Assembly (NCBI RefSeq): GCF_010915705.1
Contig: NZ_JAAIKE010000011.1
Span: 1 to 64,000 of the forward strand
DNA length: 64,000 bases
Reading direction: 5' to 3'
Origin: Pseudotabrizicola algicola
GTDB lineage: Bacteria > Pseudomonadota > Alphaproteobacteria > Rhodobacterales > Rhodobacteraceae
Positions 1-64,000 of the stretch are shown here, piece after piece. The first letter of the stretch is position 1; each line of letters begins with the position of its first letter. The notes under the pieces were generated by a model, which searched no databases, had not been told where the DNA came from, and saw only the letters and a list, made by a program, of their open reading frames with translations. The translations under genes were made by a program, and so were the position numbers.

Positions 1-78
1 GCCCTGAGGCACCGAAATGCCCCGTGTCGCGATCCCCGGCAAACTACACTTCCAATGATTACAAACACTTAGAATGAG

Positions 79-222
79 GTGCATAATGAATCGTTGTCGG
101 CCCGCTGGCTCTACCGCCAGCTTCAGGCCGAATATGACCATCTCACCTCGAATGAGGCGATCGAGGAGGGGATCGTGATCAATCAGTACACCTTCACCGA
201 CACCGGACGGCGGTTCGGGTGA
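79..222 (+). pseudogene. C-terminal remnant of an unrecognised protein
   Basis: This 47-codon open stretch reads VHNESLSARWLYRQLQAEYD onward and ends ...FTDTGRRF-G at a TGA. It is preceded in frame by a TAG at 70-72. The stretch has protein-like composition and resembles the tail of small plasmid/phage proteins, but I cannot name the family. The only in-frame start is a GTG at 79, so it is either a very short gene or, more likely, a truncated one. Its stop codon lies 65 bases before the chosen start of the methyltransferase. Confidence 0.3.
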
Positions 223-287
223 TATCAGTTCTTGAAGGATTTCGGCACATGATGCAAAAACGCAGAACAGGCAGGGAGAGTATCAAC

Positions 288-1454
288 ATGTTGGGGACTT
301 CCCTCGAGCTTTTCGCAGGGGCTGGTGGCCTTGGAATAGGGCTCTCCGCTGCTGGCTTCAAACCCCGAGCCGTGGTTGAGTTCAACAAGTGGTGCTGTGA
401 CACGCTCCGCCAGAACCATTCGACGCTGTCAAAAGACGGTGGAGATTGGAACGTCATCGAGGGCGATGTCCGAAAGGTTGATTTCACCATCTATGAGGGC
501 AGAGTCGATCTCATCTCTGGCGGACCACCGTGCCAGCCGTTCTCTCTCGGTGGGCGACACCGTGCCTATGACGATGCTCGGGATATGTTCCCCCAGGCCG
601 TCCGCGCTGTCAGGGAAGCCCGGCCACGAGCCTTCATCTTCGAGAACGTTAAGGGTCTCACCCGCGCAAGTTTTCACGACTATTTCTCCTACGTCCAGCT
701 TCAGCTCGAACATCCTGAGTTGATCGCCCAGTCTGAGGAAGCATGGCAGGATCATCTTCGCAGGCTGCAACAGCACCACACCTCAAAGTCCCGGCCGGGG
801 CTTCACTACAAGGTTGTGACCAAGCTTTTGAACGCCGCCAATTTTGGTGTGCCGCAGAGGCGGGAACGGGTGGTATTCGTTGGGTTCCGCGACGATGTTG
901 ACGCGCGTTGGGCCCCTGAGAGCGGCGGCCACACACAGGAAAGCCTGATCTGGGACCAAGTCTTTGGCGACTATTGGGATCGCCACAGGGTCGCAAAGTC
1001 TGATCGTGTCCTCGAAGGGCGTTCGCAGGTAACCGCGAGGCGGCTGTCCAGAGACGAGAAGCCCACCGCGAAGCCGTGGCGTACAACGCGTGACGCCATT
1101 GCGGACCTGCCGGATCCAACTGGAAGACATGCGTCTGGAATCTATGATCATCGCTTCCAGCCGGGTGCCAAGGCTTATCCCGGCCATACCGGCAGCTACA
1201 TTGACGAGCCGGCCAAGACCTTGAAAGCTGGAGTGCATGGTGTTCCTGGCGGCGAAAATATGGTTCGTCTGCCGAATGGGGCTGTGAGGTATTTTACCGT
1301 CAGGGAGAGCTGCCGGATCCAGACCTTCCCCGATGAGTATCGCCTTCATGGGGCTTGGACCGAATGCATGCGTCAGCTTGGCAATGCGGTGCCCGTTGAG
1401 CTGGCGCGGCAGGTTGGTGTCAGCGTTATGGAAAAACTGAAAGCGACCGCCTGA
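288..1454 (+). CDS. DNA (cytosine-5) methyltransferase of an Eco29kI-like R-M system
   Basis: The enzyme transfers a methyl group from S-adenosylmethionine to C5 of cytosine in its recognition site, protecting DNA from the endonuclease encoded next. The C5-MTase motifs appear in order: LELFAGAGG near the N terminus (motif I, SAM binding), GGPPCQPFS with the catalytic Cys at about residue 82 (motif IV), IFENVKGL (motif VI), FGVPQRRERV (motif VIII) and RQLGNAVP near the end (motifs IX-X). At 388 aa it has the usual length. The ATG at 288 is preferred because GGGAG sits about nine bases upstream; GTG 219 and ATG 249/252 are in-frame alternatives. Its stop overlaps the start of the endonuclease (TGATG), so the two are translationally coupled. 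Confidence 0.93.
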   Translation: MLGTSLELFAGAGGLGIGLSAAGFKPRAVVEFNKWCCDTLRQNHSTLSKDGGDWNVIEGDVRKVDFTIYEGRVDLISGGPPCQPFSLGGRHRAYDDARDMFPQAVRAVREARPRAFIFENVKGLTRASFHDYFSYVQLQLEHPELIAQSEEAWQDHLRRLQQHHTSKSRPGLHYKVVTKLLNAANFGVPQRRERVVFVGFRDDVDARWAPESGGHTQESLIWDQVFGDYWDRHRVAKSDRVLEGRSQVTARRLSRDEKPTAKPWRTTRDAIADLPDPTGRHASGIYDHRFQPGAKAYPGHTGSYIDEPAKTLKAGVHGVPGGENMVRLPNGAVRYFTVRESCRIQTFPDEYRLHGAWTECMRQLGNAVPVELARQVGVSVMEKLKATA

Positions 1455-2320
1455 TGGCAAAACGTCAGGAACTCGATAAGGCGGAGCAGACTGCCCAGAA
1501 GATCGAGGAGCTTCGGCAAGCCGTTCTCCAGGGTGGGATCAGTTCCGTCACTCGAGGAAAACTCCTGACATCGATTTCGTTGATGAAGGACAGCCTTGAT
1601 GCGCTCAGCCGAGAAATCGATCCTGTGCGCATGCCGGATTCCTTCTTCGATCCGACCGAACCCAGGCTGATTGGGCATTTCGTCGCCTTGGCGCTCATCG
1701 CGCAAGAACGGCAAGCCCTGAAGGACTTGACCAAATTCTACGGCGCCGGCGTTTACGCGATCTATTACACTGGCGATGCAGACCTGTACGCTCCCATTTC
1801 TCGCACAGAAACGCCAATCTATGTCGGCAAGGCCGACCCGAATGCGAATGCGAAGACCCTGATCGAGCAGGGTACAAAGCTTGCGGATCGACTGAATGAA
1901 CACCGCAAGAGCATTGGCAAGGCGAGCACCACCCTCGACATCGCCGATTTCGAGTGCCGAGCACTGGCGGTTCAGAGTGGTTACCAAGCGGCAGCCGAAA
2001 GTCACCTGATCAGGTTGTTCAAGCCAATCTGGAACAACGAGACGCGGATTCTGTTTGGTATCGGCAAGCATGGCGACAGCGCGGAAACTCGCGCAAACAA
2101 CAAGTCTCCTTGGGACACGTTGCACCCCGGCCGGAAATGGGCTGACGCGAACACTGAGGCAAAGACCGCCGACGAAATCCGGGCGGAAGTCGCTAAACAC
2201 TTCGCTGAGGCCACGATCTTCAAGCGGACGGAAGATGTCTTTGCTGCGTTTGCCGCCGGGATCAGGCGCGCCGATCAACTGGGGGCAGACCCAGAGGACG
2301 AAGTCCTAAGCGAAGACTAG
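1454..2320 (+). CDS. Eco29kI-family GIY-YIG restriction endonuclease
   Basis: This 288-aa protein is a type II restriction endonuclease with a GIY-YIG nuclease core. The signature appears as GVYAIYY (residues 99-105) and PIYVGKA (121-127), followed by RLNEH (148-152) and AESHLIRLFKPIWN (Glu184, Asn196). The RxxxH spacing and the 12-residue Glu-to-Asn spacing match the catalytic Arg, His, Glu and Asn of Eco29kI as I recall them. Eco29kI cuts CCGCGG; whether this enzyme shares that specificity is inference. CCGCGG is not depleted in the window (for example near 6815, 16166 and 42153), which fits protection by methylation. The gene starts inside the methyltransferase stop codon and ends 8 bases from a convergent small gene. 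Confidence 0.88.
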   Translation: MAKRQELDKAEQTAQKIEELRQAVLQGGISSVTRGKLLTSISLMKDSLDALSREIDPVRMPDSFFDPTEPRLIGHFVALALIAQERQALKDLTKFYGAGVYAIYYTGDADLYAPISRTETPIYVGKADPNANAKTLIEQGTKLADRLNEHRKSIGKASTTLDIADFECRALAVQSGYQAAAESHLIRLFKPIWNNETRILFGIGKHGDSAETRANNKSPWDTLHPGRKWADANTEAKTADEIRAEVAKHFAEATIFKRTEDVFAAFAAGIRRADQLGADPEDEVLSED

Positions 2321-2327
2321 CCCTCGA

Positions 2328-2624
2328 TCACCGGTTGCCGTCGATCCACTTCGACATGAGCCCCTTGTCGCGGAAGCATTCATCCGGCACTGCGCGACGC
2401 TTGATACGGGCGAGCCGTTCGGCAAAAGCGACCTGCTTGGACGACGGCAGACGGCCCAATTCGGAGACTGGCTTCAGGTTTGCCTGGACCTCGATCCAGG
2501 CGCTGAGGGTGCGTCGGTCCTGTTGGACCTCCCAAGGCAGAAGCGTCTGGTTACGGAGTGCCAGTGATCGCGCATAGGCGATCTGTTTCGGCGTGGAGGG
2601 CAGGGCAAAGGTGGTGCTTTCCAT
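2328..2624 (-). CDS. Small two-repeat plasmid protein of unknown function
   Basis: The 98-aa product holds two copies of a roughly 38-residue unit: PSTPKQIAYARSLA...LSAWIE in the first half and PSSKQVAFAERLA...MSKWID in the second. Each unit starts with a T/S-KQ-A-A-LA helix and ends in a W-I pair. Comparable TPKQ-type repeats occur in small uncharacterised proteins of alphaproteobacterial plasmids. The ATG follows a good ribosome-binding site (AGGGAGA) and a near-consensus promoter lies upstream, so the gene is very probably real. No function is assigned. It is convergent with the restriction gene. Confidence 0.7.
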   Translation of the reverse strand: MESTTFALPSTPKQIAYARSLALRNQTLLPWEVQQDRRTLSAWIEVQANLKPVSELGRLPSSKQVAFAERLARIKRRAVPDECFRDKGLMSKWIDGNR

Positions 2625-2654
2625 CGGGTATCTCCCTTGGCTCGTCGCTCTCTA

Positions 2655-2683
2655 TATATAGAACATAACAGGAACATATTCAA
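2655..2683 (-). promoter_or_regulatory. Sigma-70-like promoter with direct repeats for the 2328-2624 gene
   Basis: On the minus strand TTGAAT (2678-2683) and TATATA (2655-2660) are separated by exactly 17 bases. The spacer contains two direct copies of GAACATA (2661-2667 and 2672-2678 on the plus strand), 11 bases apart. They could be a repressor operator. Confidence 0.55.
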
Positions 2684-2929
2684 CGCTGGCGGGGCCTGAG
2701 AAACCGAGGGAGGCGGAATTCGGGTGGGCACCTCCCGGCGTGCCGCCGGGACCGGGCCTTGGTCCTTCGGACGGGAGCCAGCCTTGGCAGTCTCCCACCA
2801 TGCGGGCGATAGTCCCTGGCGCAAGAAGGGGAAGGGGAGGGAGAGGGCGGCCAGAAGGGGTCAGGTTCCGGCGGGTGAGAGAGAGCGCCGCGCGGGACTG
2901 ACCCTTCCGGCTCTCTTGAGGTTTCCCTG
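2684..2929 (+). other. GC-rich non-coding leader before the helicase/methylase gene
   Basis: No convincing gene is seen. The stretch carries several short GC-rich inverted repeats (around 2730-2765) and ends with a weak GAGG ribosome-binding site before the ATG at 2930. A 68-codon open frame inside it is low-complexity, arginine-rich and judged spurious. Confidence 0.4.
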
Positions 2930-5900
2930 ATGAACGATCTTTCCGCTGTGACCTTGGCGGCGGCACCCTTTGCCGTGCCGTCCCCGTCCACGAGGGCTTC
3001 CCGCATCCTGACCGTCGCCGAAGCGCTTCAGCCTGATCTGGCGAGAGGCGCTCAGATCGATGCGCAGCGTTTGCGGCTTGAGTTGGAGCGCGCCTTTCGC
3101 GGCTCCGATGCCGACGGCGTCTGGGACTGGAAGCTCGCCTATGAAGCGGGCGAAGTGGCACTCGTCCTCTTTCTGAGGAAATTCGGCCGCGCGCTGCTGG
3201 CCCGGACGGGCTCGCCTGCGGCGTTGCTGCCGATCCTCACCAAGGTGACTGGCCTCATGCCCACCCACACCCGGCGGTCGGAGGAGATGGAGCGCTTCCA
3301 ACAGTTCTCGACGCCCTTGCCCATGGGGCTCGCGGCTCTGGCGGCAGGGCAGATCACGCCCCGTGACCTGGTCCTGGAACCTTCGGCCGGGACCGGGCTT
3401 CTGGCGATCCTCGCGGAGAATGCGGGCGGCGGCCTTGTGCTGAACGAACTGGCCGACACCCGCGCCGATCTTCTGCGGCTCTTGTTTCCGGGTCGCCCCG
3501 TCACTTGCTTTGACGCTGCGCAGATTGACGACCATCTCGACACCGGACTGCGCCCGAGCGTCATCCTGATGAACCCACCCTTCTCGGCTGTGGCCAATGT
3601 CGACAGCCGCAGCTCCGAGGCGACGGCGCGGCATCTGCGTTCGGCGCTCGCACGCCTTGCGCCGGGTGGGCGGTTGGTCGCCATCACTGGCGCGAGTTTC
3701 GCACCCGATGCACCAGCCTGGTCCGAGACCTTCACCCGCCTGACCGAGACAGCGCACCTAGTCTTCACCGGCTCGGTGTCTGGCGGTGCCTTCGCCAAGC
3801 ACGGCACCAGTTTCGAGACACGGATTTCGGTCTTTGACAAATGTCGTGGCGGCGAAACGGGTGGCATCACGGCCGACCTCGCCCGGTCCATCGCTCCCGA
3901 TGTGGCGCATCTGCTGGCCCGGATCACCACCGAAGTTCCGCCGCGCCTTGAACTCATGCGCGCTACCTCGGCCGGGCAGGACCGTTCTTCCCCCTTCCCG
4001 GGAATTCCTGCCCGTGCCGCGAAGGCCACCGTCAACAAATCTCGGGCTTCTGCTTCGGCCTCGTCTTTCGGTGCGAACACGCAGATCGACGCCGAAAACC
4101 TTGCCTATGTCCCCCGCGAGGTGACCGAAGACGACAGCGCTACGCGTCTGTCAGATGCGATCTATGAAACCTTCCGCTTGCAGGCGGTCGACGTCCCCGG
4201 CGCGGCCCCGCATCCGACCAAGCTGGTGCAATCGGCGGCCATGGCCTCGGTCGCGCCCCCGAAACCGACCTACCGCCCGAAACTGCCTGCTGCCGTGTTG
4301 CGCGACGGCCTCCTGTCTGATGCCCAACTCGAAACCGTGATCTATGCGGGTGAGGCGCACGGCGCGCATCTCGCGGGGTCGTGGACCGTCGATGAAACCG
4401 GCGAAATAGTCTCGGCCGCGCCTGATGGTTTGGCGGACGTTGTCCGCTTCCGCCGCGGCTTCTTCCTTGGCGATGGCACCGGGGCGGGCAAGGGCCGCCA
4501 GTCATCCGGGATCTTGCTCGACAACTGGTGCCAAGGTCGCCGCAAGGCGCTCTGGATCTCGAAGAGCGACAAGCTGCTGGAAGATGCGCAACGCGACTGG
4601 TCCGCACTTGGGCAAGAGCGTCTGTTGGTGACGCCGCTCTCGCGTTTCGCGCAAGGGCGCGAAATCCCGCTGACTGAGGGCATCCTTTTCACGACCTACG
4701 CCACGCTGCGCTCGGAAGAGCGCGGGGCCAAGAAATCCCGCGTCGACCAGATTGTCGACTGGCTCGGGGCAGATTTCGACGGAGTAATCCTGTTCGATGA
4801 AAGCCATGCCATGGCCAATGCCGCAGGGTCCAAGGGCGAGCGCGGCGATACGGAGGCCTCGCAGCAGGGCAGGGCGGGCCTGCGCCTGCAGCACAAGTTG
4901 CCCAATGCCCGCGTGGTCTACGTCTCTGCCACGGGAGCCACGACGGTGCACAACCTGGCCTATGCGCAGCGGCTCGGCCTCTGGGGCGGCGAGGATTTTC
5001 CGTTCGCGACACGGGCGGAATTCGTGCAAGCCATCGAAGCGGGCGGCGTCGCTGCGATGGAGGTCTTGGCCCGCGACCTGCGCTCGCTCGGCCTCTACAC
5101 CGCTCGGTCGCTTTCTTACGATGGCGTCGAATACGAGATGCTGGAACATGCGCTAACCCCCGAGCAGCGCAGCATCTACGATGCCTATGCCGGGGCCTTT
5201 GCCATCATCCACAACAATCTCGCCGCTGCGATGGAAGCGGCAAACATTACGGGTGAGAATGGCACGCTGAACCGCCAGGCCAAGTCCGCTGCCCGTTCGG
5301 CCTTCGAATTCGCCAAGCAGCGCTTCTTCGGCCATCTGCTGACCTCGATGAAAACCCCCACGCTGATCGCATCCATCGAGGCTGATCTCGCGGCAGGCCA
5401 CGCAGCCGTCATCCAGATCGTCTCGACGGGCGAGGCGCTGATGGAGCGCCGCCTCTCAGAGATCTCGACCGAGGAGTGGAACGACATCCGCGTCGACATC
5501 ACCCCGCGGGAATACGTCCTCGACTACCTCGCCCATTCCTTTCCGGTGCAGCTTTACGAGCCCTTCACCGACAGCGAGGGCAATCTCTCCTCGCGGCCTG
5601 TGGTGCGCGACGGCCAGGCAGTAGAATGTCGCGAGGCCGCCCGTAGGCGCGACGCGCTGATCGAGAAGCTGGCCTCGTTGCCTCCAGTGCCGGGGGCGCT
5701 TGACCAGATCGTCCAGCGCTTCGGCACCGATCTCGTGGCCGAGGTCACGGGCCGCTCGCGCCGCATCGTGCGGAAGGGCGAGGGCGCTGCCGCGCGCCTC
5801 GTCGTCGAAAGCCGGGCCGGTTCCGCCAACCTGTCTGAGACCGCCGCCTTCATGGATGACCAGAAGCGCATCCTGATCTTCTCGGATGCGGGTGGCACGG

Positions 5901-7303
5901 GACGCAGCTATCACGCCGATCTTGGCGCGAAGAACCAACGACTGCGGGTCCACTACCTTCTGGAACCCGGCTGGAAGGCCGATGCGGCGATCCAGGGCCT
6001 CGGCCGCACCAACCGCACCAATCAGGCGCAACCGCCGCTCTTCCGGCCGGTGGCCACGGATGTAAAGGCGGAAAAGCGGTTCCTTTCAACCATCGCCCGC
6101 CGCCTCGACACGCTGGGTGCCATCACGCGCGGCCAGCGCCAGACCGGAGGGCAGGGGCTGTTCCGCCCGGAAGACAACCTCGAATCGCCTTACGCCCGCG
6201 ATGCCCTGCGCCAGCTTTACCGCCGCATCTATCGCGGCGATGTGGCAGGCTGCTCGCTCGGGGCGTTTGAGGATGCCACCGGCCTCAGCCTGACCGATGA
6301 CAACGGTCTGAAGGATGACCTGCCGCCGATCACCACCTTCCTCAATCGCCTGCTCGCGCTGACCATCGACATGCAGGCGGTCCTGTTCTCCGCATTCGAG
6401 GAACTCCTCGATCAACGGATCGAGGGCGCTATCGCCGCCGGGGTCTACGACCTCGGGCTCGAAACGCTGCGCGCCGAGAGCTTCCGCGTCACCGATGCGC
6501 GGGTGATCTACACCCATCCCGGCTCCGGTGCGGAAACCCAACTCCTCACTATCGCGGAAAAGCGGCGCAACACGCCGACCTCCCTCGCCGATGCTCTGGA
6601 CTGGCTCGACGACCCGAAGGCACGCCTGCTGGTCAACAGCCGCTCGGGCCGTGCCGCGGTGCAGGTGCCCGCCACCAGCTTGATGCTGGACGACGGCACC
6701 ATCGAGCCCCGCTTGCGGCTGATCCGCCCGACGGAGGCAAGCACGCTTCCGGCCAGAATGATGGACGACACCCACTGGCTGGAGGCTGACCGCGCAGCCT
6801 TCACCGCTGCCTGGACCGCGGAACTGGCCGAGGTGCCGGAGTTCTCGGAAGCCACGCTGCATATCGTGGCGGGGCTCTTGCTGCCGATCTGGAAGCAACT
6901 CCCCCAAGATGAAACCCGCGTCTACCGGCTGCAGACCGACGACGGCCAGCGCATCATCGGCCGCCGCGTCTCACCCGCCTGGGTCGCGACCACGCTGGCG
7001 GCTGACGCGCCGCAGCTGACAGCCGCACAAGTTCATGCCCTTGTTCTCGAGGGCAAGGCCGTGGTGCGCTTGGCCGAAGGGATGGAGTTGCACCGGTCTC
7101 GCGTCATGGGCGTGAACCGGATCGAGCTATCCGGCTTCACGGATGCGGCGAAGGACCGCCTCAAGGCAGATGGCTTCTTCTCGGAGATCATCGCTTGGAA
7201 GCTGCGTCTCTTCTGCCCAACGGACTCGGGCGGCATTGCCGTGCTGGATCGTCTGCTTGCACGTTGTCCTGTGACGGGACTACATGCACGCGGGGGTTGT
7301 TGA
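2930..7303 (+). CDS. Strawberry-notch-like helicase fused to an N-terminal DNA methylase
   Basis: This 1457-aa protein combines a Rossmann methyltransferase with a superfamily 2 helicase. The methylase part has VLEPSAGTGLLAIL near residue 150 (SAM binding) and ILMNPPFS near 213 (the NPPF motif of N6-adenine or N4-cytosine methylases). The ATPase part has GDGTGAGKGR near 514 (Walker A), LFDESHAM near 623 (DEAD/H-type Walker B), VYVSATGA (motif III) and a strawberry-notch C-terminal block around 1013-1040 with LEPGWKAD and QGLGRTNRTNQ. Such giant proteins are common on alphaproteobacterial plasmids beside Toprim and DUF2493 genes, as here. Their role is not established; plasmid maintenance, DNA modification and anti-restriction are all possible. 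The Toprim gene begins 3 bases after its stop. Confidence 0.85.
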   Translation: MNDLSAVTLAAAPFAVPSPSTRASRILTVAEALQPDLARGAQIDAQRLRLELERAFRGSDADGVWDWKLAYEAGEVALVLFLRKFGRALLARTGSPAALLPILTKVTGLMPTHTRRSEEMERFQQFSTPLPMGLAALAAGQITPRDLVLEPSAGTGLLAILAENAGGGLVLNELADTRADLLRLLFPGRPVTCFDAAQIDDHLDTGLRPSVILMNPPFSAVANVDSRSSEATARHLRSALARLAPGGRLVAITGASFAPDAPAWSETFTRLTETAHLVFTGSVSGGAFAKHGTSFETRISVFDKCRGGETGGITADLARSIAPDVAHLLARITTEVPPRLELMRATSAGQDRSSPFPGIPARAAKATVNKSRASASASSFGANTQIDAENLAYVPREVTEDDSATRLSDAIYETFRLQAVDVPGAAPHPTKLVQSAAMASVAPPKPTYRPKLPAAVLRDGLLSDAQLETVIYAGEAHGAHLAGSWTVDETGEIVSAAPDGLADVVRFRRGFFLGDGTGAGKGRQSSGILLDNWCQGRRKALWISKSDKLLEDAQRDWSALGQERLLVTPLSRFAQGREIPLTEGILFTTYATLRSEERGAKKSRVDQIVDWLGADFDGVILFDESHAMANAAGSKGERGDTEASQQGRAGLRLQHKLPNARVVYVSATGATTVHNLAYAQRLGLWGGEDFPFATRAEFVQAIEAGGVAAMEVLARDLRSLGLYTARSLSYDGVEYEMLEHALTPEQRSIYDAYAGAFAIIHNNLAAAMEAANITGENGTLNRQAKSAARSAFEFAKQRFFGHLLTSMKTPTLIASIEADLAAGHAAVIQIVSTGEALMERRLSEISTEEWNDIRVDITPREYVLDYLAHSFPVQLYEPFTDSEGNLSSRPVVRDGQAVECREAARRRDALIEKLASLPPVPGALDQIVQRFGTDLVAEVTGRSRRIVRKGEGAAARLVVESRAGSANLSETAAFMDDQKRILIFSDAGGTGRSYHADLGAKNQRLRVHYLLEPGWKADAAIQGLGRTNRTNQAQPPLFRPVATDVKAEKRFLSTIARRLDTLGAITRGQRQTGGQGLFRPEDNLESPYARDALRQLYRRIYRGDVAGCSLGAFEDATGLSLTDDNGLKDDLPPITTFLNRLLALTIDMQAVLFSAFEELLDQRIEGAIAAGVYDLGLETLRAESFRVTDARVIYTHPGSGAETQLLTIAEKRRNTPTSLADALDWLDDPKARLLVNSRSGRAAVQVPATSLMLDDGTIEPRLRLIRPTEASTLPARMMDDTHWLEADRAAFTAAWTAELAEVPEFSEATLHIVAGLLLPIWKQLPQDETRVYRLQTDDGQRIIGRRVSPAWVATTLAADAPQLTAAQVHALVLEGKAVVRLAEGMELHRSRVMGVNRIELSGFTDAAKDRLKADGFFSEIIAWKLRLFCPTDSGGIAVLDRLLARCPVTGLHARGGC

Positions 7304-7306
7304 GCC

Positions 7307-8338
7307 ATGTATTCCGAAACCGACGAACTGATCCGAGCACTAGCGGAGAACGCCGAAGGCGTCTGTCGCGCTTACCTTTCCGCCGGACGGCGGGAAGGGT
7401 CCTACTGGATCGTGGGCGATCTACAGAACAACCCAGGCCGATCGCTCTTCGTGCGGCTGACCGGGCCCGCGTCGGGGCCGGGCGCTGCTGGCAAGTTCAC
7501 CGACGGCGCCACGGGCGAGCATGGCGATCTCCTCGACATCATCCGCGAGAGGACCGGGATCTCGCGCTTTCCCGATCTTCTGGCTGAAGCCCGGGCGCAT
7601 CTGGGCCGTCCGCAGCCGGTCCTCCCGGATACTCCTGCGCCGAAGAAGGCCAAAGCCTCAGGTGGCACGCCAGCGGCGGTGGCGAGTTTGTTCGCAGCCT
7701 CGGTGCCGGTCGCTGGCACGCTTGCCGACACCTACCTCCGCTCCCGGGGCCTGACCCGAGGCGGCATGATGAGCGCCCTGCGCTTCCACCCGAAGTGCTG
7801 GCATCGGGATGAGGGCCAGACCCGAAGCCTGCCCAGACCGGCGTTGATCGCGGCGGTCACCGATGGGGCAGGGGCCTTGCAGGGCGTGCATCGCACCTGG
7901 CTGGCACCTGACGGACAGGGGAAGGCGGCTGTCGAGACGCAGCGGCGTGCCATGGGTCACCTCCTCGGCAATGCCGTCAAGCTGACCCCGCATGACGACA
8001 TCCTCGTGGTCGGTGAGGGCATCGAGACCATGCTGTCCCTTGTCGAGGCAATGCCGGACCTTCCCGTCTGGGCGGCGCTGTCGTCCAGTCACCTTGGGGC
8101 GGTCCTGCTGCCGGAGGGAGTGCAGCGCCTCTACATCGCTATCGACCGCGATCCGGCGGGGCAACGTGCGGCAGAGAGGTTGAACGCCAGAGCCACTGAG
8201 GTTGGGATTGCCGTTCGGGTGCTGGAACCGCAGCTTGGGGATTTCAACGATGATCTCCGGGCGAACAGCAAGGAGGCACTGCGCCAACATCTGGCAGAGC
8301 AGATCGGGCTCGAGGATCGGAAGCGCCTGTCAGGCTGA
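7307..8338 (+). CDS. Toprim domain protein, plasmid primase-like
   Basis: The 343-aa protein has a C-terminal Toprim fold: VVGEGIETMLS near residue 235 supplies the conserved Glu and IAIDRDPAGQRAA near 280 supplies the DxD metal-binding pair. The N-terminal half (YLSAGRREGSYW, KFTDGATGEHGDLLDII) resembles the DNA-binding region of plasmid and phage primase-like proteins, but no CHC2 zinc motif is visible. It probably acts on plasmid DNA together with the upstream helicase/methylase, to which it is tightly linked. Primase activity is inferred from the domain only. Confidence 0.8.
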   Translation: MYSETDELIRALAENAEGVCRAYLSAGRREGSYWIVGDLQNNPGRSLFVRLTGPASGPGAAGKFTDGATGEHGDLLDIIRERTGISRFPDLLAEARAHLGRPQPVLPDTPAPKKAKASGGTPAAVASLFAASVPVAGTLADTYLRSRGLTRGGMMSALRFHPKCWHRDEGQTRSLPRPALIAAVTDGAGALQGVHRTWLAPDGQGKAAVETQRRAMGHLLGNAVKLTPHDDILVVGEGIETMLSLVEAMPDLPVWAALSSSHLGAVLLPEGVQRLYIAIDRDPAGQRAAERLNARATEVGIAVRVLEPQLGDFNDDLRANSKEALRQHLAEQIGLEDRKRLSG

Positions 8339-8701
8339 GCAGCATCACGCCGGGGGCGGTCGGGGACAGCGGGGCAGGGGTCCTGCAGTCCTGTCGTGGC
8401 TGTGGATTGTCGCCTTTTGCCTCTTCCCGGGCAATCTCATCCACCCGGCCCCCGAGCGGCCTTCAAGAGATGGGCAGGCGGCCGTCAAAGAGGCCGCCCC
8501 TTCAAGGACGGGGAGCGACTGATTTCCGCCGGCGGCAGAGCCGCCTTTGCATCGCGAAGCAAATCAGCCGCCCCCCGTACTCCTCCACATGCGTTCCGGC
8601 CCCGAAAGGGGGTGAAGGGGCGTCCCCCGTGACGGCTTCCGCAGCCCATGAAGGCCGCGCGGGATGACGCGCGGACCAGACAGGCCCGGAGGCAAGAACC
8701 G
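8339..8701 (+). other. Non-coding spacer with GC-rich hairpins
   Basis: No gene is supported across this 363-base gap. It contains a hairpin with arms GGCGGCC (8477-8483) and GGCCGCC (8492-8498), and further GGCGGC/GCCGCC repeats near 8530-8550. A ribosome-binding site (GGAGGC) lies just before the next gene. Confidence 0.45.
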
Positions 8702-9637
8702 ATGACGATCCACACCCACGACGACGCGTATGAACCCGCCCACACCGCATCCCAGACGGCCCATGCGCTGGAGGAGCTGCAGCTCTACGGCTACCGCCCC
8801 TTCGAAGACGAGCCCGATCCCCGCCCGATGCCCGACGCAGACCGCCTCCGGGGTGCCGTCGCCGATATCTTCGACGCCCTCGTCGCGAGCCTGGCCGACA
8901 CCCGCATGGAACCCGACCTCGAAGAAGTGCTCTGGGGCCAGGTCAACCTCTTCCACCGCGCCACCGCCCGGATCGAACGGTCGCTCGACGACAATGAGCA
9001 GGCGCAGCGCCGCCTTCAGCGCGAGCAGGACGGCTCCGAGGTGAAATCCACCGAACTTGAGCGTCTGACGGCCGAGGGCCTGACCCTCACCGAACGGCGG
9101 AACTGCATGGACATGATGCGCGATCACGCCGCCTCCGAGTTCTGGCACCACACAGGCTCGACCTGGCGGCCCCGCACCGGCTCAAAGGTGAACCATCAGC
9201 ACCTGACCGCCGCCCTGATCGACAGCCGCGACTTCCTGGCCGCCAAGCGTCGTGCCGAGACCGAGGTGATGCTCCCCGCTGGTCCCAAGGTTGCCCTCAC
9301 CGGTGGGACCGACTTCAACGATCACCGCCTGATCTGGGGCAAGCTCGATCAGGTCCGGACCAAGTATCCCGACATGGTCCTTCTCCACGGTGGTGGCGTG
9401 AAGGGCGCCGAACTCATCGCCGCCAAATGGGCCGATGCCCGGGGCGTGACGCAGGTGGCCTTCAAGCCGGACTGGACCAAGCACGCCAAGGCCGCACCCT
9501 TCAAGCGCAACGACGCCATGCTGGATGTCCTGCCCGTGGGCGTCCTCGTTTTCCCGGGCAACGGCATTCAGGAGAACCTCGCTGACAAGGCCAAGAAGCT
9601 GGGCATCCCGGTCATGAGATTCGAGAAGGGGGCGTGA
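8702..9637 (+). CDS. DUF2493 (SLOG-fold, YspA/cpYpsA-like) protein
   Basis: The 311-aa protein carries a C-terminal DUF2493 domain from about residue 197: VALTGGTDFNDHRLIW, LLHGGGVKGAE and PFKRNDAMLD. This is a Rossmann-like fold of the SLOG superfamily proposed to bind nucleotides or nucleotide-derived signals. The N-terminal 190 residues are acidic and partly helical, with no recognised domain. It is a standard companion of the Toprim and helicase/methylase genes on related plasmids; its biochemical role is unknown. The ATG at 8702 is chosen because a GGAGGC site precedes it; 8648 is an in-frame alternative. Confidence 0.8.
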   Translation: MTIHTHDDAYEPAHTASQTAHALEELQLYGYRPFEDEPDPRPMPDADRLRGAVADIFDALVASLADTRMEPDLEEVLWGQVNLFHRATARIERSLDDNEQAQRRLQREQDGSEVKSTELERLTAEGLTLTERRNCMDMMRDHAASEFWHHTGSTWRPRTGSKVNHQHLTAALIDSRDFLAAKRRAETEVMLPAGPKVALTGGTDFNDHRLIWGKLDQVRTKYPDMVLLHGGGVKGAELIAAKWADARGVTQVAFKPDWTKHAKAAPFKRNDAMLDVLPVGVLVFPGNGIQENLADKAKKLGIPVMRFEKGA

Positions 9638-9648
9638 GCCCCCTTCTC
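9623..9648. terminator. Bidirectional terminator hairpin between convergent genes
   Basis: Perfect 11-base arms GAGAAGGGGGC (9623-9633) and GCCCCCTTCTC (9638-9648) enclose a 4-base loop. The TGA stop codon of the DUF2493 gene falls in that loop. The hairpin lies between the DUF2493 gene and the convergent XRE-ImmA gene and can act in both directions. Confidence 0.75.
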
Positions 9649-9660
9649 TCAGTTAGAAGA

Positions 9661-10860
9661 TCAGCGCCGGGCGAACGGTACGACTTCTCCTGCAGGAGCG
9701 TCACTATGCGGCTTCGCGGCATCCTGCTTCAACGATAGTTGGACAACGCTAGCTTCTTGCCGGTTGAACCACCCTGGTGGAAGCCCGGTCAGGTTCTCGA
9801 TGTCGCCTGGATGCATTGTGAACTCGACGGCAAGCAAATCTTCCTTGGTCCGAGTTCCGGATTCGACGATCAGGCTAAGCGCGTTGCGCAAGACCGCCGG
9901 CTCGGGAACTGGCCACTCGCGATCCAGCGGCTCCACCTTGTTCCAGCCGTTCGCTGAATAGCTCTTGTAGAGCTGCGTGCCGTAGTGCTCCGGGATGACT
10001 TCGAGGTCCAGAAGCCGCCTGATTTGCGCCTTCACTGAAACCCGCCACCGCTCTTTTACGGACAGGAGCCCTGCCAAAGAATAATGCTGCACTTCATGCA
10101 CGAAGGTCGTCTCGGGCATTAGGAATGCACTGGCAAAACGGAAAGCCTGACGTTCGATCTCTTTGAGATCGGACTTCAGCTCTTCGTGCCTAACCCCCTT
10201 GTGCAGGATCGCATGACCAAGTTCGTGTGCGGCGTCCATTTGACGACGAGGCAGGGACATCTTGTCAGTCGCGAGCATGATATGCGGGCGTTCGTCACCC
10301 AGTGACCAGCTGCATAGCCCGTCCAGCTTCGACGTTCCCATCTCGATGGAGCCAACCACACAGCCGACTCGTTCAAGCAACGCCACCATGTCGATGATCG
10401 GACCTTGGCCAAGCCGCCAATGGGATCGCAATTCCTGTGCGATGCCCTCGATGTCTTCATCACGCAGTTGGCGATAGGCTAGACCCTTCATGACATCAGG
10501 AATGTCGACCGCCGGAAAATCCACATAATGCTGCAAGACCGCAGAGATTTCCTGCAGCCACTGCATCTGGGCGTCCTGGTACGACGTGTCGCGCTTCAGG
10601 GCACTGGAGAGCGAGCGAGAAAACATCGGGTGTTCACTGGTATGGACAGGTCGCAGAAAATACTCCCTACGCACACGAAGTTCACGCGCCAGGGCGGTGA
10701 GCGCCTCTGCATCGGGAGCATGGGTGCCGCTTTCCCAGCGTGACACTGCACTGGGTGAAACCCCAATCATTTGTGCAAGCTCCTTCATGCTCAAAATTCG
10801 CCGAGCAGCCCGCACTTCCGCTAGGCGTTCTGGCACGAAGCCAGGCGTTCCTACGCGCAT
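9661..10860 (-). CDS. XRE HTH fused to an ImmA/IrrE-type metallopeptidase domain
   Basis: The 399-aa protein starts with an XRE/Cro helix-turn-helix (about residues 11-65: ERLAEVRAARRILSMKELAQ, VSPSAVSRWESG). An ImmA/IrrE-type peptidase domain follows, with the zinc motif AHELGHAILH near residue 214 and a downstream RQAFRFASAFLMP helix. Proteins of this kind sense a signal and cleave or control repressors, often in phages, mobile elements and defence operons. Here HTH and peptidase are in one chain. It lies 32 bases downstream of an unknown gene on the same strand and probably shares its promoter. Confidence 0.85.
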   Translation of the reverse strand: MRVGTPGFVPERLAEVRAARRILSMKELAQMIGVSPSAVSRWESGTHAPDAEALTALARELRVRREYFLRPVHTSEHPMFSRSLSSALKRDTSYQDAQMQWLQEISAVLQHYVDFPAVDIPDVMKGLAYRQLRDEDIEGIAQELRSHWRLGQGPIIDMVALLERVGCVVGSIEMGTSKLDGLCSWSLGDERPHIMLATDKMSLPRRQMDAAHELGHAILHKGVRHEELKSDLKEIERQAFRFASAFLMPETTFVHEVQHYSLAGLLSVKERWRVSVKAQIRRLLDLEVIPEHYGTQLYKSYSANGWNKVEPLDREWPVPEPAVLRNALSLIVESGTRTKEDLLAVEFTMHPGDIENLTGLPPGWFNRQEASVVQLSLKQDAAKPHSDAPAGEVVPFARR

Positions 10861-10892
10861 TCAATCCTCCCGCCGGTATCGCAAGAAACCGA

Positions 10893-11594
10893 TCATGCCT
10901 TCCCTGTTTCGTCGTCCACCTCCGGCGGCGACTCGGGGGGGACAAACGGTTTCACCTTCGCCTTCAAGCGCACCAGCCCGGTCTCGGACGGCGACACAAT
11001 CGAAGCGGGGACCGGTTCAGCGGCATCGGCATCATCAGCAAGGAACTTGTCAAGGCGTTCGTAAAACAGAAACTGCTCGTAGATCGCATCAATCACGCCA
11101 ATCGCAATCTCATCCAGTTTGCCAGACTGTTCGCGGTCACGTGCAACCAAGAAGAGGACGAAGATATCCCCGGGCTTCGGGCCGCTGCCGTCGAAGTCAA
11201 AACTTGGGGTCAGATTGAAGTTCAGCGTCACACCGGCCAGACGGGAACGGTTCTTGTTCGGCAACTTGCTGCGTTCGGGCATCGCGGCGAGGCCAAAGAT
11301 GACACCCGGGCCATCACCGCCGAACCGCATGAACGGCTGGAAGATCTTCAGGCTGCTGTTCGGGATGACACCACCAACAAGCGGCTGACCGCCGAAAAGG
11401 ACGCAGACCTCTTCGAAGCCTTGCTCCACCATCCGAAAACGCGCCTGGCCTTCGAGTTCGCGCGCGCGCTTCTTGTCCAGCCCAGCATGGTCGCGCACCA
11501 GCAGGGAAGCCTTCAACGTTTCCGCCCGCGTCCGATCCTCCAACGCGAGGATCAGGCCGCGTTTCAGAAGATGTTTCCAATCGAAGTCTGCCAT
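10893..11594 (-). CDS. Unknown 233-aa protein co-transcribed with the XRE-ImmA gene
   Basis: I do not recognise this family. The protein begins MADFDWKHLLKRGLIL and has no signal peptide or membrane segment. Its central region (FQPFMRFGGDGPGVIFGLA, then GVTLNFNLTPSFDFDG and DIFVLFLVARD) looks like mixed beta-strand structure, and the last 40 residues are Pro/Glu/Asp-rich. A promoter with 17-base spacing lies upstream. Because it shares an operon with an XRE-ImmA protein, it may be a stress or defence effector, or the partner controlled by that protein. This is inference from context only. Confidence 0.65.
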   Translation of the reverse strand: MADFDWKHLLKRGLILALEDRTRAETLKASLLVRDHAGLDKKRARELEGQARFRMVEQGFEEVCVLFGGQPLVGGVIPNSSLKIFQPFMRFGGDGPGVIFGLAAMPERSKLPNKNRSRLAGVTLNFNLTPSFDFDGSGPKPGDIFVLFLVARDREQSGKLDEIAIGVIDAIYEQFLFYERLDKFLADDADAAEPVPASIVSPSETGLVRLKAKVKPFVPPESPPEVDDETGKA

Positions 11595-11637
11595 TCGAGC
11601 ACCCGTTCGCGCGATTCTGTGATTGCGTTATGAAGGA

Positions 11638-11666
11638 AAGATATGCCATTTTTTTGCGTAAAGCAA
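11638..11666 (-). promoter_or_regulatory. Promoter of the unknown/XRE-ImmA operon
   Basis: On the minus strand TTGCTT (11661-11666) and TATCTT (11638-11643) are separated by 17 bases, followed about 44 bases later by the ATG at 11594. The spacer holds an A-tract. Confidence 0.5.
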
Positions 11667-11961
11667 GGGAGCGCACGGGCGGGTCACACATCAAGTCTGA
11701 GTCTGGCGCGCCCAAAGTGCCAAGATATAGGCATCCTAGTGAGATTTGCGCTATTTGTTGTGCTCTGCGGTTGGTTTACGCCCTTTCAGTTTGGTTGGGG
11801 GCCGAGGCTCACTCTGAAGCCGCCAGACTTCACCCCTCCAAGCATTTCAGTTGTCCGTCGGCTGGAATGAAATAGACACCGCGCCGACGCGTTGTCAGCA
11901 ATTCTTTCAAACGGGGGAGGCATATCTTTGGGGGTAGTCCGACCGCCCCCGTTCCCCGCGT
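11667..11961. other. Intergenic stretch without a supported gene
   Basis: This segment lies between the operon promoter and the H-NS gene. It is less GC-rich than its surroundings. Two overlapping short plus-strand frames have no ribosome-binding site or recognisable sequence and are treated as chance. Confidence 0.4.
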
Positions 11962-12282
11962 TCAGCCGAGCAGGTCATCGGGGTTATTGCCTGGATCGAC
12001 ATGGGCGGCAAACCAGCCCGGCTTGCGTCCCCGCCCGGACCAGGTGAGGGTCGGGTTCTCCGGATGTCGGAAGGTTTTAGTCGAGGGCGACCGCTTGCGT
12101 TTCGGCTCCCCCAGTCCTGCCAGTTCGGCAAGAGTGAAGCCGAGCTCTTTGGCGAGCATCTCGACCTTTTCGCGGGCCTCCGCCTTTTGCCGTACTTCGA
12201 AGGTGGAAATGGCCTTGGCCACGGACTTCTGCAAATCGCGCAGTTCTGCGAGCGACATGGCCGCCAGGTTGAAATCAGGCAT
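11962..12282 (-). CDS. H-NS family (HvrA/Spb-like) nucleoid protein
   Basis: The 106-aa protein has the H-NS layout of alphaproteobacteria: an N-terminal helical oligomerisation region (LAELRDLQKSVAKAISTFEV, then a charged coiled coil), a Lys/Arg-rich linker (KRKRSPS) and a C-terminal DNA-binding block with NPTLTWSGRGRKPGWF. The GRGRKP loop is the AT-rich minor-groove hook of the family. Plasmid-borne H-NS proteins typically silence horizontally acquired AT-rich genes and lower the fitness cost of the plasmid. The start MPDFNL at 12282 is chosen because upstream in-frame sequence is low-complexity; a longer frame to 12423 exists. Confidence 0.9.
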   Translation of the reverse strand: MPDFNLAAMSLAELRDLQKSVAKAISTFEVRQKAEAREKVEMLAKELGFTLAELAGLGEPKRKRSPSTKTFRHPENPTLTWSGRGRKPGWFAAHVDPGNNPDDLLG

Positions 12283-12709
12283 CGGGTGCTCCGGTTGATT
12301 CAATACCGCAGGCGTAGTCGTGCCGAGCCCGCGCGGCAGGAGACGAGCGGGGCAGGGGGCTTGGGTAGGGGGCGTGGTGATCCCATGCTCCATTCCCGGG
12401 ATGGTTCCTCCTGGGCCTGACATTGCCGGAGGAGATCGGTCTGAGCGTGTCTGCTTGGGTTTCTCCCCCTGTGATCCGGCTGAGGCACCTCCCCTTCGAC
12501 TGACAATCCCCTAAGTCTGTTCGGTTTCCTGCCCGCAACCCCAACTCCTGCCCTGGCCGTGTTGGCCGCAAAGCGTCCTGCCCGCGCCACCCCGGGCCCT
12601 CGGGGGTTTCCGTCTGGTCCATGGCCCAGCCGTGCGGACGTCTCCCGACAGGCTTCTGACGGGTCTTGTCGAAGGGATGGTCCCTTCAGCGAAATCTAGG
12701 AGAACCACC
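12283..12709. other. Divergent regulatory region between hns-like and ssb genes
   Basis: No gene is supported in this 427-base gap. It must hold the promoters of the two divergent genes. The clearest element is a perfect inverted repeat GAAGGGA-TGG-TCCCTTC (12671-12687), 22 bases before the ssb start. A GC hairpin CCCCGGGCCCTCGGGG lies around 12593-12608. A ribosome-binding site (AGGAGA) precedes ssb. Confidence 0.5.
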
Positions 12710-13114
12710 ATGCAGAACATCGTCATCCTCGCCGGCAACATCGGTCAGGCCCCGGAAGCCCGCACCACGCAAGGCGGCACGAAGATCACCCACTTCACCC
12801 TCGCCACCTCGCGCCCCCGCCTCTCGGAAGACCGCGCGGTCCGCGACGAGCACGGCTACCGTGTGATGGACACCGAATGGCATCGCATCACATGCTTCAA
12901 CGGGCTCGGCAAGTCGGTCGCCGAGAACTGCGAGAAGGGCATGAAGGTCCTGGTCCAGGGCCGCATCCACTACACGAAGTGGACCGATGCGGCGGGCGTC
13001 GACCGCTACGGCTGCGAAATCATTGCCGAGAAGGTCGACTTCCTCAGCCGCCCCAAGGCGACCGAGGGCGATGCTCCCGAACTGGTCGATCGCGACGACG
13101 AAATCCCGTTCTGA
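12710..13114 (+). CDS. ssb: Single-stranded DNA-binding protein
   Basis: This 134-aa OB-fold protein binds single-stranded DNA during replication and plasmid transfer. The SSB pattern is clear: IVILAGNIGQAPEART at the N terminus, FTLATSR, the WHRITCFN core, KGMKVLVQGRIHYTKW and CEIIAEKVDFL. The C terminus ends DRDDEIPF, the acidic aromatic tail by which SSB recruits partner proteins. It is typical of plasmid-encoded copies. The start is supported by AGGAGA and by alignment to the family N terminus. A terminator follows. Confidence 0.95.
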   Translation: MQNIVILAGNIGQAPEARTTQGGTKITHFTLATSRPRLSEDRAVRDEHGYRVMDTEWHRITCFNGLGKSVAENCEKGMKVLVQGRIHYTKWTDAAGVDRYGCEIIAEKVDFLSRPKATEGDAPELVDRDDEIPF

Positions 13115-13136
13115 TGAACGGGGTCTCCCCTCTCGG

Positions 13137-13164
13137 GCCCGGCGCGGAAACCCGCCGGGCTTTG
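13137..13164 (+). terminator. Rho-independent terminator after ssb
   Basis: GCCCGGCG (13137-13144) and CGCCGGGC (13153-13160) form an 8-base stem with an 8-base loop, followed by TTTG. It lies 23 bases after the ssb stop. Confidence 0.65.
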
Positions 13165-13221
13165 AATTGTCCGACGCAGTTGCGGCCGATAGATAGTAGC
13201 TATGTTTTAGCTATTCTTTAC

Positions 13222-13250
13222 TTGACAGATGAATGCGAAACAGCTAGAAA
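13222..13250 (+). promoter_or_regulatory. Promoter and possible operator of the RHH-GNAT-XRE-ImmA operon
   Basis: TTGACA (13222-13227) is followed after 17 bases by TAGAAA (13245-13250), 23 bases before the ATG at 13274. Just upstream the palindrome TAGCTA occurs twice, at 13197-13202 and 13208-13213 (11-base spacing), with AGCTAG again at 13242. This arrangement suits autoregulation by the RHH protein encoded first in the operon. Confidence 0.55.
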
Positions 13251-13273
13251 ACATGCGTTCAATGAGGATCGAC

Positions 13274-13483
13274 ATGAGCAAGAAGACCATGACGCTCAAC
13301 CTCACGGAGGCTGAGATGAGCGCCCTAGAGGCCTTGTGCGCCAAGAAGGATCTCAGCAAGACCGGCCTGATGCGGCAGGCGCTGCGACTTTACCAGATGA
13401 TCGACACCCGGGTGGAGCGTGGCGGCAAGCTATACTTCGAGGACGACCAGACCAGAGAGAAGTCGGAGATCATGATGCTATGA
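13274..13483 (+). CDS. Ribbon-helix-helix protein, possible antitoxin
   Basis: The 69-aa product (MSKKTMTLNLTEAEMSALEA...) has the MetJ/Arc ribbon-helix-helix pattern: a short strand TMTLNLTE, helix AEMSALEALCAKK and a second helix SKTGLMRQALRLYQMID. RHH proteins usually repress their own operon and many are antitoxins. The start at 13274 is preferred because GAGG sits 6 bases upstream and the promoter is 23 bases away; an upstream ATG at 13229 lies inside the promoter. The stop overlaps the start of the GNAT gene (ATGA), the classical order of antitoxin before toxin. The antitoxin role is inference. Confidence 0.65.
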   Translation: MSKKTMTLNLTEAEMSALEALCAKKDLSKTGLMRQALRLYQMIDTRVERGGKLYFEDDQTREKSEIMML

Positions 13484-14103
13484 CATCGTATTCCGTCTTT
13501 ATCATTGATGTGTCCTCACGGCAGCCAGTTGAGGCTGAATTGCTCGATACGATCGGCGAACGACAGCTGTTGGATTGGCAATTCCAGTGGCGAAGAACCC
13601 TGGAGGGCTATCTCCGGCGGCTTGCCGACAATGGGGTAACCCGGCAGGGTCTCGACTGGCCGCAGAGCTGGCATTGGGACTGGCGCGCAAAGATCGACGA
13701 AGTGCGCGGACTGCTCGGCCACACGGGTTACAGCGTCGTATGCCGGGATGTGACCCAGGGCATGATGCGGCTCGATCTGGCGAGCCGCATGGCGCGCCTC
13801 GACGATCAGATGGGCAAGCCGCTGGTTTATGTCGACTACCTCGAAATCGCTCCCTGGAACTGGAACGAACCCTATGCCGATCCACCGCTTTATCGCGGCA
13901 TTGGTCAGGTGCTAATCCGAACCGCAATCCAGAGGAGCTTCGACGAAGGCTTCCACGGTCGTGTCGGCCTTCATTCCTTGCCGCAGGCGGTCACCTTCTA
14001 CGAGCGCTGCGGCTTCATCAATCTTGGCACCAATCCGAATGAATATCGTGGGCTGCTACCCTATTTCGAGATCACGACGGAGCGAGCCAGGACGTTCTTA
14101 TGA
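13480..14103 (+). CDS. GNAT-fold acetyltransferase-like protein, possible toxin
   Basis: The 207-aa protein has a C-terminal GNAT-like core: VDYLEIAPWNW (beta4 region), YRGIGQVLIRTAIQRS (the R/Q-x-x-G-x-G/A acetyl-CoA pyrophosphate loop and helix) and SLPQAVTFYERCGF (the final beta-bulge typical of N-acetyltransferases). The N-terminal 100 residues are not recognised. It is coupled by a 4-base overlap to the RHH gene. This matches RHH-GNAT toxin-antitoxin pairs such as TacAT/AtaRT, whose toxins acetylate aminoacyl-tRNA. This protein is longer than those toxins, so a different substrate is possible. Confidence 0.65.
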   Translation: MTSYSVFIIDVSSRQPVEAELLDTIGERQLLDWQFQWRRTLEGYLRRLADNGVTRQGLDWPQSWHWDWRAKIDEVRGLLGHTGYSVVCRDVTQGMMRLDLASRMARLDDQMGKPLVYVDYLEIAPWNWNEPYADPPLYRGIGQVLIRTAIQRSFDEGFHGRVGLHSLPQAVTFYERCGFINLGTNPNEYRGLLPYFEITTERARTFL

Positions 14104-14114
14104 GGAGAAGCGCA

Positions 14115-14594
14115 ATGACCTACAGCACGACTGCTGACTGGGCCCTCGCCAGGGCGGCGCTCGATGAGACGTCGACGCCCGGCGCAGGCCCCCTTTCCGC
14201 CCGTCCCCATGTGCCGGACGAAACCTTTTGGCTCCGCGGCGAAGAAACCCGTCTGGCCTTCGCCCGCTTTGTCAACATGGCGCGTCGCCAGCGTGGCTGG
14301 TCGATCGAAAAGCTCGCCGATGACGCCCATATCGAGGTCGGCGAGCTGATGAGCATCGAGCAGGACGGCGGTCACGAGCCGGAGCTGCGCACGATCTGGC
14401 GGCTGTCCGAGGTCTTCGATGTATCGCAGGCTCGACTGATGGAGCTGGCGGGGCTGGCTTCGCCGAAGGACACACATGCCATGGAGGAAGCTGTCCGTTA
14501 TGCGGCACGGTCTACGGCCATCACAGCCCTGACAGCCGAGGAGCAGGCCGCCTTTGACGGCCTCGTTTCCGTTCTGCGCGACAAGGCGAAGTAA
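14115..14594 (+). CDS. XRE-family HTH regulator with N-terminal extension
   Basis: The 159-aa protein has an XRE/Cro helix-turn-helix at about residues 50-105 (FVNMARRQRGWSIEKLADDA, VGELMSIEQDG, LSEVFDVSQARLMELAG), preceded by an unusual 45-residue extension. It lies between the GNAT gene and an ImmA/IrrE peptidase gene. In related XRE/ImmA pairs the peptidase inactivates the XRE repressor on stress. The ATG at 14115 is chosen because GAGGAG precedes it by 7 bases; an ATG at 14100 overlaps the GNAT stop. Confidence 0.8.
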   Translation: MTYSTTADWALARAALDETSTPGAGPLSARPHVPDETFWLRGEETRLAFARFVNMARRQRGWSIEKLADDAHIEVGELMSIEQDGGHEPELRTIWRLSEVFDVSQARLMELAGLASPKDTHAMEEAVRYAARSTAITALTAEEQAAFDGLVSVLRDKAK

Positions 14595-14623
14595 CGGGCG
14601 GCCGGCGGCCTGGGGAATTGACG

Positions 14624-15559
14624 ATGGCTCGGAACTACATCCTGAGACGCAAAACACAGCAGGAAATCGACGAACGCGTCGAGCGCGTCTTGGCGCGTCT
14701 CGGGAATCCCGAACCACCGCTCGACCTCCGGGTCGTCCGCGATCTGCTGTCGCTCGATCTGACCTATTTCCGGAAAGACGATCCCTCGCTTGCTGATGAG
14801 GTTATCAGCCGCATGCGCATGGCGAGCAAGCAGATCATCCGGCGTCCTATGCTCTTCTTCGAGGCTGTCGCCAAATTCGATTTGCGGGCACTCTATCTAC
14901 CTGACAACAAGCGTATTCTGCTCGATCAGTCGCAACCCGAACTGAAGCACCGCTGGCACGAGGCGCACGAGATCGGCCACAGTATCATCCCCTGGCATGA
15001 AGGGGCTATGCTCGGCGACGATCGCTTCACCCTGAACCAGAACTGCCATGACCAAGTTGAGGCCGAAGCCAATTTCGCGGCCAGTCGACTGCTTTTCCTC
15101 CGGGACCGCTTCACCGTCGAAGCCCGCGACCACGCACCCTCCATCGAAGCCGTGCGCGCGCTCAAGCCGGTCTTTGGCAACACCTACACCACGACATTTT
15201 GGCGCTCTATTGAGACTTGGGGCGCGTCTGTACCGATTGTCGGCATGATTTCCGACCATCCGCACCCGGTGCGTCGATCGGCCGATTTCGATGCGGCCAC
15301 TCCCTGCGAACATTTGGTGCGCTCGCCGGCCTTTGCCGCCGGCTTCAGCGGGGTCGACGAAGTCGAGGTTTTCGAGCTCGTCTCCGGCTATTGCCAGCCA
15401 CGTCGGGCCGGTCCGCTCGGCGAAGCCGAAATTGTGCTCACCGACGACAATGGCGATGCCCACGTCTTCCGCTTCGAGAGTTTCAGCAACAGCTACCAGG
15501 CGCTCACTCTCGGGGTCTATCAACGTCCCCACGCGCCGTTGGTCCGTTTCGGCACCTGA
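14624..15559 (+). CDS. ImmA/IrrE-family metallopeptidase
   Basis: This 311-aa protein carries the zinc peptidase signature WHEAHEIGHSIIPWH (HEIGH at about residues 115-119) and a downstream EAEANFAASRLLF helix that supplies the third metal ligand. ImmA/IrrE peptidases cleave or displace XRE-type repressors in response to DNA damage or phage signals. It follows the XRE gene by 29 bases and is probably its partner. The C-terminal 140 residues resemble the sensor region of IrrE-like proteins only loosely. ATG 14624 is preferred over the TTG at 14618. Its last 40 bases overlap the convergent DUF6527 gene. Confidence 0.82.
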   Translation: MARNYILRRKTQQEIDERVERVLARLGNPEPPLDLRVVRDLLSLDLTYFRKDDPSLADEVISRMRMASKQIIRRPMLFFEAVAKFDLRALYLPDNKRILLDQSQPELKHRWHEAHEIGHSIIPWHEGAMLGDDRFTLNQNCHDQVEAEANFAASRLLFLRDRFTVEARDHAPSIEAVRALKPVFGNTYTTTFWRSIETWGASVPIVGMISDHPHPVRRSADFDAATPCEHLVRSPAFAAGFSGVDEVEVFELVSGYCQPRRAGPLGEAEIVLTDDNGDAHVFRFESFSNSYQALTLGVYQRPHAPLVRFGT

Positions 15560-15918
15560 CGGTGACCGCTATCGTGACACCAATGGACTTGGCCCCGCTT
15601 GACCCAGAAGTGGCAGCGGCAGGCATTGAGCTGGCGCACTGAGGGTTCGATGGTCGGCCGCAGCAGCCAGTCGAAACGCACCGCCCAACGGGGTCGCCGC
15701 GCCTGGTTCAGGGAGAGCTGAATCTTCTCGCCGCACCCTCCCGGACAGCGGAAACAGGCCCATTTATCGAGGGTGCCATCACGCACGACGACCAGTGACC
15801 CCGTCTGGAGCTGGTCCGGTGATGGATGCCGGGGGCTGACCCGCGCGACCAGATCGGTGCGACCGATCAACCGGCACCGCTCGGCAGTCCAGCGGCAAAG
15901 GTGGCTAAAGATGCGCAT
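15520..15918 (-). CDS. DUF6527 zinc-ribbon-like protein of the ubiquitin-like operon
   Basis: The 132-aa protein matches the DUF6527 pattern as I know it: GSLVVVRDG, KWACFRCPGGCGEKIQLSL, RRPRWAVRFDW, RPTIEPSVRQL and CRCHFWVKRGQVHWC. Cysteines at 55, 58 and 62 and at 100, 102 and 114, with His103, could form a zinc site. DUF6527 genes recur beside multiubiquitin/E2/ThiF-JAB genes, and their molecular role is unknown; target recognition or an E3-like function is possible. The start overlaps the E1-JAB stop (TGATG), so it is the last gene of that operon. Its 3-prime end overlaps the convergent ImmA gene by 40 bases. Confidence 0.78.
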   Translation of the reverse strand: MRIFSHLCRWTAERCRLIGRTDLVARVSPRHPSPDQLQTGSLVVVRDGTLDKWACFRCPGGCGEKIQLSLNQARRPRWAVRFDWLLRPTIEPSVRQLNACRCHFWVKRGQVHWCHDSGHRQVPKRTNGAWGR

Positions 15919-17318
15919 CAGCCGATCCGATCCATGAAGGGGTCCATGTCGCCCCGGCCCCAATAGTCCTCGCGCGCGCAAATCGGACAGTGCGGTGACC
16001 GGATAGCGCCGCGCTTCCGCTCGATGCCGCGGTCCAGCCGCCGAACACGCTCCCAGGCCCAGCCCCCTTCCCCGCGATAGTCGGTCAGGCCCTGCAGCAG
16101 CTCATTGACGGCGAGCGTCGCAGTTTCGGTCGTAAAGGTCACCACGGCCGGCGCCGGATTCTGACCGCCGCGGACATAGGCCTCGCGCTTCTGTCGCTCG
16201 TATTCTTCCGGCGCTGCCCGACGCAGCGCCTCCTCGCTCGCGGCTTTGGGGTCGACAACGCCCCGGCAGGAGAGGCAGGGTGCGCCCGGCGTAAGCACAG
16301 TGACCCGCGCCGACATGTCCCGCATGTCAGCCGACGCCGGCTCGATGGCAAGTCCCATGTCGATGACCGGGATCAGATAGAAATGCGAAAAGCGATTGAG
16401 AAACAGCCGGCCTGCATGGTCATCCGTGCAGCCGAAGATCACGTCGCAGGCCTTGAGCGCATCCCGCGCGGCTTCATTCTCGATCCAGCCGCGATGGGTG
16501 TGGACACGCACGCCGAGGCCCAATTCCGTGATCTCGCGCGCGAGCACCTCGACCTTTGGCCGCATGGCGTCGGCATCCGCCCGGCGTGCGCCATGGAGGC
16601 GATTCAGATTGGAAATTTCGACGATATCGTCGTCAAACAAGGCGAGCTGACCGACGCCGAGCCGGGCCAACAGCATCGCCGTGGCGCTGCCTGTGCCTCC
16701 GCAGCCGACGATGCCTACCCGCATCGATGCTAGACGGTTGTTAACCGCTTCGCCGAACAACAGTGCTTGCCGCACCAGTGCCGCGTTCGAGGCGCCGGAC
16801 TCGCCGCCGAAATGGAGCAGCCGGGAGCCGATGCTCCGAACGATTTCGGCCGCGACCGGTTCCTTGTCATCGAACCAGGCACGCGCCATGAAATGATCGT
16901 CGCCGGCGAGCAACACGCTCGCCATAATCGCGTCAGTACCGTTACGGTTGCGCAGCAACCGGTAGAGATCGCGCTCGTTGACGTCGTCCTGCCGCGAAAA
17001 GGCCCGCATGCCGGCAGGATGGCTGTGCACGATCGCTGGCACTAGACCCCGGTAGGCCGCCTGCCGACACAGACTGACGAAGGTTGCAGTCGACCAGGTA
17101 ACATGGCGGGGGCTCGCCGAAATCTCGTCGCCCGCCGGCACCGGAACGACTTGATGAGAAACCAGCCGAAGCCGCCGGCGACGGGACCACGGGTCAATCC
17201 CGACGACGTTGCGCCCAAACATGACATAGGCCGCGGCCTCGATCCCGTCCGGACGCTGGAGCAATTCGCGCAGCGCCGTTGCATGACGCGCCTGCAGAGT
17301 CACATCAATCTGCATCAC
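15918..17318 (-). CDS. E1-like ThiF adenylyltransferase with N-terminal JAB isopeptidase domain
   Basis: This 466-aa fusion should activate and process the ubiquitin-like protein of the operon. Residues 1-165 form a JAB/JAMM peptidase with a perfect HSHPx6SxxD motif (His98, His100, Ser108, Asp111) and Glu26 as a candidate general base; such domains trim ubiquitin-like tails or remove conjugates. From about residue 199 a ThiF/E1 domain follows: VGIVGCGGTGSATA (nucleotide binding, 201-214), FDDDIVEISNLNR (228-240) and FGCTDDHAGRLFLNR. Two CxxC pairs (Cys348/351 and Cys444/447) fit the structural zinc of ThiF-type enzymes. The E1 catalytic cysteine was not identified with certainty. It overlaps the E2 stop upstream. 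Confidence 0.9.
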   Translation of the reverse strand: MMQIDVTLQARHATALRELLQRPDGIEAAAYVMFGRNVVGIDPWSRRRRLRLVSHQVVPVPAGDEISASPRHVTWSTATFVSLCRQAAYRGLVPAIVHSHPAGMRAFSRQDDVNERDLYRLLRNRNGTDAIMASVLLAGDDHFMARAWFDDKEPVAAEIVRSIGSRLLHFGGESGASNAALVRQALLFGEAVNNRLASMRVGIVGCGGTGSATAMLLARLGVGQLALFDDDIVEISNLNRLHGARRADADAMRPKVEVLAREITELGLGVRVHTHRGWIENEAARDALKACDVIFGCTDDHAGRLFLNRFSHFYLIPVIDMGLAIEPASADMRDMSARVTVLTPGAPCLSCRGVVDPKAASEEALRRAAPEEYERQKREAYVRGGQNPAPAVVTFTTETATLAVNELLQGLTDYRGEGGWAWERVRRLDRGIERKRGAIRSPHCPICAREDYWGRGDMDPFMDRIG

Positions 17319-17695
17319 GCGGCCTCCTGCAGCGCCTGTTCGACCCGCTTGAGCATGGTCCAGATGCCGTCGATGCCCGGCCGCCAGTTATTATTATGTC
17401 GGGACCAGCGCTGCCAATTTTGACTCTCAAACTGCTGGGGCTGATCCGCGCAGTTGGGATAGCGGCTGGATCGCACGAGGCTCAGCCAGGGCAGCGCGTA
17501 GAACATGTCTGGCGCCGTGTCGGGATAGCCGCACGGAAGGAGGATCAGGATATCGGCTTCGACAACCTGAAATTTCGCCGCCGGCAGGGCGAAGCCGGGA
17601 AGGATGACGCCCTTCCGGCCGCCATCGTCCACTTCCCGGAAGGCCAGCCCCCGCTCCTCAAGATAGCGCCGGTCGGCTGTCGGGAGGAAGCTCAT
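17315..17695 (-). CDS. E2/UBC-family conjugating enzyme (bacterial)
   Basis: The 126-aa protein has a diverged E2 fold. GVILPGF and the strand VVEADILILLP lead into GYPDTAPDMF (the YPxxxPD turn of E2 enzymes). Cys82 (RYPNCAD) and then WQRWSRHNNNWRPG follow, the last resembling the W-P segment after the E2 active site. Cys82 is therefore the best candidate for the catalytic cysteine that carries the ubiquitin-like protein; Cys55 is an alternative. It overlaps the upstream ubiquitin-like gene and the downstream E1-JAB gene by 4 bases each. Assignment rests on motif and operon context. Confidence 0.85.
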   Translation of the reverse strand: MSFLPTADRRYLEERGLAFREVDDGGRKGVILPGFALPAAKFQVVEADILILLPCGYPDTAPDMFYALPWLSLVRSSRYPNCADQPQQFESQNWQRWSRHNNNWRPGIDGIWTMLKRVEQALQEAA

Positions 17696-18186
17696 GCCCC
17701 ACCCTCCGTAGTCTGGCTGATGCCCGTGAAGAAGCGTTCCAGCCCCTTGCCATCGAGCCGCACCAGCTCGGTGTCGCCGATCGGCCGATCCTCGGCGCCG
17801 CGCACTTCAAGCCAGACGCCGTAGGTCTTCGGATCGACCTTTGCGATCGTCTTCAACACCCGCCCGCTGATCGCGCAGGCACCCCATTCCAGCACCTGGC
17901 CGTCCAGTTCGATCCGAAAGGACTCGGCCCCCGGAAAGATCAGGAAGCGCTCAGCCCGACCGCCGCGCAGATCGGTCGTCTCGTCCTGGCGCAGCTCTTC
18001 GAGCTCGCCGTCCCGCAGGAGCTGGAACACCAGATGTTCCTCGGGGATGCGCACGCCGGCGGCTTCGAGGATCTGCCGGCCGGTCGGAACCGGATCGTCG
18101 ATCTGTACCGGCCGGAAATTCAGCTCGGCATCGCCCACGCTAATGTGGAAGGTACCGTTGTCGTGTCCGTTCTGCTCTGCTGCCAT
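17692..18186 (-). CDS. Multiubiquitin protein: two tandem ubiquitin-like domains
   Basis: The 164-aa protein contains two beta-grasp units, about residues 11-86 (GTFHISVGDAELNFR to ERFLIFP) and 88-164 (ESFRIELDGQVLEWG to RFFTG). The C terminus is TTEGGA: a diglycine followed by one extra residue. The JAB domain encoded downstream could remove that residue to expose the glycine for activation by E1 and transfer to E2. It is the first gene of the operon, with a strong AGGAGG site and a near-consensus promoter. This layout corresponds to the multiubiquitin/6E-type (BUB-like) bacterial conjugation operons; the targets of conjugation are unknown. Confidence 0.88.
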   Translation of the reverse strand: MAAEQNGHDNGTFHISVGDAELNFRPVQIDDPVPTGRQILEAAGVRIPEEHLVFQLLRDGELEELRQDETTDLRGGRAERFLIFPGAESFRIELDGQVLEWGACAISGRVLKTIAKVDPKTYGVWLEVRGAEDRPIGDTELVRLDGKGLERFFTGISQTTEGGA

Positions 18187-18236
18187 ATTGGCCTCCTATG
18201 CCTGTTAGGCAGTGAGGCCCTTGCCATTGGCGGCCT

Positions 18237-18299
18237 CGACATGCCATGTATGTCGGGAATATAGGGGGACGTTCGCAAGACGTCAATATCAACATGTCG
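18237..18299. promoter_or_regulatory. Operator-like inverted repeats over the ubiquitin-operon promoter
   Basis: Three sites cover the promoter in the 121-base divergent region. CGACAT/ATGTCG (18237-18242 and 18250-18255) covers the likely start site. GACGT/ACGTC (18268-18284) covers the spacer and -35 box. A further ATGTCG (18294-18299) lies upstream of the -35 box. They are natural targets for the XRE protein encoded divergently at 18308. Binding is inferred. Confidence 0.5.
18258..18286 (-). promoter_or_regulatory. Sigma-70 promoter of the ubiquitin-like operon
   Basis: On the minus strand TTGACG (18281-18286) and TATATT (18258-18263) are exactly 17 bases apart. Transcription should start near 18250 and reach the multiubiquitin ATG at 18186. 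Confidence 0.7.
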
Positions 18300-18307
18300 A
18301 AAACGCC

Positions 18308-18670
18308 ATGACCATTGAACACGAGAAGCCATCGGATATCTTCAGGGAACGACTGCGCGCTGCGCGAGAGAGCCTGCGCCAGATGAGCCAAGCCGCCCTC
18401 GCCAAGGACAGCGGCCTGCCGCCCAGCTCCATCGCACATTTCGAGGCCGGTACCCGCAAGCCGTCATTCGATAGCCTCCGCAAACTGGCCAACGCACTCT
18501 CCGTGACCACAGATTTCCTGCTTGGGCGCACAGACAATCCCGAGGGCGCGGCCGAGGCCGATCCGCTTTACCGCGACATGCAGAAGCTCAACGACGAGAA
18601 TCGACGGCAGGCCGCCGACTTCATGCGCTTCCTAGCCGAGAAGCATGACAGGGAAGCCGGGAAGAAATGA
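18308..18670 (+). CDS. XRE-family HTH repressor divergent from the ubiquitin-like operon
   Basis: The 120-aa protein is a compact XRE/Cro regulator. The HTH spans about residues 10-68 (FRERLRAARESLRQMSQAAL, GLPPSSIAHFEAGTRKPSF, LRKLANALSVTTDFLLGR), followed by a short helical tail (NDENRRQAADFMRFLAEK) that may mediate dimerisation or peptidase contact. It starts 122 bases from the multiubiquitin gene and overlaps the following ImmA gene by 4 bases. The arrangement resembles CapH/CapP in CBASS operons, where an XRE repressor is cleaved by a partner peptidase on DNA damage. A repressor role here is inference. Confidence 0.85.
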   Translation: MTIEHEKPSDIFRERLRAARESLRQMSQAALAKDSGLPPSSIAHFEAGTRKPSFDSLRKLANALSVTTDFLLGRTDNPEGAAEADPLYRDMQKLNDENRRQAADFMRFLAEKHDREAGKK

Positions 18671-19566
18671 CCGGCAACCCCGATCTGAAACAAAAGCAGC
18701 TTATGCGCCGAGCCGAACTCGTGCTCCAGGAACACGGACTGTTGACGCTTCCGGTCGATCTGGACGCTTTGGCTCAGGCTGTCGGCATCCATCTGCGTGA
18801 AATGGACCGCAGGGCCGAGGGTGTCTCGGGCATGCTGATGCGCTACGGCGATCAGTTCGGCATCATGTACGCCACCCACACCGACAACGAGGGCTTCGAG
18901 CGGTTCAGCATCGGCCATGAATTCGGGCACTATTTTGTCGATGGGCATCTCGACCATATCCCCTTCGACCGCGGAGTGCATCGTTCAAGGGCCGGGTTCG
19001 TCTCGGAGGAACCCTACGAACGGGAGGCAGACTATTTTTCGGCAGGCCTTCTGATGCCGACCTCGCTAATTCGCCCGATCTTGAGACGGGCGCGAGAAGG
19101 GTTGCCGAGTGTGGAGGCAATCCGCAGCGAGGCAAAAGCCTCGCTCACGGCATCTGCCATCCGGTACATTAACGAGACCGACGATGCCGCCGCCATCGTC
19201 GTCAGCCGTCAGGGCCGGGTTGACTACTGCTTCAAATCCGAGGCCTTGAAGCAGCTGAAGGGCCAGAACTGGCTCCGCAAGGGCGCAGCTCTGCCGACGG
19301 GCACGCTCACCGCATCGGTCGCCGCACGGCCAGCCGCCGAACGGCAAGGCCGCCGCGAAGAAATCGAGACCGATATTCTCGACTGGTTCGGTGGGGATCG
19401 CACCGTGCGCACGGTCGAACAAGTCGTCGATCTCGGCCGCTACGACCGCGTGTTGACCGTTCTTTCCTGTGCGCAGATCGTCGACGACACCTACGAGGAT
19501 GCCGACGAATTTGAAGAGTCCGACGAAGGCATGGAGGCGCGCTGGACGCCACGCTTTCGTCGATGA
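18667..19566 (+). CDS. ImmA/IrrE (CapP-like) metallopeptidase
   Basis: The 299-aa protein has the zinc motif IGHEFGHYFVDGH (His84, Glu85, His88) and EREADYFSAGLLMP, with Glu120 as third ligand. Peptidases of this family pair with XRE repressors and cleave them after activation, in CapP by single-stranded DNA. It is coupled by a 4-base overlap to the XRE gene before it and to the cysteine-rich gene after it. The C-terminal half (ASAIRYINETDDAAAIVVSR, then a strand-rich part) may be the signal-binding region. Its likely role is to switch on the ubiquitin-like operon. Confidence 0.87.
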   Translation: MTGNPDLKQKQLMRRAELVLQEHGLLTLPVDLDALAQAVGIHLREMDRRAEGVSGMLMRYGDQFGIMYATHTDNEGFERFSIGHEFGHYFVDGHLDHIPFDRGVHRSRAGFVSEEPYEREADYFSAGLLMPTSLIRPILRRAREGLPSVEAIRSEAKASLTASAIRYINETDDAAAIVVSRQGRVDYCFKSEALKQLKGQNWLRKGAALPTGTLTASVAARPAAERQGRREEIETDILDWFGGDRTVRTVEQVVDLGRYDRVLTVLSCAQIVDDTYEDADEFEESDEGMEARWTPRFRR

Positions 19567-20120
19567 CCGAACTTGACGAGGCTCCTGGCGTCGGCGGCTT
19601 TGGCAAATGGTCAATGCATGGCGTTCCCCACAAAGGCTGGACCTGTGTCGGTGTCGAAGACCTTGGCGCCCCTGCGGCCGTTTGCGAGATGTGCGAGCGG
19701 CAGGACATTCGATATGTCCATGCCATGCAGCACCCGGACTTTCCCGAAATTCTGCACTGCGGCTGCATATGCGCCGGCCATATGGAACAGGATGTCGAAC
19801 GCGCTCGGCGGCGCGAAGCGTTGATGAAGAATGCGGCCCGGCGGCGTGCTGGTTGGCCTGACCGCAAGGCATGGCGCCGGTCGCGACAGGGCAATTTGGT
19901 TATCAGTGAACGTGGTTTTCACGTCACCATCTTCGAGCGTGACGGTAGATGGCATGGTCTTATTCAAAGGCCAAGCACTGGATACAAGCGGTTCTCCAAG
20001 CGGACCTATGTAAGCGAACGCGGGGCGCAACTAGCTTCGTTTGACGCAATCCTTTTTCTAGAAGAGTCCACTAACGTTGCATGGACTATGTCCATCAGGC
20101 GCTCGCCTGTCCAGGACTGA
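19563..20120 (+). CDS. Cysteine-rich zinc-ribbon-like protein in the XRE-ImmA operon
   Basis: The 185-aa protein has GWTCVGVEDLG, then AVCEMCERQDIRYVHAM and HCGCICAGHMEQDVE. The cysteine/histidine cluster (CxxC followed about 26 residues later by HCGCxCAGHM) could bind zinc. The C-terminal part (HVTIFERDGRWHGLIQRPST) looks like a small beta domain. Similar uncharacterised proteins occur on mobile elements; I cannot assign a function. Its start overlaps the ImmA stop, so it belongs to the same transcript and may take part in the same response. Confidence 0.6.
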   Translation: MTELDEAPGVGGFGKWSMHGVPHKGWTCVGVEDLGAPAAVCEMCERQDIRYVHAMQHPDFPEILHCGCICAGHMEQDVERARRREALMKNAARRRAGWPDRKAWRRSRQGNLVISERGFHVTIFERDGRWHGLIQRPSTGYKRFSKRTYVSERGAQLASFDAILFLEESTNVAWTMSIRRSPVQD

Positions 20121-20261
20121 GCAATTGGCAAGAGTGTCGGGACTGAGCAGATCTCGTACCCCACTGAAGGGCAACGTATTCAGTTGCAAGGTGTCCACTC
20201 GGTCGAGGACGTAGACGTCATCTTTCACGCCCGGCGCGTCTTTTATATTACATAATCAAAA

Positions 20262-21323
20262 TTATCGGAGTGAGTACCAGGCCCCCCTCCCGGCACCGTT
20301 CAGGCTGAGGTGGCCATCCGCGACAAGTGTGCGGAAGTGCTGCTTCAGCGTGTTGCGATTCTGGCCGGTCAGGCGCTCGGCGTCGCCGATTGTTAGGCGA
20401 CCATGATCGCGCACGAGGTCGAGAAGTTTCGCAGAAACTTCCGGAAGGCTGCCCATCAGCAGCCGCTCACGCTCAACTTTCGAGCGCAATCGAAGCATTT
20501 GGCGCTGCAGTGCGGACAAGAAGAAGCCGAGCCAGGGTCCCCAGTCCGGAGTGTCGGACCTGATCGTCCCCTGGGTCTGCCGCAGTGCCAGGTAATAGGC
20601 CTCTTTGCTTTGCTCGATCACGCTTTCGAGGGATGAGTATGGGACATAGGCATAGCCTGAGCGCAAAAGCAGCAAGGTGGTCAGGATCCGGCTGAGACGC
20701 CCGTTGCCGTCCTGGAACGGATGGATTTCGAGAAAGACCACGACGAAGATTCCGATCAGTAGCAGCGGATGCAGATCATGGTCCTGGGTGGCGGCGTTGT
20801 ACCAGTCGATCAGTTCAGCAATGCGGCCCGGCGTGTCAAAGGGGCTGGCGGTCTCAAACACCACGCCAAGCTGCTGCCCTGCCTCGTCGAAAGCTGCGAT
20901 CGAGTTTGGCGCGGTCTTCCAGGCCCCCCTGTGTCGCTGGTCTTTGCTGCTGTACCGCAGGAGGTCCCGGTGCAACTGGCGGATATGGTTCTCGGTCACA
21001 TCGATGTCGCGCCACGAAGCGAAGACTGTGTCCATGACCTGAGCGTAGCCAGCGACCTCCTCTTCGTCCCGGGTCGAGAAGGTCTGGATGTCGAGATTGG
21101 AGAGCAGACGCTGAACCTCCTGATCGGAGAGCCGGCTTCCCTCGATGCGTGTCGAAGAGCCGATGCTCTCGATGGTGGCGACACGGCGTAAGGCGGACAG
21201 ACGCTCGGGGGCGAGACTTCCGAGTGCGCGCCATGCGCCTTTGAACTCGTCGATCTCGGCGATGATCGAGAGAAAGGTCGGAGTGATGCGGAGCGTATGG
21301 GTCTGGATCATATCCAATCTCAT
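20262..21323 (-). CDS. Fic-family protein (AMPylator-like)
   Basis: The protein (about 353 aa) carries the full Fic motif HPFQDGNGRLSR, whose His starts transfer of a nucleotide monophosphate, usually AMP, to a target hydroxyl. Near the N terminus SSTRIEG fits the class II inhibitory helix motif (S/T)xxxE(G/N), so the enzyme is probably auto-inhibited. A Fic_N region precedes the core, and a C-terminal winged-helix-like segment (LTIGDAERLTGQNRNTLKQH) suggests DNA binding and autoregulation. The start is uncertain: ATG 21323 is used, ATG 21311 is also possible, and both sit in an array of ACCCAAT repeats. Confidence 0.9.
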   Translation of the reverse strand: MRLDMIQTHTLRITPTFLSIIAEIDEFKGAWRALGSLAPERLSALRRVATIESIGSSTRIEGSRLSDQEVQRLLSNLDIQTFSTRDEEEVAGYAQVMDTVFASWRDIDVTENHIRQLHRDLLRYSSKDQRHRGAWKTAPNSIAAFDEAGQQLGVVFETASPFDTPGRIAELIDWYNAATQDHDLHPLLLIGIFVVVFLEIHPFQDGNGRLSRILTTLLLLRSGYAYVPYSSLESVIEQSKEAYYLALRQTQGTIRSDTPDWGPWLGFFLSALQRQMLRLRSKVERERLLMGSLPEVSAKLLDLVRDHGRLTIGDAERLTGQNRNTLKQHFRTLVADGHLSLNGAGRGAWYSLR

Positions 21324-21376
21324 ACCCAATAACACCCATTTTCTGCAACCCAATTCGGAACCCAATTACACCCATT
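21312..21376. repeat. Array of ACCCA(A/T)T repeats at the fic start
   Basis: ACCCAAT occurs at 21324, 21348 and 21360, and ACCCATT at 21334 and 21370. ATCCAAT lies at 21312. Two 17-base blocks (21324-21340 and 21360-21376) differ at one position and start 36 bases apart. Spacings of 10, 12 and 24 bases suggest a phased protein-binding array, probably the operator of fic. Confidence 0.55.
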
Positions 21377-21461
21377 AGCAGTCGGACCAACGGTCACGCA
21401 TAGGATCTGGACAGCTGTGACGACAAGGTCGCGGTCGGCCAGTGGGTTCGACTCGAACGTA

Positions 21462-21773
21462 TCAGGCCATGTCTCCGTTGCCGAATCCGGCAACGCGGGC
21501 AAGATGAGCTCGAGCTCTTCTTGTTAGGGACTCTCCCCTGCCGATGGGTTCCCAGGCATCAAAGGGAAGAGCGAGGCGCCGCTGCATCTCGCCTTCGACA
21601 TGCTCATGCCTGAAGTTGAAGGCGGTACCGGTCGGGCTATCACGCTCTTCGTGTTTCATCATCACGACCCCGGCCGGAAGTTCACAGGAAGACCCTAGCC
21701 GTTCATTGTCATCGTTCCAACAGTGGACCACACAACCAACGGTCCGAAGGTCTCGGATGAACGATAGACACAA
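21462..21773 (-). CDS. Doubtful 103-aa hypothetical protein or gene remnant
   Basis: This frame reads like protein in its centre (GSSCELPAGVVMMKHEERD, FRHEHVEGEMQRRLALPF) but begins with TTG, has no ribosome-binding site and matches no family I know. It may be a remnant of a longer gene. The flanking stretches 21377-21461 and 21774-21937 hold nothing recognisable. Confidence 0.3.
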   Translation of the reverse strand: MCLSFIRDLRTVGCVVHCWNDDNERLGSSCELPAGVVMMKHEERDSPTGTAFNFRHEHVEGEMQRRLALPFDAWEPIGRGESLTRRARAHLARVAGFGNGDMA

Positions 21774-21937
21774 AATCTATAGCTCACGAGGGACGACCGG
21801 CAACAACCCTGGTCGGACGTGTTGTGCAGCGCCGACGGCTATTGCACTTCTTCGCCGATCACAGCGCCGCGCGTTGCCCTTTCGTTTCGCTTCTGGTCCA
21901 GTCGTGCGGTACGAAGTTGAGCTGAGGCAGCACCAAG

Positions 21938-22300
21938 ATGAAGACTCCACATGGCGATTTGGACCGTTGGCCGGACCCGGCAAGTTCGAACGCTCGTCGC
22001 AGCGTCTTCGCGCAGGACCTTGTCGTCGAAGGCGATGCCACCTCCAGTGGACCGATCGAGGTCCAAGGCAATGTCGTTGGCTCACTGCGGGCGCCGGAGA
22101 TCACCGTGGCTGGTTCAGGTCGTGTTGAAGGTTCCGTCGTCGCCCACGACCTCGTCGTGCTTGGGGCGGTTTCTGGAATGATCTCGGCGCGAAACGTTCA
22201 GCTCGCGTCGAGTGCAGTCGTGCAGGCAGATGTCACCCATGAGCAGATCGCCATCGAGGCAGGAGCCGAGCTGGAAGGCAGGCTTCAGCGCAAGGTCTGA
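21938..22300 (+). CDS. Bactofilin-family cytoskeletal protein
   Basis: The 120-aa protein is a bactofilin: a short disordered N terminus followed by a right-handed beta-helix with the family periodicity (AQDLVVEGDATSSGPIEVQG, GSLRAPEITVAGSGRVEG, SVVAHDLVVLGAVSGMISA, RNVQLASSAVVQADVTHEQI). Bactofilins polymerise without nucleotide and act as scaffolds at the membrane for cell-wall enzymes or for DNA-segregation proteins. On a plasmid its role is unclear. It is small and lacks a partner peptidase gene nearby. Confidence 0.85.
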   Translation: MKTPHGDLDRWPDPASSNARRSVFAQDLVVEGDATSSGPIEVQGNVVGSLRAPEITVAGSGRVEGSVVAHDLVVLGAVSGMISARNVQLASSAVVQADVTHEQIAIEAGAELEGRLQRKV

Positions 22301-22306
22301 CAGATC

Positions 22307-22621
22307 TCACACCGCAAGGTCTGGCGGCAGCATTTGGCCGGCAGGCAAGTAGCCCCGCCGCATCTTCTCACGGAGCGTCAGAGTCGCGGATATCTCAGCA
22401 TCTTCCACGGTGGTGCAGGTCTCGAAACTCGTCCGCCCGTGCGTTCCGATCCGGCCCCAGGTTCGCAAGACGCTGACGTCTCCGAACAGCGTCGCCGCGA
22501 CATCGATGCAGTAGAACCGCGCCATGTTGGCCTGAGGGTCGATGCGGTGCAGATGTGCCAGAGCCAAGGCGGTCCTCCCCTGCACAGACTCCGCCTTGTT
22601 ACTCTCCAAGTCCAATTGCAT
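22307..22621 (-). CDS. WGR domain protein
   Basis: The 104-aa protein is essentially one WGR domain: HLHRIDPQANMARFYCIDVA, RTWGRIGTHGRTSFET and an alpha-helix SATLTLREKMRRGYL. The WGR fold contacts nucleic acid in PARP-like proteins; stand-alone copies are frequent on alphaproteobacterial plasmids and remain uncharacterised. The start at 22621 is kept because the conserved LHRIDP-NMARFY segment would be lost from the internal ATG at 22525. A 10-base inverted repeat lies immediately upstream. Confidence 0.85.
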   Translation of the reverse strand: MQLDLESNKAESVQGRTALALAHLHRIDPQANMARFYCIDVAATLFGDVSVLRTWGRIGTHGRTSFETCTTVEDAEISATLTLREKMRRGYLPAGQMLPPDLAV

Positions 22622-22653
22622 TTATGAATCGATCCATGCGCTCCGATTCATAA
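22622..22653. promoter_or_regulatory. Perfect inverted repeat before the WGR gene
   Basis: TTATGAATCG (22622-22631) and CGATTCATAA (22644-22653) are perfect 10-base arms 22 bases apart start to start, about two helical turns. There is no T-run, so an operator is more likely than a terminator. Confidence 0.5.
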
Positions 22654-22663
22654 AGCTGACGGG

Positions 22664-22873
22664 TCATCGTGACGGATCGCCCGGTGTTTCCTCGACAACC
22701 TCGACCCAGAGGACGCCACGCAGGGTTTCTTCCGGGACCAGCCACACGGTCCTGAAACGGCCATTCACGGTGCGATGCCGTTCTGCGACGAGTTCCCGGT
22801 CTCCGCGGTCGATCCGCCACAGGCGACGATCGATGGTCGGGCTTTTGGAGCTGCTTCTAGCGACCTCTTCCAT
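22664..22873 (-). CDS. Small basic protein of unknown function
   Basis: The 69-aa product (MEEVARSSSKSPTIDRRLWR...) ends in a beta-rich segment (NGRFRTVWLVPEETLRGVLW). An ideal AGGAGG site lies 5 bases before the ATG, which is the main support for the gene. It precedes the WGR gene on the same strand with a 42-base spacer holding the inverted repeat. No family was recognised. Confidence 0.5.
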   Translation of the reverse strand: MEEVARSSSKSPTIDRRLWRIDRGDRELVAERHRTVNGRFRTVWLVPEETLRGVLWVEVVEETPGDPSR

Positions 22874-22997
22874 ACCGGCCTCCTGTCATCCGCTGACGGC
22901 TAGTGGTCATGGACAGGGGCGCCGTCAGAACATATCTAACGACATCAGAAGTGGTGCTTTGCTGTCGCCACGCGAACCACGAAAGGCTTTCCTGTCG

Positions 22998-23423
22998 ATG
23001 CATGTTCTGTCCCCCGTTCTGGCTGTTTCCGCGTTTGCGGCGATGTCTGTTCCCGTCCACGCGCTTGACGGCTGGACGGTCGGTGTCGAGCGTGGCCTGC
23101 CGACCTACGCGCTCACCAGCGAGGCGGGTGAGGTGCGGCTTGTCTGCGATCCGGATCGCGTCTTCGGGCCAACGCCCAACGGCGCGCTCGTGGTTCGCTT
23201 CGACAAAGACGCCGCTCCTGACATGGTCGTCGTTCTCGCGAAGTCGGGCGAACAGGCCCGTCTGTCGGTCAAGAACGGCATCGCCGCACAGGCATCGGTT
23301 GACGCAGCGGACTGGTCGAAAATGGTGGCAACCTTCCGCACGGGCGGCGAGTTCGCAATGGTCACCAGCGCTGACAGCCTGACCTTCGAGACAGCGCCGC
23401 TGCCCGATCTTGCCTGCGAGTAA
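22998..23423 (+). CDS. Exported protein of unknown function
   Basis: The 141-aa protein starts with a signal peptide (MHVLSPVLAVSAFAAMSVPV, cleavage after VHA). The mature part GWTVGVERGLPTYALTSEAG, VVRFDKDAAPDMVV and ARLSVKNGIAAQ looks like a small beta-sandwich. One Cys lies in the middle (VCDPDR) and one at the second-last residue, possibly a disulphide. It is an exported periplasmic protein of the mobile element; no function can be named. Confidence 0.65.
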   Translation: MHVLSPVLAVSAFAAMSVPVHALDGWTVGVERGLPTYALTSEAGEVRLVCDPDRVFGPTPNGALVVRFDKDAAPDMVVVLAKSGEQARLSVKNGIAAQASVDAADWSKMVATFRTGGEFAMVTSADSLTFETAPLPDLACE

Positions 23424-23462
23424 CCGCAGGCAGCTCATCGATTTTTGTTGCATGGGTGAGGT

Positions 23463-24137
23463 CTACCTGACGCGTCGCGCCTCGATGAGCTGTGACGCGA
23501 TTGCGGCGAGGAAGGCACCAACGATCGTCGCCCGGGGCTCGATCAGCCATGGGTCATCAAGTGCCGCATGCATAGCCCGGATCGCGGAGCCTTGGGCGTA
23601 GACGGTCATCGGCTCGCCGACCGCCATGTCCGATGCTGCCATGGTGAAGATGCGCTTCGCCTCGTCGACATGCGGCGCAAGATCATCTTCCGCCAAGAGC
23701 CGCCGCAGTTCGGCCCGCGCTTCCTTGGCAAAGGCGCGCAACATGTAGGCTGGGGTCACGTCGCCCGCGCCCGGGATCTGCTCAAGCTGCTTCTCGGCTG
23801 CCAACGGCAGCCGAAAGAGGACAACCAGCTTCTCTTTCCGGGGCTTCGCCAACCCACTGGCAGCACATTCGGGCGGCGAAGCGGGGGACTGCGACTGACG
23901 ACTCTCCCCTTCCCTCTTCCCGGCAAACTCCGGGTCGGCCAAGTGCTCCGTCGTCATGTCGGGAAGCTGGGCCTTGACGCCCTCGACATTTCCTCCCTGC
24001 TCCGGCGCCCGCCGTTCGGCAAGAATGCGCGACTGCACCTCGCGCGATGACCGCAACTGTGCGGCGGAGTTCTGCAGGCCCGGTTCTTCCGCCGCCGGGG
24101 AGGGTGCGACACGTGCAGGAAGGCGGAAACGGCTCAT
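23463..24137 (-). CDS. virC2: VirC2-like conjugation accessory protein
   Basis: The 224-aa protein has a disordered N-terminal 100 residues and a conserved C-terminal domain (EKLVVLFRLPLAAEKQLEQI, DVTPAYMLRAFAKEARAELR) that resembles the ribbon-helix-helix fold of VirC2. In Ti plasmids VirC2 binds the overdrive enhancer beside the T-DNA border and, with VirC1, raises relaxosome assembly. It overlaps the VirC1/ParA-like gene by 4 bases, and the oriT-like region is just beyond that gene. The assignment is based on order and on the RHH-like pattern. Confidence 0.65.
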   Translation of the reverse strand: MSRFRLPARVAPSPAAEEPGLQNSAAQLRSSREVQSRILAERRAPEQGGNVEGVKAQLPDMTTEHLADPEFAGKREGESRQSQSPASPPECAASGLAKPRKEKLVVLFRLPLAAEKQLEQIPGAGDVTPAYMLRAFAKEARAELRRLLAEDDLAPHVDEAKRIFTMAASDMAVGEPMTVYAQGSAIRAMHAALDDPWLIEPRATIVGAFLAAIASQLIEARRVR

Positions 24138-24898
24138 GCAGGGATCACCTCGTCGATCCCGGTCAGGACAAGTTCCGCAACTTCAAGCTGGCGTGTGATG
24201 GCATCCGCCACCAGCCGACCGCCGGGTGCTTTGGCGTTGGCGCGGGCCGCCGGTCCAAGGGGGCCGTGATAGCCGAGTTGTTCGAGGATCCTCGAATGCG
24301 GAACGATCACGTCGAGATGGTCGAGACGCAGGATCTCTTGCAGCACGTCCTGGTCGCGCTTTGGCAGTTGAGCCATTCCCCCTTCCCGGGTTGCGGCGTC
24401 GATGATCTTCGGCCCCGCGTCCATGACGAGGACCCGAACCGCCGGGAACCGCTCGCCCTCGGCAATCGAGGCGCGGAGGTCGTCCATCCAGAGGACGGCG
24501 CGATGGGTCATGTCCCATTCGGCGTAGACGGGGCGGGCTGGGATCAGCACCAGATCGGAGATCAGGCAGAAGTCCTCGGTGTCGGTGTGGGTGCCAGGCC
24601 GGGTGTCGATCACGACGAGATCGACGCCGCGCGCTTCCTCGGCCTCGAGGAGCGACAGAAGCCCTTCAACACTTTCCGGTGGCGAGAGGATCGCCAGGCT
24701 CTCCGGCCAGTCGGGCTTTTGCGCACTCTCCCACGTGGCCAGTTCGAAACTGTCGCGCCAACGGCCGAGTTGAGCGTTCACATCACCGTCGATCAGGGTG
24801 ACGCTGCGCCCGAGGTTCAGTGCTGCAGATGCGAGAAGCATGGCGGTCGTGGTCTTGCCCGAGCCGCCCTTGGTCTGCACGATGGTAATGACTTGCAT
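24134..24898 (-). CDS. virC1: VirC1/ParA-family ATPase
   Basis: The 254-aa protein is a deviant-Walker ParA/MinD ATPase: VQTKGGSGKTTTAMLLAS (signature Lys and P-loop), LIDGDVNAQLGRW (Walker A') and LVVIDTRPGTHTD (Walker B). In conjugative systems VirC1-type ATPases recruit the relaxosome to the cell pole or the coupling protein. Coupling to the VirC2-like gene and proximity to mobC and the relaxase favour that role over plasmid partition, although a ParA function cannot be excluded. The start MQVITI at 24898 is preferred over a short upstream extension. Confidence 0.8.
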   Translation of the reverse strand: MQVITIVQTKGGSGKTTTAMLLASAALNLGRSVTLIDGDVNAQLGRWRDSFELATWESAQKPDWPESLAILSPPESVEGLLSLLEAEEARGVDLVVIDTRPGTHTDTEDFCLISDLVLIPARPVYAEWDMTHRAVLWMDDLRASIAEGERFPAVRVLVMDAGPKIIDAATREGGMAQLPKRDQDVLQEILRLDHLDVIVPHSRILEQLGYHGPLGPAARANAKAPGGRLVADAITRQLEVAELVLTGIDEVIPA

Positions 24899-25228
24899 GA
24901 AATGACGCCTCCACAAACGGTACTCGATACCCTTGCACCGACGCCCGGCGCTCTTTCATGACGCTGCGGAAGGCGATGCACCGCTGGCAAGCCAAGATCA
25001 AGCGAAGCCGTTGTAAAGGCGTCACTAATCCGACCGACGTGCGGTGCGCCGTTTAGGCATAAGGTTGCAGAAACGTCAAATGACATGTGCTGGAAGTTGT
25101 AACACACCGCCGAAGCCTTCATGTTTCCTAAGGGTTCCCGCAGCCGTGATGCTGCGGCGCGGCGTCCGAGCACTCCTTCGGCCTAGCCGCAATCGAGGCT
25201 ATCTGCCTTCCGGCCCGTATGACGGTTT

Positions 25229-25403
25229 GCATGTCTGCATGCCTGCATAGGTGACAGGCCGCATGCCTGCGTTGGAACCTGTCCGCACGGCTGATCCGAA
25301 GGCAGGGTGACATCAGGCCTCCGTCTAGGGACGATCCCGAATATGACCCGCCAACCGGATGCATGCCGGACAATCTGCCTGCTTGCCTGTCGGCCTGCTT
25401 GCC
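25229..25403. repeat. Iteron-like direct repeats in the putative oriT region
   Basis: GCATG(T/C)CTGC occurs at 25229-25238, 25237-25246 and 25261-25270, with GCATGCCGGA at 25361. GCCTGCTTGCC occurs at 25377-25387 and again at 25393-25403, a 16-base period. These may bind accessory proteins of the relaxosome. Confidence 0.45.
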
Positions 25404-25690
25404 CGTTCGCCTAGTGACGGGTTGACGCTACGCCGATCCAGCCTGTGGCTTCATGCCCAAAGCCATTCATCGTCGGCCATCTTCCGCAATGGGCAGGCCT
25501 TGAAGCATCTTGAGGCCCCTTCCCCGGCCCCCCTTCTCTTCCCGGGCAGCCCTTCCTTCAGACTGTCGTGCCCGTCCCAACAGCCCTCATGGAGGGACCG
25601 CACACTTCTGCAAAGCCCAAGGTTTCAAGGCGCTCGACCACTTTGGTCTCGCGTTGCACGGAGGCCTGACGGCCGGGGCGCAGGGACGCA

Positions 25691-25798
25691 GTCGGCGGGC
25701 AAGCCGCCGACCCCTGACGCCATATTGAGTCCTCACCGGCTGTCCGCTTTCCGCACGCGGGCTCCTCTTCGGAGGAGCGGAAACCGGCCGGTGAGGAC
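25691..25798. other. Putative oriT hairpin cluster
   Basis: First, GTCGGCGG (25691-25698) and CCGCCGAC (25704-25711) form an 8-base hairpin. Second, GTCCTCACCGGC (25729-25740) and GCCGGTGAGGAC (25787-25798) are perfect 12-base arms. They enclose an inner stem GCTCCTC-TTCG-GAGGAGC and TTTCCGC/GCGGAAA. The cluster ends 66 bases before mobC. No canonical ATCCTG-type nick site was found, so the exact nic position is unknown. Confidence 0.5.
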
Positions 25799-25864
25799 GG
25801 TTGGCAGGAACGGTGGTGTGTGGTACATGATGCGCTATGATGGCAAAACACATGTAATGATACA

Positions 25865-26428
25865 ATGCCACGCTCACGCCTGACCTCTACTGAGACTGCA
25901 GCCATCACGGCGCGGCTCCTCGCTGGCGAGAGCGTCGCGGCCGTGGCGAGGTCGATGGGCCGTTCCCGCCAGGCGCTGTCACGGATCAAGGGCAGCCTTG
26001 ACCGGAAGGAGGTGCGGCGGCTTTCGGTGAAGCTGAACATCCGCATCACGGAAGACGAGCATGCAGCCTTTCAGGCGGTTGCCGAGGCAAGCGGTCTGAC
26101 GGTTTCCGAGGCAGTCAGGCATCTGGTCAGACAGGCAAGCGATCGTCTGGCGATCCAGGCAGACGAGCTGGATGCCATCGCTTCGGCCAGGCGGGAGCTG
26201 TCGGCCGTCGGCAACAACCTCAACCAGATTGCCCGACTGGGGGCGGTCGGGCGTCTGACCTGGAATGCCCGTGATGCTGCCCTGGTGCGCAAGGTTGGAG
26301 CGCGGGTCGATGACCTTGTTGAAGAAGTCGTCCACCTTCTCTCGGCGCTTCGGGCCAAGCAGGGACTTGGTGATCAAACCTCTCCTTTCGTTGTAGCGAC
26401 TGATCCCTCTGCCGAGGCATCGAAATGA
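25865..26428 (+). CDS. mobC: MobC-like relaxosome protein with N-terminal HTH
   Basis: The 187-aa protein starts with a helix-turn-helix-like segment (TETAAITARLLAGESVAAVA, MGRSRQALSRIKG). It then carries the MobC/RHH region: KLNIRITEDEHAAFQAVAEA, GLTVSEAVRHLVR and the conserved AVGNNLNQIARLGAVG. MobC proteins bind oriT and help the relaxase melt and nick the strand. It is translated just upstream of the relaxase with a 4-base overlap, the usual order. Confidence 0.85.
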   Translation: MPRSRLTSTETAAITARLLAGESVAAVARSMGRSRQALSRIKGSLDRKEVRRLSVKLNIRITEDEHAAFQAVAEASGLTVSEAVRHLVRQASDRLAIQADELDAIASARRELSAVGNNLNQIARLGAVGRLTWNARDAALVRKVGARVDDLVEEVVHLLSALRAKQGLGDQTSPFVVATDPSAEASK

Positions 26429-28302
26429 ACCGGTCTCCTTCCGTCGAGGATCTGGTTCTCGGTCATGTTCTCGACGACCTGCGTCGTGGGCGAGGAAGCG
26501 GCGAGGGTGCCGCGTCCCGTCTCGGCACGCGCAAAGAACGTCAGACCCGGGCGCTTCTGCGAAACGCTGGTGGACCACGCGGCTGGCAGTCGGTCGTCAA
26601 ACGCATCGCTGGTGGGAGTGCTCGCACCCCGCAGGAGCTGAAGCGCCTTCTCAACTATGTGGCCCGGGAAGAGGGGGTGCAAAGCACCTGGTGCAATCTG
26701 GCGGGCTATGAACGCGACTTTGACCCTGCCCGAACGGAGCGGACAGCAGATCTCTGGTCTTCGACCTGGACAGGCGCGCCGCGACGGGGACATGCCGATC
26801 ACATCGTCCTGAGCTTCCCGCGTGGGGTGGACGCCGAGCGCGCCGAGGTGATCGCCCGGGAATGGGGGCAAGCGGTGTTCGGGTCCGGTGAATGTGGGGA
26901 TGTCTGGCGCTACGTCGCGGCCCTTCACAAGGACACCGACCACTTGCACGCACATTTCGTGGTCGACAAGCATGGCATCGAGGAAGGCCGGTTCCTATCG
27001 ATCTGTCGGCATGCCGCACTGAACTTCGATGTGATGCGAGAGCTTCACGCCGAAATCAGTCAGTCGCATGGGCTGAACATCCTCGCCTCTTCGCGCCTTT
27101 CCCGCGGCATCATCGAGAACCCGCCGCGCCAGTCCGAGCTACGCGCATCGCGAGACGGTGGGAAGTCCACGCCCCCTCCCCCGCCGCCGCTGTCCGACGG
27201 GGAGCGGAGCCGACGGCTTGCCACATTGCAGGGCTTCGCCCGCGAATACGAGACCCTTGGCGACCTCGCCGACCTTGCCGCCGCAACCGGCACCGAGGCG
27301 AGTGCCGCTTCCTACCTTTCCCGGCTGGCCCGGGCGCTTGGCGCGTCCGCCGCCGCACTCAGACAAGGAGTTCCTTTCATGCCCGACCACTCGCTTCATG
27401 CCGAAGGCGATCCCGCCGCGCGGGTTGAGGCTGCGCGCAACGAGATGATCGCTTCGGCCACTGAGGCTTGGGAGGCAATTCGCGCCATGGAACCTTCAGC
27501 TGAGCGGGTCGATCTTGAACGGAGCTTTGCCGAACAGGCGCGCGCCTCGATGAAACTCGCGCCAGACAGCATCCTCCTGGCAGAGCATGCCCAAATTGCC
27601 GACCAGAACATCGATCCCTACCACAACCCGACCCTCGCCTCGCTTGCACGACTGGAGCATGGCCAGACCGAGGGGGTTTCCCTCGATGAGGGCCTGCGCG
27701 CAACCCTTGCACATGTTCGCGACGAGATCGGCGAACGGCTGACGGCGCTGTTCTCGATCCGGGAAGACGAGCTTCGCATAGCAGGCACGTCCGTCGAGGA
27801 AATGGTCGCCCGCTTCAGTTTGGCCGAGCGTAGCGAAGGCCAGCGGGCGAGCTGGATCACGGAGCAGCCGAACACGATGCAAAAGGTGTTCTGGATGGAA
27901 ACGGAGCGCGCCCTCGGCCAGGAGGTTCGGGCAGAAGTCGCCGCTTTCAACTTTGCGCCGGAGTTGACGGAGGCCATTGCGCGCGACCAGTTGCTCACCG
28001 TCGATCGCCATATGAAACTCTCTGATGTGCCCGCGCTGGAAGCCATCGTCGACCGCCTGCACGACACCCTGAAACCCGAAGATCTCGACCGCGTCCGGTC
28101 CGGCGATCTCGCCCCGCTCAACGAGCAGGTCCGAGATCCGGCACTCAGGGCGGCCGTTGCGCATGAACTGAAAAATGAGGGCGACCTTGGCGCGACGAGC
28201 GAGGTTGGACCCTGGGCAGACCTGGCACGTGCACAGAATCGCGCCGCCGAGCTGGGGCAGCGCGACCGCGCCGTCGAACGCGACACCGGGCACGAACTCT
28301 GA
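26425..28302 (+). CDS. VirD2/MobA-type relaxase (MOBP-like)
   Basis: The 625-aa protein nicks oriT and stays covalently attached to the 5-prime end of the transferred strand. Motif III is clear: HKDTDHLHAHFVV near residues 168-180 supplies the metal-binding histidines. A candidate catalytic tyrosine is Tyr78 in LLNYVAREEG (motif I). The first 230 residues form the relaxase domain, followed by a long helical region without recognised motifs that may carry the secretion signal. No helicase or primase domain is visible. It lies between mobC and virD4. Confidence 0.88.
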   Translation: MNRSPSVEDLVLGHVLDDLRRGRGSGEGAASRLGTRKERQTRALLRNAGGPRGWQSVVKRIAGGSARTPQELKRLLNYVAREEGVQSTWCNLAGYERDFDPARTERTADLWSSTWTGAPRRGHADHIVLSFPRGVDAERAEVIAREWGQAVFGSGECGDVWRYVAALHKDTDHLHAHFVVDKHGIEEGRFLSICRHAALNFDVMRELHAEISQSHGLNILASSRLSRGIIENPPRQSELRASRDGGKSTPPPPPPLSDGERSRRLATLQGFAREYETLGDLADLAAATGTEASAASYLSRLARALGASAAALRQGVPFMPDHSLHAEGDPAARVEAARNEMIASATEAWEAIRAMEPSAERVDLERSFAEQARASMKLAPDSILLAEHAQIADQNIDPYHNPTLASLARLEHGQTEGVSLDEGLRATLAHVRDEIGERLTALFSIREDELRIAGTSVEEMVARFSLAERSEGQRASWITEQPNTMQKVFWMETERALGQEVRAEVAAFNFAPELTEAIARDQLLTVDRHMKLSDVPALEAIVDRLHDTLKPEDLDRVRSGDLAPLNEQVRDPALRAAVAHELKNEGDLGATSEVGPWADLARAQNRAAELGQRDRAVERDTGHEL

Positions 28303-28312
28303 GGACAGACCT

Positions 28313-30430
28313 ATGCTTTCGAATCTCGACACCGCCTGGCGGTATCCGCTGGCGCTGCTTCTTGGTCTGCTGACCGGTCTTTATATCGGCGGCATGCTTG
28401 CCACGATCTATGTGATCACGGCCTTCCGGGAGAGCCTCGACACCCTGAGCCCCATAGGCCCTTGGTTCCTTCGATACGCCTGGGCAGATCTCGCTGCGCG
28501 GCCTTCGGTCCTGCAGGGCGCACTGATCATCACCGGCGCCGTCACAGTCGCCCTGACTCTCGTCGGATTAGCCGGGGTACATCGCGGCCGCCTCAACCAG
28601 TATGACGACGCACATTTCCAGTCGCGCCGCGAGTTGAAGCGCAACCACATGGTCGGAACCCTCGATCAGAACGGTTTCATCTTCGGCAAGCTCGGCTTCC
28701 CGAAATCCGACGCACCGTTTGTGATGGCGCCGCCCGACCGCTTCCCGCATGCGATGATGATCGCTCCCACGGGCCGCGGGAAGGGCGTCGGCTTCGTCAT
28801 CCCGAACCTTCTGCACTTTTCGGGCTCCGCGATCATCCTCGACGTCAAGGGCGAGAACTTCGCGAAGACCTCGATTCATCGCAAGCACGGGCTGAAGAAC
28901 GGCATCTGGTACTTCTCGCCCTTCGATGAGGACCGTGGTTCGCACCGCTTCAACCCGCTTGCCCGTATCGCCGCCCTGCCCTCCGCCGAGCGTCAGTACA
29001 CCGCGCTGAACTCGATGGCCGACCTCTTTCTCATCCCGGAAGGCGAAAGCGCTCAGAGCTTCTTCAATGCAGGCAAGCGGCTCTTCATCGCCTCATGCCT
29101 CTACGCCATCGAACAGCGCCGCCCGACCTTGGGCTTTGCCGGTGAGATCATGGCCGGAGGCGGAGACAAGAAGAAGAGCTACACGGCAATCGCCGAGACC
29201 ACGAACATTCCAATCGTTTCCCGCACGTTCCTCGAAATGGCCGACGTCCCGGAAAAAACCCTCGGGGCCTATGTGTCCGTCATCCAGGGATCCGGTCTCG
29301 AACTTTGGAACGACCCCGCGGTTGACAGAGTGACCTCAGCCAGCGACTTCGACTTCTCAACCTTCCGGCGCGATCCCCAAAGTCTCTACATCGTCGTCCA
29401 GCCCGAGCACCTGAAAACTCTCGCCCCCCTCGTCCGGCTTCTCTTCGCGGATGCCATCGCCTCCCTCCAGCGCCGCGAGCCGGGACCGGACGAACACCAT
29501 GCTGTCACGTTCCTGATGGACGAGTTTGACCAACTCGGACGCCAGCCCCTCGTCCTCTCGTCCATCAAGACCATCCGCAGCTTCGGCGGCCGGTTCTTCA
29601 TCATCTCCCAGACCATCCCCGGTCTCGATGACATCTATGGCGAAACCGGGCGTCGCTCCCTGCAGGGTGGCGCAGGCGTGCAGATCTACATGACGCCGCA
29701 GGATGACCGGACGGCCGAGGTTCTGTCGAATGCCTTGGGGCGCTCCACGATCACAGCCGTGACTGAGAGCCAGTCACGGGTGCGAGCGCTGGAAGACAGC
29801 GCGAATGTCAGCAGGCGGTCGGAAGAGCGGCCGTTGATTTCGGCGAACGAGGTGCTGCGGTTTCCGCTGGACGAAGTTCTGGTTCTGCCAGAGGGGCAGT
29901 ATCCGATCCGGGCGCGGCACATCCGGTACTACGAGGATCGGCACTTTGGGCCGATTGATCGAGCGCGGAAGGGAAAGGCGTTGCCGACTACACGGGGCAG
30001 CGGAGCGGATAGCAGGCAAGTTGCTGTTGGGAAGCTGTCGGGCTTGGCCGCGTCCGCTGAGCGTGCAGATGCCGAGGTCTTCGGGGAAGCCGAGCGGGTT
30101 TTCCCAGACATGGGCGAGGGAGCGCTCGGTCTTCGGCTCGAAGGCGAACTCGACCGTCGCGACGAAGGGCTGGGTCACCGGCTCCTGCTTCGTCTTGCGC
30201 AGGGTTTTCAGGAAACGGATCTGGGCGACGTTCGGCGAAAGGAACGTGATCCGGCGCACGGTCACCGTGACTTCCGCACCGGGCCCATAGACCTCGGGCG
30301 GATAGGCAGAATTGCCGCTGCCCTTCGACCAGAGAAGTCGCAGACTTTCCTCCGCGCCCCCTGTGGAGCGGCGCTGGACGCTCTCGAGCCGGGCTTGAAT
30401 GCCCGCGAGGAAATAGCCTTCGCGATCTGA
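28313..30430 (+). CDS. virD4: VirD4/TraG coupling protein with an abnormal C-terminal tail
   Basis: The coupling protein links the relaxosome to the secretion channel. It has N-terminal membrane segments (YPLALLLGLLTGLYIGGML and a second near residues 62-85), Walker A APTGRGKGVGF near 150 and Walker B FLMDEFDQLG near 400. Family-like sequence runs to about RARHIRYYEDRHF (29950) and perhaps to 30080. The remaining residues are an antisense reading of virB8, so the natural stop has been lost. The frame is 705 codons, longer than expected. It probably marks a deletion junction, shared with virB8 on the other strand. Confidence 0.85.
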   Translation: MLSNLDTAWRYPLALLLGLLTGLYIGGMLATIYVITAFRESLDTLSPIGPWFLRYAWADLAARPSVLQGALIITGAVTVALTLVGLAGVHRGRLNQYDDAHFQSRRELKRNHMVGTLDQNGFIFGKLGFPKSDAPFVMAPPDRFPHAMMIAPTGRGKGVGFVIPNLLHFSGSAIILDVKGENFAKTSIHRKHGLKNGIWYFSPFDEDRGSHRFNPLARIAALPSAERQYTALNSMADLFLIPEGESAQSFFNAGKRLFIASCLYAIEQRRPTLGFAGEIMAGGGDKKKSYTAIAETTNIPIVSRTFLEMADVPEKTLGAYVSVIQGSGLELWNDPAVDRVTSASDFDFSTFRRDPQSLYIVVQPEHLKTLAPLVRLLFADAIASLQRREPGPDEHHAVTFLMDEFDQLGRQPLVLSSIKTIRSFGGRFFIISQTIPGLDDIYGETGRRSLQGGAGVQIYMTPQDDRTAEVLSNALGRSTITAVTESQSRVRALEDSANVSRRSEERPLISANEVLRFPLDEVLVLPEGQYPIRARHIRYYEDRHFGPIDRARKGKALPTTRGSGADSRQVAVGKLSGLAASAERADAEVFGEAERVFPDMGEGALGLRLEGELDRRDEGLGHRLLLRLAQGFQETDLGDVRRKERDPAHGHRDFRTGPIDLGRIGRIAAALRPEKSQTFLRAPCGAALDALEPGLNAREEIAFAI

Positions 30431-30694
30431 GACGTAAGCCACGAGGAGGCTTTGCTTCAGCGCTTCCTGGTCCTCGATCCCGGTCGGGGCGACCTGCAGG
30501 ATGTTTTCGGCGTCACCCGTCTGCCGATCGACGAGGACGGTGAAGACCTGGGTTTCCCGCAAAGGCAGGACGAGGACCAGTGCGGTTGCAAGGATCAGGC
30601 TCAGCCCGCCCGCGGCACTCGCGACAATCCAGGCGCGCCGGGCCGAGAGGCGGGGCTCCAGCACGAGATCGACATCAAATCCATGCGCCTCCAT
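29774..30694 (-). CDS. virB8: VirB8-type inner-membrane T4SS protein with a foreign tail
   Basis: VirB8 is a bitopic inner-membrane subunit that nucleates the secretion channel. The first 203 residues are typical: a cytoplasmic N terminus, one membrane helix (GGLSLILATALVLVLP), the periplasmic domain with QSLLVAYVSDREGYF, and ENPLGF near the normal end. Right after ENPLGF (30086) the frame continues for about 104 codons antisense to virD4, so the natural last residues are missing. The start at 30694 has GGAGG 7 bases upstream; ATG 30727 overlapping the virB6 stop is an alternative. virB9, virB10 and virB11, expected next, are absent. Confidence 0.82.
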   Translation of the reverse strand: MEAHGFDVDLVLEPRLSARRAWIVASAAGGLSLILATALVLVLPLRETQVFTVLVDRQTGDAENILQVAPTGIEDQEALKQSLLVAYVSDREGYFLAGIQARLESVQRRSTGGAEESLRLLWSKGSGNSAYPPEVYGPGAEVTVTVRRITFLSPNVAQIRFLKTLRKTKQEPVTQPFVATVEFAFEPKTERSLAHVWENPLGFPEDLGICTLSGRGQARQLPNSNLPAIRSAAPCSRQRLSLPRSINRPKVPILVVPDVPRPDRILPLWQNQNFVQRKPQHLVRRNQRPLFRPPADIRAVFQRSHP

Positions 30695-30726
30695 GGGCGG
30701 TCCTCCACTTCTCGAATTCTGGGGCA

Positions 30727-31746
30727 TCAGCTTTTGTCCGATGTCCGGCTGGCGAGCCGCATCGCCGTCTGCACGGCGGACCTGCCGATCTGTCCGGCGG
30801 TATTGCCGTTCAGACGTGCATCCGATGGTCGGCGGCCGCCGGCATCCAATCCAGCCGCTCCCCGCCCTGCGCCGATCCCGGACGCGATGCCGGTGCGTCC
30901 GTAACCCTTGACGCTGTCGGCGGTACGGAAGGTCGAGGCTGCGACGCTGCCAAGACCGGTCGCGGTCGACGCGAGCGACTGCGCGATCGTCGGCACCATG
31001 GCCATGAGGCCAGTTCCGAGCATCATGACGACCACGAAGCTCAGGACATCGCCGATGGTTTCGACCGAGGCGAGCGAGGCCGGGGTGAGGTCCTCCGCGA
31101 TGTAGATCGTGAAGGCCGCCATGCCGGACGTCAGCATCGGATAAAGAGCAAAGCCGAGGGCAAGGTTCACCCACCGGTCAAAGAGCGGGGCGGTGACCTT
31201 GAAAAGTGTGCAGCCGATTGCGACGGGTGCGAAGATGACGAGAACGCCGATCATGATCTTCGCGGCCGAGATCACGATGATCGACACCGTCGCCATCAGG
31301 GCCGCGACCAAGAACATCAGGAGGCCCGCAAGGGCACCAGTGATGTAGCTGCCATTCTGGCTGATCGCCTGACCTACATCGAGGGCTTGAAGGTAGAGGG
31401 CATCCAAACCCTCGTAGAGATTGCCCGATCCATCTCCAAACGCGTTCATCACGACAGCCCCGATCTCACTCGGGGCATTGGTCAGGACACCGTAGACCGA
31501 ATTGAAGTTCGTCCAGGACGACAAGAAGGCCGACGCGACTGCGATCCGCACCATCAGACCGAGCCCGTTGCGAAGTGTCATTGGCACGGCTTGTGCCATC
31601 AGGTTGATCCCGACCAGCGCCACCACCAGAACAGACCCGACCCGGAAGACCGGCACGATCTCGGCGGCCACGGCATCAAATGCCGTAGCGCCAACCGCTG
31701 TTGCGGCGGCATCGACCTGGGTCAGGATGTCGGCAATGATTGCCAT
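30727..31746 (-). CDS. virB6: VirB6/TrbL-type T4SS membrane protein
   Basis: The 339-aa polytopic protein has at least six hydrophobic segments, including VLVVALVGINLMAQAVP, ALAGLLMFLVAALMATVSII, IMIGVLVIFAPVAIG and VLSFVVVMMLGTGLMAMVP, plus the VirB6 core around the conserved tryptophan (FDRWVNLALGFAL). It forms part of the inner-membrane channel. The glycine-rich C terminus is variable. It sits in the correct operon place before virB8. Confidence 0.88.
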   Translation of the reverse strand: MAIIADILTQVDAAATAVGATAFDAVAAEIVPVFRVGSVLVVALVGINLMAQAVPMTLRNGLGLMVRIAVASAFLSSWTNFNSVYGVLTNAPSEIGAVVMNAFGDGSGNLYEGLDALYLQALDVGQAISQNGSYITGALAGLLMFLVAALMATVSIIVISAAKIMIGVLVIFAPVAIGCTLFKVTAPLFDRWVNLALGFALYPMLTSGMAAFTIYIAEDLTPASLASVETIGDVLSFVVVMMLGTGLMAMVPTIAQSLASTATGLGSVAASTFRTADSVKGYGRTGIASGIGAGRGAAGLDAGGRRPSDARLNGNTAGQIGRSAVQTAMRLASRTSDKS

Positions 31747-31749
31747 GGA

Positions 31750-32256
31750 TCACTTGGCCCGGCAGCTTTGTTCGAGGTCTCGAAATCGCGCTTCGGTCGC
31801 GCGCCGATCTTGATCTCGTATGCTTTCCAGCGTTGGACGGTCAGCATCGGTCAGTTCCGATGCTGACTTTCCCAACTCGGCCGCGACGAAGGCGTCGAAG
31901 GTGAAGCCCTCGAAGAGGCAAGCGCAGGAGCCTTCTTCAAGCCGCCGCGACATGGCCACGCGGAAATAGGCTTGCCGAGCCACTGCGCGGAACTTCCAAT
32001 CGGTGATCCCATCGGGCAGATCGATCACCTCTTCGCAGGCAGGCCTGTCTGCGGGGGCAAAGATCCCGGTCCCGCGCCGCTGCATTTCGGTCAGGAGGTC
32101 CAGAGCGGCGTCTGCATCCTGCGCCACCACCGCTTCCCGGGTTCTTTCGGCCAGCTGGACATCGCTCAATGAGGCGAGGTCCTCCGCTGCGGCGAAGTTG
32201 GCAAGGCAGACGAGGACAGCAACCGCCGCGATCTGGTGAGACGCCCGCCGCATCAT
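31750..32256 (-). CDS. Exported cysteine-containing protein of the virB operon
   Basis: The 168-aa protein has a signal peptide (HQIAAVAVLVCLANFAAAED) and a helical mature part with cysteines at PACEEV, GSCACLF and EQSCRAK, probably disulphide-linked in the periplasm. I do not recognise a named family; similar small exported proteins sit between virB5 and virB6 in related operons. The start overlaps the virB5 stop (AATGATG) and virB6 begins 3 bases after its stop, so it belongs to the operon. Confidence 0.65.
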   Translation of the reverse strand: MMRRASHQIAAVAVLVCLANFAAAEDLASLSDVQLAERTREAVVAQDADAALDLLTEMQRRGTGIFAPADRPACEEVIDLPDGITDWKFRAVARQAYFRVAMSRRLEEGSCACLFEGFTFDAFVAAELGKSASELTDADRPTLESIRDQDRRATEARFRDLEQSCRAK

Positions 32257-33062
32257 TCGGCCCCCGAATAGTCGAAGAAGCTCTTTTCCTTGGCCTGTTC
32301 TGCGGCCCAGTTCACACCCGTCTGCCCGGCAGCGAGCCCGGCAGCCGCGTTCAGGCGCCACATCTGGCCGAGCATGTAGTTGGTCTCGGCGGCCATACGG
32401 GTGTTGAGATCTATGCTTTCCTTGAGAGTTTCCTGGTTCGCGATCTCGTCAACGAGCCCGTCGATCCGCGCGAGGCTTTGGGCAGCTTCCTCGTAGGAAA
32501 GCTGCGCCACGCCCATGGCCGTGGCGCTCGTAGCAGCGGTCGTCGCGATGAGCTTGTCCTGCGGGTTCTCCGATGACGACAACCCGGCCAGGGTTTCCGA
32601 GGTCAGGCCGGCCCTTTCCAGCGTGTCGCGCATATACTCGGCGGCCATCTTGTCGCCCATGGTCACATCGCCATCGAGAAGGCTTTCAAAAAGCCCGTCG
32701 AAATCCCCGATGGTGAGCGCATCCTGGAAGCCGGAAAGGTCAGTGATTTTGGCCGCGCGCGAGCGCAGGTCCTCCACCGAATTGTAGAGGCTTGCGATCT
32801 CGTTCAGGCCCGAGATTGATCCGAGGATGCCTTCGAGGTTGGTCAGCTGCTCGAGACCGGTCTCGACCTGCTTCTTCAATTCTTCGATCTGCGCGATCTG
32901 GTTTTCGGCATCGCGAAGTGCCGCCTGCAGCTGCTCGATGTTCTTGGCAAGGTTGGTGCCGTCGATGACGGGCACGCCTTGGGCCAGAAGAGGTGATGCC
33001 AGGATCGATGCACAGACGGCGAGCGCGAGGCGCGCCCTCGTTCGAAGGACGGCAGGTCTCAC
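32253..33062 (-). CDS. virB5: VirB5-type minor pilus protein
   Basis: The 269-aa protein has a signal peptide ending in SPLLAQ and a long helical mature domain with heptad-like segments ([40 protein letters not shown]), as in VirB5/TrbJ proteins at the pilus tip. [16 protein letters not shown] at its mature N terminus closely matches the neighbouring transglycosylase fusion. It overlaps that gene by 4 bases. Confidence 0.82.
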
Positions 33063-34162
33063 GGAGTGTACTCCCAGAAGGTGGTGTATTGCAGGGATTG
33101 CGCGGCGTCCGAGAGCCCACGGGCCGCCTCGACTTTGACGGCACCCGCGCGCAGCCGCAGCGTCAGGGCCGTAAGGCGCGCGCGTTCGGCGAGCATGTAG
33201 GTGTTCTGATCGACCGCTTCTTTCGGGGTCTGGGGCTTGGCCTCTTCAAGGAACCCCTTGATCCGCGCCATGGCCGCCTCGATCTGCCCCGACTGCTGGC
33301 CGGAATAGCCGATGAAGGCTGAGGACATGTTGCCCCATTCGGCACTCGCACCCTCCACCCCCGCCAACGTGCCCGTCACGTCCGCGCCGGTGATCACCGA
33401 AAGATAGGCGTCATAGTAGCCCGAGATCCGGCGGACGTAGTTCTGGGTTTCCTCGAAAGGAGGGATGCCACCGTATTTCTGGACGTTGCCGGGCCCTGCG
33501 TTGTAGGCCGCAAGCGCGAAGTCGATCCGGCCGAAGCTGTTGAGCTGGGTCGCGAGATAGCGGGCGCCACCATCGAGGTTCTGCAGCGGGTCGGTCGGAT
33601 CAACGCCGAGATCGGCGGCAGTGCCCGGCATCAACTGGCAGAATCCCATGGCCCCGACCGGGCTGATCGCCGCGTTGGAAAACCCGCTTTCCTGCTTCAC
33701 CAGCGACTGGAAAAGAATGCGCCAGGTCGTCGGAGTGAGCCCAACCTTCACGACGCCGGGATGCGTCTCATAGCGCGCCGCCGTCGCGATGATCATCGCC
33801 TCAACCGTCTCGCCTTCCCCGAAGAGCCGCTGGCTTTCCGGGCTTGTCTCCTCAAGGGGATATACCTCGTCGGCAGGAGGGAAGGTTCCCGTCCCCATCT
33901 CGAAGCCGCTGAGGTCGGTCACGCCGGTCGTATCCGCGAGGAAACGCTCATAGGCGGCCAGCTGGTCGTCTTCGATCTCGCTGAGTTCCGTGCGCGTGGC
34001 GAGTTTCTCCCCCTGCTTCACCGCATCCTCAGCCTGTTCGACAAGACGCGAGATGAAGTTCGACAAGCGCGAGCCATCGATGATCGGCACGCCCTGGGCC
34101 AGGAGGCCCATAGGCACCGCAGTGCCGAGAAGAAGCCCGAGAAGGAGCGGTGCGCGACTCAT
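33059..34162 (-). CDS. Lytic transglycosylase domain inserted in a VirB5-like framework
   Basis: The 367-aa exported protein contains an SLT domain: [19 protein letters not shown] (catalytic Glu), [25 protein letters not shown] and [17 protein letters not shown]. Around it are segments like VirB5: [17 protein letters not shown] at the N terminus, VTDLSGF before the SLT domain, and [20 protein letters not shown] near the C terminus. It therefore looks like a virB5 copy with an SLT domain inserted. It may cut peptidoglycan locally at the pilus base. ATG 34162 is preferred over an upstream TTG. Confidence 0.82.
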
Positions 34163-34170
34163 GCGGTGTC

Positions 34171-34377
34171 TCAGTTCGCGCAAGTCGTGTCGGGTGCGTT
34201 CATCGTCGAGACGACGACCGTCGTGCCGTCACTTTGCTCGTGCGCTGCGAAGTATTTGCCCTCGGCCCGGAACTGACCGTGGCAGGGGGAGACGGCCCCC
34301 GTCTCGACACCGGCGCAGGCGGAGAGGAGGGTGAGCCCGACAAGGGAAGCGGGGATCAAGCGGTTGCGTCTGGTCAC
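34171..34377 (-). CDS. Small lipoprotein, VirB7-like position
   Basis: The 68-aa protein has a lipoprotein signal with lipobox LLSAC and a short mature part with two further cysteines (SPCHGQF, DTTCAN). It overlaps the virB4 stop by 4 bases and precedes the transglycosylase gene by 8 bases. VirB7 is a small outer-membrane lipoprotein of the T4SS core; this protein is a candidate by size and lipidation, although the position after virB4 is not classical. Confidence 0.7.
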
Positions 34378-36752
34378 GTCATGTCCTTCCAGAAGTCGGG
34401 GTTGTCGCGCCAGCTATAGGGCGCGCGGTCTTCACCGGATCGGCCGCCGCCAAGCACGGCGAGCGCGGGTCCGAGGGCCGCGAGATCCATGTTCACGAAG
34501 ACCGAGTCTCCGGCCGAGCGCAGGAGGGCGAGGCGCAGGCCGCCCGTGGGCGTGCAGAGGAACTCGGCCTCTTTCTCGTTCAGCCGCAGGATCCGGTAAT
34601 CCTCGGGGTTTGCGCGCGGGTTCGGGTAGAGAAGCTGGGTCACTACGCTTTCCGCGATGATTTGTCCGACCTTGACCCGTGTCAGATGGGTCGGAGTCTG
34701 GGTCAGCATCATCACCACGGCATTCTTCTTCCGCATCGTGACGAGCCAATCGTGCAGGCGCTTCTCGAAGATCGGATCGTCGAGCATCTTCCAGGCTTCA
34801 TCGATGACGATGAGGGTCGGACGGCGATCCTCGATCACCCGTTCGATGCGCCGGAAGAGGTAGGCCAGAAGCGCTGAGCGCTCGGTCCCGAGATCGAGGA
34901 TCTCCGACATGTCGATGCCGACCACATCTTCGGACAGGCTGATCTGGGATGTGGCCCCGGGCCCGAAGAGCCAGCCATGCCGACCCCCCTGCCCCCATTC
35001 CCGGACCCTTCCCACCAGATCGCCCTCGTCGTCTGTCGAGGCGACGAGGGTTGCGAGGCCGTCGAAAGTCCTCAGCCGCGGATCGGCCGAAACGATCTGA
35101 CGGACGGCGGCGTTCAGGCTGACGGTTTGAGCGGTCTCGAAGGGGCGCGACCCTGCAAGGATGTCACCAAGCCAGTCGGTGAGCCAGGCCGCCCCGCGCT
35201 CGTCGACCTCGGTCTGAAACGGATTGAAGCCTGTCGCCTCGCCGATCCGGATCGCAGAATAGCTGCCACCCAAGGCGCGCACGGCCATCTCGAGGCCCCG
35301 GTCCTTGTCGATGACGAGGATGCGGGCATGCACTCGCCGCGCCTGCGCCATCAGAAAGGCCGTGCCAAGGGTCTTGCCCGATCCGGTGCGGCCCAAGACC
35401 AGCGTGTGGCCGGCGCTCGGCTCGGCACCGCGCTCGCCCTTATCGTGGAAATTGAAGCGGTAGAGGCTCGAGGTCACCGTCGGCAGCGCCGTGATCGTCT
35501 CGCCCCAGGGCGACTGTGCCTTGGAGCGACCTTCCGTCACCCGGTGCAGCGCTGCGAGGTGGGCGAAGTTCTGGGCTGACAGAAGTGCGGTGCGCGGGCG
35601 GTAGGCCCAGTTGCCCGGGGCCTGGGCGAACCAGGCCGCGCGGGCGGCGAAACTCTCACGAACGAGGGTCGCCCCGCAATCCTGTCCGGCGCGCCAGACT
35701 TCGGAGGCGGCTTCCTCCAGCTGTTCCGGGGTCTCGGCCGTGACCATGACCGTCAGGTGATGTTTGCCGAAGACTTGTCGGCCCGAGGCGACATTGTCGG
35801 CGGCCTCATACAGTTCCTGACGCAGGGTTTCAGCGGCATCCTCAGAGGCACGCATCTGGCGTGCCGTGCGCTTGATGCGCTCTTCGATTTCGTTGTTGCG
35901 CGCGGGGGTGAAGCTGTTGGTGATGACGATGTCGTAGGGCAGTTCCAGCGCGTCGAGCATCCGCGCCCAGGTGCGGGCCGGATAGGATTTCACGCCGAAA
36001 ATCGTCCCGAAACGCATCCCTTCGCTGGTTTCGATTTCCACCCGTTTGCCAGCAAAGATCATCTGCGATGACGCGACAGCCTCGGCAAGAAATTGGCCGC
36101 GCATCGGAAGCACCTTGGCCATCGGCTGCCCAAGAAGGACGCCAAGGAGACCCAGCCATTCCCCGGAGGAAACGGTCAGCCGCCGGAAGCCCAGACCCTG
36201 GCAGGCCCCGGCCAAAAGACCCATCGCTTCATTCAGGCGCTCGATCCTCTGGCCGAGGTCGCCTGTGAAGGCTGCCTTGAAGAGTGCGCCGATCAAAGGG
36301 ACACGTTTTAGTACTGTGGGGCGAAGGATGAGCGAGACCACCAGCACTCGCCGCTTCAGGGTGCGGGCGCGAAGATGTCCCTGCCATCGGGCATCGACCA
36401 TTGCCGCGAATTCGGCCCCGATGCCCTCACCATCGAAGGGCTTCAGCTGGGGTGCGTCCGGCAGGGTTAGCTTGGAGACATGGAACCCGAAGCCTTCGCC
36501 CAACTGGCCGATCAGCCGCGCAAGCGAAGTGGTCGCGAGTGAGAGGTCCCCTTCTTCCGTCGTGAAACTGTCCTGCCCCTCGACCACGGCAGAGGCGATC
36601 AGGTCACCCTGCCGGGTCAGGATCAGATTGTCCGCAGGTGCGGACAGCCAGGGCAAGTGCCGGGCGAAGGTCTCGGCTGCGAGATCCTCAGGCCGCAAGA
36701 CAGATCGAAGCGCCGGGGTGGCCGGGAAGAGGGATTTGAGGTCAGCTGACAT
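34374..36752 (-). CDS. virB4: VirB4 T4SS ATPase
   Basis: The 792-aa cytoplasmic ATPase powers pilus assembly and substrate transfer. Walker A is LVLGRTGSGKTLGTAFL near residue 454 and Walker B is LIVIDEAWKML near 649, followed by TQTPTHL. The N-terminal CagE/TrbE-type domain is complete. The start MSADLKSLF at 36752 lies inside the end of virB3 (11-base overlap) and is preferred over a longer frame to 36815. Confidence 0.93.
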   Translation of the reverse strand: MSADLKSLFPATPALRSVLRPEDLAAETFARHLPWLSAPADNLILTRQGDLIASAVVEGQDSFTTEEGDLSLATTSLARLIGQLGEGFGFHVSKLTLPDAPQLKPFDGEGIGAEFAAMVDARWQGHLRARTLKRRVLVVSLILRPTVLKRVPLIGALFKAAFTGDLGQRIERLNEAMGLLAGACQGLGFRRLTVSSGEWLGLLGVLLGQPMAKVLPMRGQFLAEAVASSQMIFAGKRVEIETSEGMRFGTIFGVKSYPARTWARMLDALELPYDIVITNSFTPARNNEIEERIKRTARQMRASEDAAETLRQELYEAADNVASGRQVFGKHHLTVMVTAETPEQLEEAASEVWRAGQDCGATLVRESFAARAAWFAQAPGNWAYRPRTALLSAQNFAHLAALHRVTEGRSKAQSPWGETITALPTVTSSLYRFNFHDKGERGAEPSAGHTLVLGRTGSGKTLGTAFLMAQARRVHARILVIDKDRGLEMAVRALGGSYSAIRIGEATGFNPFQTEVDERGAAWLTDWLGDILAGSRPFETAQTVSLNAAVRQIVSADPRLRTFDGLATLVASTDDEGDLVGRVREWGQGGRHGWLFGPGATSQISLSEDVVGIDMSEILDLGTERSALLAYLFRRIERVIEDRRPTLIVIDEAWKMLDDPIFEKRLHDWLVTMRKKNAVVMMLTQTPTHLTRVKVGQIIAESVVTQLLYPNPRANPEDYRILRLNEKEAEFLCTPTGGLRLALLRSAGDSVFVNMDLAALGPALAVLGGGRSGEDRAPYSWRDNPDFWKDMT

Positions 36753-37026
36753 GGCGATCTCCGCCAAAGGCCGACTTGCCCCGTGTGCGCGGGGTGCGGG
36801 AAAAGACCACCGCAACGGTCTCGAAGAGGTTCGGGTTGCGATCCGCGACGAACCACAAGACCGGATATCCGATGACGCCGATCAGCAGAAACCGCCAGTC
36901 GTTCGCCCCAACGAAGGGGATGACCGAGCCCAGCATCAGGCTCACGAAGTAGCCGATGGGAAGGCCGAAGATCTTCGGCGGCCGGGTGAGGCCGAGAAAC
37001 AGGGGCGCGTCATGCATGGGGAACAT
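36742..37026 (-). CDS. virB3: VirB3-type inner-membrane protein
   Basis: The 94-aa protein starts APLFLGLTRPPKIFGLPIG, the typical VirB3 opening, with two adjacent membrane helices (YFVSLMLGSVIPFV and FLLIGVIGYPVLWFV) and a basic C terminus. It associates with VirB4 at the inner membrane. It precedes and overlaps virB4 as usual. Confidence 0.9.
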   Translation of the reverse strand: MFPMHDAPLFLGLTRPPKIFGLPIGYFVSLMLGSVIPFVGANDWRFLLIGVIGYPVLWFVADRNPNLFETVAVVFSRTPRTRGKSAFGGDRHVS

Positions 37027-37083
37027 CCGAGGGAGCGGCCAAGCCGAGTGGGCGATGCCACCCGGCCTGTCGCCGATCCCGCC

Positions 37084-37398
37084 TTAGGGGGCCGCAAAGC
37101 CGTCGATGATGGTCGCGGCCGAGAAGACGAGGACCACACCGAAGAAGATCGCAAGGAAGAGGGGCCAGTTCAGGCGGCCGGTGAACATCATGTAGCCGGC
37201 AGCCACGACAGCAAGGATGGCGATCAGCCGTCCGATCGGGCCGGTCAGCCCGTCCACCACGACCTGCAGCATGTTCTCCAAGGGGTCGAGGTTCTGCGCG
37301 AGAGCGGGCTCCGCGAGGATTGCCGCGAAGGGCAGCGCCAGCAAAAGGGTGTGCAAAGCCAGGCGCGGCAATCGCACGCCAAAAAGATTGCGGAACAT
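37084..37398 (-). CDS. virB2: VirB2/TrbC-type major pilin
   Basis: The 104-aa prepilin has a long signal peptide (LHTLLLALPFAAILAEPALA, cleaved after Ala) and two hydrophobic helices (IGRLIAILAVVAAGYMMF and WPLFLAIFFGVVLVFSAATI) joined by the TGRLN loop. This is the standard VirB2 topology, polymerised into the conjugative pilus. Confidence 0.9.
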   Translation of the reverse strand: MFRNLFGVRLPRLALHTLLLALPFAAILAEPALAQNLDPLENMLQVVVDGLTGPIGRLIAILAVVAAGYMMFTGRLNWPLFLAIFFGVVLVFSAATIIDGFAAP

Positions 37399-37403
37399 GG
37401 GGG

Positions 37404-38114
37404 TTACTCCGAACTGAGGGTTGCGTTGGTCAGCCGCAAAACCTTGGCCACATGGCCCTCGGTCTCGGCATAAGGGGGAATGCCGCCATAGTCGCGGACC
37501 GCTTCGGGTCCGGCATTGTAGGCGGCCAGAGCAAGATCTGCAGCGCCGAAGTCTTCAAGCTGGGCGAGGAGATAGCGGGCTGAGCCGTGCAGATTGTCTT
37601 CCGGATCATGGGGATCGACCCCGAGGAGATCGGCGGTTCCTGGCATCAGCTGACCCAAGCCGATGGCACCGACAGACGACCGCGCATCTGGATTGAAGGC
37701 AGATTCCACGGCGATGTTGGCCCGAAAGAGTGCGAGCCATTCCGTCCCGGAGAGCCCCGCCGCATTCAGCGCAGGATGGCGGAGGTAGTCGTCGCCGACG
37801 TCGAGTACGAGATCCTCGATTTCGGCTGTGCCACGCGGACCCCTGCCCTTCGGGGTTGTGCCATAGGACGCGAGCACAACGAGACCATCATCAACTGCAT
37901 CGGTCTTAGCATCATCTGTGAACTCGGCGTTGTTCGGATCGCCGCGTTTGGGAAGCTTTTTGCCAAGATCGAGAACGCTGGCCCGAACCCGCAAGTCCTC
38001 TGCCCCTGTCCCCAGATCAATGACCTCGGCCAGGGCACCTTGTGCGGCAATGAGCCAAAGCGCCAGCCCTGCGCCGAGGGTCAGATCAGGGAATGGGCTC
38101 CACCGCTGCGTCAT
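37404..38114 (-). CDS. virB1: VirB1-type lytic transglycosylase
   Basis: The 236-aa exported protein has a C-terminal SLT domain: [20 protein letters not shown] (catalytic Glu), [30 protein letters not shown] and [20 protein letters not shown]. It opens peptidoglycan for the secretion channel. It is the second SLT protein in the same operon. It lies 5 bases before virB2 and overlaps the small gene upstream by 29 bases. Confidence 0.88.
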
Positions 38115-38406
38115 GGGTCCAGGTCGCCTTCTCGCCCTTCTTCAAAGGAACGGGGACCGTGGTCAGACCCAACTCGACCGCGAAAGAGATCAGACCGGTG
38201 ACGGTCTTGAACTCCCGTGGTTCGAGCCCGCGCGAGATCACCAGAAGGGCCGTCTGGTCGCCAAGGCGCAACTGGATGCGCCAGGTGCCTTGCCAGACAT
38301 TGAGAACCTTCTTTGCGTCCTCGACACAGAGGGCTTCGACGATGCCGCCTTCGGTCAGGGCCTCCTTAAGTCCGGCCTGCAAGATCACCGGGGTCAAGTT
38401 CCTCAT
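38086..38406 (-). CDS. Conserved plasmid protein at the head of the virB operon
   Basis: The 106-aa protein ([20 protein letters not shown]...) contains [20 protein letters not shown] and [16 protein letters not shown]. No signal peptide or membrane segment is present. It appears conserved at the start of transfer operons on related plasmids, but its function is unknown. A longer frame to 38484 runs into the promoter region, so ATG 38406 is used. Confidence 0.65.
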
Positions 38407-38573
38407 GGGTTGGCACCTTCCGAAGCAACACGCTTTCGGCAGAACATAGTGCATGTTGCGCTGATGAGAAACATGTCGTCGCACAACATGGCGCTCACCT
38501 ATCGGTAGAATCCTGTTGCGTCAATAGCGGTGTTTTGCAATTCATGCACATGTTTTGAAACCCCGGACCGTGC
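38407..38573. promoter_or_regulatory. Divergent promoter region of the virB operon with AACAT repeats
   Basis: CATGTTG (38452-38458) and CAACATG (38484-38490) form a wide inverted repeat, extended by GCG/CGC, with palindromic ACATGT (38471-38476) between the arms. A further GAACAT lies at 38442-38447. The layout suggests a regulator site controlling both the virB operon and the small plus-strand gene. Confidence 0.45.
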
Positions 38574-38876
38574 ATGCCCCTGCTCCGCTCCAGACGCGCT
38601 TGCCTCGCCGCCGCCGCCCTGTTCACGATGCCTGTCTGCGGCGTCGCTCAGGATGCAACGGCTTTGGACTGCCTGCCGCCGGTCCCACCTGCACCGGTGA
38701 CCGATGCTGCCACACGTGCCGAGTATCGCTTGGAGATCGGGCAGGAGTTTTCGGCCTACTTCGATGAGGCACAGGTCTATCTGCGCTGTCTCGAGGCTGC
38801 GCGTGCCGAGGTGTCCGAAGAGATCAACCGCGCGATCCACGACTACCAGGCTCTTGGCGAGGACCCGGACGGTTGA
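38574..38876 (+). CDS. Small exported protein of unknown function
   Basis: The 100-aa protein has a signal peptide (ACLAAAALFTMPVCGVAQ) and an acidic helical mature part (AEYRLEIGQEFSAYFDEAQV, SEEINRAIHDYQ) with two cysteines (LDCLPP, LRCLEA). It is divergent from the virB operon and 54 bases before the next exported protein; both may belong to the transfer apparatus. Confidence 0.6.
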   Translation: MPLLRSRRACLAAAALFTMPVCGVAQDATALDCLPPVPPAPVTDAATRAEYRLEIGQEFSAYFDEAQVYLRCLEAARAEVSEEINRAIHDYQALGEDPDG

Positions 38877-38930
38877 TCGCGCGTGTTCAGGTCCCCCTTC
38901 CCCTACCGGCATCTTCCCAAGGAAACTCCC

Positions 38931-39572
38931 ATGACAAGACTACGAGCTACGGCCGCCCTCGCAGCGACCGCCCTGTCCCTTTCTCTTGCTGCTCCGGCGA
39001 AAGCCTACCCCGTCGACTGCGCGATCCTTCTTTGCCTCGCAGGCGGCTGGCCAGCCTCGGCAGAATGCGCTCATGCCCGTACCGTCTTCATTGCCCGGAT
39101 CACGCCATGGCCAGTCGAGCCGCCACTGCAGATCTGGAACTGCCCGATGCGTGCGAGTTTTCGTGGAGAGGCTAAATTGATTGAGCGACTGTTCGACATC
39201 GCCGTGCGCGGTGAGCCGGTGCCACTTATCTCGATCCCGGAAACGCCGTGGGCGCTTCAGCTCGTCCAGGATCGAGCAGATGTCGACATCTCCGATCCGG
39301 CGTTTGACTTCGTTCGCTCGATCCGCGTGTTCGAGATCACCTACCAGCAGCGTCGCAGCTCTGATGGCGACTGCAACACCTGGGGCGCCGTGTACATGGG
39401 CACTTATGGCGCTCAGGGCGAGTACAGCCGTCGTCGGAGCAGCGTTTCTGCGGTGCCGAGCGCCTCAGACTTGGCGGTGCCGGCGGACTGTCGGAGCTAT
39501 TGGCACCGGTCGGTCTTCGTCGAGTGGCGCGACTATGAAGGCAGCTACGGACACGAAGAGGTTCACTACTGA
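38931..39572 (+). CDS. Exported cysteine-rich protein conserved in transfer regions
   Basis: The 213-aa protein has a signal peptide ending APAKA, then YPVDCAILLCLAGGWPASAE, FIARITPWPVEPPLQIWNCP and YQQRRSSDGDCNTWG. Cysteines in DCAILLC, SAECAH and WNCPM probably pair in the periplasm. Proteins with this opening are frequent next to alphaproteobacterial transfer genes but have no assigned role, as far as I know. It is preceded by AAGGAA. Confidence 0.6.
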   Translation: MTRLRATAALAATALSLSLAAPAKAYPVDCAILLCLAGGWPASAECAHARTVFIARITPWPVEPPLQIWNCPMRASFRGEAKLIERLFDIAVRGEPVPLISIPETPWALQLVQDRADVDISDPAFDFVRSIRVFEITYQQRRSSDGDCNTWGAVYMGTYGAQGEYSRRRSSVSAVPSASDLAVPADCRSYWHRSVFVEWRDYEGSYGHEEVHY

Positions 39573-39788
39573 GAACCTCGCCTACCCACCTTCCCCGAAA
39601 CGATCGAAAGACGCAACCCCTAGAAACAGAAACGACGCCAGACCATAGGCCCGACGCCGCACTGATTTCCTCGTGGTAGCGGGAATCTAGCGCGAGCTTT
39701 GGGTCCGTTCAACCGGCAAATGCCTTTGCTGGAACGAAATTTTGCACGCTTCGCGGTCTGGTGTCGCCCCTGGAAGGAACGACACATC

Positions 39789-40628
39789 ATGGAACTCACG
39801 ACCGGTGCCATCCTGCGCCGCATCACCGAAACCCCACTCTCCACGTCGGCGCACAAGCTCGCGACGATCATCCTCGACGGGATCGCCTGGAAGGATGGCT
39901 ACAACGGGCTGGAGCGCGGAACGGCCGCGTTCACGCTGGCGCATCTCGCCGAAAAGATGGGGGTGTCACGGCAGCACCTGACGGCGCTGTTGGTCGAACT
40001 TGCTGCGTCCAGTCTGGCTTTGGTCCGGTGGAAGCCGAACGGTAAGTTCGCGCCGTGGCTCTTCCGGTTCGGAGGAACCGCTGATGCCGATGCCCTGCCA
40101 GATGTCGTGTCAGCCTCAGGCGACACATCACTATCTAGAGAGTCTAAAAACAAAAATATCTTTGCAGAAAGGATCGAGATTGATGCAGGGACCAACGTGT
40201 ATCGCACACCTTGGGCGGATCTGATCAAAGCTGCGAAAGCGTCGCTCGCCTGCTGGAACGTCGATACGCAGGTCATCTGGGAGCGCTTCCTTGCTTTCAA
40301 CAGAGCTCGGGGGAATACAGCTGTGCCCGCGGGGTTTCTTCTGGGCTTCATGCGCCGGTGGCGGACTTCGCCCGACTCTGCTGCGAAACCAAATGTGCTT
40401 GCGGTACCGAAGCGGTCCACGCCGGAAGAACTGGAGCTGCATCGACTTATTGCCGCTGCTCCCAGCAAGAACTGGCAGTTTCATGCATCAGATTTGTGCA
40501 AACTGATCGGCCAAGCCGCCTATGATGCCCAAGTGCTCGATGTCGTCCAACGGTTCAGATGTCAGCGGTTCGCTGCGACCCTCGCGGTACACGGACGGGC
40601 GGTACAGAATGGGCAAATCACGAGATAG
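39789..40628 (+). CDS. Winged-helix protein, possible plasmid replication or control protein
   Basis: The 279-aa protein has an N-terminal winged-helix-like domain (ELTTGAILRRITETPLSTSA, FTLAHLAEKMGVSRQHLTAL, SSLALVRWKPNG), an Asn/Lys-rich linker and a helical C-terminal part (LIKAAKASLACWNVDTQVIW). The layout resembles plasmid replication-initiator or regulator proteins, but I cannot identify the family. ATG 39789 is used because the upstream extension is not conserved in character. It is the last gene before the catabolic island. Confidence 0.55.
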   Translation: MELTTGAILRRITETPLSTSAHKLATIILDGIAWKDGYNGLERGTAAFTLAHLAEKMGVSRQHLTALLVELAASSLALVRWKPNGKFAPWLFRFGGTADADALPDVVSASGDTSLSRESKNKNIFAERIEIDAGTNVYRTPWADLIKAAKASLACWNVDTQVIWERFLAFNRARGNTAVPAGFLLGFMRRWRTSPDSAAKPNVLAVPKRSTPEELELHRLIAAAPSKNWQFHASDLCKLIGQAAYDAQVLDVVQRFRCQRFAATLAVHGRAVQNGQITR

Positions 40629-40737
40629 CGGCCTGTACACTCTATTAAGTGTAGCTGTATCGCGCGTGTCGGATGGGCCTGCGAGTACCTGCGCGCTTGA
40701 AAACTTTCATCTTGACCGACTCCTCCTCGCGTGGGAT

Positions 40738-40761
40738 GTATTTTGCATGATGCAAAAAACA
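40738..40761 (+). promoter_or_regulatory. Palindromic operator before the aminotransferase operon
   Basis: GTATTTTG (40738-40745), six bases, then GCAAAAAACA (40752-40761). The core TTTTGCAT-G-ATGCAAAA (40741-40757) is a perfect palindrome. It ends 14 bases before the ATG and overlaps the likely -10 region. An almost identical site lies at 46200-46223. Confidence 0.65.
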
Positions 40762-40775
40762 TACCGGAGCCCAAG

Positions 40776-42146
40776 ATGAAGGATCAGACTAGCAATTCCT
40801 GGGAACAGCGCGACATGCACAACGTGTTCCACGGGTTCACCGACCTTGATACTCTGAATCGCAATGGCCCGGTGGTGCTAACGCATGGCGAGGGAATTCA
40901 TGTCTTCGATGTTCACGGAAAGAGCTACATGGATGCCAACTCGGGCCTGTGGAACAACGTCGCGGGCTTCAACCACCGGGGGATAATCGAAGCCCTTTGC
41001 GATCAGGCGCGAAGGTTTCCCGGCTACCATGCTTTCTTCGGTCGTATCGCGGACACGACCGTCGCTCTGTCGGAAAAGCTGATCGAGATTTCGCCATTCC
41101 CAAGCGGCAAGGTCTACTACACCAACTCCGGCTCGGAAGCGAACGACACCGTCGTCAAGATGCTGTGGATGCTGCATCGCCGCAACGGCCAGCCGCAACG
41201 TCGCAAGATCATCTCGCGCGTGAACGCTTACCACGGCGTGACTGTCGCGACCGCCTCCATGACTGGCAAGGCCTACAACGCGGAGTTCGGCCTGCCGCTT
41301 CCGGGCTTCCTGCACGCAGACTGCCCGCACTTCTGGCGGTTTGGACGCGCCGGCGAGACGGAGATAGAGTTCTCGCAACGGCTGGCGCGCAATCTGGAAG
41401 AGTTGATCATCAAGGAGGGCCCCGACACCATCGCTGGCATGTTCGCCGAGCCGGTCCAGGGTGCCGGTGGGGTGATACCGCCCTCAGAAGGCTACTTCGA
41501 GGCCATTCGTCCGATCCTGCGCAAGTATGGCATCCCGCTGATTGCGGACGAGGTAATCACCGGCTTCGGCAGGACCGGAGCGATGTGGGGCAGCGACAAG
41601 TACAATGTCCAACCCGACGCCATCGTCGCCTCGAAATGCATTACGGCAGGCTACTTCCCGATGGGCGCGGTGCTTCTCGGCCCCGATCTCTGCGCTGCAC
41701 TGACTGCTGTGTCCGAGAAGGCCGAGGAATTCCCGCACGGTTTTACTGCAGGGGGTAACCCGCTGGGCAGTGCGGTCGCGCTGAAGGCGCTGGAGGTGCT
41801 TGAAACCGAGGGGCTCTTGGAGAACGTGAACCGGCTGAGTGGGCGTTTCATGTCGGGACTTCGCCAGCTGGGCGAGCACAAGTATGCCGGCGAAGCTCGG
41901 GGCGTTGGCTTCATGGGCGCGGTGGAGCTGGTGGCCGACAAGGCGACGAAGGTTGCGCTGGACGGGTCGTACCAGATTTCAGAGCGGATCGCGAACAAGG
42001 CGCTGGAGAAAGGCTTGATTTGCCGTCCACTTGGCCAGGCCATCGTCCTTGGCCCCCCCTTCGTGATGACCGAGGTGGAAATGGACCGGATGTTCGCCAT
42101 TCTTGCCGACACCATGACCGAAGTGTTCGCCGAAGTCGGTCTCTGA
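40776..42146 (+). CDS. Class III aminotransferase (putrescine/diamine-pyruvate type)
   Basis: The 456-aa PLP enzyme moves an amino group from an omega-amine to a keto acid such as pyruvate, giving an aldehyde. Motifs: YYTNSGSEANDTVVKML, AYHGVT, MFAEPVQGAGGVIPP, LIADEVITGFGRTGAMWG (PLP-binding Asp) and DAIVASKCITAGYFP (catalytic Lys). The family includes SpuC-like polyamine aminotransferases and other omega-transaminases, so the exact substrate is open. It starts the first catabolic operon, followed by the PuuA-like ligase and aldehyde dehydrogenase, and has the palindromic operator in front. Confidence 0.88.
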   Translation: MKDQTSNSWEQRDMHNVFHGFTDLDTLNRNGPVVLTHGEGIHVFDVHGKSYMDANSGLWNNVAGFNHRGIIEALCDQARRFPGYHAFFGRIADTTVALSEKLIEISPFPSGKVYYTNSGSEANDTVVKMLWMLHRRNGQPQRRKIISRVNAYHGVTVATASMTGKAYNAEFGLPLPGFLHADCPHFWRFGRAGETEIEFSQRLARNLEELIIKEGPDTIAGMFAEPVQGAGGVIPPSEGYFEAIRPILRKYGIPLIADEVITGFGRTGAMWGSDKYNVQPDAIVASKCITAGYFPMGAVLLGPDLCAALTAVSEKAEEFPHGFTAGGNPLGSAVALKALEVLETEGLLENVNRLSGRFMSGLRQLGEHKYAGEARGVGFMGAVELVADKATKVALDGSYQISERIANKALEKGLICRPLGQAIVLGPPFVMTEVEMDRMFAILADTMTEVFAEVGL

Positions 42147-42170
42147 CCAAGCTGCCGCGGACTGCCCGAG

Positions 42171-42190
42171 CCCCGGCGTGACAGCCGGGG
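42171..42190 (+). terminator. Intercistronic hairpin, possible attenuator
   Basis: CCCCGGC (42171-42177) and GCCGGGG (42184-42190) with a 6-base loop lie between the aminotransferase and ligase genes. There is no T-run, so it more likely tunes mRNA stability or readthrough than ends transcription. Confidence 0.4.
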
Positions 42191-42224
42191 AACGCCTCCG
42201 ATTTATGTCTGATGGAGTGCCCGA

Positions 42225-43598
42225 ATGCCGGGAGAGAAGCTGAACGTCTCGACCATCGAGGAAGCCCGCGCGCTGGTGAGGGAACGTAATCCGGCCCATG
42301 TGAAGGTGGGGGTCTTCGACGTGGACGGTGTGCTGCGCGGCAAGTACATCGCCCGCGACAAGTTCCTGTCGGCGCTCGATGACGGTTTCGGGTTCTGCAA
42401 CGCCCTGCTGGGCTGGGACGTCAGCGACACCCTTTATGACAATTCGGTCTTTACCGGTTGGCACAGTGGATATCCAGACGTGACCCTGCGGATTCTGCCC
42501 AAAAGCGCGATGGTCCTGCCGTTCGAAAACGAGACGCTGTTCTTCGCGAGCGAGTTCGCCGGCACGGCCGAAGCCATCTGCCCGAGGGGCGTTCTGCGCC
42601 GCGTGCTGGCGCGGGCAGAAAGCATGGGCTTTTCGGTCCGTGCGGCGATGGAGTTCGAGTTCTTTATGTTCCAAGAGACCCCAGACACGCTGAAGGCGAA
42701 GGATTTCCGGGATCTCCAGACGCTGTCTCCGGGAAGTTTCAGTTATTCCCTTCTTCGGTCGATGGTGCAGGAGGGGCTCTATCAGGAAATCCTGGACACT
42801 TTCGGATCCATCGGCATTTCGCTGGAAGGTCTGCACGCCGAAACCGGCCCGGGCGTGGTGGAAACCGCCATCGCTGTGGACGAGGCGATGGCGATGGCCG
42901 ACAAAGCCTCGATCTTCAAGGCGTTCATGAAGGTACTGGCCCAGAAGCGGGGCTTGATGGCGACCTTCATGGCGAAATGGAACGAGACCCTTTCGGGTCA
43001 GAGCGGCCACACACATATGTCGCTTTGGTCGACAGCAGGCCTGCCTCTGTTCCACGACCCCGCGGCGCCCGACGGGATGAGCGAGACGATGCGGCTTTTC
43101 CTCGGCGGGCAGCTTGCCTACTTACGTGAGTTCGCCGCGATGGTTGCGCCGAACATCAACAGCTATTCGCGCCTGACGCCCGGCTACTGGGCGCCGACGG
43201 CAGCGACCTGGGGCATCGACAACCGGACCGTCGGGATCAGGGTCATCCCCGGCTCGCCTAAGTCGCAGAGGCTAGAGTACCGTGTTCCGGGATCTGACGT
43301 GAACCCCTACTTGTCAATGGCCGCCGCGATCGGATCGGGGCTTCTGGGGATCGAGCGAGGCATCGATCCAGGAGCAAGGTCCGTCGGAAACGCCTACGCC
43401 CAGGACATCCCCGAATCTCGGCGCCTGCCTGGAAACTTGGAGACGTCGGCTGTACTGCTTCAGCAGTCCGAGGCGGCCATCGATCTATTCGGCCCGGCCT
43501 TCGTGCGCCACTTCTCGGACTCCCGCCTGTTCGAGGCACGCCAATACGCCCGTGCGGTCACGGATTGGGAGCTGAAGCGCTATTTCGAGATCCTCTGA
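42225..43598 (+). CDS. Glutamine-synthetase-family ligase (PuuA-like gamma-glutamylamine synthetase)
   Basis: The 457-aa protein has the glutamine synthetase catalytic fold: AMEFEFFMF, LEGLHAETGPGVVETAIA (metal-binding glutamates), SGQSGHTHMSLW, TAATWGIDNRTVGIRV (substrate loop) and SQRLEYRVPGSDVNPYLSMA. Family members in amine operons (PuuA, IpuC, GlnA4 types) use ATP to join glutamate to an amine such as putrescine. It stands between an aminotransferase and an aldehyde dehydrogenase, so it belongs to a gamma-glutamylated amine pathway or is a parallel route for amine use. Confidence 0.87.
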   Translation: MPGEKLNVSTIEEARALVRERNPAHVKVGVFDVDGVLRGKYIARDKFLSALDDGFGFCNALLGWDVSDTLYDNSVFTGWHSGYPDVTLRILPKSAMVLPFENETLFFASEFAGTAEAICPRGVLRRVLARAESMGFSVRAAMEFEFFMFQETPDTLKAKDFRDLQTLSPGSFSYSLLRSMVQEGLYQEILDTFGSIGISLEGLHAETGPGVVETAIAVDEAMAMADKASIFKAFMKVLAQKRGLMATFMAKWNETLSGQSGHTHMSLWSTAGLPLFHDPAAPDGMSETMRLFLGGQLAYLREFAAMVAPNINSYSRLTPGYWAPTAATWGIDNRTVGIRVIPGSPKSQRLEYRVPGSDVNPYLSMAAAIGSGLLGIERGIDPGARSVGNAYAQDIPESRRLPGNLETSAVLLQQSEAAIDLFGPAFVRHFSDSRLFEARQYARAVTDWELKRYFEIL

Positions 43599-43633
43599 CC
43601 GAAGTGGCAGGACTAAGCAAACTGGAGCGACGA

Positions 43634-45028
43634 ATGAATGCCATCATCCAATGCGTGTCCCCTGTCGACGGTAGCGTCCATGTAGAGCGGACCGCGATGT
43701 CCCTCGAACAAGGACGGGAGAGTTTTGCCCGGGCCAAAGCCGCGCAGGCTGGCTGGGAAACGATACCGCTTGCGGAAAGGACCGCGATGCTCGGCAGGGC
43801 AGTGGACTATTTCGTCGCGCACCAGGACGCGATCGCGCTTGAGATCTCCTGGCAGATGGGTCGCCCGGTCTCGCAGGCGGTGGGGGAAATTAGGGGGCTG
43901 GAGGAGCGCGCGCGCTATATGCTTGGCATCGCGCGACAGGCGCTGGCCCAGGATGAACTTCCACTGAACGGCCTGGCGCTTAGGACGATCCGTCGTGAGG
44001 CGCTAGGAACCGTCCTGGTGATCGCGCCCTGGAACTTTCCGCTGCTGACCGCGACGAATGCGATCTTCCCGGCCCTTGCTGCGGGGAACGCAGTGATCTT
44101 GAAGCATTCGGCACAGACGCTGCTTTGCGGAGAGCGGTTTGCAGCGGCCTTTGCCGCAGCCGGGATGCCGGAGGGGGTCTTCCAGTTGCTGATGACGACC
44201 AACGGCGACACCACCCGGCTGATCGGGGAGGCGCATCACGATCATGCCGTCTTCACCGGCTCGGTTGAGGTCGGGCGTGACTTGCAGAAGGCAAACGCGG
44301 GAAGTTTCAGCGGCATTGATCTGGAACTTGGCGGAAAAGATCCGGCCTATGTCCGCGCCGATGCGAATGTCGCCTTCGCGGCAGAGCAGATCGTGGATGG
44401 GGCGTTCTTCAATTCCGGTCAGTCATGCTGCGGGATCGAACGCGTCTACGTGCACAAGGCTGTCTATGAGGATTTCGTCGCCAAAGTGGTCGCTATTGTC
44501 AGGGCCTATCGGCTGGGCAATCCGACCGACCCGAATGTGACGCTGGGCCCGGTTGTCAGCACGAAGGCAGCGGACTTCGTGCGGGGCCAGATCACCGACG
44601 CCGTAGCACAAGGTGCGCGGGCACTAATCGCGCCAGCCGACTTTCCGGCGAGCAAAGAGGGTACGCCCTATCTCGCGCCGCAAGTTCTGGTCGACGTGAC
44701 GCACGGGATGCGGGTGATGACGGAAGAGAGTTTTGGCCCTGTAGTCGGTATCATGGCGGTGGACAGCGACGACGAGGCGGTGCGGCTGATGAACGAAAGC
44801 CGGTATGGCCTGACCACCTCCATCTGGACGAGGGACCTTGCGGTTGCCGAGACAATCTCGCGTCGGATGGAAACTGGGACATGCTTTGCCAATCGTTGCG
44901 ACTACCTTGATCCGGGCCTTGCCTGGACTGGCGTCAAGGACACCGGGCGTGGGTGTTCGCTGTCAACGCATGCCTACGCTCACCTGACGCGACTGAAGTC
45001 CTACCATTTCAGGACACAGCCGGATTGA
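43634..45028 (+). CDS. NAD(P)-dependent aldehyde dehydrogenase (PuuC-like)
   Basis: The 464-aa enzyme oxidises an aldehyde to the acid. It shows VLVIAPWNFPLLTATNAIFP, VFTGSVEVGR (cofactor loop), LELGGKDPAYV (catalytic Glu region) and FFNSGQSCCGIERVYV (nucleophilic Cys), ending in GRGCSLSTHAYAHLTR. The natural substrate would be the aldehyde made by the aminotransferase two genes upstream. It is the last gene of this operon and converges with the P1 peptidase gene. Confidence 0.9.
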   Translation: MNAIIQCVSPVDGSVHVERTAMSLEQGRESFARAKAAQAGWETIPLAERTAMLGRAVDYFVAHQDAIALEISWQMGRPVSQAVGEIRGLEERARYMLGIARQALAQDELPLNGLALRTIRREALGTVLVIAPWNFPLLTATNAIFPALAAGNAVILKHSAQTLLCGERFAAAFAAAGMPEGVFQLLMTTNGDTTRLIGEAHHDHAVFTGSVEVGRDLQKANAGSFSGIDLELGGKDPAYVRADANVAFAAEQIVDGAFFNSGQSCCGIERVYVHKAVYEDFVAKVVAIVRAYRLGNPTDPNVTLGPVVSTKAADFVRGQITDAVAQGARALIAPADFPASKEGTPYLAPQVLVDVTHGMRVMTEESFGPVVGIMAVDSDDEAVRLMNESRYGLTTSIWTRDLAVAETISRRMETGTCFANRCDYLDPGLAWTGVKDTGRGCSLSTHAYAHLTRLKSYHFRTQPD

Positions 45029-45052
45029 AGAGGCGCGTCGGGCCAGCCCGGA

Positions 45053-46132
45053 TCAGTCAGCTTTTCCAGCCCGGCGCAGGACTTCGGTAACGGCAGGACC
45101 GTCGAGCGCGCGGCAGACGAGCCCGGCAGGCTTTATCGAGGTCAGCGGCTCTGCCGCCAGCATCGCGTTCAGGATCGCCTCGTCAGTGGCCTGCACTACG
45201 GCTTCGTATGCCGGGTCCATTTGTTCGTCATTCAGGTGCCGGAATGTCTGAACGGTGGTATCGAACTGCGGCAACGGCCGTCCGTTCGCCGTGCTAAAGG
45301 CGAGGAAGATGTCGCCTGAGCTGTTGCCTCCCGGCGTTCCGGACCGGCTGATCCCGATTGCGGCGCGGCGTGCAAGTCTGGAAAGCTGGTCTGGCCGCAG
45401 GGGCGCATCGGTGGCGACGATGACGATGATCGATCCGCGTTCCTGACCCAGAAACGCATCCTCGGTCAGAATTGTGCCCACGGGTTCGCCAAGGATTGTA
45501 AGCCATTCCCGTCTGCCGTGGTTGGCCTGGACAAGGACCCCGAAGGTGAGCTCACGGTCGCCGATCCGAACTAGGCGCGACGATGTGCCGGTGCCACCCT
45601 TGAACTCGTAGCAGATCATTCCGGTCCCGCCGCCAGAGTTGCCTTCCGTCACAGGGCCTCCGCGTGCGCCGGTGATTGCCGAAAGAACGTGGTCGGCCGA
45701 AACGTGGAAGCCGTTGATATCATTCAAAACGCCGTCGTATGTTTCGGCGATGACCGGCATGGCCCAGAGGTGATTGTCACGGAATGCCTCGCCGTAGTGC
45801 GAAACGATCCACCTAGTCGCGGCGTGGTGCGCCGTTCCGACGGCATGAGTGTTGGTGATGCAGATCGGGCCCAGGAAATGTCCGGCGTCCCTGATCCAGT
45901 GCGCCCCGGTCATTTCGCCGTTTCCGTTCAGAACATGCAGACCGGCGTGGGCAATCTGTGGCACGGGATTGTGGCCGAACGGCAAGATCGCGGTAACGCC
46001 GGTTCGCACTTTTCCTTCGGGCTGAAGGAGCGTCGTCATGCCCACCAGAACTCCTGCAACATCGGTTATTGCGTTCGATGGCCCCGTCCTTCCTGTCAAC
46101 TTCCAGCCCAGTTCGCGAGCACGTTTGCGCAT
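45053..46132 (-). CDS. P1-family (DmpA/BapA-like) aminopeptidase
   Basis: The 359-aa protein is an Ntn-type, self-processing peptidase of the DmpA family: GPSNAITDVAGVLVGM at the N terminus, ITNTHAVGTAHHAATRW, EGNSGGGTGMICYEFKGGTG and PGGNSSGDIFLAFSTANG, where the Ser after Asn-Ser/Gly is the expected nucleophile region. DmpA/BapA enzymes release D-, beta- or unusual N-terminal amino acids from amides. In this island it may hydrolyse an amide or gamma-glutamyl-type intermediate. It is divergent from the transporter genes and shares their control region. ATG 46132 or 46135 can start it. Confidence 0.88.
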   Translation of the reverse strand: MRKRARELGWKLTGRTGPSNAITDVAGVLVGMTTLLQPEGKVRTGVTAILPFGHNPVPQIAHAGLHVLNGNGEMTGAHWIRDAGHFLGPICITNTHAVGTAHHAATRWIVSHYGEAFRDNHLWAMPVIAETYDGVLNDINGFHVSADHVLSAITGARGGPVTEGNSGGGTGMICYEFKGGTGTSSRLVRIGDRELTFGVLVQANHGRREWLTILGEPVGTILTEDAFLGQERGSIIVIVATDAPLRPDQLSRLARRAAIGISRSGTPGGNSSGDIFLAFSTANGRPLPQFDTTVQTFRHLNDEQMDPAYEAVVQATDEAILNAMLAAEPLTSIKPAGLVCRALDGPAVTEVLRRAGKAD

Positions 46133-46178
46133 CATTTCGGCATTCCTTCACTTGCTTGGCGTGAGTTCGCTAAACTTC

Positions 46179-46223
46179 TTGCCAGACTCCGGATCTTATG
46201 TATTTTGATTATAGCAAAAAACA
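46179..46223 (+). promoter_or_regulatory. Promoter and second palindromic operator before the ABC transporter operon
   Basis: TTGCCA (46179-46184) and TATTTT (46201-46206) are 16 bases apart. GTATTTTG (46200-46207), six bases, then GCAAAAAACA (46214-46223) repeats exactly the conserved arms of the site at 40738-40761. The site lies in the gap shared with the divergent P1 peptidase gene. Confidence 0.6.
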
Positions 46224-46252
46224 AGAACGACTCATCGGGGAGCGTTGACCAT

Positions 46253-47359
46253 ATGGGGTTCCTGCAGATCCTTTCTGCCCGCAAAGTGTACCAGACACCC
46301 GAAGGCTCATCGGTTCAGGCACTTGACGATGTTACTATCAACATAAGGAACAATGAATTTCTCACGCTGCTAGGTCCGTCCGGTTGCGGCAAGACCACCT
46401 TGTTGAAGTGCATTGCTGGTTTCGAGGATTTGGACGGTGGTGATCTAATCCTGGACAGCAAAAGTCTGCGGAGCGTGCCACCGCACAAGCGGCCGTTCAA
46501 CACGGTCTTTCAGAATTATGCACTGTTCCCGCACATGACGGTCGAACAGAACGTGGCCTATGGGATGGAAGTGGCTGGTGTATCTAAGGTCGAGCGTGAC
46601 CGCCGCGCGGGCGAGGCGCTGGACTTGGTGGGGCTCTCGGGGTTTGGAGGACGACGTCCGACGCAACTGTCGGGTGGCCAGCAACAACGCGTCGCACTTG
46701 CCCGGTCGCTGGTCTTGAAGCCGAAGGTCCTTCTCCTAGACGAGCCTCTGTCGGCGCTGGACCGAAAGATGCGCGAGACCATGCAGATCGAGCTAAAGAA
46801 CCTGCAGCATGCCGTGGGGATCACATTCGTCTTCGTAACGCACGATCAGGAAGAAGCGCTTGCGATGTCCGACCGAATTGCGGTGCTTGCGCAGGGACGG
46901 CTTCAGCAACTGGATACCCCGACCGAGGTTTACGACAAGCCTGCAAACGAATTCGTTGCGAATTTTGTCGGGACGTCGAACATGTTCGCGGGCACCGTCG
47001 CGTCCATAAGCGGCGACCGGGTGATCCTGGAGACTGGGAACGGGCGGCGGCTGGCGGCAACCAGCACGGCGTTTCGGGTCGGTGACCAGGTAAGGCTTGT
47101 TCTGCGGCCCGAACATCTGACGATCCTGGCCCGGGACGAAACGGGCGATGCCGACGTTCCGGCAATCGAAGGCCGGGTCAGGGAGACAGTCTTCGTGGGC
47201 TCGACAATGCAGGTCCACGCCGACATCGGGCACGGACGTACAGCGCTTGTTTCGCATCCGCATACCCGGCGCGGGTCCAGCGACATCGCTCCGGGTGCCG
47301 AGGTCCGCATCGGCTACTCGGCGGCGTCCGGCCACCTGATTCCGATGCGGAGCGCTTGA
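46253..47359 (+). CDS. PotA-like ABC transporter ATP-binding protein
   Basis: The 368-aa ATPase energises import of a polyamine-type substrate. Walker A is LLGPSGCGKTTLLKCIAG, the signature is [16 protein letters not shown], Walker B is VLLLDEPLSALD, and the H-loop is FVTHDQEEALAMSD. A C-terminal TOBE domain (VRLVLRPEHLTIL) completes the PotA/FbpC layout. ATG 46253 follows GGGGAG; the long upstream open frame is antisense to the P1 peptidase and not part of the gene. Confidence 0.92.
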   Translation: MGFLQILSARKVYQTPEGSSVQALDDVTINIRNNEFLTLLGPSGCGKTTLLKCIAGFEDLDGGDLILDSKSLRSVPPHKRPFNTVFQNYALFPHMTVEQNVAYGMEVAGVSKVERDRRAGEALDLVGLSGFGGRRPTQLSGGQQQRVALARSLVLKPKVLLLDEPLSALDRKMRETMQIELKNLQHAVGITFVFVTHDQEEALAMSDRIAVLAQGRLQQLDTPTEVYDKPANEFVANFVGTSNMFAGTVASISGDRVILETGNGRRLAATSTAFRVGDQVRLVLRPEHLTILARDETGDADVPAIEGRVRETVFVGSTMQVHADIGHGRTALVSHPHTRRGSSDIAPGAEVRIGYSAASGHLIPMRSA

Positions 47360-47360
47360 C

Positions 47361-48266
47361 ATGGCGGGCGATCGTTTCATGGCGGCGCGGAAGCGGAACG
47401 CGCTTCTCCTACTGCTCGCGCCCATCTCGATCATTCTGGGGATATTCTTTTTGATCCCGCTGGGAATCGTCGTTGTCTACAGCTTTCTGGAGCCGGGACT
47501 TTACGGGGGCGTGGAGTGGACCTGGTATCCCTATAATTACGGTCGCATTCTGGGATGGCCGCTAAACGATTATGAGGAATTCGACCCGATCTACCTGAAG
47601 ATATTCGCCACGTCGCTGAAATATGCCTTGATGACGGTCGTGTTCTCGCTGCTGATCTGCTACCCGGCGGCGTTCTGGGTTAGCCGCAGAAGCGAACGCT
47701 GGAAGGGGTTCGTCCTTTTCCTGATCACCTTGCCCTTCTTCGCCAGCCTGCTCATTCGGATTTATGCGTGGCTGCTGCTTCTACGACCGACCGGCTTTGT
47801 GAACACGGCGCTGGAAGCTGCAGGAATCATTTCCCAACCGCTCGATCTGCTGTTCTCGGGCACGGCAGTGGTTCTGGGCATGGTCTACATCTTCACGCCG
47901 TTCATGTTCCTTCCGATCTACGCGAACGTGGAAAAGCTCGACTTCTCGCTGGTGCGGGCGTCGCAGGACCTCGGGGCAAGCCCAATCCAGACCTTTCTGC
48001 GTGTCATTCTGCCGCTGACTGCACCCGGGATGGTCGCGGGTTCGATCATCGTATTCATCCCTGCCCTTGGAAACTTCATCGTGCCCTCTCTTCTGGGTGG
48101 GGCAAAGGTCCAGATGACCGGCAACCTCATCGAGCGCTCCTTCCTTCAGTCGCGGGACTGGCCATTCGGCTCGGCGTTGGCACTGCTGATCATGGCATCG
48201 GTCGTCGTGGTGCTGATGATCCAGACCGTCAAAGCCGGTCGCGCAAAGGGCGGGAGACCAGCATGA
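47361..48266 (+). CDS. PotB-like ABC permease
   Basis: The 301-aa integral membrane protein has about six helices, starting with LLLLAPISIILGIFFLIPL, and the coupling loop SQDLGASPIQTFLRVILPLT (EAA motif) that contacts the ATPase. It begins 1 base after the potA-like stop and overlaps the next permease gene by 4 bases. Confidence 0.9.
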   Translation: MAGDRFMAARKRNALLLLLAPISIILGIFFLIPLGIVVVYSFLEPGLYGGVEWTWYPYNYGRILGWPLNDYEEFDPIYLKIFATSLKYALMTVVFSLLICYPAAFWVSRRSERWKGFVLFLITLPFFASLLIRIYAWLLLLRPTGFVNTALEAAGIISQPLDLLFSGTAVVLGMVYIFTPFMFLPIYANVEKLDFSLVRASQDLGASPIQTFLRVILPLTAPGMVAGSIIVFIPALGNFIVPSLLGGAKVQMTGNLIERSFLQSRDWPFGSALALLIMASVVVVLMIQTVKAGRAKGGRPA

Positions 48267-49099
48267 AGAACAAGCGCCAGATGTTGTGGTCGGCTTTGCT
48301 GAAGGGTTACGGGGTCCTCTTCCTCGTCTTCCTTTACCTGCCGCTGGGCTTGATCGTCGCCTTCTCGTTCAACGCCAACCCGATCAACGTCGCCGAATGG
48401 ACCGGCTTCACGCTGGACTGGTATGCTACGATCTTTCAGGGAGCGAGCGTCGAGGGCAACTTCGATGCCGCCTTTACGGAATCGCCCGAGCGCATCTTCG
48501 ACGTGATCCGGACCAGCTTTGTCGTCGCCCTGTCGGCGGCTAGTGCGGCGACGGTGATCGGCACTGCGACGGCGCTTGCGCTTGCGCGGCACAAGTTCTT
48601 CGGCAAGCGGTTCTATCAGGCGTTGCTGTTGCTGCCGATGCTTGTCCCGGACATCGTGCTGGGGATCGCCCTGCTGATCTTTTTCGTCGGCGTCGGGATC
48701 GAGCTTGGCCTGATGACAATCATCATTGGCCATGTGACCTTTCTATCAAGCTATGTCTTCGTCGTCGTGTCGGCACGGCTGGCGGGCATGGACACCACGT
48801 TGGAGCAGGCCTCGGCCGATCTGGGTGCCGGACCGCTCACAACGTTCCGGCGCGTGACGCTGCCGCAGATTATGCCAGGCGTGGTGGGCGGTTTCCTTCT
48901 GGCCTTCATCATCTCGCTCGACGACGTGGTGATCACCTACTTCATCGCGGGCGTCGGCTCGCAAACACTGCCACTGTTCATCTTGGCGATGATGCGGCGG
49001 GGCCTGCGGCCGCAGATCACGGCACTTGCCGTCTTGATCCTGCTGTTCTCGCTGATCGTCGCCAGCATCGGCCTGATCCTGCGCAATCGCAAACCATGA
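48263..49099 (+). CDS. PotC-like ABC permease
   Basis: The 278-aa permease opens with GYGVLFLVFLYLPLGLIVAF and FSFNANPINVAEWTGFTLDW, typical of PotC, and carries the EAA loop ASADLGAGPLTTFRRVTLPQ. It forms the channel with the PotB-like protein. It ends 29 bases before the binding-protein gene. Confidence 0.9.
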   Translation: MKNKRQMLWSALLKGYGVLFLVFLYLPLGLIVAFSFNANPINVAEWTGFTLDWYATIFQGASVEGNFDAAFTESPERIFDVIRTSFVVALSAASAATVIGTATALALARHKFFGKRFYQALLLLPMLVPDIVLGIALLIFFVGVGIELGLMTIIIGHVTFLSSYVFVVVSARLAGMDTTLEQASADLGAGPLTTFRRVTLPQIMPGVVGGFLLAFIISLDDVVITYFIAGVGSQTLPLFILAMMRRGLRPQITALAVLILLFSLIVASIGLILRNRKP

Positions 49100-49128
49100 A
49101 AACCAACACCAACACGGGAGAGACCTGC

Positions 49129-50169
49129 ATGACACTGACATCGAAGGCTATTCGGACACTCGGCTCGGCCGCGATGCTTGCGCTGATGAGTCAAGGGGCA
49201 GCCGCGGAAGGCAAGCTGAACCTCTACAACTGGGGCGATTATATCAACCCGGAGCTGATCGACGCATTCAGCAAGGAATTCGGAGTCGAGGTGACGCTGG
49301 ACACATATTCGACCAACGAGGAGATGCTTGCCCGCATTCAGGCAGGCGCCGCAGGCTACGACCTGGTCTGGCCGTCGGTCCACATGCACGACATCATGCA
49401 GCAGCTGGGCCTTTTGCAGCCGGCCAATCCCAACCAGATGCCGGGCTGGGAGAATATCGATCCGGCCGCCCTGCGGTCGCAGGCCGACCCCAACGGCGAT
49501 TACTGCATGCCCTATGCCTGGGGCGCGGTCGGCATCTTCTACAACAAGAAGCTGATCCCGGAGTTGAAGAGCTGGGATGAGTTTTTCGCCTATGCAAATG
49601 CGAACCCCGGGAAAGTGACGATGCTTGACGACCTGCGCGAAACGCTCGGCGTCGGACTGATCATGACCGGGTCGTCAGTCAACTCGCGCAATCCTGATGA
49701 GATCGCCAAGGCTGAGGCCTTCATCGCCGAACAGGTACCGAACATCGGCGCCTTTCGCTACGATGTGATCCCGCTGGTGACCTCGGGTGACATCGCGGCA
49801 GGCCACTACTACGTAGGTGCCGTGCTGAATGTTCTGCAGGACCCCGAAAACCTCGGCTACGTAATCCCTGCAGAAGGTGCGACGATGTACCAGGAAGACA
49901 TCTGCATGCTGGCCTCCGCCCCAAACGTCGAGAATGCCAAGCTCTTCATGCAGTTCATGATGCGGCCGGAGAGCGCTGCCAAGAATGCCGAGCGCTTGAC
50001 CAACGGGACAGTAAATACGGCGGCACTCGACCTCCTTCCGGAAAACCTGCGGAGCAACCCGTCGATCAATCCTCCCGCAGAAGTGCGCGCCAAGCTGCAG
50101 ATTTTCGAGGACCTGGGAAAGGACCTGCGGCTGTACACGAAGGCCTGGGACCGGATCAAGACCAATTGA
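49129..50169 (+). CDS. PotD/PotF-like periplasmic substrate-binding protein
   Basis: The 346-aa exported protein has a signal peptide ending QGAAAEG and the polyamine-binding opening KLNLYNWGDYINPELIDAFS, then VTLDTYSTNEEMLARIQAGA and YDLVWPSVHMHDIMQQLGLL. The family binds putrescine, spermidine or related cations, as in PotD/PotF. Ligand-determining residues were not checked by alignment, so an amide or other amine is possible. GGGAGAGA supports ATG 49129 over 49096. Confidence 0.9.
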   Translation: MTLTSKAIRTLGSAAMLALMSQGAAAEGKLNLYNWGDYINPELIDAFSKEFGVEVTLDTYSTNEEMLARIQAGAAGYDLVWPSVHMHDIMQQLGLLQPANPNQMPGWENIDPAALRSQADPNGDYCMPYAWGAVGIFYNKKLIPELKSWDEFFAYANANPGKVTMLDDLRETLGVGLIMTGSSVNSRNPDEIAKAEAFIAEQVPNIGAFRYDVIPLVTSGDIAAGHYYVGAVLNVLQDPENLGYVIPAEGATMYQEDICMLASAPNVENAKLFMQFMMRPESAAKNAERLTNGTVNTAALDLLPENLRSNPSINPPAEVRAKLQIFEDLGKDLRLYTKAWDRIKTN

Positions 50170-50186
50170 TCTGAAGAGGCGGGTGG

Positions 50187-50204
50187 CGGGGCGGCGTCGC
50201 CCCG
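50187..50204 (+). terminator. Hairpin between binding-protein and amidase genes
   Basis: CGGGGCG (50187-50193), GCGT, CGCCCCG (50198-50204), followed by a moderately T-rich stretch. It probably attenuates transcription between the highly expressed binding protein and the amidase genes. Confidence 0.45.
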
Positions 50205-50224
50205 TCCGTTATTAGGGGACAAAG

Positions 50225-50566
50225 ATGAGCCGCTACCGCATCGACACATCCGATCTTCCATTCGCGCGGGAGTTCCTTGCCGATCCCATTGGTTATCACA
50301 GCCCCGGATTGCAACGCGTGCTGAACGTGATGCGAGGATCCGGTATCGCCGATGCAACCGGAGATCGCTACAAGTACGTGCTCGTCGTCGAGGATCGTCA
50401 CGGAAGATGGCGGCTGGGACGCCTGCCCCTGGAGCGTGGAGTGCCGGTCGAGCTGGTCGACGATATCATCTACACCGACTTGATCGAGGCCGAGCGAGAC
50501 GTGTTCCGTCGCCGCTGGCGAGATCTGACGGGAGAGGACCTCGACAAAGCCCTTTCGCAAGCATGA
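50225..50566 (+). CDS. N,N-dimethylformamidase-like small subunit
   Basis: The 113-aa protein resembles the small (alpha) subunit of N,N-dimethylformamidase: FAREFLADPIGYHSPGLQRV matches the NPFGYRKHPSPYLQRV-type segment of that subunit as I recall it. It continues with RYKYVLVVEDRHGRWRLGRL and a helical end EAERDVFRRRWRDLTGED. The small subunit packs on the large catalytic subunit. It lies 7 bases before the large-subunit gene. The assignment depends on that neighbour and on remembered sequence, not on alignment. Confidence 0.7.
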   Translation: MSRYRIDTSDLPFAREFLADPIGYHSPGLQRVLNVMRGSGIADATGDRYKYVLVVEDRHGRWRLGRLPLERGVPVELVDDIIYTDLIEAERDVFRRRWRDLTGEDLDKALSQA

Positions 50567-50573
50567 GGACCAA

Positions 50574-52814
50574 GTGATGCTTCCGATCGTTGCATACACC
50601 GATAAGCTAACTGTCGCAGCAGGTGAGTCCATTTCCGTCATGGTCGGCGCCTTCGGTGCGCGCCAGTATGTCGCCGACCTTCGTCGGATCATCCAGGGCG
50701 ACACCAATCCCGAGGGGCCGGGTTACCGCGACGAGCCGATCGCCCTCGATCTGGGGGGAGTTCGCAATGCTGTGGCGAAGGGGTTCCATCCCGGTTCCTG
50801 CGTGATCATTCCCGGTCAGGGAATGCTGGCGGACCTGAGCGCCTTCACATTGGCCGCAGCCATTTATCCCACGCTCCTTGACGGGCGAGAGCGCTGCGTG
50901 ATCGCCTTGCCGGGCTTTGCACGCATCGGGATCGAGCCGTCGGGCAGGATCTTCGGGGAAGCCTTTGGTGTCCGTCTTGAGGCTGAGATTCCCGCCAGGG
51001 TAAATACGTGGCAAGTCGTGACCTTTGCCGCATCGGAAGCGGGCGATTTGGTACTGTCGATGGAATGCGACAGCACCTCATCGGGCGGCTCCATGAAGGC
51101 CTCGGTCGTTCGCGGCAAGGCGGTCTTGGCCGCGTGTGCGGCTGACGAGGTTCTGATCGCGGCCAACCGAGGTGCCGACGGCCAGCCGGTCGCGTTCTTC
51201 GACGGCAAGATCGACCGCCCTGCCCTTTTCGCGACTGCCCTGCCCCATGCGACGGTCCGGGCGCTGCTGATGGATTTCGAGCCCCAGTCACGTCATCCGG
51301 GCCTGCGCGCGGCCTGGGATTTCTCGCGCCGCATGACGACTGAAGTTATCTACGACGTCTCGCCGTTCCAACTGCACGGGCGCATCCACAACGCCCCGGC
51401 CCGTGCAATGACAGGTTGGCAATGGCGCGGTCAGGAACTTGATTGGAAAAAGCGGCCTGATCTCTATTCGGCTATCCATTTCCATTCGACTGACCTCTAC
51501 GATGCAGGCTGGGAAGTCGATTTCAGCGTTGCGCTGCCCGGAGACCTGAAAAGCGGAGTCTACGCCATTAGGCTTATCCCGGACGGGATTGAAGAGGATG
51601 CGTACTACTGCGTCTTTGCGCTGCGCCCCCCACGAGATCGGCTCACAGGTAACTCGGTAGCCTTTCTCTTTCCAACCTGTTCCTACTTGGCCTATGCCAA
51701 CCACCGACTGGGGATGGACGTGCCGGGAACTGAGATCGGGATGGGTCGCGTGGTTGAAATGGACCGTCACCACATATTTCTGCAATCCAACCCTGGCATC
51801 GGGTTTTCGGTCTACGAAGTGCACGGGGACGGCAGCGGCGTCTTCCACAGTTCGCGCCTGCGTCCGATCGTCGACCTTCAGCCGAAGGTCAAGTCATTCC
51901 TAGGCGGGTTCGGATCAAACGTCTGGCAGTTCAATGCGGATACGCACATCCTGGGTTGGCTCGACTTTATTGACCAGGACTATGACGTCATTACGGACGA
52001 GGATCTGCATGCAGAGGGCCTGCGACTTCTCCAGCGCTACAATGTGGTGATTACCGGCACCCATCCGGAGTACCACACGCGCCAGATGATCGAGGCGCTT
52101 CAGGGCTTCACTGACCGTGGCGGGCGACTGATGTATCTGGGGGGGAACGGGTTCTACTGGGTGGTCAGTTTCAACGAGGACATGCCGGGTATCATGGAGT
52201 GCCGGAGGTCGGAAGCCGGCATCCGACCGTGGGAGCCCGGTCACGGCCAGTTCTTCCATGCCTTCACGGGCGAGTACGGCGGGCTCTGGCGTCGCAACGG
52301 TCGGCCGCCGAACGCGTTGTGCGGCGTCGGGATGACTTCGCAGGGGTTCGACATCTCGGAGCCATACATGCTGACCCCAAGCGCATCCAACCCGCGCGCA
52401 GCCTTCATCTTCGAAGGAGTGGACTGTGGTACGAGCATCGGTGCCTTCGGCCTTGCCGGCGGGGGCGCGGCGGGACTGGAAGTCGACCGGGCGGATGCTA
52501 CGCAGGGAACGCCCGCTCATGCGTTGGTCGTGGCATCGTCGGTCCGGCATACGGACATATACCTGATGACGCCGGAGGATCTTCTTGACCCGACGCCCGA
52601 ATGGTCGGGAACTCAGGCCGAGATCATCCGCGCCGACCTCACCTTCTTCGAGACGGAGGGAGGCGGGGCAGTGTTCTCGACCGGCTCGATCGCTTGGGCG
52701 GGTTCTATGGCCTGGAACGGCTACCACAATGAGATTGCCGCAATCACGGCAAACGTCTTGCGCCGATTCAACGATCCAGTTCGTTTTGAGATTCCAGTGG
52801 ACAAACAAACCTGA
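50574..52814 (+). CDS. N,N-dimethylformamidase-like large catalytic subunit
   Basis: The 746-aa protein matches the large (beta) subunit of DMFase in size and layout. An N-terminal lectin-like region (residues about 60-240) precedes the catalytic part with NSVAFLFPTCSYLAYANHR, FNADTHILGWLDFIDQDYDV, GTHPEYHTRQMIEALQGF and GGRLMYLGGNGFYWVVSF, and then FHAFTGEYGGLWR. DMFase is a mononuclear iron amidohydrolase with Tyr, His and Glu ligands; Tyr500 (HPEY) and His562/Glu567 (HAFTGE) are candidates, unverified. The presumed reaction is hydrolysis of a small N-substituted amide to an amine and an acid, which would feed the amine pathway upstream. Confidence 0.8.
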   Translation: MMLPIVAYTDKLTVAAGESISVMVGAFGARQYVADLRRIIQGDTNPEGPGYRDEPIALDLGGVRNAVAKGFHPGSCVIIPGQGMLADLSAFTLAAAIYPTLLDGRERCVIALPGFARIGIEPSGRIFGEAFGVRLEAEIPARVNTWQVVTFAASEAGDLVLSMECDSTSSGGSMKASVVRGKAVLAACAADEVLIAANRGADGQPVAFFDGKIDRPALFATALPHATVRALLMDFEPQSRHPGLRAAWDFSRRMTTEVIYDVSPFQLHGRIHNAPARAMTGWQWRGQELDWKKRPDLYSAIHFHSTDLYDAGWEVDFSVALPGDLKSGVYAIRLIPDGIEEDAYYCVFALRPPRDRLTGNSVAFLFPTCSYLAYANHRLGMDVPGTEIGMGRVVEMDRHHIFLQSNPGIGFSVYEVHGDGSGVFHSSRLRPIVDLQPKVKSFLGGFGSNVWQFNADTHILGWLDFIDQDYDVITDEDLHAEGLRLLQRYNVVITGTHPEYHTRQMIEALQGFTDRGGRLMYLGGNGFYWVVSFNEDMPGIMECRRSEAGIRPWEPGHGQFFHAFTGEYGGLWRRNGRPPNALCGVGMTSQGFDISEPYMLTPSASNPRAAFIFEGVDCGTSIGAFGLAGGGAAGLEVDRADATQGTPAHALVVASSVRHTDIYLMTPEDLLDPTPEWSGTQAEIIRADLTFFETEGGGAVFSTGSIAWAGSMAWNGYHNEIAAITANVLRRFNDPVRFEIPVDKQT

Positions 52815-52858
52815 CAGAGAGTAGCCCGACGCCGCGACACAATCATCAGGATGTAACG

Positions 52859-53743
52859 ATGGAGGCCAAGAGCGACCTGCAACTGAGGCTGGTCCGCCAG
52901 GTGCTTGAGCTGATTGTGGACGGTACGCTGAAACTGGGCGACCCCCTCAGGGAAGTGGAGCTTTCGTCGCAGTTCGGCGTGTCACGGAGCCCGGTGCGAG
53001 CTGCCCTGTCTCAGCTTGCCGGTCTTGGCGCGGCGGCTCGCGGGGGCAGTCGCGGCATGCAGGTAGCGCTCGACAGTGGCTCAGCGCGGACTACGTTGGA
53101 GAACTTGCCGCTAGAGGATGAAGACCAGATTCGGGAGCAGATCGCGAAAGACTGGTTCGAGGGCCGCGTTCCGCGGGAGATCTCAGAAAAGTCATTCCGG
53201 TTGCGGTACAACTTAGGAAAGATGACTTTGACCCGGGTCCTAACGGCTCTGTCGGACGAAGGGATCATCTCGCGGATGCCGGGATACGGCTGGCAGTTCG
53301 AACCGACGCTAAACACGCTAGAATCCAACGACGCGAGCTATGACTTCCGGCTGCTCATCGAACCAGGCGCGATACTACAGCCGAGCTTCGTTTTCGATGC
53401 GGCGGGTGCTGCGGCGATCCGCGCTCGCCACAATCGTATCCTGAGCGACGAGGAGCACAACCTAGCCGAACTGTTTCGGCTGGACGAGGAGTTTCACCTG
53501 TTTATCGCAGGCTGTTCACGCAACGGGTTCGTCGTACAGGCCGTTGCTCAGCAGAACAGGCTGAGACGGCTTCTGGAATATGCATCCCTGATCGATACTG
53601 GCCGTTTGAACAGCTCATGCCAAGAGCATGTCGAAATCCTAGATGCGCTGCATGCGGGCGACCGCACCTACGCGGCTAACATAATGCGAAAGCACCTAGA
53701 GGCAGCCAAGGCGGCCCCACCCTCCTTCACGGTCGGCCGATGA
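52859..53743 (+). CDS. GntR/FCD-family regulator with two winged-helix units
   Basis: The 294-aa protein starts with a GntR-type winged helix (VRQVLELIVDGTLKLGDPLR, LSSQFGVSRSPVRAALSQLA). A second winged-helix-like unit follows at about residues 85-160 (EQIAKDWFEGRVPREISEKS, LRYNLGKMTLTRVLTALSDE, GIISRMPGYGWQFEPTL). The C-terminal FCD-type helical domain (residues 165-285: FRLLIEPGAILQPSF, LDEEFHLFIAGCSRNGFVVQ, EHVEILDAL) should bind the effector. It is the natural candidate to bind the two palindromes at 40738 and 46200. Tandem N-terminal units are unusual for this family. Confidence 0.8.
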   Translation: MEAKSDLQLRLVRQVLELIVDGTLKLGDPLREVELSSQFGVSRSPVRAALSQLAGLGAAARGGSRGMQVALDSGSARTTLENLPLEDEDQIREQIAKDWFEGRVPREISEKSFRLRYNLGKMTLTRVLTALSDEGIISRMPGYGWQFEPTLNTLESNDASYDFRLLIEPGAILQPSFVFDAAGAAAIRARHNRILSDEEHNLAELFRLDEEFHLFIAGCSRNGFVVQAVAQQNRLRRLLEYASLIDTGRLNSSCQEHVEILDALHAGDRTYAANIMRKHLEAAKAAPPSFTVGR

Positions 53744-53854
53744 GGCATCAACGTCGCTCGCGATACCTTACGCAGAAAAACTCGGCGCAAAGTTTGAACA
53801 CCGCAGCCGCGCTTGGGTATTCAGCGTGTGTATCGAGTAAGAATCTTCTCCAGT

Positions 53855-55585
53855 TGTCGCGTTGCCCTTAAATTGGGTCATCCTCAATTTGTGTGGTGCA
53901 GAGGAAGCATTCGGGCCCTGAGCAAGTTCGGGCCGGCTCGCCCATACATCGCGCGCTTCAAGGTCTTCAATCGGTTGATCTGGCCTTCGGCTTGACCATT
54001 GCTCCACTCCATTTCGATCGCATTCCTGACCGCATCAATGTCTCTGTTCAAGGTTCGGGCGAACCGCACGATGGGCGCCAGGTCCGTTTCGATCGCATCG
54101 TCGATCCAGGCGGGCAGCGGGTCTGCTTTTCGACCACGCAAGATGCCATTGAAACGCATGGCGAGGCGCCGCATTGTTGTGAAGGCAGGCGAGCCTTCCT
54201 TGAGAACTTCGACTTTTCTCGCCTGTTCCAAGGTGAACTTTCCTCTTGGTTTGATGCAGAGTGCGGCCGCTATAACCGGGGAAATCGCGTGCCCGGTTTC
54301 CGGGTCCCGGACCGGTGCAAGGATCTGATCTTCCTTGATGGGTCCCTCCTGTTCCTGTTTTTCGGCTCTGCGCCATCCGGCCAAGAGCCGCTGCAAGTTT
54401 GACAGGCTGCCCTCGTAACCACGTTCTTGGATCAAAGGGAGCAGTGCATTGCCGCTGCGAATACCGTTCTCCCAGCGTTGCTTCAGGTACTCTTCAAAAT
54501 ACCATGCAGACGAGCGTTTGAGGACCGCGCGCTTTCGGTCCGGTGGCGTCTCGAACTGCAGCCATTTCGCGACGCTACGTCGGGGAAACCCCGTCCTCCG
54601 CCCGATCTCGCTGCACGTCAGCCCTTGCTGCCGAAGTGCCCGAATTGTCTCGTATATCTCCTCGCGAGACTTGCGGTGCGCAAGACGTGACTTCAGAAGG
54701 TTACTGGCCGTGCTGATGTTGTCTGCATCGGAGAGCAATGCTCTGCCAGTCGCGCGACCGTGCAAGTTCATTTGCTCCTCGATGGCCATGCGAAGGTTCT
54801 GCACGATATGAAACCGGTCGGCGACCTGTTCCGCCTGCGGCGCTCCTTTTCGGGCGGCTTGGGCGTAGAGACCGCAGCGATCCCGGCTTATGACTTCCAC
54901 CTCAGGATGACGCCTTAGCCAGTCGGTGCATGTGACGACATCACGATCTTCGAGAACATCGATGACGGCGCGACGCTCGAGGTCGATGATGATCGTCCCG
55001 TAGTTCTGCGACTTTCGCCAACTCCAATCATCGATCCCGATGATCCGTGCGCGTGGTGGAACAACTTGAGCTGCGCGTAGCAACTGTCGGAGAATAGTAT
55101 CGTCACTGACCCGGATACCCAGTCGCCGCAAGAGCCGTTCAGCTGGGGTGCCGCCAGCGGCGTGCGCCACATGGCCTAAGAGTTGCGCCTGTCGAGACGT
55201 CCGGCGCGCATAAGGGGTCGCCACCGCCGCCTCGCGATCGGAGAACGTGCGGCGGCGGCAATCCGAGTTCAAACATCGCCATCGACAAACCCTGAGCTCG
55301 ATCCAAACCGCTTGGCCCTGAGCAGGAAAATCCTCGATCCGCCGGCACCTCCAACCATGTCGCTGTCTTGAGGGCGTCCCGCACTCAGGGCAGGTGCCAT
55401 TCGGAGCCAGTCTGCCAGATACGACCCATGCACCCGTCTCAGACTGGCGGACCTCACCAACCTCCACGTTGGCGGTTGGAGCCCAATGCTTCTTCGATAC
55501 CACGGCCTGATCCCTTCAATCTGTGAAACTCGGTCAGACCGTGACACACAATTTGAGGATGACCCGAATCAAGGGCTACGCGACA
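53855..55585. mobile_element. ISL3-family insertion sequence, copy 1
   Basis: About 1.73 kb with imperfect 43-base terminal inverted repeats (53855-53897 and 55543-55585, 36 of 43 matching, including GGGTCATCCTCAA). It contains one intact transposase gene. The 8-base flanks TCTCCAGT and CCGGCGAG differ, so no target duplication is visible. This suggests recombination or deletion after insertion. Confidence 0.75.
53884..55503 (-). CDS. ISL3-family transposase
   Basis: The 539-aa transposase has the ISL3 layout: an N-terminal zinc finger (TCPECGTPSRQRHGWRCRR, CRWRCLNSDCRRRTFSD), an HTH region and a DDE core starting at RIIGIDDWSWRKSQNYGTII, then VISRDRCGLYAQAARKGAPQ, AEQVADRFHIVQNLRMAIEE and the terminal WSNGQAEGQINRLKTLKRAM (catalytic Glu). 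The frame is complete, so this copy could be active. Confidence 0.92.
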   Translation of the reverse strand: MVSKKHWAPTANVEVGEVRQSETGAWVVSGRLAPNGTCPECGTPSRQRHGWRCRRIEDFPAQGQAVWIELRVCRWRCLNSDCRRRTFSDREAAVATPYARRTSRQAQLLGHVAHAAGGTPAERLLRRLGIRVSDDTILRQLLRAAQVVPPRARIIGIDDWSWRKSQNYGTIIIDLERRAVIDVLEDRDVVTCTDWLRRHPEVEVISRDRCGLYAQAARKGAPQAEQVADRFHIVQNLRMAIEEQMNLHGRATGRALLSDADNISTASNLLKSRLAHRKSREEIYETIRALRQQGLTCSEIGRRTGFPRRSVAKWLQFETPPDRKRAVLKRSSAWYFEEYLKQRWENGIRSGNALLPLIQERGYEGSLSNLQRLLAGWRRAEKQEQEGPIKEDQILAPVRDPETGHAISPVIAAALCIKPRGKFTLEQARKVEVLKEGSPAFTTMRRLAMRFNGILRGRKADPLPAWIDDAIETDLAPIVRFARTLNRDIDAVRNAIEMEWSNGQAEGQINRLKTLKRAMYGRAGPNLLRARMLPLHHTN

Positions 55586-55722
55586 CCGGCGAGCAGCGCG
55601 GCCGTTTTGTCCACTATCGCCTGAGCGATCAACGTCTGAATGATCTGTTTTTGCTTAGCGACGAGCTGCTGACGGAGACCGCGTGCGCCGTAGATACCTG
55701 CGGGAACTATGGCACAAGCTGA
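55586..55722 (+). pseudogene. C-terminal fragment of an ArsR-like regulator
   Basis: Directly at the right end of ISL3 copy 1 the frame reads GEQRGRFVHYRLSDQRLNDL and ends ETACAVDTCGNYGTS. RGRFVHYRL is the beta-wing of ArsR/SmtB repressors. The N-terminal half is missing, removed by the IS junction. Confidence 0.55.
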
Positions 55723-55886
55723 TCCAAGCGGGTTATTGCTGGCGCAGCGCTCCATTTTGCGGTCCCGCCGATTTCAGGTCGCGCATGAGGCATACCTTCC
55801 TCGGCAGCACACCGGCGCGTATCGTCGTTCCCGGCCATGCAAGTCCAGGATCGGGCCGCGGACCTGATCCGTTTCGAAGGGCCTGA

Positions 55887-56147
55887 CGGACAGGTCGTCA
55901 CGTTGCCGCCGCTGGCCTTCTACACCTTGATGGACCCTATTCCCGGGCGCCGCGCAAAGGCGAGGCTAAACGTTACGCCTGCGGCGATGTGCAGGAGGCG
56001 GCGCTGGCCCATCTGAAGCATATTCGGCTCAAGATTGCCGATCTTCGGCGCATGGAGCGTACGCTTGCCGATACGGCCGCAAGCTGTGAGGGCGGAACGG
56101 CTGCCGACTGCCCGATTATCGACGTGCTCAGCCGGGCGCCGGGCTGA
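55887..56147 (+). pseudogene. C-terminal fragment of a MerR-family regulator
   Basis: The frame reads RKGEAKRYACGDVQEAALAH, LKHIRLKIADLRRMERTLAD and CEGGTAADCPIIDVL, ending at TGA 56145. Cysteines in ACGDV, SCEGG and DCPII match the metal-binding end of MerR-type regulators of mercury or other metals. The N-terminal HTH part is absent and the upstream frame has a stop at 55884. Confidence 0.6.
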
Positions 56148-56185
56148 TGATTGCCATGTCGCGACAAGCCGCGGATTCTCACGGC

Positions 56186-57302
56186 TCACACGACATAGCG
56201 GTCCCAGCTCCCATAATGCTCCTTACTACGGGGACCGCGCGGCAGGCTAAGGGCGATCAGGAGAATGCCGGTGATAACGCTTGCCCCCGAAGCGAGCGGC
56301 GCCGCGCCGATAAGCAGCCAGGGCGACGCAATCAGCCACAGCCCAAAGGCTACGTTGATGAAGCGCAAGGGCCGCGCGACTTCCGCCATAGCCATCACGG
56401 CAACGGTGACAATGAGCGCGCCGACCAGATGATCGCTGTCCGCCATCGGTGGCTCGGTACCGAACGCTAGACGGCTGAACATCAGCCAAAGGCCAACGGC
56501 AGCGCTTCCAACGAGCGTCCACGGTACAGCCACCCCACGGGTCGCCGACTTGATGGTGCCCCCGAGATCGGAATCGAAGCCGGACTGCTTGTCCTCGCCG
56601 CTGCCGGGCAGCGCGTCGCCCTTGAAGAAGGATCGCCAGAACGGTCGTCCGCGCCGCTTGTTTAGGACCAGGAACTGCCCCATCGCCACGAGCTCATCGA
56701 GCGAATATGGAATCATGATCAGCATCGCGAGCGCAGCCAGCAGGCACAGCGTGCAATAAGTGCCGATAACGATCGGCTGAATGATGATGAAGTAGATCGA
56801 TATGACACCGAGCGGCACGACGACAATGCCGAACAGGAGGACCATCCATGGCATCGTACGCCAGCGGGCGCGGCCTCCCATGACGCCCATTAACACCTCA
56901 AACATGTAAGTGGTGGCGCCCAGACCACCATCCGCAATTGGCCAGGCTTTGGAAACGTCCGAGGTGATAATATACTCGGTGCCATTCCGGACCGCATCGC
57001 CGGAAAAGAACGGTTCCCAGACGCCATCGATATGGCCCAGCTGATAGGCGGCAAGCACGCGGGAAATAACGAACCCAATGGCGCCAAGCGCGATGATCGG
57101 CAGGCGCTGCAAATAGGTTGAGGGCGAATAGGTCCAGCCAGGGGGCATGTCGGAGGAGTCCATCATGCCTTCGTGGCTCATGCCTGGCATCATCGGCACG
57201 AGGATGGCAAAAGTAATCACGAGTGCGCCCACCAATGTGTCATTGGCATAAACGGCGGCGTTTGGGGTCCAGAAGATGAGTGGTGTCGCTTTGCAGTTAA
57301 TC
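56186..57302 (-). pseudogene. VKOR-type membrane protein truncated by ISL3 copy 2
   Basis: The protein has many membrane helices and the CxxC of vitamin K epoxide reductase-like enzymes in IGTYCTLCLLAALAMLIM. Two SPW-like membrane repeats frame it (WTPNAAVYANDTLVGALVI near the truncated start and FGLWLIASPWLLIGAAPLAS near the end). VKOR homologues re-oxidise disulphide-forming proteins. The gene runs straight into the inverted repeat of ISL3 copy 2 at 57303, so its start is missing. The first 48 codons of the open frame are IS sequence. Confidence 0.7.
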
Positions 57303-59074
57303 GGGGTCTGCCTCACTTTGTGTGGAGATCGGACAATTGGATGGGCATCATCCGCGCTCTGAGAAGCTCTGCACCCGCTCGGCCATACATAGCGCGCTTG
57401 ATCGTCTTCAGTCGGTTGATCTGACCTTCCGCTTGACCATTGCTCCAAGGCAGGTCGATGGCGTTACAGACGGCGTCGATATCGCGGCGAAGGACGCGGG
57501 CAAAACGGGCCAGGAAAACCAGGCCAGAATGAATGGCATCATCAATCCAATCTTCGAGCCTTGCCGAATTTCGGCTATGAAATATTCCGCGAAACCGCAT
57601 GGATAAGCTGCGCAAAGTCGCAAAGGTATCTGATCCCTGCTTGAGGGCGTCCACTTTCCGCTCTTGATTGACGGTCAGCGCGCCGCGCGGCTTGATGCAG
57701 AGAGCAGCGGCGACAACCGGCGAGATCAAGTGACCAGTGTGGGGATCACGCACGGGCGCATTATCATGTGTGCTGTCGACGAGGCCAATCCGAGCCGGCG
57801 CCGCATCATCCTTATCCTATTCCGGTCTCTCGGCGCGGCGCCAGGTTGCCAGGAGGCGTTCAAGATTTGAAAAGCTGCCGGTGTACCCGCGATGCTTGAT
57901 GTCATGAAACAGATGCCGTCCACGGCGGTTGCCGTCCTTCCAACATTGGGTGAGAAAGGCTTCGAAATACAGGGGAGATGTCGGCTGCAACGCTCCCCTG
58001 CGTCGGTCGGGTGGCGTTTCAAACGTCAGCCATTTCGCGATGCTGCGGCGGCCATATCCAGTGCGACGCGCAATCTCCGAGCAGGTCAGGCCTTCTTTGC
58101 TCAAGGCGTGCACCGTCTCGAACACCTCCTTCCGGGACTGCCTATGTGTCCGTCGAAGCTGATTGCGCAACCGCATTCCAGGCGCCTCCTCATGCAAAGC
58201 TCGATCGTCATGATCAGTCTCGATGTCCTCGTCTGGCAGCAGTGCCCTGCCTGTAGCTCGGCCGGAGAGGCTCATCTGTTCCTCGATCGCAAGACGCAGG
58301 TTCTGGAAGAGATGAAAGCGGTCAGCCACCTGAGACGCTTGCGGGGCACCTTCACGAGCAGCCTGCGCGTATAGCCCGCATCGATCTCGACTGACCACCT
58401 CAATGGAGGGATGCCGCTTCAACCATTGTGCAACGCTCGCCACGCTCCGGTCCTCGAGAATGTCCATGACCTTTCGGCGCTCGAGATCAACGATGATCGT
58501 GCCGTAGCGCCACGATTTCCTCCAACTCCAGTCATCGATACCGATGATCCGAGCGGGGGGCTCGTCGTCGATCTGTAAAGCCATGCGCTTCAAGTGCCGA
58601 AGGATGGTGTCGTCGCTGACCGGCATCCCGAGCTGGTTCATCAAGCGCTCTCCCGGGCGTCCGCCTGTGCCGTGCCCCAGAAGGCCGACTATGTTGGCGA
58701 CCCTCTTTGTCCTGCGGGCGTAGGGCGAGGCAATATCCGGGATCGGGTCCGAGAATGTTTGCCGCCCGCACTGCCGATAACTGCAACGCCAGCGGCTCAA
58801 CCGAAGCCTTACCGTCACTTCATTGCCTTGGATCGGCAGGTCCTGAAGACTGCGGTACGACCAGCCGTGCCGACGTGCGCTCTGTTTCCTGCAATCTGGA
58901 CAAATGCCCGAGGATGGTCCGCAAGCCGACACAACCCAGTCACCGTCGCCGTTGGTTGCGATGCTTTGGACCTTGATGCCCGGACCGGGCGACCATTTTG
59001 ATTTTGTTCTCATGCACGCCAATAGCGAAGTGCCTGCTAACGATCTATTAACCACACAAAGTGAGGCAGACCCC
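57303..59074. mobile_element. ISL3-family insertion sequence, copy 2
   Basis: 1.77 kb with perfect 23-base inverted repeats starting GGGGTCTGCCTCACTTTGTG (57303-57325 and 59052-59074). The 8-base flanks AGTTAATC and TTTACAAG differ, so no target duplication is visible. It joins a broken VKOR gene on the left to a broken tniA on the right. Confidence 0.85.
57313..59013 (-). pseudogene. ISL3-family transposase interrupted by an in-frame stop
   Basis: The frame starts MRTKSKWSPGPGIKV and has the zinc finger (ICPDCRKQSARRHGWSYRS), GIDDWSWRKSWRYGTIIVDL, VVSRDRCGLYAQAAREGAPQ and, near the end, WSNGQAEGQINRLKTIKRAM. A TAG at 57817-57819 follows RRAERPE and the same frame continues with DKDDAAPARIGLVD to the C terminus. 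It is therefore a nonsense mutation, not a frameshift, and it separates the catalytic Glu region. The copy is probably inactive unless the stop is read through. Confidence 0.85.
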
Positions 59075-59361
59075 TTTACAAGGAGACGCCGGTTAGAGCG
59101 CCCAACATCGGCGGTGAGGGCAGCTGACCAATAACGCAGCCCGAACAGGTGAATCCCGGTTGGCCGCAGCGTGCGTTCCTGCTCAGGCAGGAACGTCAGC
59201 CAGAAACGCATCCGGCCCTGGGGAAGTCGAAGCGGTATCACGTCCTCGTGCTCCCGCCATACTGCAATCGGCGGCCGGCCCAAGCTGGCGTGTATCGAAT
59301 GGTGATAGGAGCCGACAATGTCCAGCGCGATGTACCGCTCGAGCTCGCGCAAAGTGATGCT
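59075..59361 (-). pseudogene. TniA (Tn5053/Tn402-type transposase) fragment
   Basis: This minus-strand reading, TLRELERYIALDIVGSYHHS, IHASLGRPPIAVW, RMRFWLTFLPEQERTLRPTG and HLFGLRYWSAAL, is characteristic of the Mu-type transposase TniA of Tn5053/Tn402 transposons. It is cut by ISL3 copy 2 on one side and by the IS110 fragment on the other. It shows that a Tn5053-like, possibly mercury-resistance, transposon once lay here. Confidence 0.75.
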
Positions 59362-60040
59362 GGTTGGCCTACGAGAACGTGTTGTTGCCGCACAGACGCA
59401 GCTTGCGAATAGTATTCGCGGATATGCAGCCGAGTTTGGGCTGACCGCCGCCAAAGGTATGTCTCATATTCCGCTGCTTCTGGAACGCATCAGGATCGAT
59501 GACGCAATCCCTGATCTGGCACGAGACCTATTTGCATCACTAGCAGTTGAGTTTGTGCAGTTGAATGAGCGGCGCAAGGAACTGGAGGGAAAGCTGATGG
59601 CTTGGTACAGGAACAATGAATGCTGCCGCCGTCTCGCAAAAATCCCAGGTGTCGGGCCGATTGGTGCAGCACTCCTGGTGATGAAAGCACCGGCGCCAGA
59701 ATTGTTTGCATCTGGCAGACAATTTGCCGCCTGGATGGGATTAACGCCCAAGGACCATTCCACTGCGGGCAAGGTCAGGCTCGGTATTATTACGAGGGCC
59801 GGAGACGAGGTATTGCGCAAAACCTTGGTAGTGGGCGCGACGTCATTGCTTCGGCATGTGAGAGTGGGACGCGGAAGGAATGCTTCGCCATGGCTCACGG
59901 AATTACTCAAGCGCAAGGCCCCTAAACTGGTCGCTGTCGCGCTGGCCAATAAGATTGCCCGGATTGCCTGGAAGTTGATGGTGACTGGTGAGGTCTACCG
60001 CCGAGACGATGGGACAACAAAGTTGGCAACCGCAGCATAA
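59354..60040 (+). pseudogene. IS110/IS1111-family transposase, N-terminally truncated
   Basis: The frame has the C-terminal part of IS110-type transposases: LAKIPGVGPIGAALLVMKA (helix-hairpin-helix), FASGRQFAAWMGLTPKDHST, GKVRLGIITRAGDEVLRKTL and KKxP-type end RKAPKLVAVALANKIARIAW. The N-terminal RuvC-like DEDD domain of about 100-150 residues is missing. It joins the tniA fragment at about 59355. Confidence 0.75.
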
Positions 60041-60286
60041 GAGACCAGGCAGCCATGGTGAACTGACGATAGAAGCCGCCGTGTTGCTCTGACGCGTGAA
60101 CTTGCAGGAAACGAGGAGATGGTGTGATCGATCGATCCAAGACGCGGGATACTCCGTAAGAGCCAATGGCCAACCTGGTCGAATACCTGTTTGGACCCCA
60201 CGTCGCGGAAACCATCTTGGCCAGCGTTCATGTGCGAGCGCAACAACAGGCCGGACATATGAACGCAAGCGATCCGATCAAAACCA
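60041..60286. other. IS remnant spacer without a supported gene
   Basis: This piece is probably the 3-prime end of the IS110 element plus junk. A plus-strand frame from 60166 (MANLVEYLFGPHVAETIL...) runs into the antisense of the IS6 transposase and is not trusted. Confidence 0.35.
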
Positions 60287-60712
60287 TCATAGGAATTCTT
60301 GCAAAGAGGGGGCCGTCCACATATGGCTCTTCAACAATTTGCGCATCAGCCGAAGAGCGGCTCCCTTGTTTCTGCGGCTTTGCAGCAGAGCATCGAGAAC
60401 GTAGCCGTTGGCATCGACGGCGCGCCACAGCCAGTATTTCTTGCCCTTGATCGATACGACCATCTCATCGAGATGCCATTTGTCTGCGAAGTTGCCGATC
60501 GACCGCCGCTTGAGTTGGTGGGCGAATTTCAGGCCAAACTTAGTCGTCCATTCTGAGACGGTCTGAAACGAGACGGCAATGCCGCGCTCGGCAAGCAGGT
60601 CTTCGATATCGCGCAGGCTCAGCGGGAACCGGTAATAGAGCCATACCGCATGCGCGATGATCTCGGCTGGAAAGCGGTGGCGTTTGTATCGGGCGGACGC
60701 ATCGTCAGTCAT
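60287..60712 (-). pseudogene. IS6-family transposase, C-terminally truncated
   Basis: The frame starts YKRHRFPAEIIAHAVWLYYR and has SLRDIEDLLAERGIAVSFQT, WHLDEMVVSIKGKKYWLWRA (first catalytic Asp region) and VDANGYVLDALLQSRRNKGA, typical of IS6/IS26-like transposases. IS6-type sequence ends after LMRKLLK at about 60323. The remaining Asp and Glu of the DDE triad are lost, so the enzyme is dead. Confidence 0.8.
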
Positions 60713-60759
60713 GCCGATAGACTATTGCCTCGATCCGCACCAGCCGGTTAAGGCGACGC

Positions 60760-61020
60760 CTCCCTGCCGCACTCAAGCAGCACGGCGGAGCCGATTCGCC
60801 AGTACGCGCTGGGCGTCCCCGTGCCGCTTCTTCAACTACAGTACTGTCGAGATCGGCAATAGCGCCACCGAACAGGCGATCCGGCCAATCGCATTCGGCT
60901 CTAAGGACCGGTTGTTTGCTGAAGCGGACAAGGGCGTCGCTCTCGTCGCTCATCGAAACCGCGAAGCTCAACGGCTATTGCCGTAGTACATCGCCCAGCA
61001 CCCTCACCGGACGTTTACCA
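60760..61020 (+). pseudogene. IS66-family transposase remnant with frameshift
   Basis: RFASTRWASPCRFFNYSTVE, IGNSATEQAIRPIAFGSKDR and LFAEADKG in one frame, and SLSSLIETAKLNG in the next, together give the C-terminal end of an IS66 TnpC transposase (NNxAERAxRPxxxGRKN... SLIETAKLNG). The frame break near 60935 and missing remainder show decay. Confidence 0.65.
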
Positions 61021-61155
61021 GGCACTCTGGTGTCGGCTTCCCCTCGTATCTCTGACGCCTCCGTGATCGACGTGAAAGAAGGAATCACAGTCGATTCATA
61101 GGGCACAAAGACTATGAACGATGTAGGTAATTGAGGGTTTGGGCGGTCGGATGCA

Positions 61156-61887
61156 TTAGTGCGATAGTATTTTCGAAAGAAACATTTGCGCTCGCTCACT
61201 TCGAGGAGTGCCGAAAAAGTCACTCTTCGTCGCATCTTCGACAATTTCGCCCTTGTCCATAAAAATTACGCGGTCTGCTACCTTCTTCGCAAACCCCATT
61301 TCGTGCGTGACAACCATCATGGTCATCCCTTCCTGCGCGAGTTCGACCATAACGTCGAGCACTTCGTTGATCATCTCAGGATCGAGTGCTGAGGTGGGTT
61401 CATCGAAAAGCATGCAAATCGGGTCCATGACAAGCGCACGCGCAATCGCCACGCGCTGCTGCTGGCCTCCCGAAAGCTGGCCAGGGAATTTTTCCGCGTG
61501 CGCCTTCAGCCCAACTCGATCAAGGAGTTTCATAGCCTTTGCCATCGCCTCATCGCGGCGCCGGCCAAGTACCTTCATCTGACCCAGGCAGAGATTCTCA
61601 TAAATTCGGAGGTGGGGAAAAAGTTCGAAATGTTGGAAAACCATACCCACCCGGGAGCGAAGCTTCGTAAGATTCGTCTTCTTGTCAGTAACTTCAACCC
61701 CGTCGAGAACAATTCTCCCCTCTTGGATGGGCTCCAAGGCATTAACGCATTTAATGAGCGTTGATTTCCCGGACCCGGATGGACCGCAAATCACGACAAC
61801 TTCGCCCTTGTTGACGTTTGTCGAACAATCCGTCAGCACGCGAAAAGACTGCCCGTACCATTTGCTAACATGGCTGAGTTCGATCAT
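61156..61887 (-). CDS. Polar amino acid ABC transporter ATP-binding protein (GltL-like)
   Basis: The 243-aa ATPase begins [12 protein letters not shown] and carries [20 protein letters not shown] (Walker A), [19 protein letters not shown] (signature), [15 protein letters not shown] (Walker B) and [20 protein letters not shown] (H-loop), typical of GltL/GlnQ. GAAGGAG before 61887 favours this start; an in-frame ATG at 61950 directly after the permease stop is an alternative. It is the last gene of the transporter operon. Confidence 0.92.
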
Positions 61888-61954
61888 GGCTGCTCCTTCG
61901 AGCGGACGCGAGGTGTTGGGGGACACTTGGGATTGGATCGTAGCAGACATTTGA

Positions 61955-62647
61955 TCACCGTATGATTGCTGTGCGCGCTTCGAGGCGCTTGACCAGGAAG
62001 GAGGCGGCGAATGAGATCACGAAGTATATGATCGCCGCGAAGAGATACATTTCCACAAGGCGACCATCGCGCTGTGCGACTTTAGAAGCAGCACCGAGGA
62101 AGTCTGTCAGCGAAATGACATATACGAGAGATGTATCTTGAAAGAGGATGATCGTTTGCGTCAACATGACCGGCAGCATATTGCGGAATGCCTGCGGCAG
62201 AACGATATAGCCCATCACCTGTGAGTAGTTTAACCCTATTGCATACCCGGCGCCGGTCTGTCCGCGAGGGATCGACTGGATTCCGGCTCGCATGATTTCT
62301 GAGAAGTATGCTGCCTCGAAAAGGGTGAACGTGATGAGTGCCGACGCAAATGCGCCCACGGCGATCGGCTGGCTCGCTCCGATGAGCCAGGCCCCAATAT
62401 AGGGGACGAGGAAGTAGAACCAGAAAATTACAAGTACGAGCGGAAGAGACCGCATCAGGTTCACGTACCCGCCGGCGAGTGTCGACAAGGCTTTGATCGA
62501 GCTAAGCCGCATGAGTGCTAGGAGGGTTCCAAGCACGATCCCCCCGATGGTGGCGAGCGCGGTCAGTAGCAGCGTGAAACGCATGCCATCCCAGAATAGA
62601 TAGGGAAGAGAACGGGCGATGACGTCGAAGTCAAAACTATAGAACAT
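61955..62647 (-). CDS. Amino acid ABC permease (GltK-like)
   Basis: The 230-aa permease has the HisM/GltK pattern: [60 protein letters not shown] (EAA loop) and [19 protein letters not shown]. It begins 2 bases after the first permease gene ends. Confidence 0.92.
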
Positions 62648-62649
62648 CG

Positions 62650-63381
62650 TTAACGCCCCGCAGTATAGCCAGGTACAGCAACCCGGTGTTCAAGGTAGAG
62701 CATCCCGATCGTTACCAGGATGTTGACAGTGAGATAAAGGACAGTCGCGACGGTGAACGCCTCGAATATCTGAAAGGTGAATTCCTGCATGGCTCGGGCG
62801 CGGGCAGTGAGTTCTACCAGTCCGATCGTGAGTGCCACCGACGTATTCTTGATCGTGTTCAGGAACTCAGACGTCAGTGGAGGCAGGATGATCCGAAATG
62901 CCATTGGCAGCAGAACATATCGATAGGTTTGCGGTGTCGTAAGCCCGATTGCGGCACCCGCCAGCTTCTGACCACGGGGCAGTGAGCTGATGCCCGCACG
63001 GAGCTGTTCCGCGACTCGTGCCGACATATAAAAGCCGAGCCCCAAGACCGTCGTCCAGAACGCCGAATTTGGCAACGCTTTCAACCAGTTGCCCATGCTT
63101 TGCGGTAGCAGTTCAGGCAACACGAAATACCAAAGGAAAAGCTGTACAAGGAAAGGAATGTTGCGAAACAATTCCACATATGCGCTCGCAATCCTTTGGG
63201 CAGGCCCGGACGGCATCGTCCGCATCACCCCGACGACAAAACCCAGTGCCAGCGCAAGAAGCCATGCACCTACTGCGGTGACTAGCGTTACTTGCAGACC
63301 CCGCAACAGCATTTCCAAGTAACTACCCGACCCATCCAGCGATTGCTGGAAGAGAATTCCCCAGTTCCAGTTATAGTTCAT
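62650..63381 (-). CDS. Amino acid ABC permease (GltJ-like)
   Basis: The 243-aa permease begins MNYNWNWGILFQQSLDG and has VELFRNIPFLVQLFLWYFVL, LRAGISSLPRGQKLAGAAIG (EAA loop) and IKNTSVALTIGLVELTARA, as in GltJ of glutamate/aspartate systems. GGAGGG before 63381 sets the start; a frame extends to 63402. Confidence 0.92.
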   Translation of the reverse strand: MNYNWNWGILFQQSLDGSGSYLEMLLRGLQVTLVTAVGAWLLALALGFVVGVMRTMPSGPAQRIASAYVELFRNIPFLVQLFLWYFVLPELLPQSMGNWLKALPNSAFWTTVLGLGFYMSARVAEQLRAGISSLPRGQKLAGAAIGLTTPQTYRYVLLPMAFRIILPPLTSEFLNTIKNTSVALTIGLVELTARARAMQEFTFQIFEAFTVATVLYLTVNILVTIGMLYLEHRVAVPGYTAGR

Positions 63382-63444
63382 AGAGCCCTCCGTACGCTCC
63401 AAGCCTCATGGCGACGTTCTTTCGCCATGAGGCAGTTGTTGGAA

Positions 63445-64000
63445 TTATTGCAGGTAGGAGGCCGTGTCGGCGGAGTCGGAAGGGTTCTCGAACGCGCGCT
63501 TCAATGCCGGGTCAAGCGGGACGTTCAGGTTAAGCCCGCGGGGCGGGATGGCCTGGTTGAACCACTTGTTGTAGATATCCAGCATCTCCGGGCTCTTGTA
63601 GAGCGCGGCGGTCGCGTCATCTACGAGTTCCTTGAACTCCGCATCGTCGCGACGGAGCATGATTGCATAGGGTTGGGGATTGGAAAATGCCTCCTGCGAG
63701 ATTGCATAGCCGGACGGATCGCGCGACCCGGCAACGAGCGAGGCCAGCAGAATGTCGTCCATCACGAATGCTGCCGCACGACCCGTTTCGACCATAAGGA
63801 ACGCTTCCGCATGGTCGTTTGCGGCAATGATGTTCATGCCGAGTTGCTGCGCCGTATTCACTTCGTTCAGCTCTTGGATATTGACCGTTCCGGATGTCGA
63901 CACGACTGACTGGCCTTTGAGGTCGGCAATCGAGCTGAGATTGCTCGATTTCTTGGCAACGAACCTGTTTGCAGTCAGAAAGTATGTATTGCTGAACGCC
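63445..64000 (-). CDS. Amino acid-binding protein (GltI-like), partial
   Basis: The last 184 residues of a solute-binding protein lie in the window; the start is beyond the right edge. Visible parts are SIADLKGQSVVSTSGTVNIQ, AFLMVETGRAAAFVMDDILL, FKELVDDATAALYKSPEMLD and YNKWFNQAIPPRGLNLNVPL, close to glutamate/aspartate-binding GltI proteins, including the IPPRG-N-N end. It is the first visible gene of the operon and precedes the permeases by 63 bases. Confidence 0.9.
   Translation of the reverse strand, partial: AFSNTYFLTANRFVAKKSSNLSSIADLKGQSVVSTSGTVNIQELNEVNTAQQLGMNIIAANDHAEAFLMVETGRAAAFVMDDILLASLVAGSRDPSGYAISQEAFSNPQPYAIMLRRDDAEFKELVDDATAALYKSPEMLDIYNKWFNQAIPPRGLNLNVPLDPALKRAFENPSDSADTASYLQ

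Follow-up and report, generated by a model that had tools for sequence, protein, structure and literature searches.

The window analyzed here, a 64,000-nucleotide stretch of DNA from Pseudotabrizicola algicola, carries four minus-strand genes at positions 15520-18186, whose reading frames are all intact and lie where the initial annotation had placed them, with the same overlaps of 1-4 bases between neighboring genes. The first gene (17692-18186) encodes a BubA-like ubiquitin-like protein (UBL) of 164 aa, which matches PF14452 Multi_ubiq (2.5e-35) in two stretches and ends in ...QTTEGGA, confirming the two-domain protein with a TTEGGA end that had been described. Its beta-grasp fold is backed by its nearest solved structures, PDB 9d5b (5.4e-28) and 8u38 (7.8e-28), both multi-ubiquitin proteins, the latter named Ubl-BilA. 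There follow a BubB-like E2-fold protein of 126 aa (17315-17695; PF14462 Prok-E2_E, 2.1e-49), a BubCD-like fusion of a JAB peptidase with an E1-like ThiF adenylation domain (JAB-E1; 15918-17318, 466 aa from a GTG start; ThiF, 8.1e-41, and Prok-JAB, 5.6e-8), and a 132-aa DUF6527 protein (15520-15918, ATG start; PF20137, 3.3e-25), all of these matches lying above the Pfam cut-offs. The JAB-E1 protein also matches Citrobacter BubCD (PDB 9ea4) at 1.1e-38 over residues 15-412. For comparison, we kept the 80 closest loci of 206 confirmed E2 relatives, so that the counts cover the nearest part of the family rather than the whole of it. UBL, E2, and JAB-E1 were each matched in 80/80 of these loci and all four proteins in 76; the exceptions are three loci (L039, L075, and L102) cut off by the end of the contig within the E1 gene or close to it, and one, L064, in which DUF6527 was not matched. 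The four-gene set is a conserved unit, far beyond chance. The family matches and the BubCD, BubB, and multi-ubiquitin relatives in the PDB bear out the proposed 6E/Bub-type ubiquitin-like conjugation operon, and 15520-18186 is a Bub operon, corresponding to row 6e of Iyer et al. 2006. We infer its conjugation chemistry and its anti-phage role. Relaxase and VirB4-like genes are also present in the window.

Control genes, which the initial annotation did not include, flank the operon on both sides. On the UBL side, a CapH-like HTH repressor gene (18308-18670, plus strand; PADLOC capH, 3.9e-26 on the longest ORF) diverges from the UBL gene; its start was taken from a 120-aa Jiella gene, the longest ORF beginning at 18212. 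Next to it lies the gene of a CapP-like ImmA/IrrE metallopeptidase (18667-19566, plus strand; HEFGH motif; PADLOC capP, 2.5e-61; Pfam Peptidase_M78), which completes the CapH/CapP layout of an HTH repressor and an ImmA/IrrE peptidase by the operon promoter. The region between the CapH and UBL genes contains a promoter-like TTGACG-17-TATATT (18258-18286, minus strand) with 10/12 consensus matches; the consensus scan found two such sites in the scanned region against 1.1 expected, which is by itself no evidence of function. According to the accessible part of PMC13373217, CapW or CapH plus CapP adjoin 219 of 544 Bub operons, and single-stranded DNA binding by CapP leads to CapH cleavage (from work cited there). 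On the other side of the operon lies a four-gene cassette (13229-15559, plus strand), so that the operon is bracketed by the cassette and CapH/CapP. Its first gene encodes a CopG-like RHH protein (13229-13483; RHH_1, 0.00028), whose start is perhaps near 13274, going by a 210-base Jiella gene. The next two encode a GNAT acetyltransferase-like protein of 207 aa (13480-14103; Acetyltransf_10, 3e-5) and an HTH regulator (14100-14594; HTH_3, 4.9e-5), the matches of these three proteins being barely above the Pfam cut-offs. The last encodes an ImmA/IrrE metallopeptidase (14618-15559; HEIGH motif; Peptidase_M78, 1.8e-7; weak capP match, 2.9e-12), and the ends of this gene and the DUF6527 gene overlap by 40 bases. 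In front of the RHH gene stands an operator-like TAGCTA-N5-TAGCTA (13197-13213, plus strand), which is the single match in the window and occurs in 0 of 100 shuffles.

The conserved end of the UBL is TTEG, with a single Gly. Unfused tails number 53, and 26 of them finish precisely at this motif (27 if L070, read past its stop, is counted); most of the others run 2-3 residues beyond it, and TTEG, STEG, or TTAG stands at the joint of 29/32 UBL-E2 fusions. Some relatives have Ala, Val, Asp, or Asn in place of the second Gly. The window's UBL is of the unfused type, with two domains and a two-residue extension past TTEG. The mature Gly-Gly end that had been proposed is therefore rejected. The JAMM motif of the JAB-ThiF fusion is indeed perfect (E27, H98, H100, S108, and D111, numbered from the GTG) and is complete in 80/86 rows. 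It is incomplete in 4 of 26 readable exact-TTEG rows versus 0 of 56 extended or fused tails (L070 counted as exact), counts that trace back to just two changes in the tree. Since an incomplete JAMM is found only where the UBL already stops at TTEG, it is plausible that the JAB domain trims the UBL after this motif; tail maturation by JAB thus survives from the initial annotation, but the exposure of Gly-Gly does not.

The E2 fold of the 126-aa protein, on which the earlier reading had been staked, holds: its AlphaFold model (pLDDT 91.8) has BubB (9eae_C) as best PDB match by Foldseek (5.7e-9, TM 0.91), and the weaker matches are mostly eukaryotic E2s. Cys82, suggested as the catalytic residue, fared worse: of 86 homologues, only 42 have Cys at position 82 and 34 have Ala, and a thioester formed through it is rejected on this conservation. 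By contrast with this position, W97-S98-R99-H100 is invariant, S98 and H100 being present in 86/86. Judging from conservation and from a hand alignment that places the canonical E2 cysteine, WSRH is probably the reactive site of the protein, a motif that could also be structural. No E2 was confirmed in viral contigs.

The DUF6527 protein was recognized as the expected Cys/His protein by its PF20137 match and by C58-x3-C62, C100-x2-H103, and C114. It is not the newest part of the system, as had been supposed, because row 6e of Iyer et al. 2006 lists all four proteins, including a fourth, metal-binding one for which those authors proposed target recognition. D83, P92, S93, H103, and G109 are invariant in 50/50 DUF6527 proteins, and C62 and C100 are missing together in 4/50. 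For the confident AlphaFold model (pLDDT 89.6), Foldseek returned no solved fold relative (best E 1.3); sequence comparison with solved structures gave only two SoxA chains (E 0.9-1.2), and a further search, with E allowed up to 10, gave nothing. With no convincing solved relative by sequence or Foldseek, a RING or another E3 fold already known was rejected, which leaves room for an E3 role. We also rejected a phage gene, as tblastn against 50,697 phage records gave no match. Against PHROGs there were two weak matches, and the protein of locus L022 matched phrog_15183 at 2e-32. No papers naming DUF6527 were found in the open literature. The single-domain UBL clade (5/5 loci) is also the clade without the C62/C100 metal site, and because the sole clade with single-domain UBLs is the sole clade with this loss, DUF6527 might be a UBL-reading domain; the coincidence is one event in the tree and thus a lead, not statistics, and the Fisher values computed in the analysis take no account of kinship.

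As to the cassette, TAGCTA-N5-TAGCTA lies near the RHH start in 28/33 loci with RHH and GNAT. In 15/80 loci and 11 plasmids, the cassette stands back to back with a UBL or CBASS operon, adjoining the first gene of the latter, with the TAGCTA site inside that gap in 12/15 and 11/11, respectively; the operons that it faces outside the window are of the Bub, UBL-DUF6791, and CBASS types. In 37/80 loci, the upstream side yielded no match to any of the control genes tested, for part of these for want of sequence. A longer operator pattern occurred in 0/385 class genomes, and the genome-wide hunt therefore yielded no new systems; the window's own genome was missed, as TCAATAG is not part of its site. 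Around one GNAT match (G764), neither cassette nor UBL genes were matched. No description of the cassette was found in open papers, and neither "GNAT" nor "acetyltransferase" occurs in the main text of PMC13373217; going by these open-paper searches, it is apparently an undescribed further control module. We give about even chances to a more specific proposal, in which the cassette would be an unrecognized mobile control module of immune operons, binding TAGCTA half-sites 11 bases apart in a shared promoter, and DUF6527 would be a UBL-reading domain of new fold. If true, differing conjugation and nucleotide-signaling defenses would be wired to one stress sensor. RHH plus GNAT is, however, a typical toxin-antitoxin pairing, and the four genes could instead be a passenger module of this kind that travels with immune islands and controls nothing. 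The window's cassette and operon have no common promoter, in one plasmid the cassette lies near a restriction gene in a non-divergent arrangement, and three cyanobacterial GNAT relatives occur without the remaining cassette genes. Yet the recurrent back-to-back placement, with TAGCTA in the gap, speaks against a mere passenger, which we regard as possible but doubtful.

For the locus as a whole, the explanation that we consider likely is a Bub operon on a conjugative element, controlled by CapH/CapP and using a WSRH-E2 route to a TTEG end. CapH would keep the UBL-E2-E1/JAB-DUF6527 operon off until DNA damage, for example, by phage infection, produces single-stranded DNA, which would switch on CapP and so cause CapH to be cut, as proposed here from CapH/CapP elsewhere. 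The JAB domain would cleave the UBL behind TTEG, the E1 domain would adenylate that Gly (as its ThiF match and its BubCD relatives suggest), and the UBL would move on via an E2-fold protein that has no catalytic cysteine, with the invariant WSRH as the probable site. Stripping the UBL from targets may be another task of the JAB domain, recognition of the UBL or the target is the most likely role of DUF6527, and the cassette behind the operon would add further control. The initial alternative combined a thioester cascade via Cys82 with removal of one Ala to leave Gly-Gly and with DUF6527 as a new, E3-like component. In its favor, Cys82 exists, the window's UBL ends in GGA, and DUF6527 adjoins the E1; but the sparse conservation of Cys82, the replaced second Gly, the 26/53 unfused tails stopping at TTEG, and the 2006 description of the fourth part (Iyer et al.) make this highly improbable. 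DUF6527 might rather be a second processing or deconjugating enzyme acting through D83, S93, and H103 than a recognition factor, as its invariant residues outlast the joint loss of C62 and C100 and it accompanies UBL-DUF6791-ThiF operons, where Prok-E2_E was found in 0/9 loci and JAB in 0/2 ThiF proteins scanned. We think this unlikely, since those residues may be invariant for structural reasons, loss of JAMM coincides with a UBL that requires no trimming, and the lack of a fold relative by Foldseek leaves no enzyme family to name. Some bacterial UBLs are said to form filaments, and the UBL could also serve, free or as a polymer, as a signal or scaffold that E1, E2, and JAB only activate or attach to itself, with defense not its role. 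The multi-ubiquitin nature of the nearest solved UBLs, including Ubl-BilA, fits this idea, as does the accessible part of PMC13373217, in which anti-phage protection is not shown for Bub operons. It is disfavored, and somewhat less credible than the enzyme, by the constant company of UBL, E2, and JAB-E1 (80/80 loci), the largely complete JAMM, and control modules common to CBASS.

Taken together, the operon type is already known, and what looks new is the four-gene control cassette beside it. Bub operons are bacterial relatives of ubiquitin tagging whose chemistry seemingly dispenses with an E2 cysteine. The locus family offers natural systems in which JAB is dead and the UBL tail comes already mature, as well as a rarely lost fourth protein, DUF6527, without a solved fold relative, and a cassette shared with CBASS could tell which stress switches Bub operons on.

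Among known systems, type II CBASS with Cap2/Cap3 has the same E1/E2/JAB chemistry and can adjoin the same RHH-GNAT cassette. CBASS Cap2 is an E2-E1 fusion; the matches of the PADLOC E1-E2 models to JAB-E1 are confined to its ThiF part, and no CD-NTase was found among the flanking genes scanned (Pfam; PADLOC for eight proteins). Operons of UBL, DUF6791-ThiF, and DUF6527 (L017, L021, L127-L131, L135, and L136) share the UBL and DUF6527, and two of this type, L128 and pCAR3, also the RHH-GNAT-HTH-ImmA/IrrE cassette; they differ in having no Prok-E2_E match in 9/9 loci and, in L017 and L021, the two whose ThiF protein was scanned with Pfam, DUF6791 in place of JAB before the ThiF domain. Bil (bacterial ISG15-like) operons likewise combine a UBL (8u38 being among the nearest solved), E1, E2, and JAB. 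They have JAB and E1 as separate genes and an E2 with catalytic Cys, whereas in the window JAB and E1 form one protein, the E2 is a Prok-E2_E protein with WSRH and no conserved Cys, and DUF6527 is present. The closest correspondence is with Bub, whose solved relatives are Citrobacter BubB/BubCD (9ea4, 9eae, and 9eav): a multi-ubiquitin UBL gene comes first, the E2/RWD fold is without conserved catalytic Cys, JAB is fused to an E1-like domain, and CapH/CapP adjoin part of the family. Iyer et al. 2006 called the row 6e E2 inactive for its absent cysteine. DUF6527 supplies the fourth, metal-binding protein with C-x3-C and a His/Cys signature, although the last two ligands, C100-x2-H103, stand in the other order from the published C-x3-C-x(35-38)-H-x2-C. 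The E1 part of the window keeps C348/C351/C444/C447, of which L018, L020, and Citrobacter BubCD have lost the first pair. Finally, the window departs from Bub in its UBL, which is unfused, has two domains, and extends two residues past TTEG, and in the extra RHH-GNAT-HTH-ImmA/IrrE cassette behind the operon.

The minus strand of the window carries four overlapping and intact genes at 15520-18186, encoding a UBL of 164 aa (Multi_ubiq), an E2-like protein of 126 aa (Prok-E2_E), a JAB-ThiF protein of 466 aa (Prok-JAB and ThiF) with a complete JAMM motif, and a DUF6527 protein of 132 aa, all families scoring above their curated cut-offs. In a PDB sequence search, the JAB-ThiF and E2-like proteins were nearest to Citrobacter BubCD (1.1e-38) and BubB (1.2e-11), respectively, and the UBL to the multi-ubiquitin proteins 9d5b (5.4e-28) and 8u38 (7.8e-28), the latter carrying the name Methylobacterium brachiatum Ubl-BilA. 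The AlphaFold model of the E2-like protein (mean pLDDT 91.8, pTM 0.86) matches BubB 9eae_C with a TM of 0.91, its sole match at E up to 0.001, followed by weaker matches that are mostly eukaryotic E2s. The initial annotation as a ubiquitin-like conjugation operon is thus supported, as is the E2 fold of the 126-aa protein, for which structure prediction had been proposed as a check.

A scan of genome contigs with the E2 alignment yielded 206 confirmed stretches, and in the closest 80 (E2 identity at least 56%), which we retained, UBL, E2 and JAB-E1 matches occur in all loci and a DUF6527 match in 76. Among the hosts are Alpha-, Beta- and Gammaproteobacteria, Cyanobacteria and a bin that carries the label Acidobacteria; some of these groups are intermingled in the E1 tree, as expected for mobile genes. 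L028, from a Rhodobacterales bin, shows no difference from the window in the proteins compared. Per-protein values are roughly 88-97% for the versions of the locus on a Jiella plasmid and in Consotaella. The window also encodes a MobA/VirD2-like relaxase (26425-28302, plus strand) and a VirB4-like ATPase (34374-36815, minus strand), which suggests that the locus is carried on a conjugative element. Some relatives have disturbed frames: the annotation of a Jiella pelagia plasmid (L011, 10173-10666) splits the UBL into two genes that overlap in different frames, pointing to a frameshift or a sequencing error, and in L023 (genome G044; 9048-9248 and 7857-8984) a stop codon splits the JAB-E1 frame.

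Cys82 had been put forward as the catalytic residue of the E2, a role that conservation does not favor: among 86 aligned E2s this column holds Cys in only 42 (Ala in 34, other residues in 10), while W97, S98, R99 and H100 are invariant (86/86). Citrobacter BubB has the WSRH motif and no Cys in the aligned stretch. A hand alignment anchored on the eukaryotic E2 frame YP...W-x-P would place the catalytic cysteine within QRWSRH and Cys82 at the HPN motif. A mechanistic Bub study by Ye et al. from 2026 reportedly puts forward a mechanism that involves no cysteine thioester. In the E1 part, C297 is the sole cysteine outside the two CxxC pairs conserved above 93% (83/85), and its position is presumably that of the common CTDN motif of ThiF/MoeB proteins. 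Tyr381 is nearly invariant (81/83); in PDB alignments, the 9eav chain, compared with 9ea4, has Phe at the equivalent position and Ala at the JAMM Asp.

The UBL tail gave a similarly revised picture. TTEG is the exact end in 26 of 53 unfused rows, TTEGGAA in 14 and TTEGGA in four, and nine end otherwise: TTEGAA twice, TTEGVA, TTEGDTV, TTEGGAQ, TTEGGVV and TTEGNHGSPSHS once each, L070, where a stop directly after TTEG makes for another exact end, and L017, which is of a different type from the rest. UBL and E2 are fused in frame in another 32 rows, 29 of which have TTEG, STEG or TTAG at the joint, the remaining three (L018, L019, L026) being of a more distant kind. These counts indicate a conserved end with a single Gly, which the window's UBL extends by GA; the Gly-Gly end originally assigned to the UBL is thus not supported. 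With L070 counted as exact, and leaving out L039 (E1 truncated where the contig stops) and L017 (no JAB protein), the JAMM motif is complete in 24/24 extended-tail and 32/32 fused rows, and incomplete in four of the 26 readable exact-TTEG rows. L042 is altered at E27 only. In the other three, Sphingomonas-type Bub operons whose UBL ends at TTEG (L078, L080, L098), all five JAMM residues are changed, which offers a natural separation of maturation from conjugation. The association of JAMM with the tail has a Fisher p of 0.0085 (0.029 without L042), or 0.007 and 0.026 if L070 is kept as extended, with the tree counting only two changes. As judged from sequence, this pattern fits a JAB that would mature the UBL by a cut after TTEG, and says that JAB activity may be lost where the UBL needs no cut; the trimming first attributed to the JAB is plausible, with TTEG rather than Gly-Gly as the probable cut point. 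Since 22 of the 26 exact-tail loci keep the motif, the JAB probably has a further task, such as deconjugation.

The DUF6527 model (mean pLDDT 89.6, pTM 0.80) consists of one helix followed mainly by beta strands and matched no solved structure at E up to 0.001 (best 1.3); likewise, the profile matched no PDB sequence at E up to 10, and the best viral model reached E 0.011 (probability 1.00). D83, P92, S93, H103 and G109 are invariant in 50 aligned rows, and C62 and C100 are jointly absent from the same four. Together with L065, these four make up the single-domain UBL loci (83-92 aa; L048, L063, L065, L070, L073), one clade of five whose DUF6527 lacks the C62/C100 metal ligands. Both cysteines are present in 68 of the 70 loci that have a long UBL and an aligned DUF6527, counting L043 despite its disturbed frame; the rows of L036 and L040, which make up the rest, are disturbed or misaligned. 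The metal site looks linked to the presence of a second UBL domain, although the five loci group together in the E1 tree (support 100/99) and hence represent a single event. Among 23 DUF6527 contexts, nine are UBL operons with a DUF6791-ThiF protein (L017, L021, L127-L131, L135, L136), none with an E2 match and, in the two searched with Pfam (L017, L021), with no JAB domain in the ThiF protein; five more are of the JAB-E1 type (L132-L134, L137, L139), and nine, mostly weak DUF6527 matches, have no UBL, E1 or E2 match (L022, L024, L138, L140-L145). Because DUF6527 occurs with two E1 types and varies with the UBL, it is more likely to be a reader of the UBL or target than the partner of one enzyme. 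The stand-alone DUF6527 protein of L022 (7768-8325) matches phage family phrog_15183 (2e-32); it probably lies in a prophage and is a possible phage relative of a Bub component.

Control genes flank the operon on both sides. On the UBL side and divergent from it lie a CapH-like repressor (3.9e-26) and a CapP-like peptidase (2.5e-61), with a promoter-like TTGACG-17-TATATT and an imperfect inverted repeat in the CapH-UBL gap; a Fic/DOC family protein (20262-21365, minus strand) is found near the CapP side. On the DUF6527 side, the plus strand carries a cassette of RHH (13229-13483), GNAT (13480-14103), HTH (14100-14594) and ImmA/IrrE (14618-15559) genes, of which we found no description in the open literature searched. 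A third HTH plus ImmA/IrrE pair is fused in one protein (HTH_3 and Peptidase_M78 in Pfam; 9661-10860, minus strand). Fifteen of the 80 loci, from Rhodobacterales, sphingomonads, rhizobia, Pseudomonas and other hosts, have the full cassette divergent from the UBL gene, and L040 has part of it there; CapH and CapP lie upstream in eight, including L028-L031, and a CapP-like gene alone in 19 (10 and 17 once tblastn adds CapH in L032 and L034), and 37 have none of these upstream. A downstream cassette as in the window occurs in four (L029, L030, L031 and the identical L028).

The cassette also accompanies other systems. GNAT matches were found by tblastn in 51 plasmid records, 17 of which we inspected. 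All 14 proteobacterial ones have the four genes (H2 by annotation), adjoining a JAB-E1 Bub operon in eight (H2, H6, H10-H15), UBL, DUF6791-type ThiF and DUF6527 in pCAR3 (H7), a UBL-like frame in the unannotated H21, and CBASS (cyclase, AAA ATPase, SAVED) in Nitrobacter H3, Methylocystis H4 and Methylobacterium H9; in H33, whose ImmA/IrrE frame is short (about 238 codons), an MvaI/BcnI restriction endonuclease is near but not divergent. The cyanobacterial H16, H24 and H28 have the GNAT match only. Six of 398 sampled phylum genomes, the window's included, have GNAT matches, three of them weak; G717 has the cassette beside a UBL-DUF6791 operon, and the match in G764 is not such an arrangement. 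In Rhizobium CIAT894 (L164), an anti-phage dCTP deaminase and another dcd gene (9195-10820, 1958-2575) flank the cassette and Bub operon, in what looks like a defence island.

The gaps preceding RHH share TAGCTA half-sites spaced 11 bases. With at most one mismatch allowed, 28 of the 33 RHH+GNAT loci, several of which are near-copies of one another, have TAGCTA-N5-TAGCTA close to where RHH begins (misses: L030, L031 (two mismatches), L046, L047, L050); the site is present in 12 of the 15 upstream cassettes. Outside the RHH set, 1,279,352 bases of loci hold three matches, all in overlapping pieces of cassette loci (L016, L146, L147). The window has a single site, at 13197-13213 preceding RHH (none in 100 shuffles), and none in its CapH-UBL gap. 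The site accompanies cassettes beside CBASS (L152, L153, L156) as well as Bub; the neighbours of cassettes with such sites (window 13197-15559, L128, L152-L160, L162-L165) are Bub, UBL-DUF6791 and CBASS operons and, in one case, a restriction gene. This putative operator may be bound by the RHH or HTH protein.

Beyond what is directly seen here (gene content, predicted E2 fold, intact motifs, conservation and gene placement), a mechanism can be proposed in which ssDNA would trigger release from CapH, by analogy with published CapH/CapP work, and the UBL would be trimmed behind TTEG, adenylated and transferred without an E2 cysteine, with DUF6527 as a possible recognition factor and the cassette as a candidate controller.

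PMC13373217 counts 544 Bub operons and describes phage protection by Bub as not demonstrated so far. In row 6e of Iyer et al. 2006 (PMC1779556), the operons, from Proteobacteria, Actinobacteria and Cyanobacteria, comprise a poly-UBL, an inactive E2/RWD-like protein, a JAB-E1 fusion and a metal-binding protein, for which target recognition is suggested. The window operon has the same four parts and belongs to this already known kind (Bub, row 6e), next to which the cassette and the DUF6527 fold might be less expected by a specialist.
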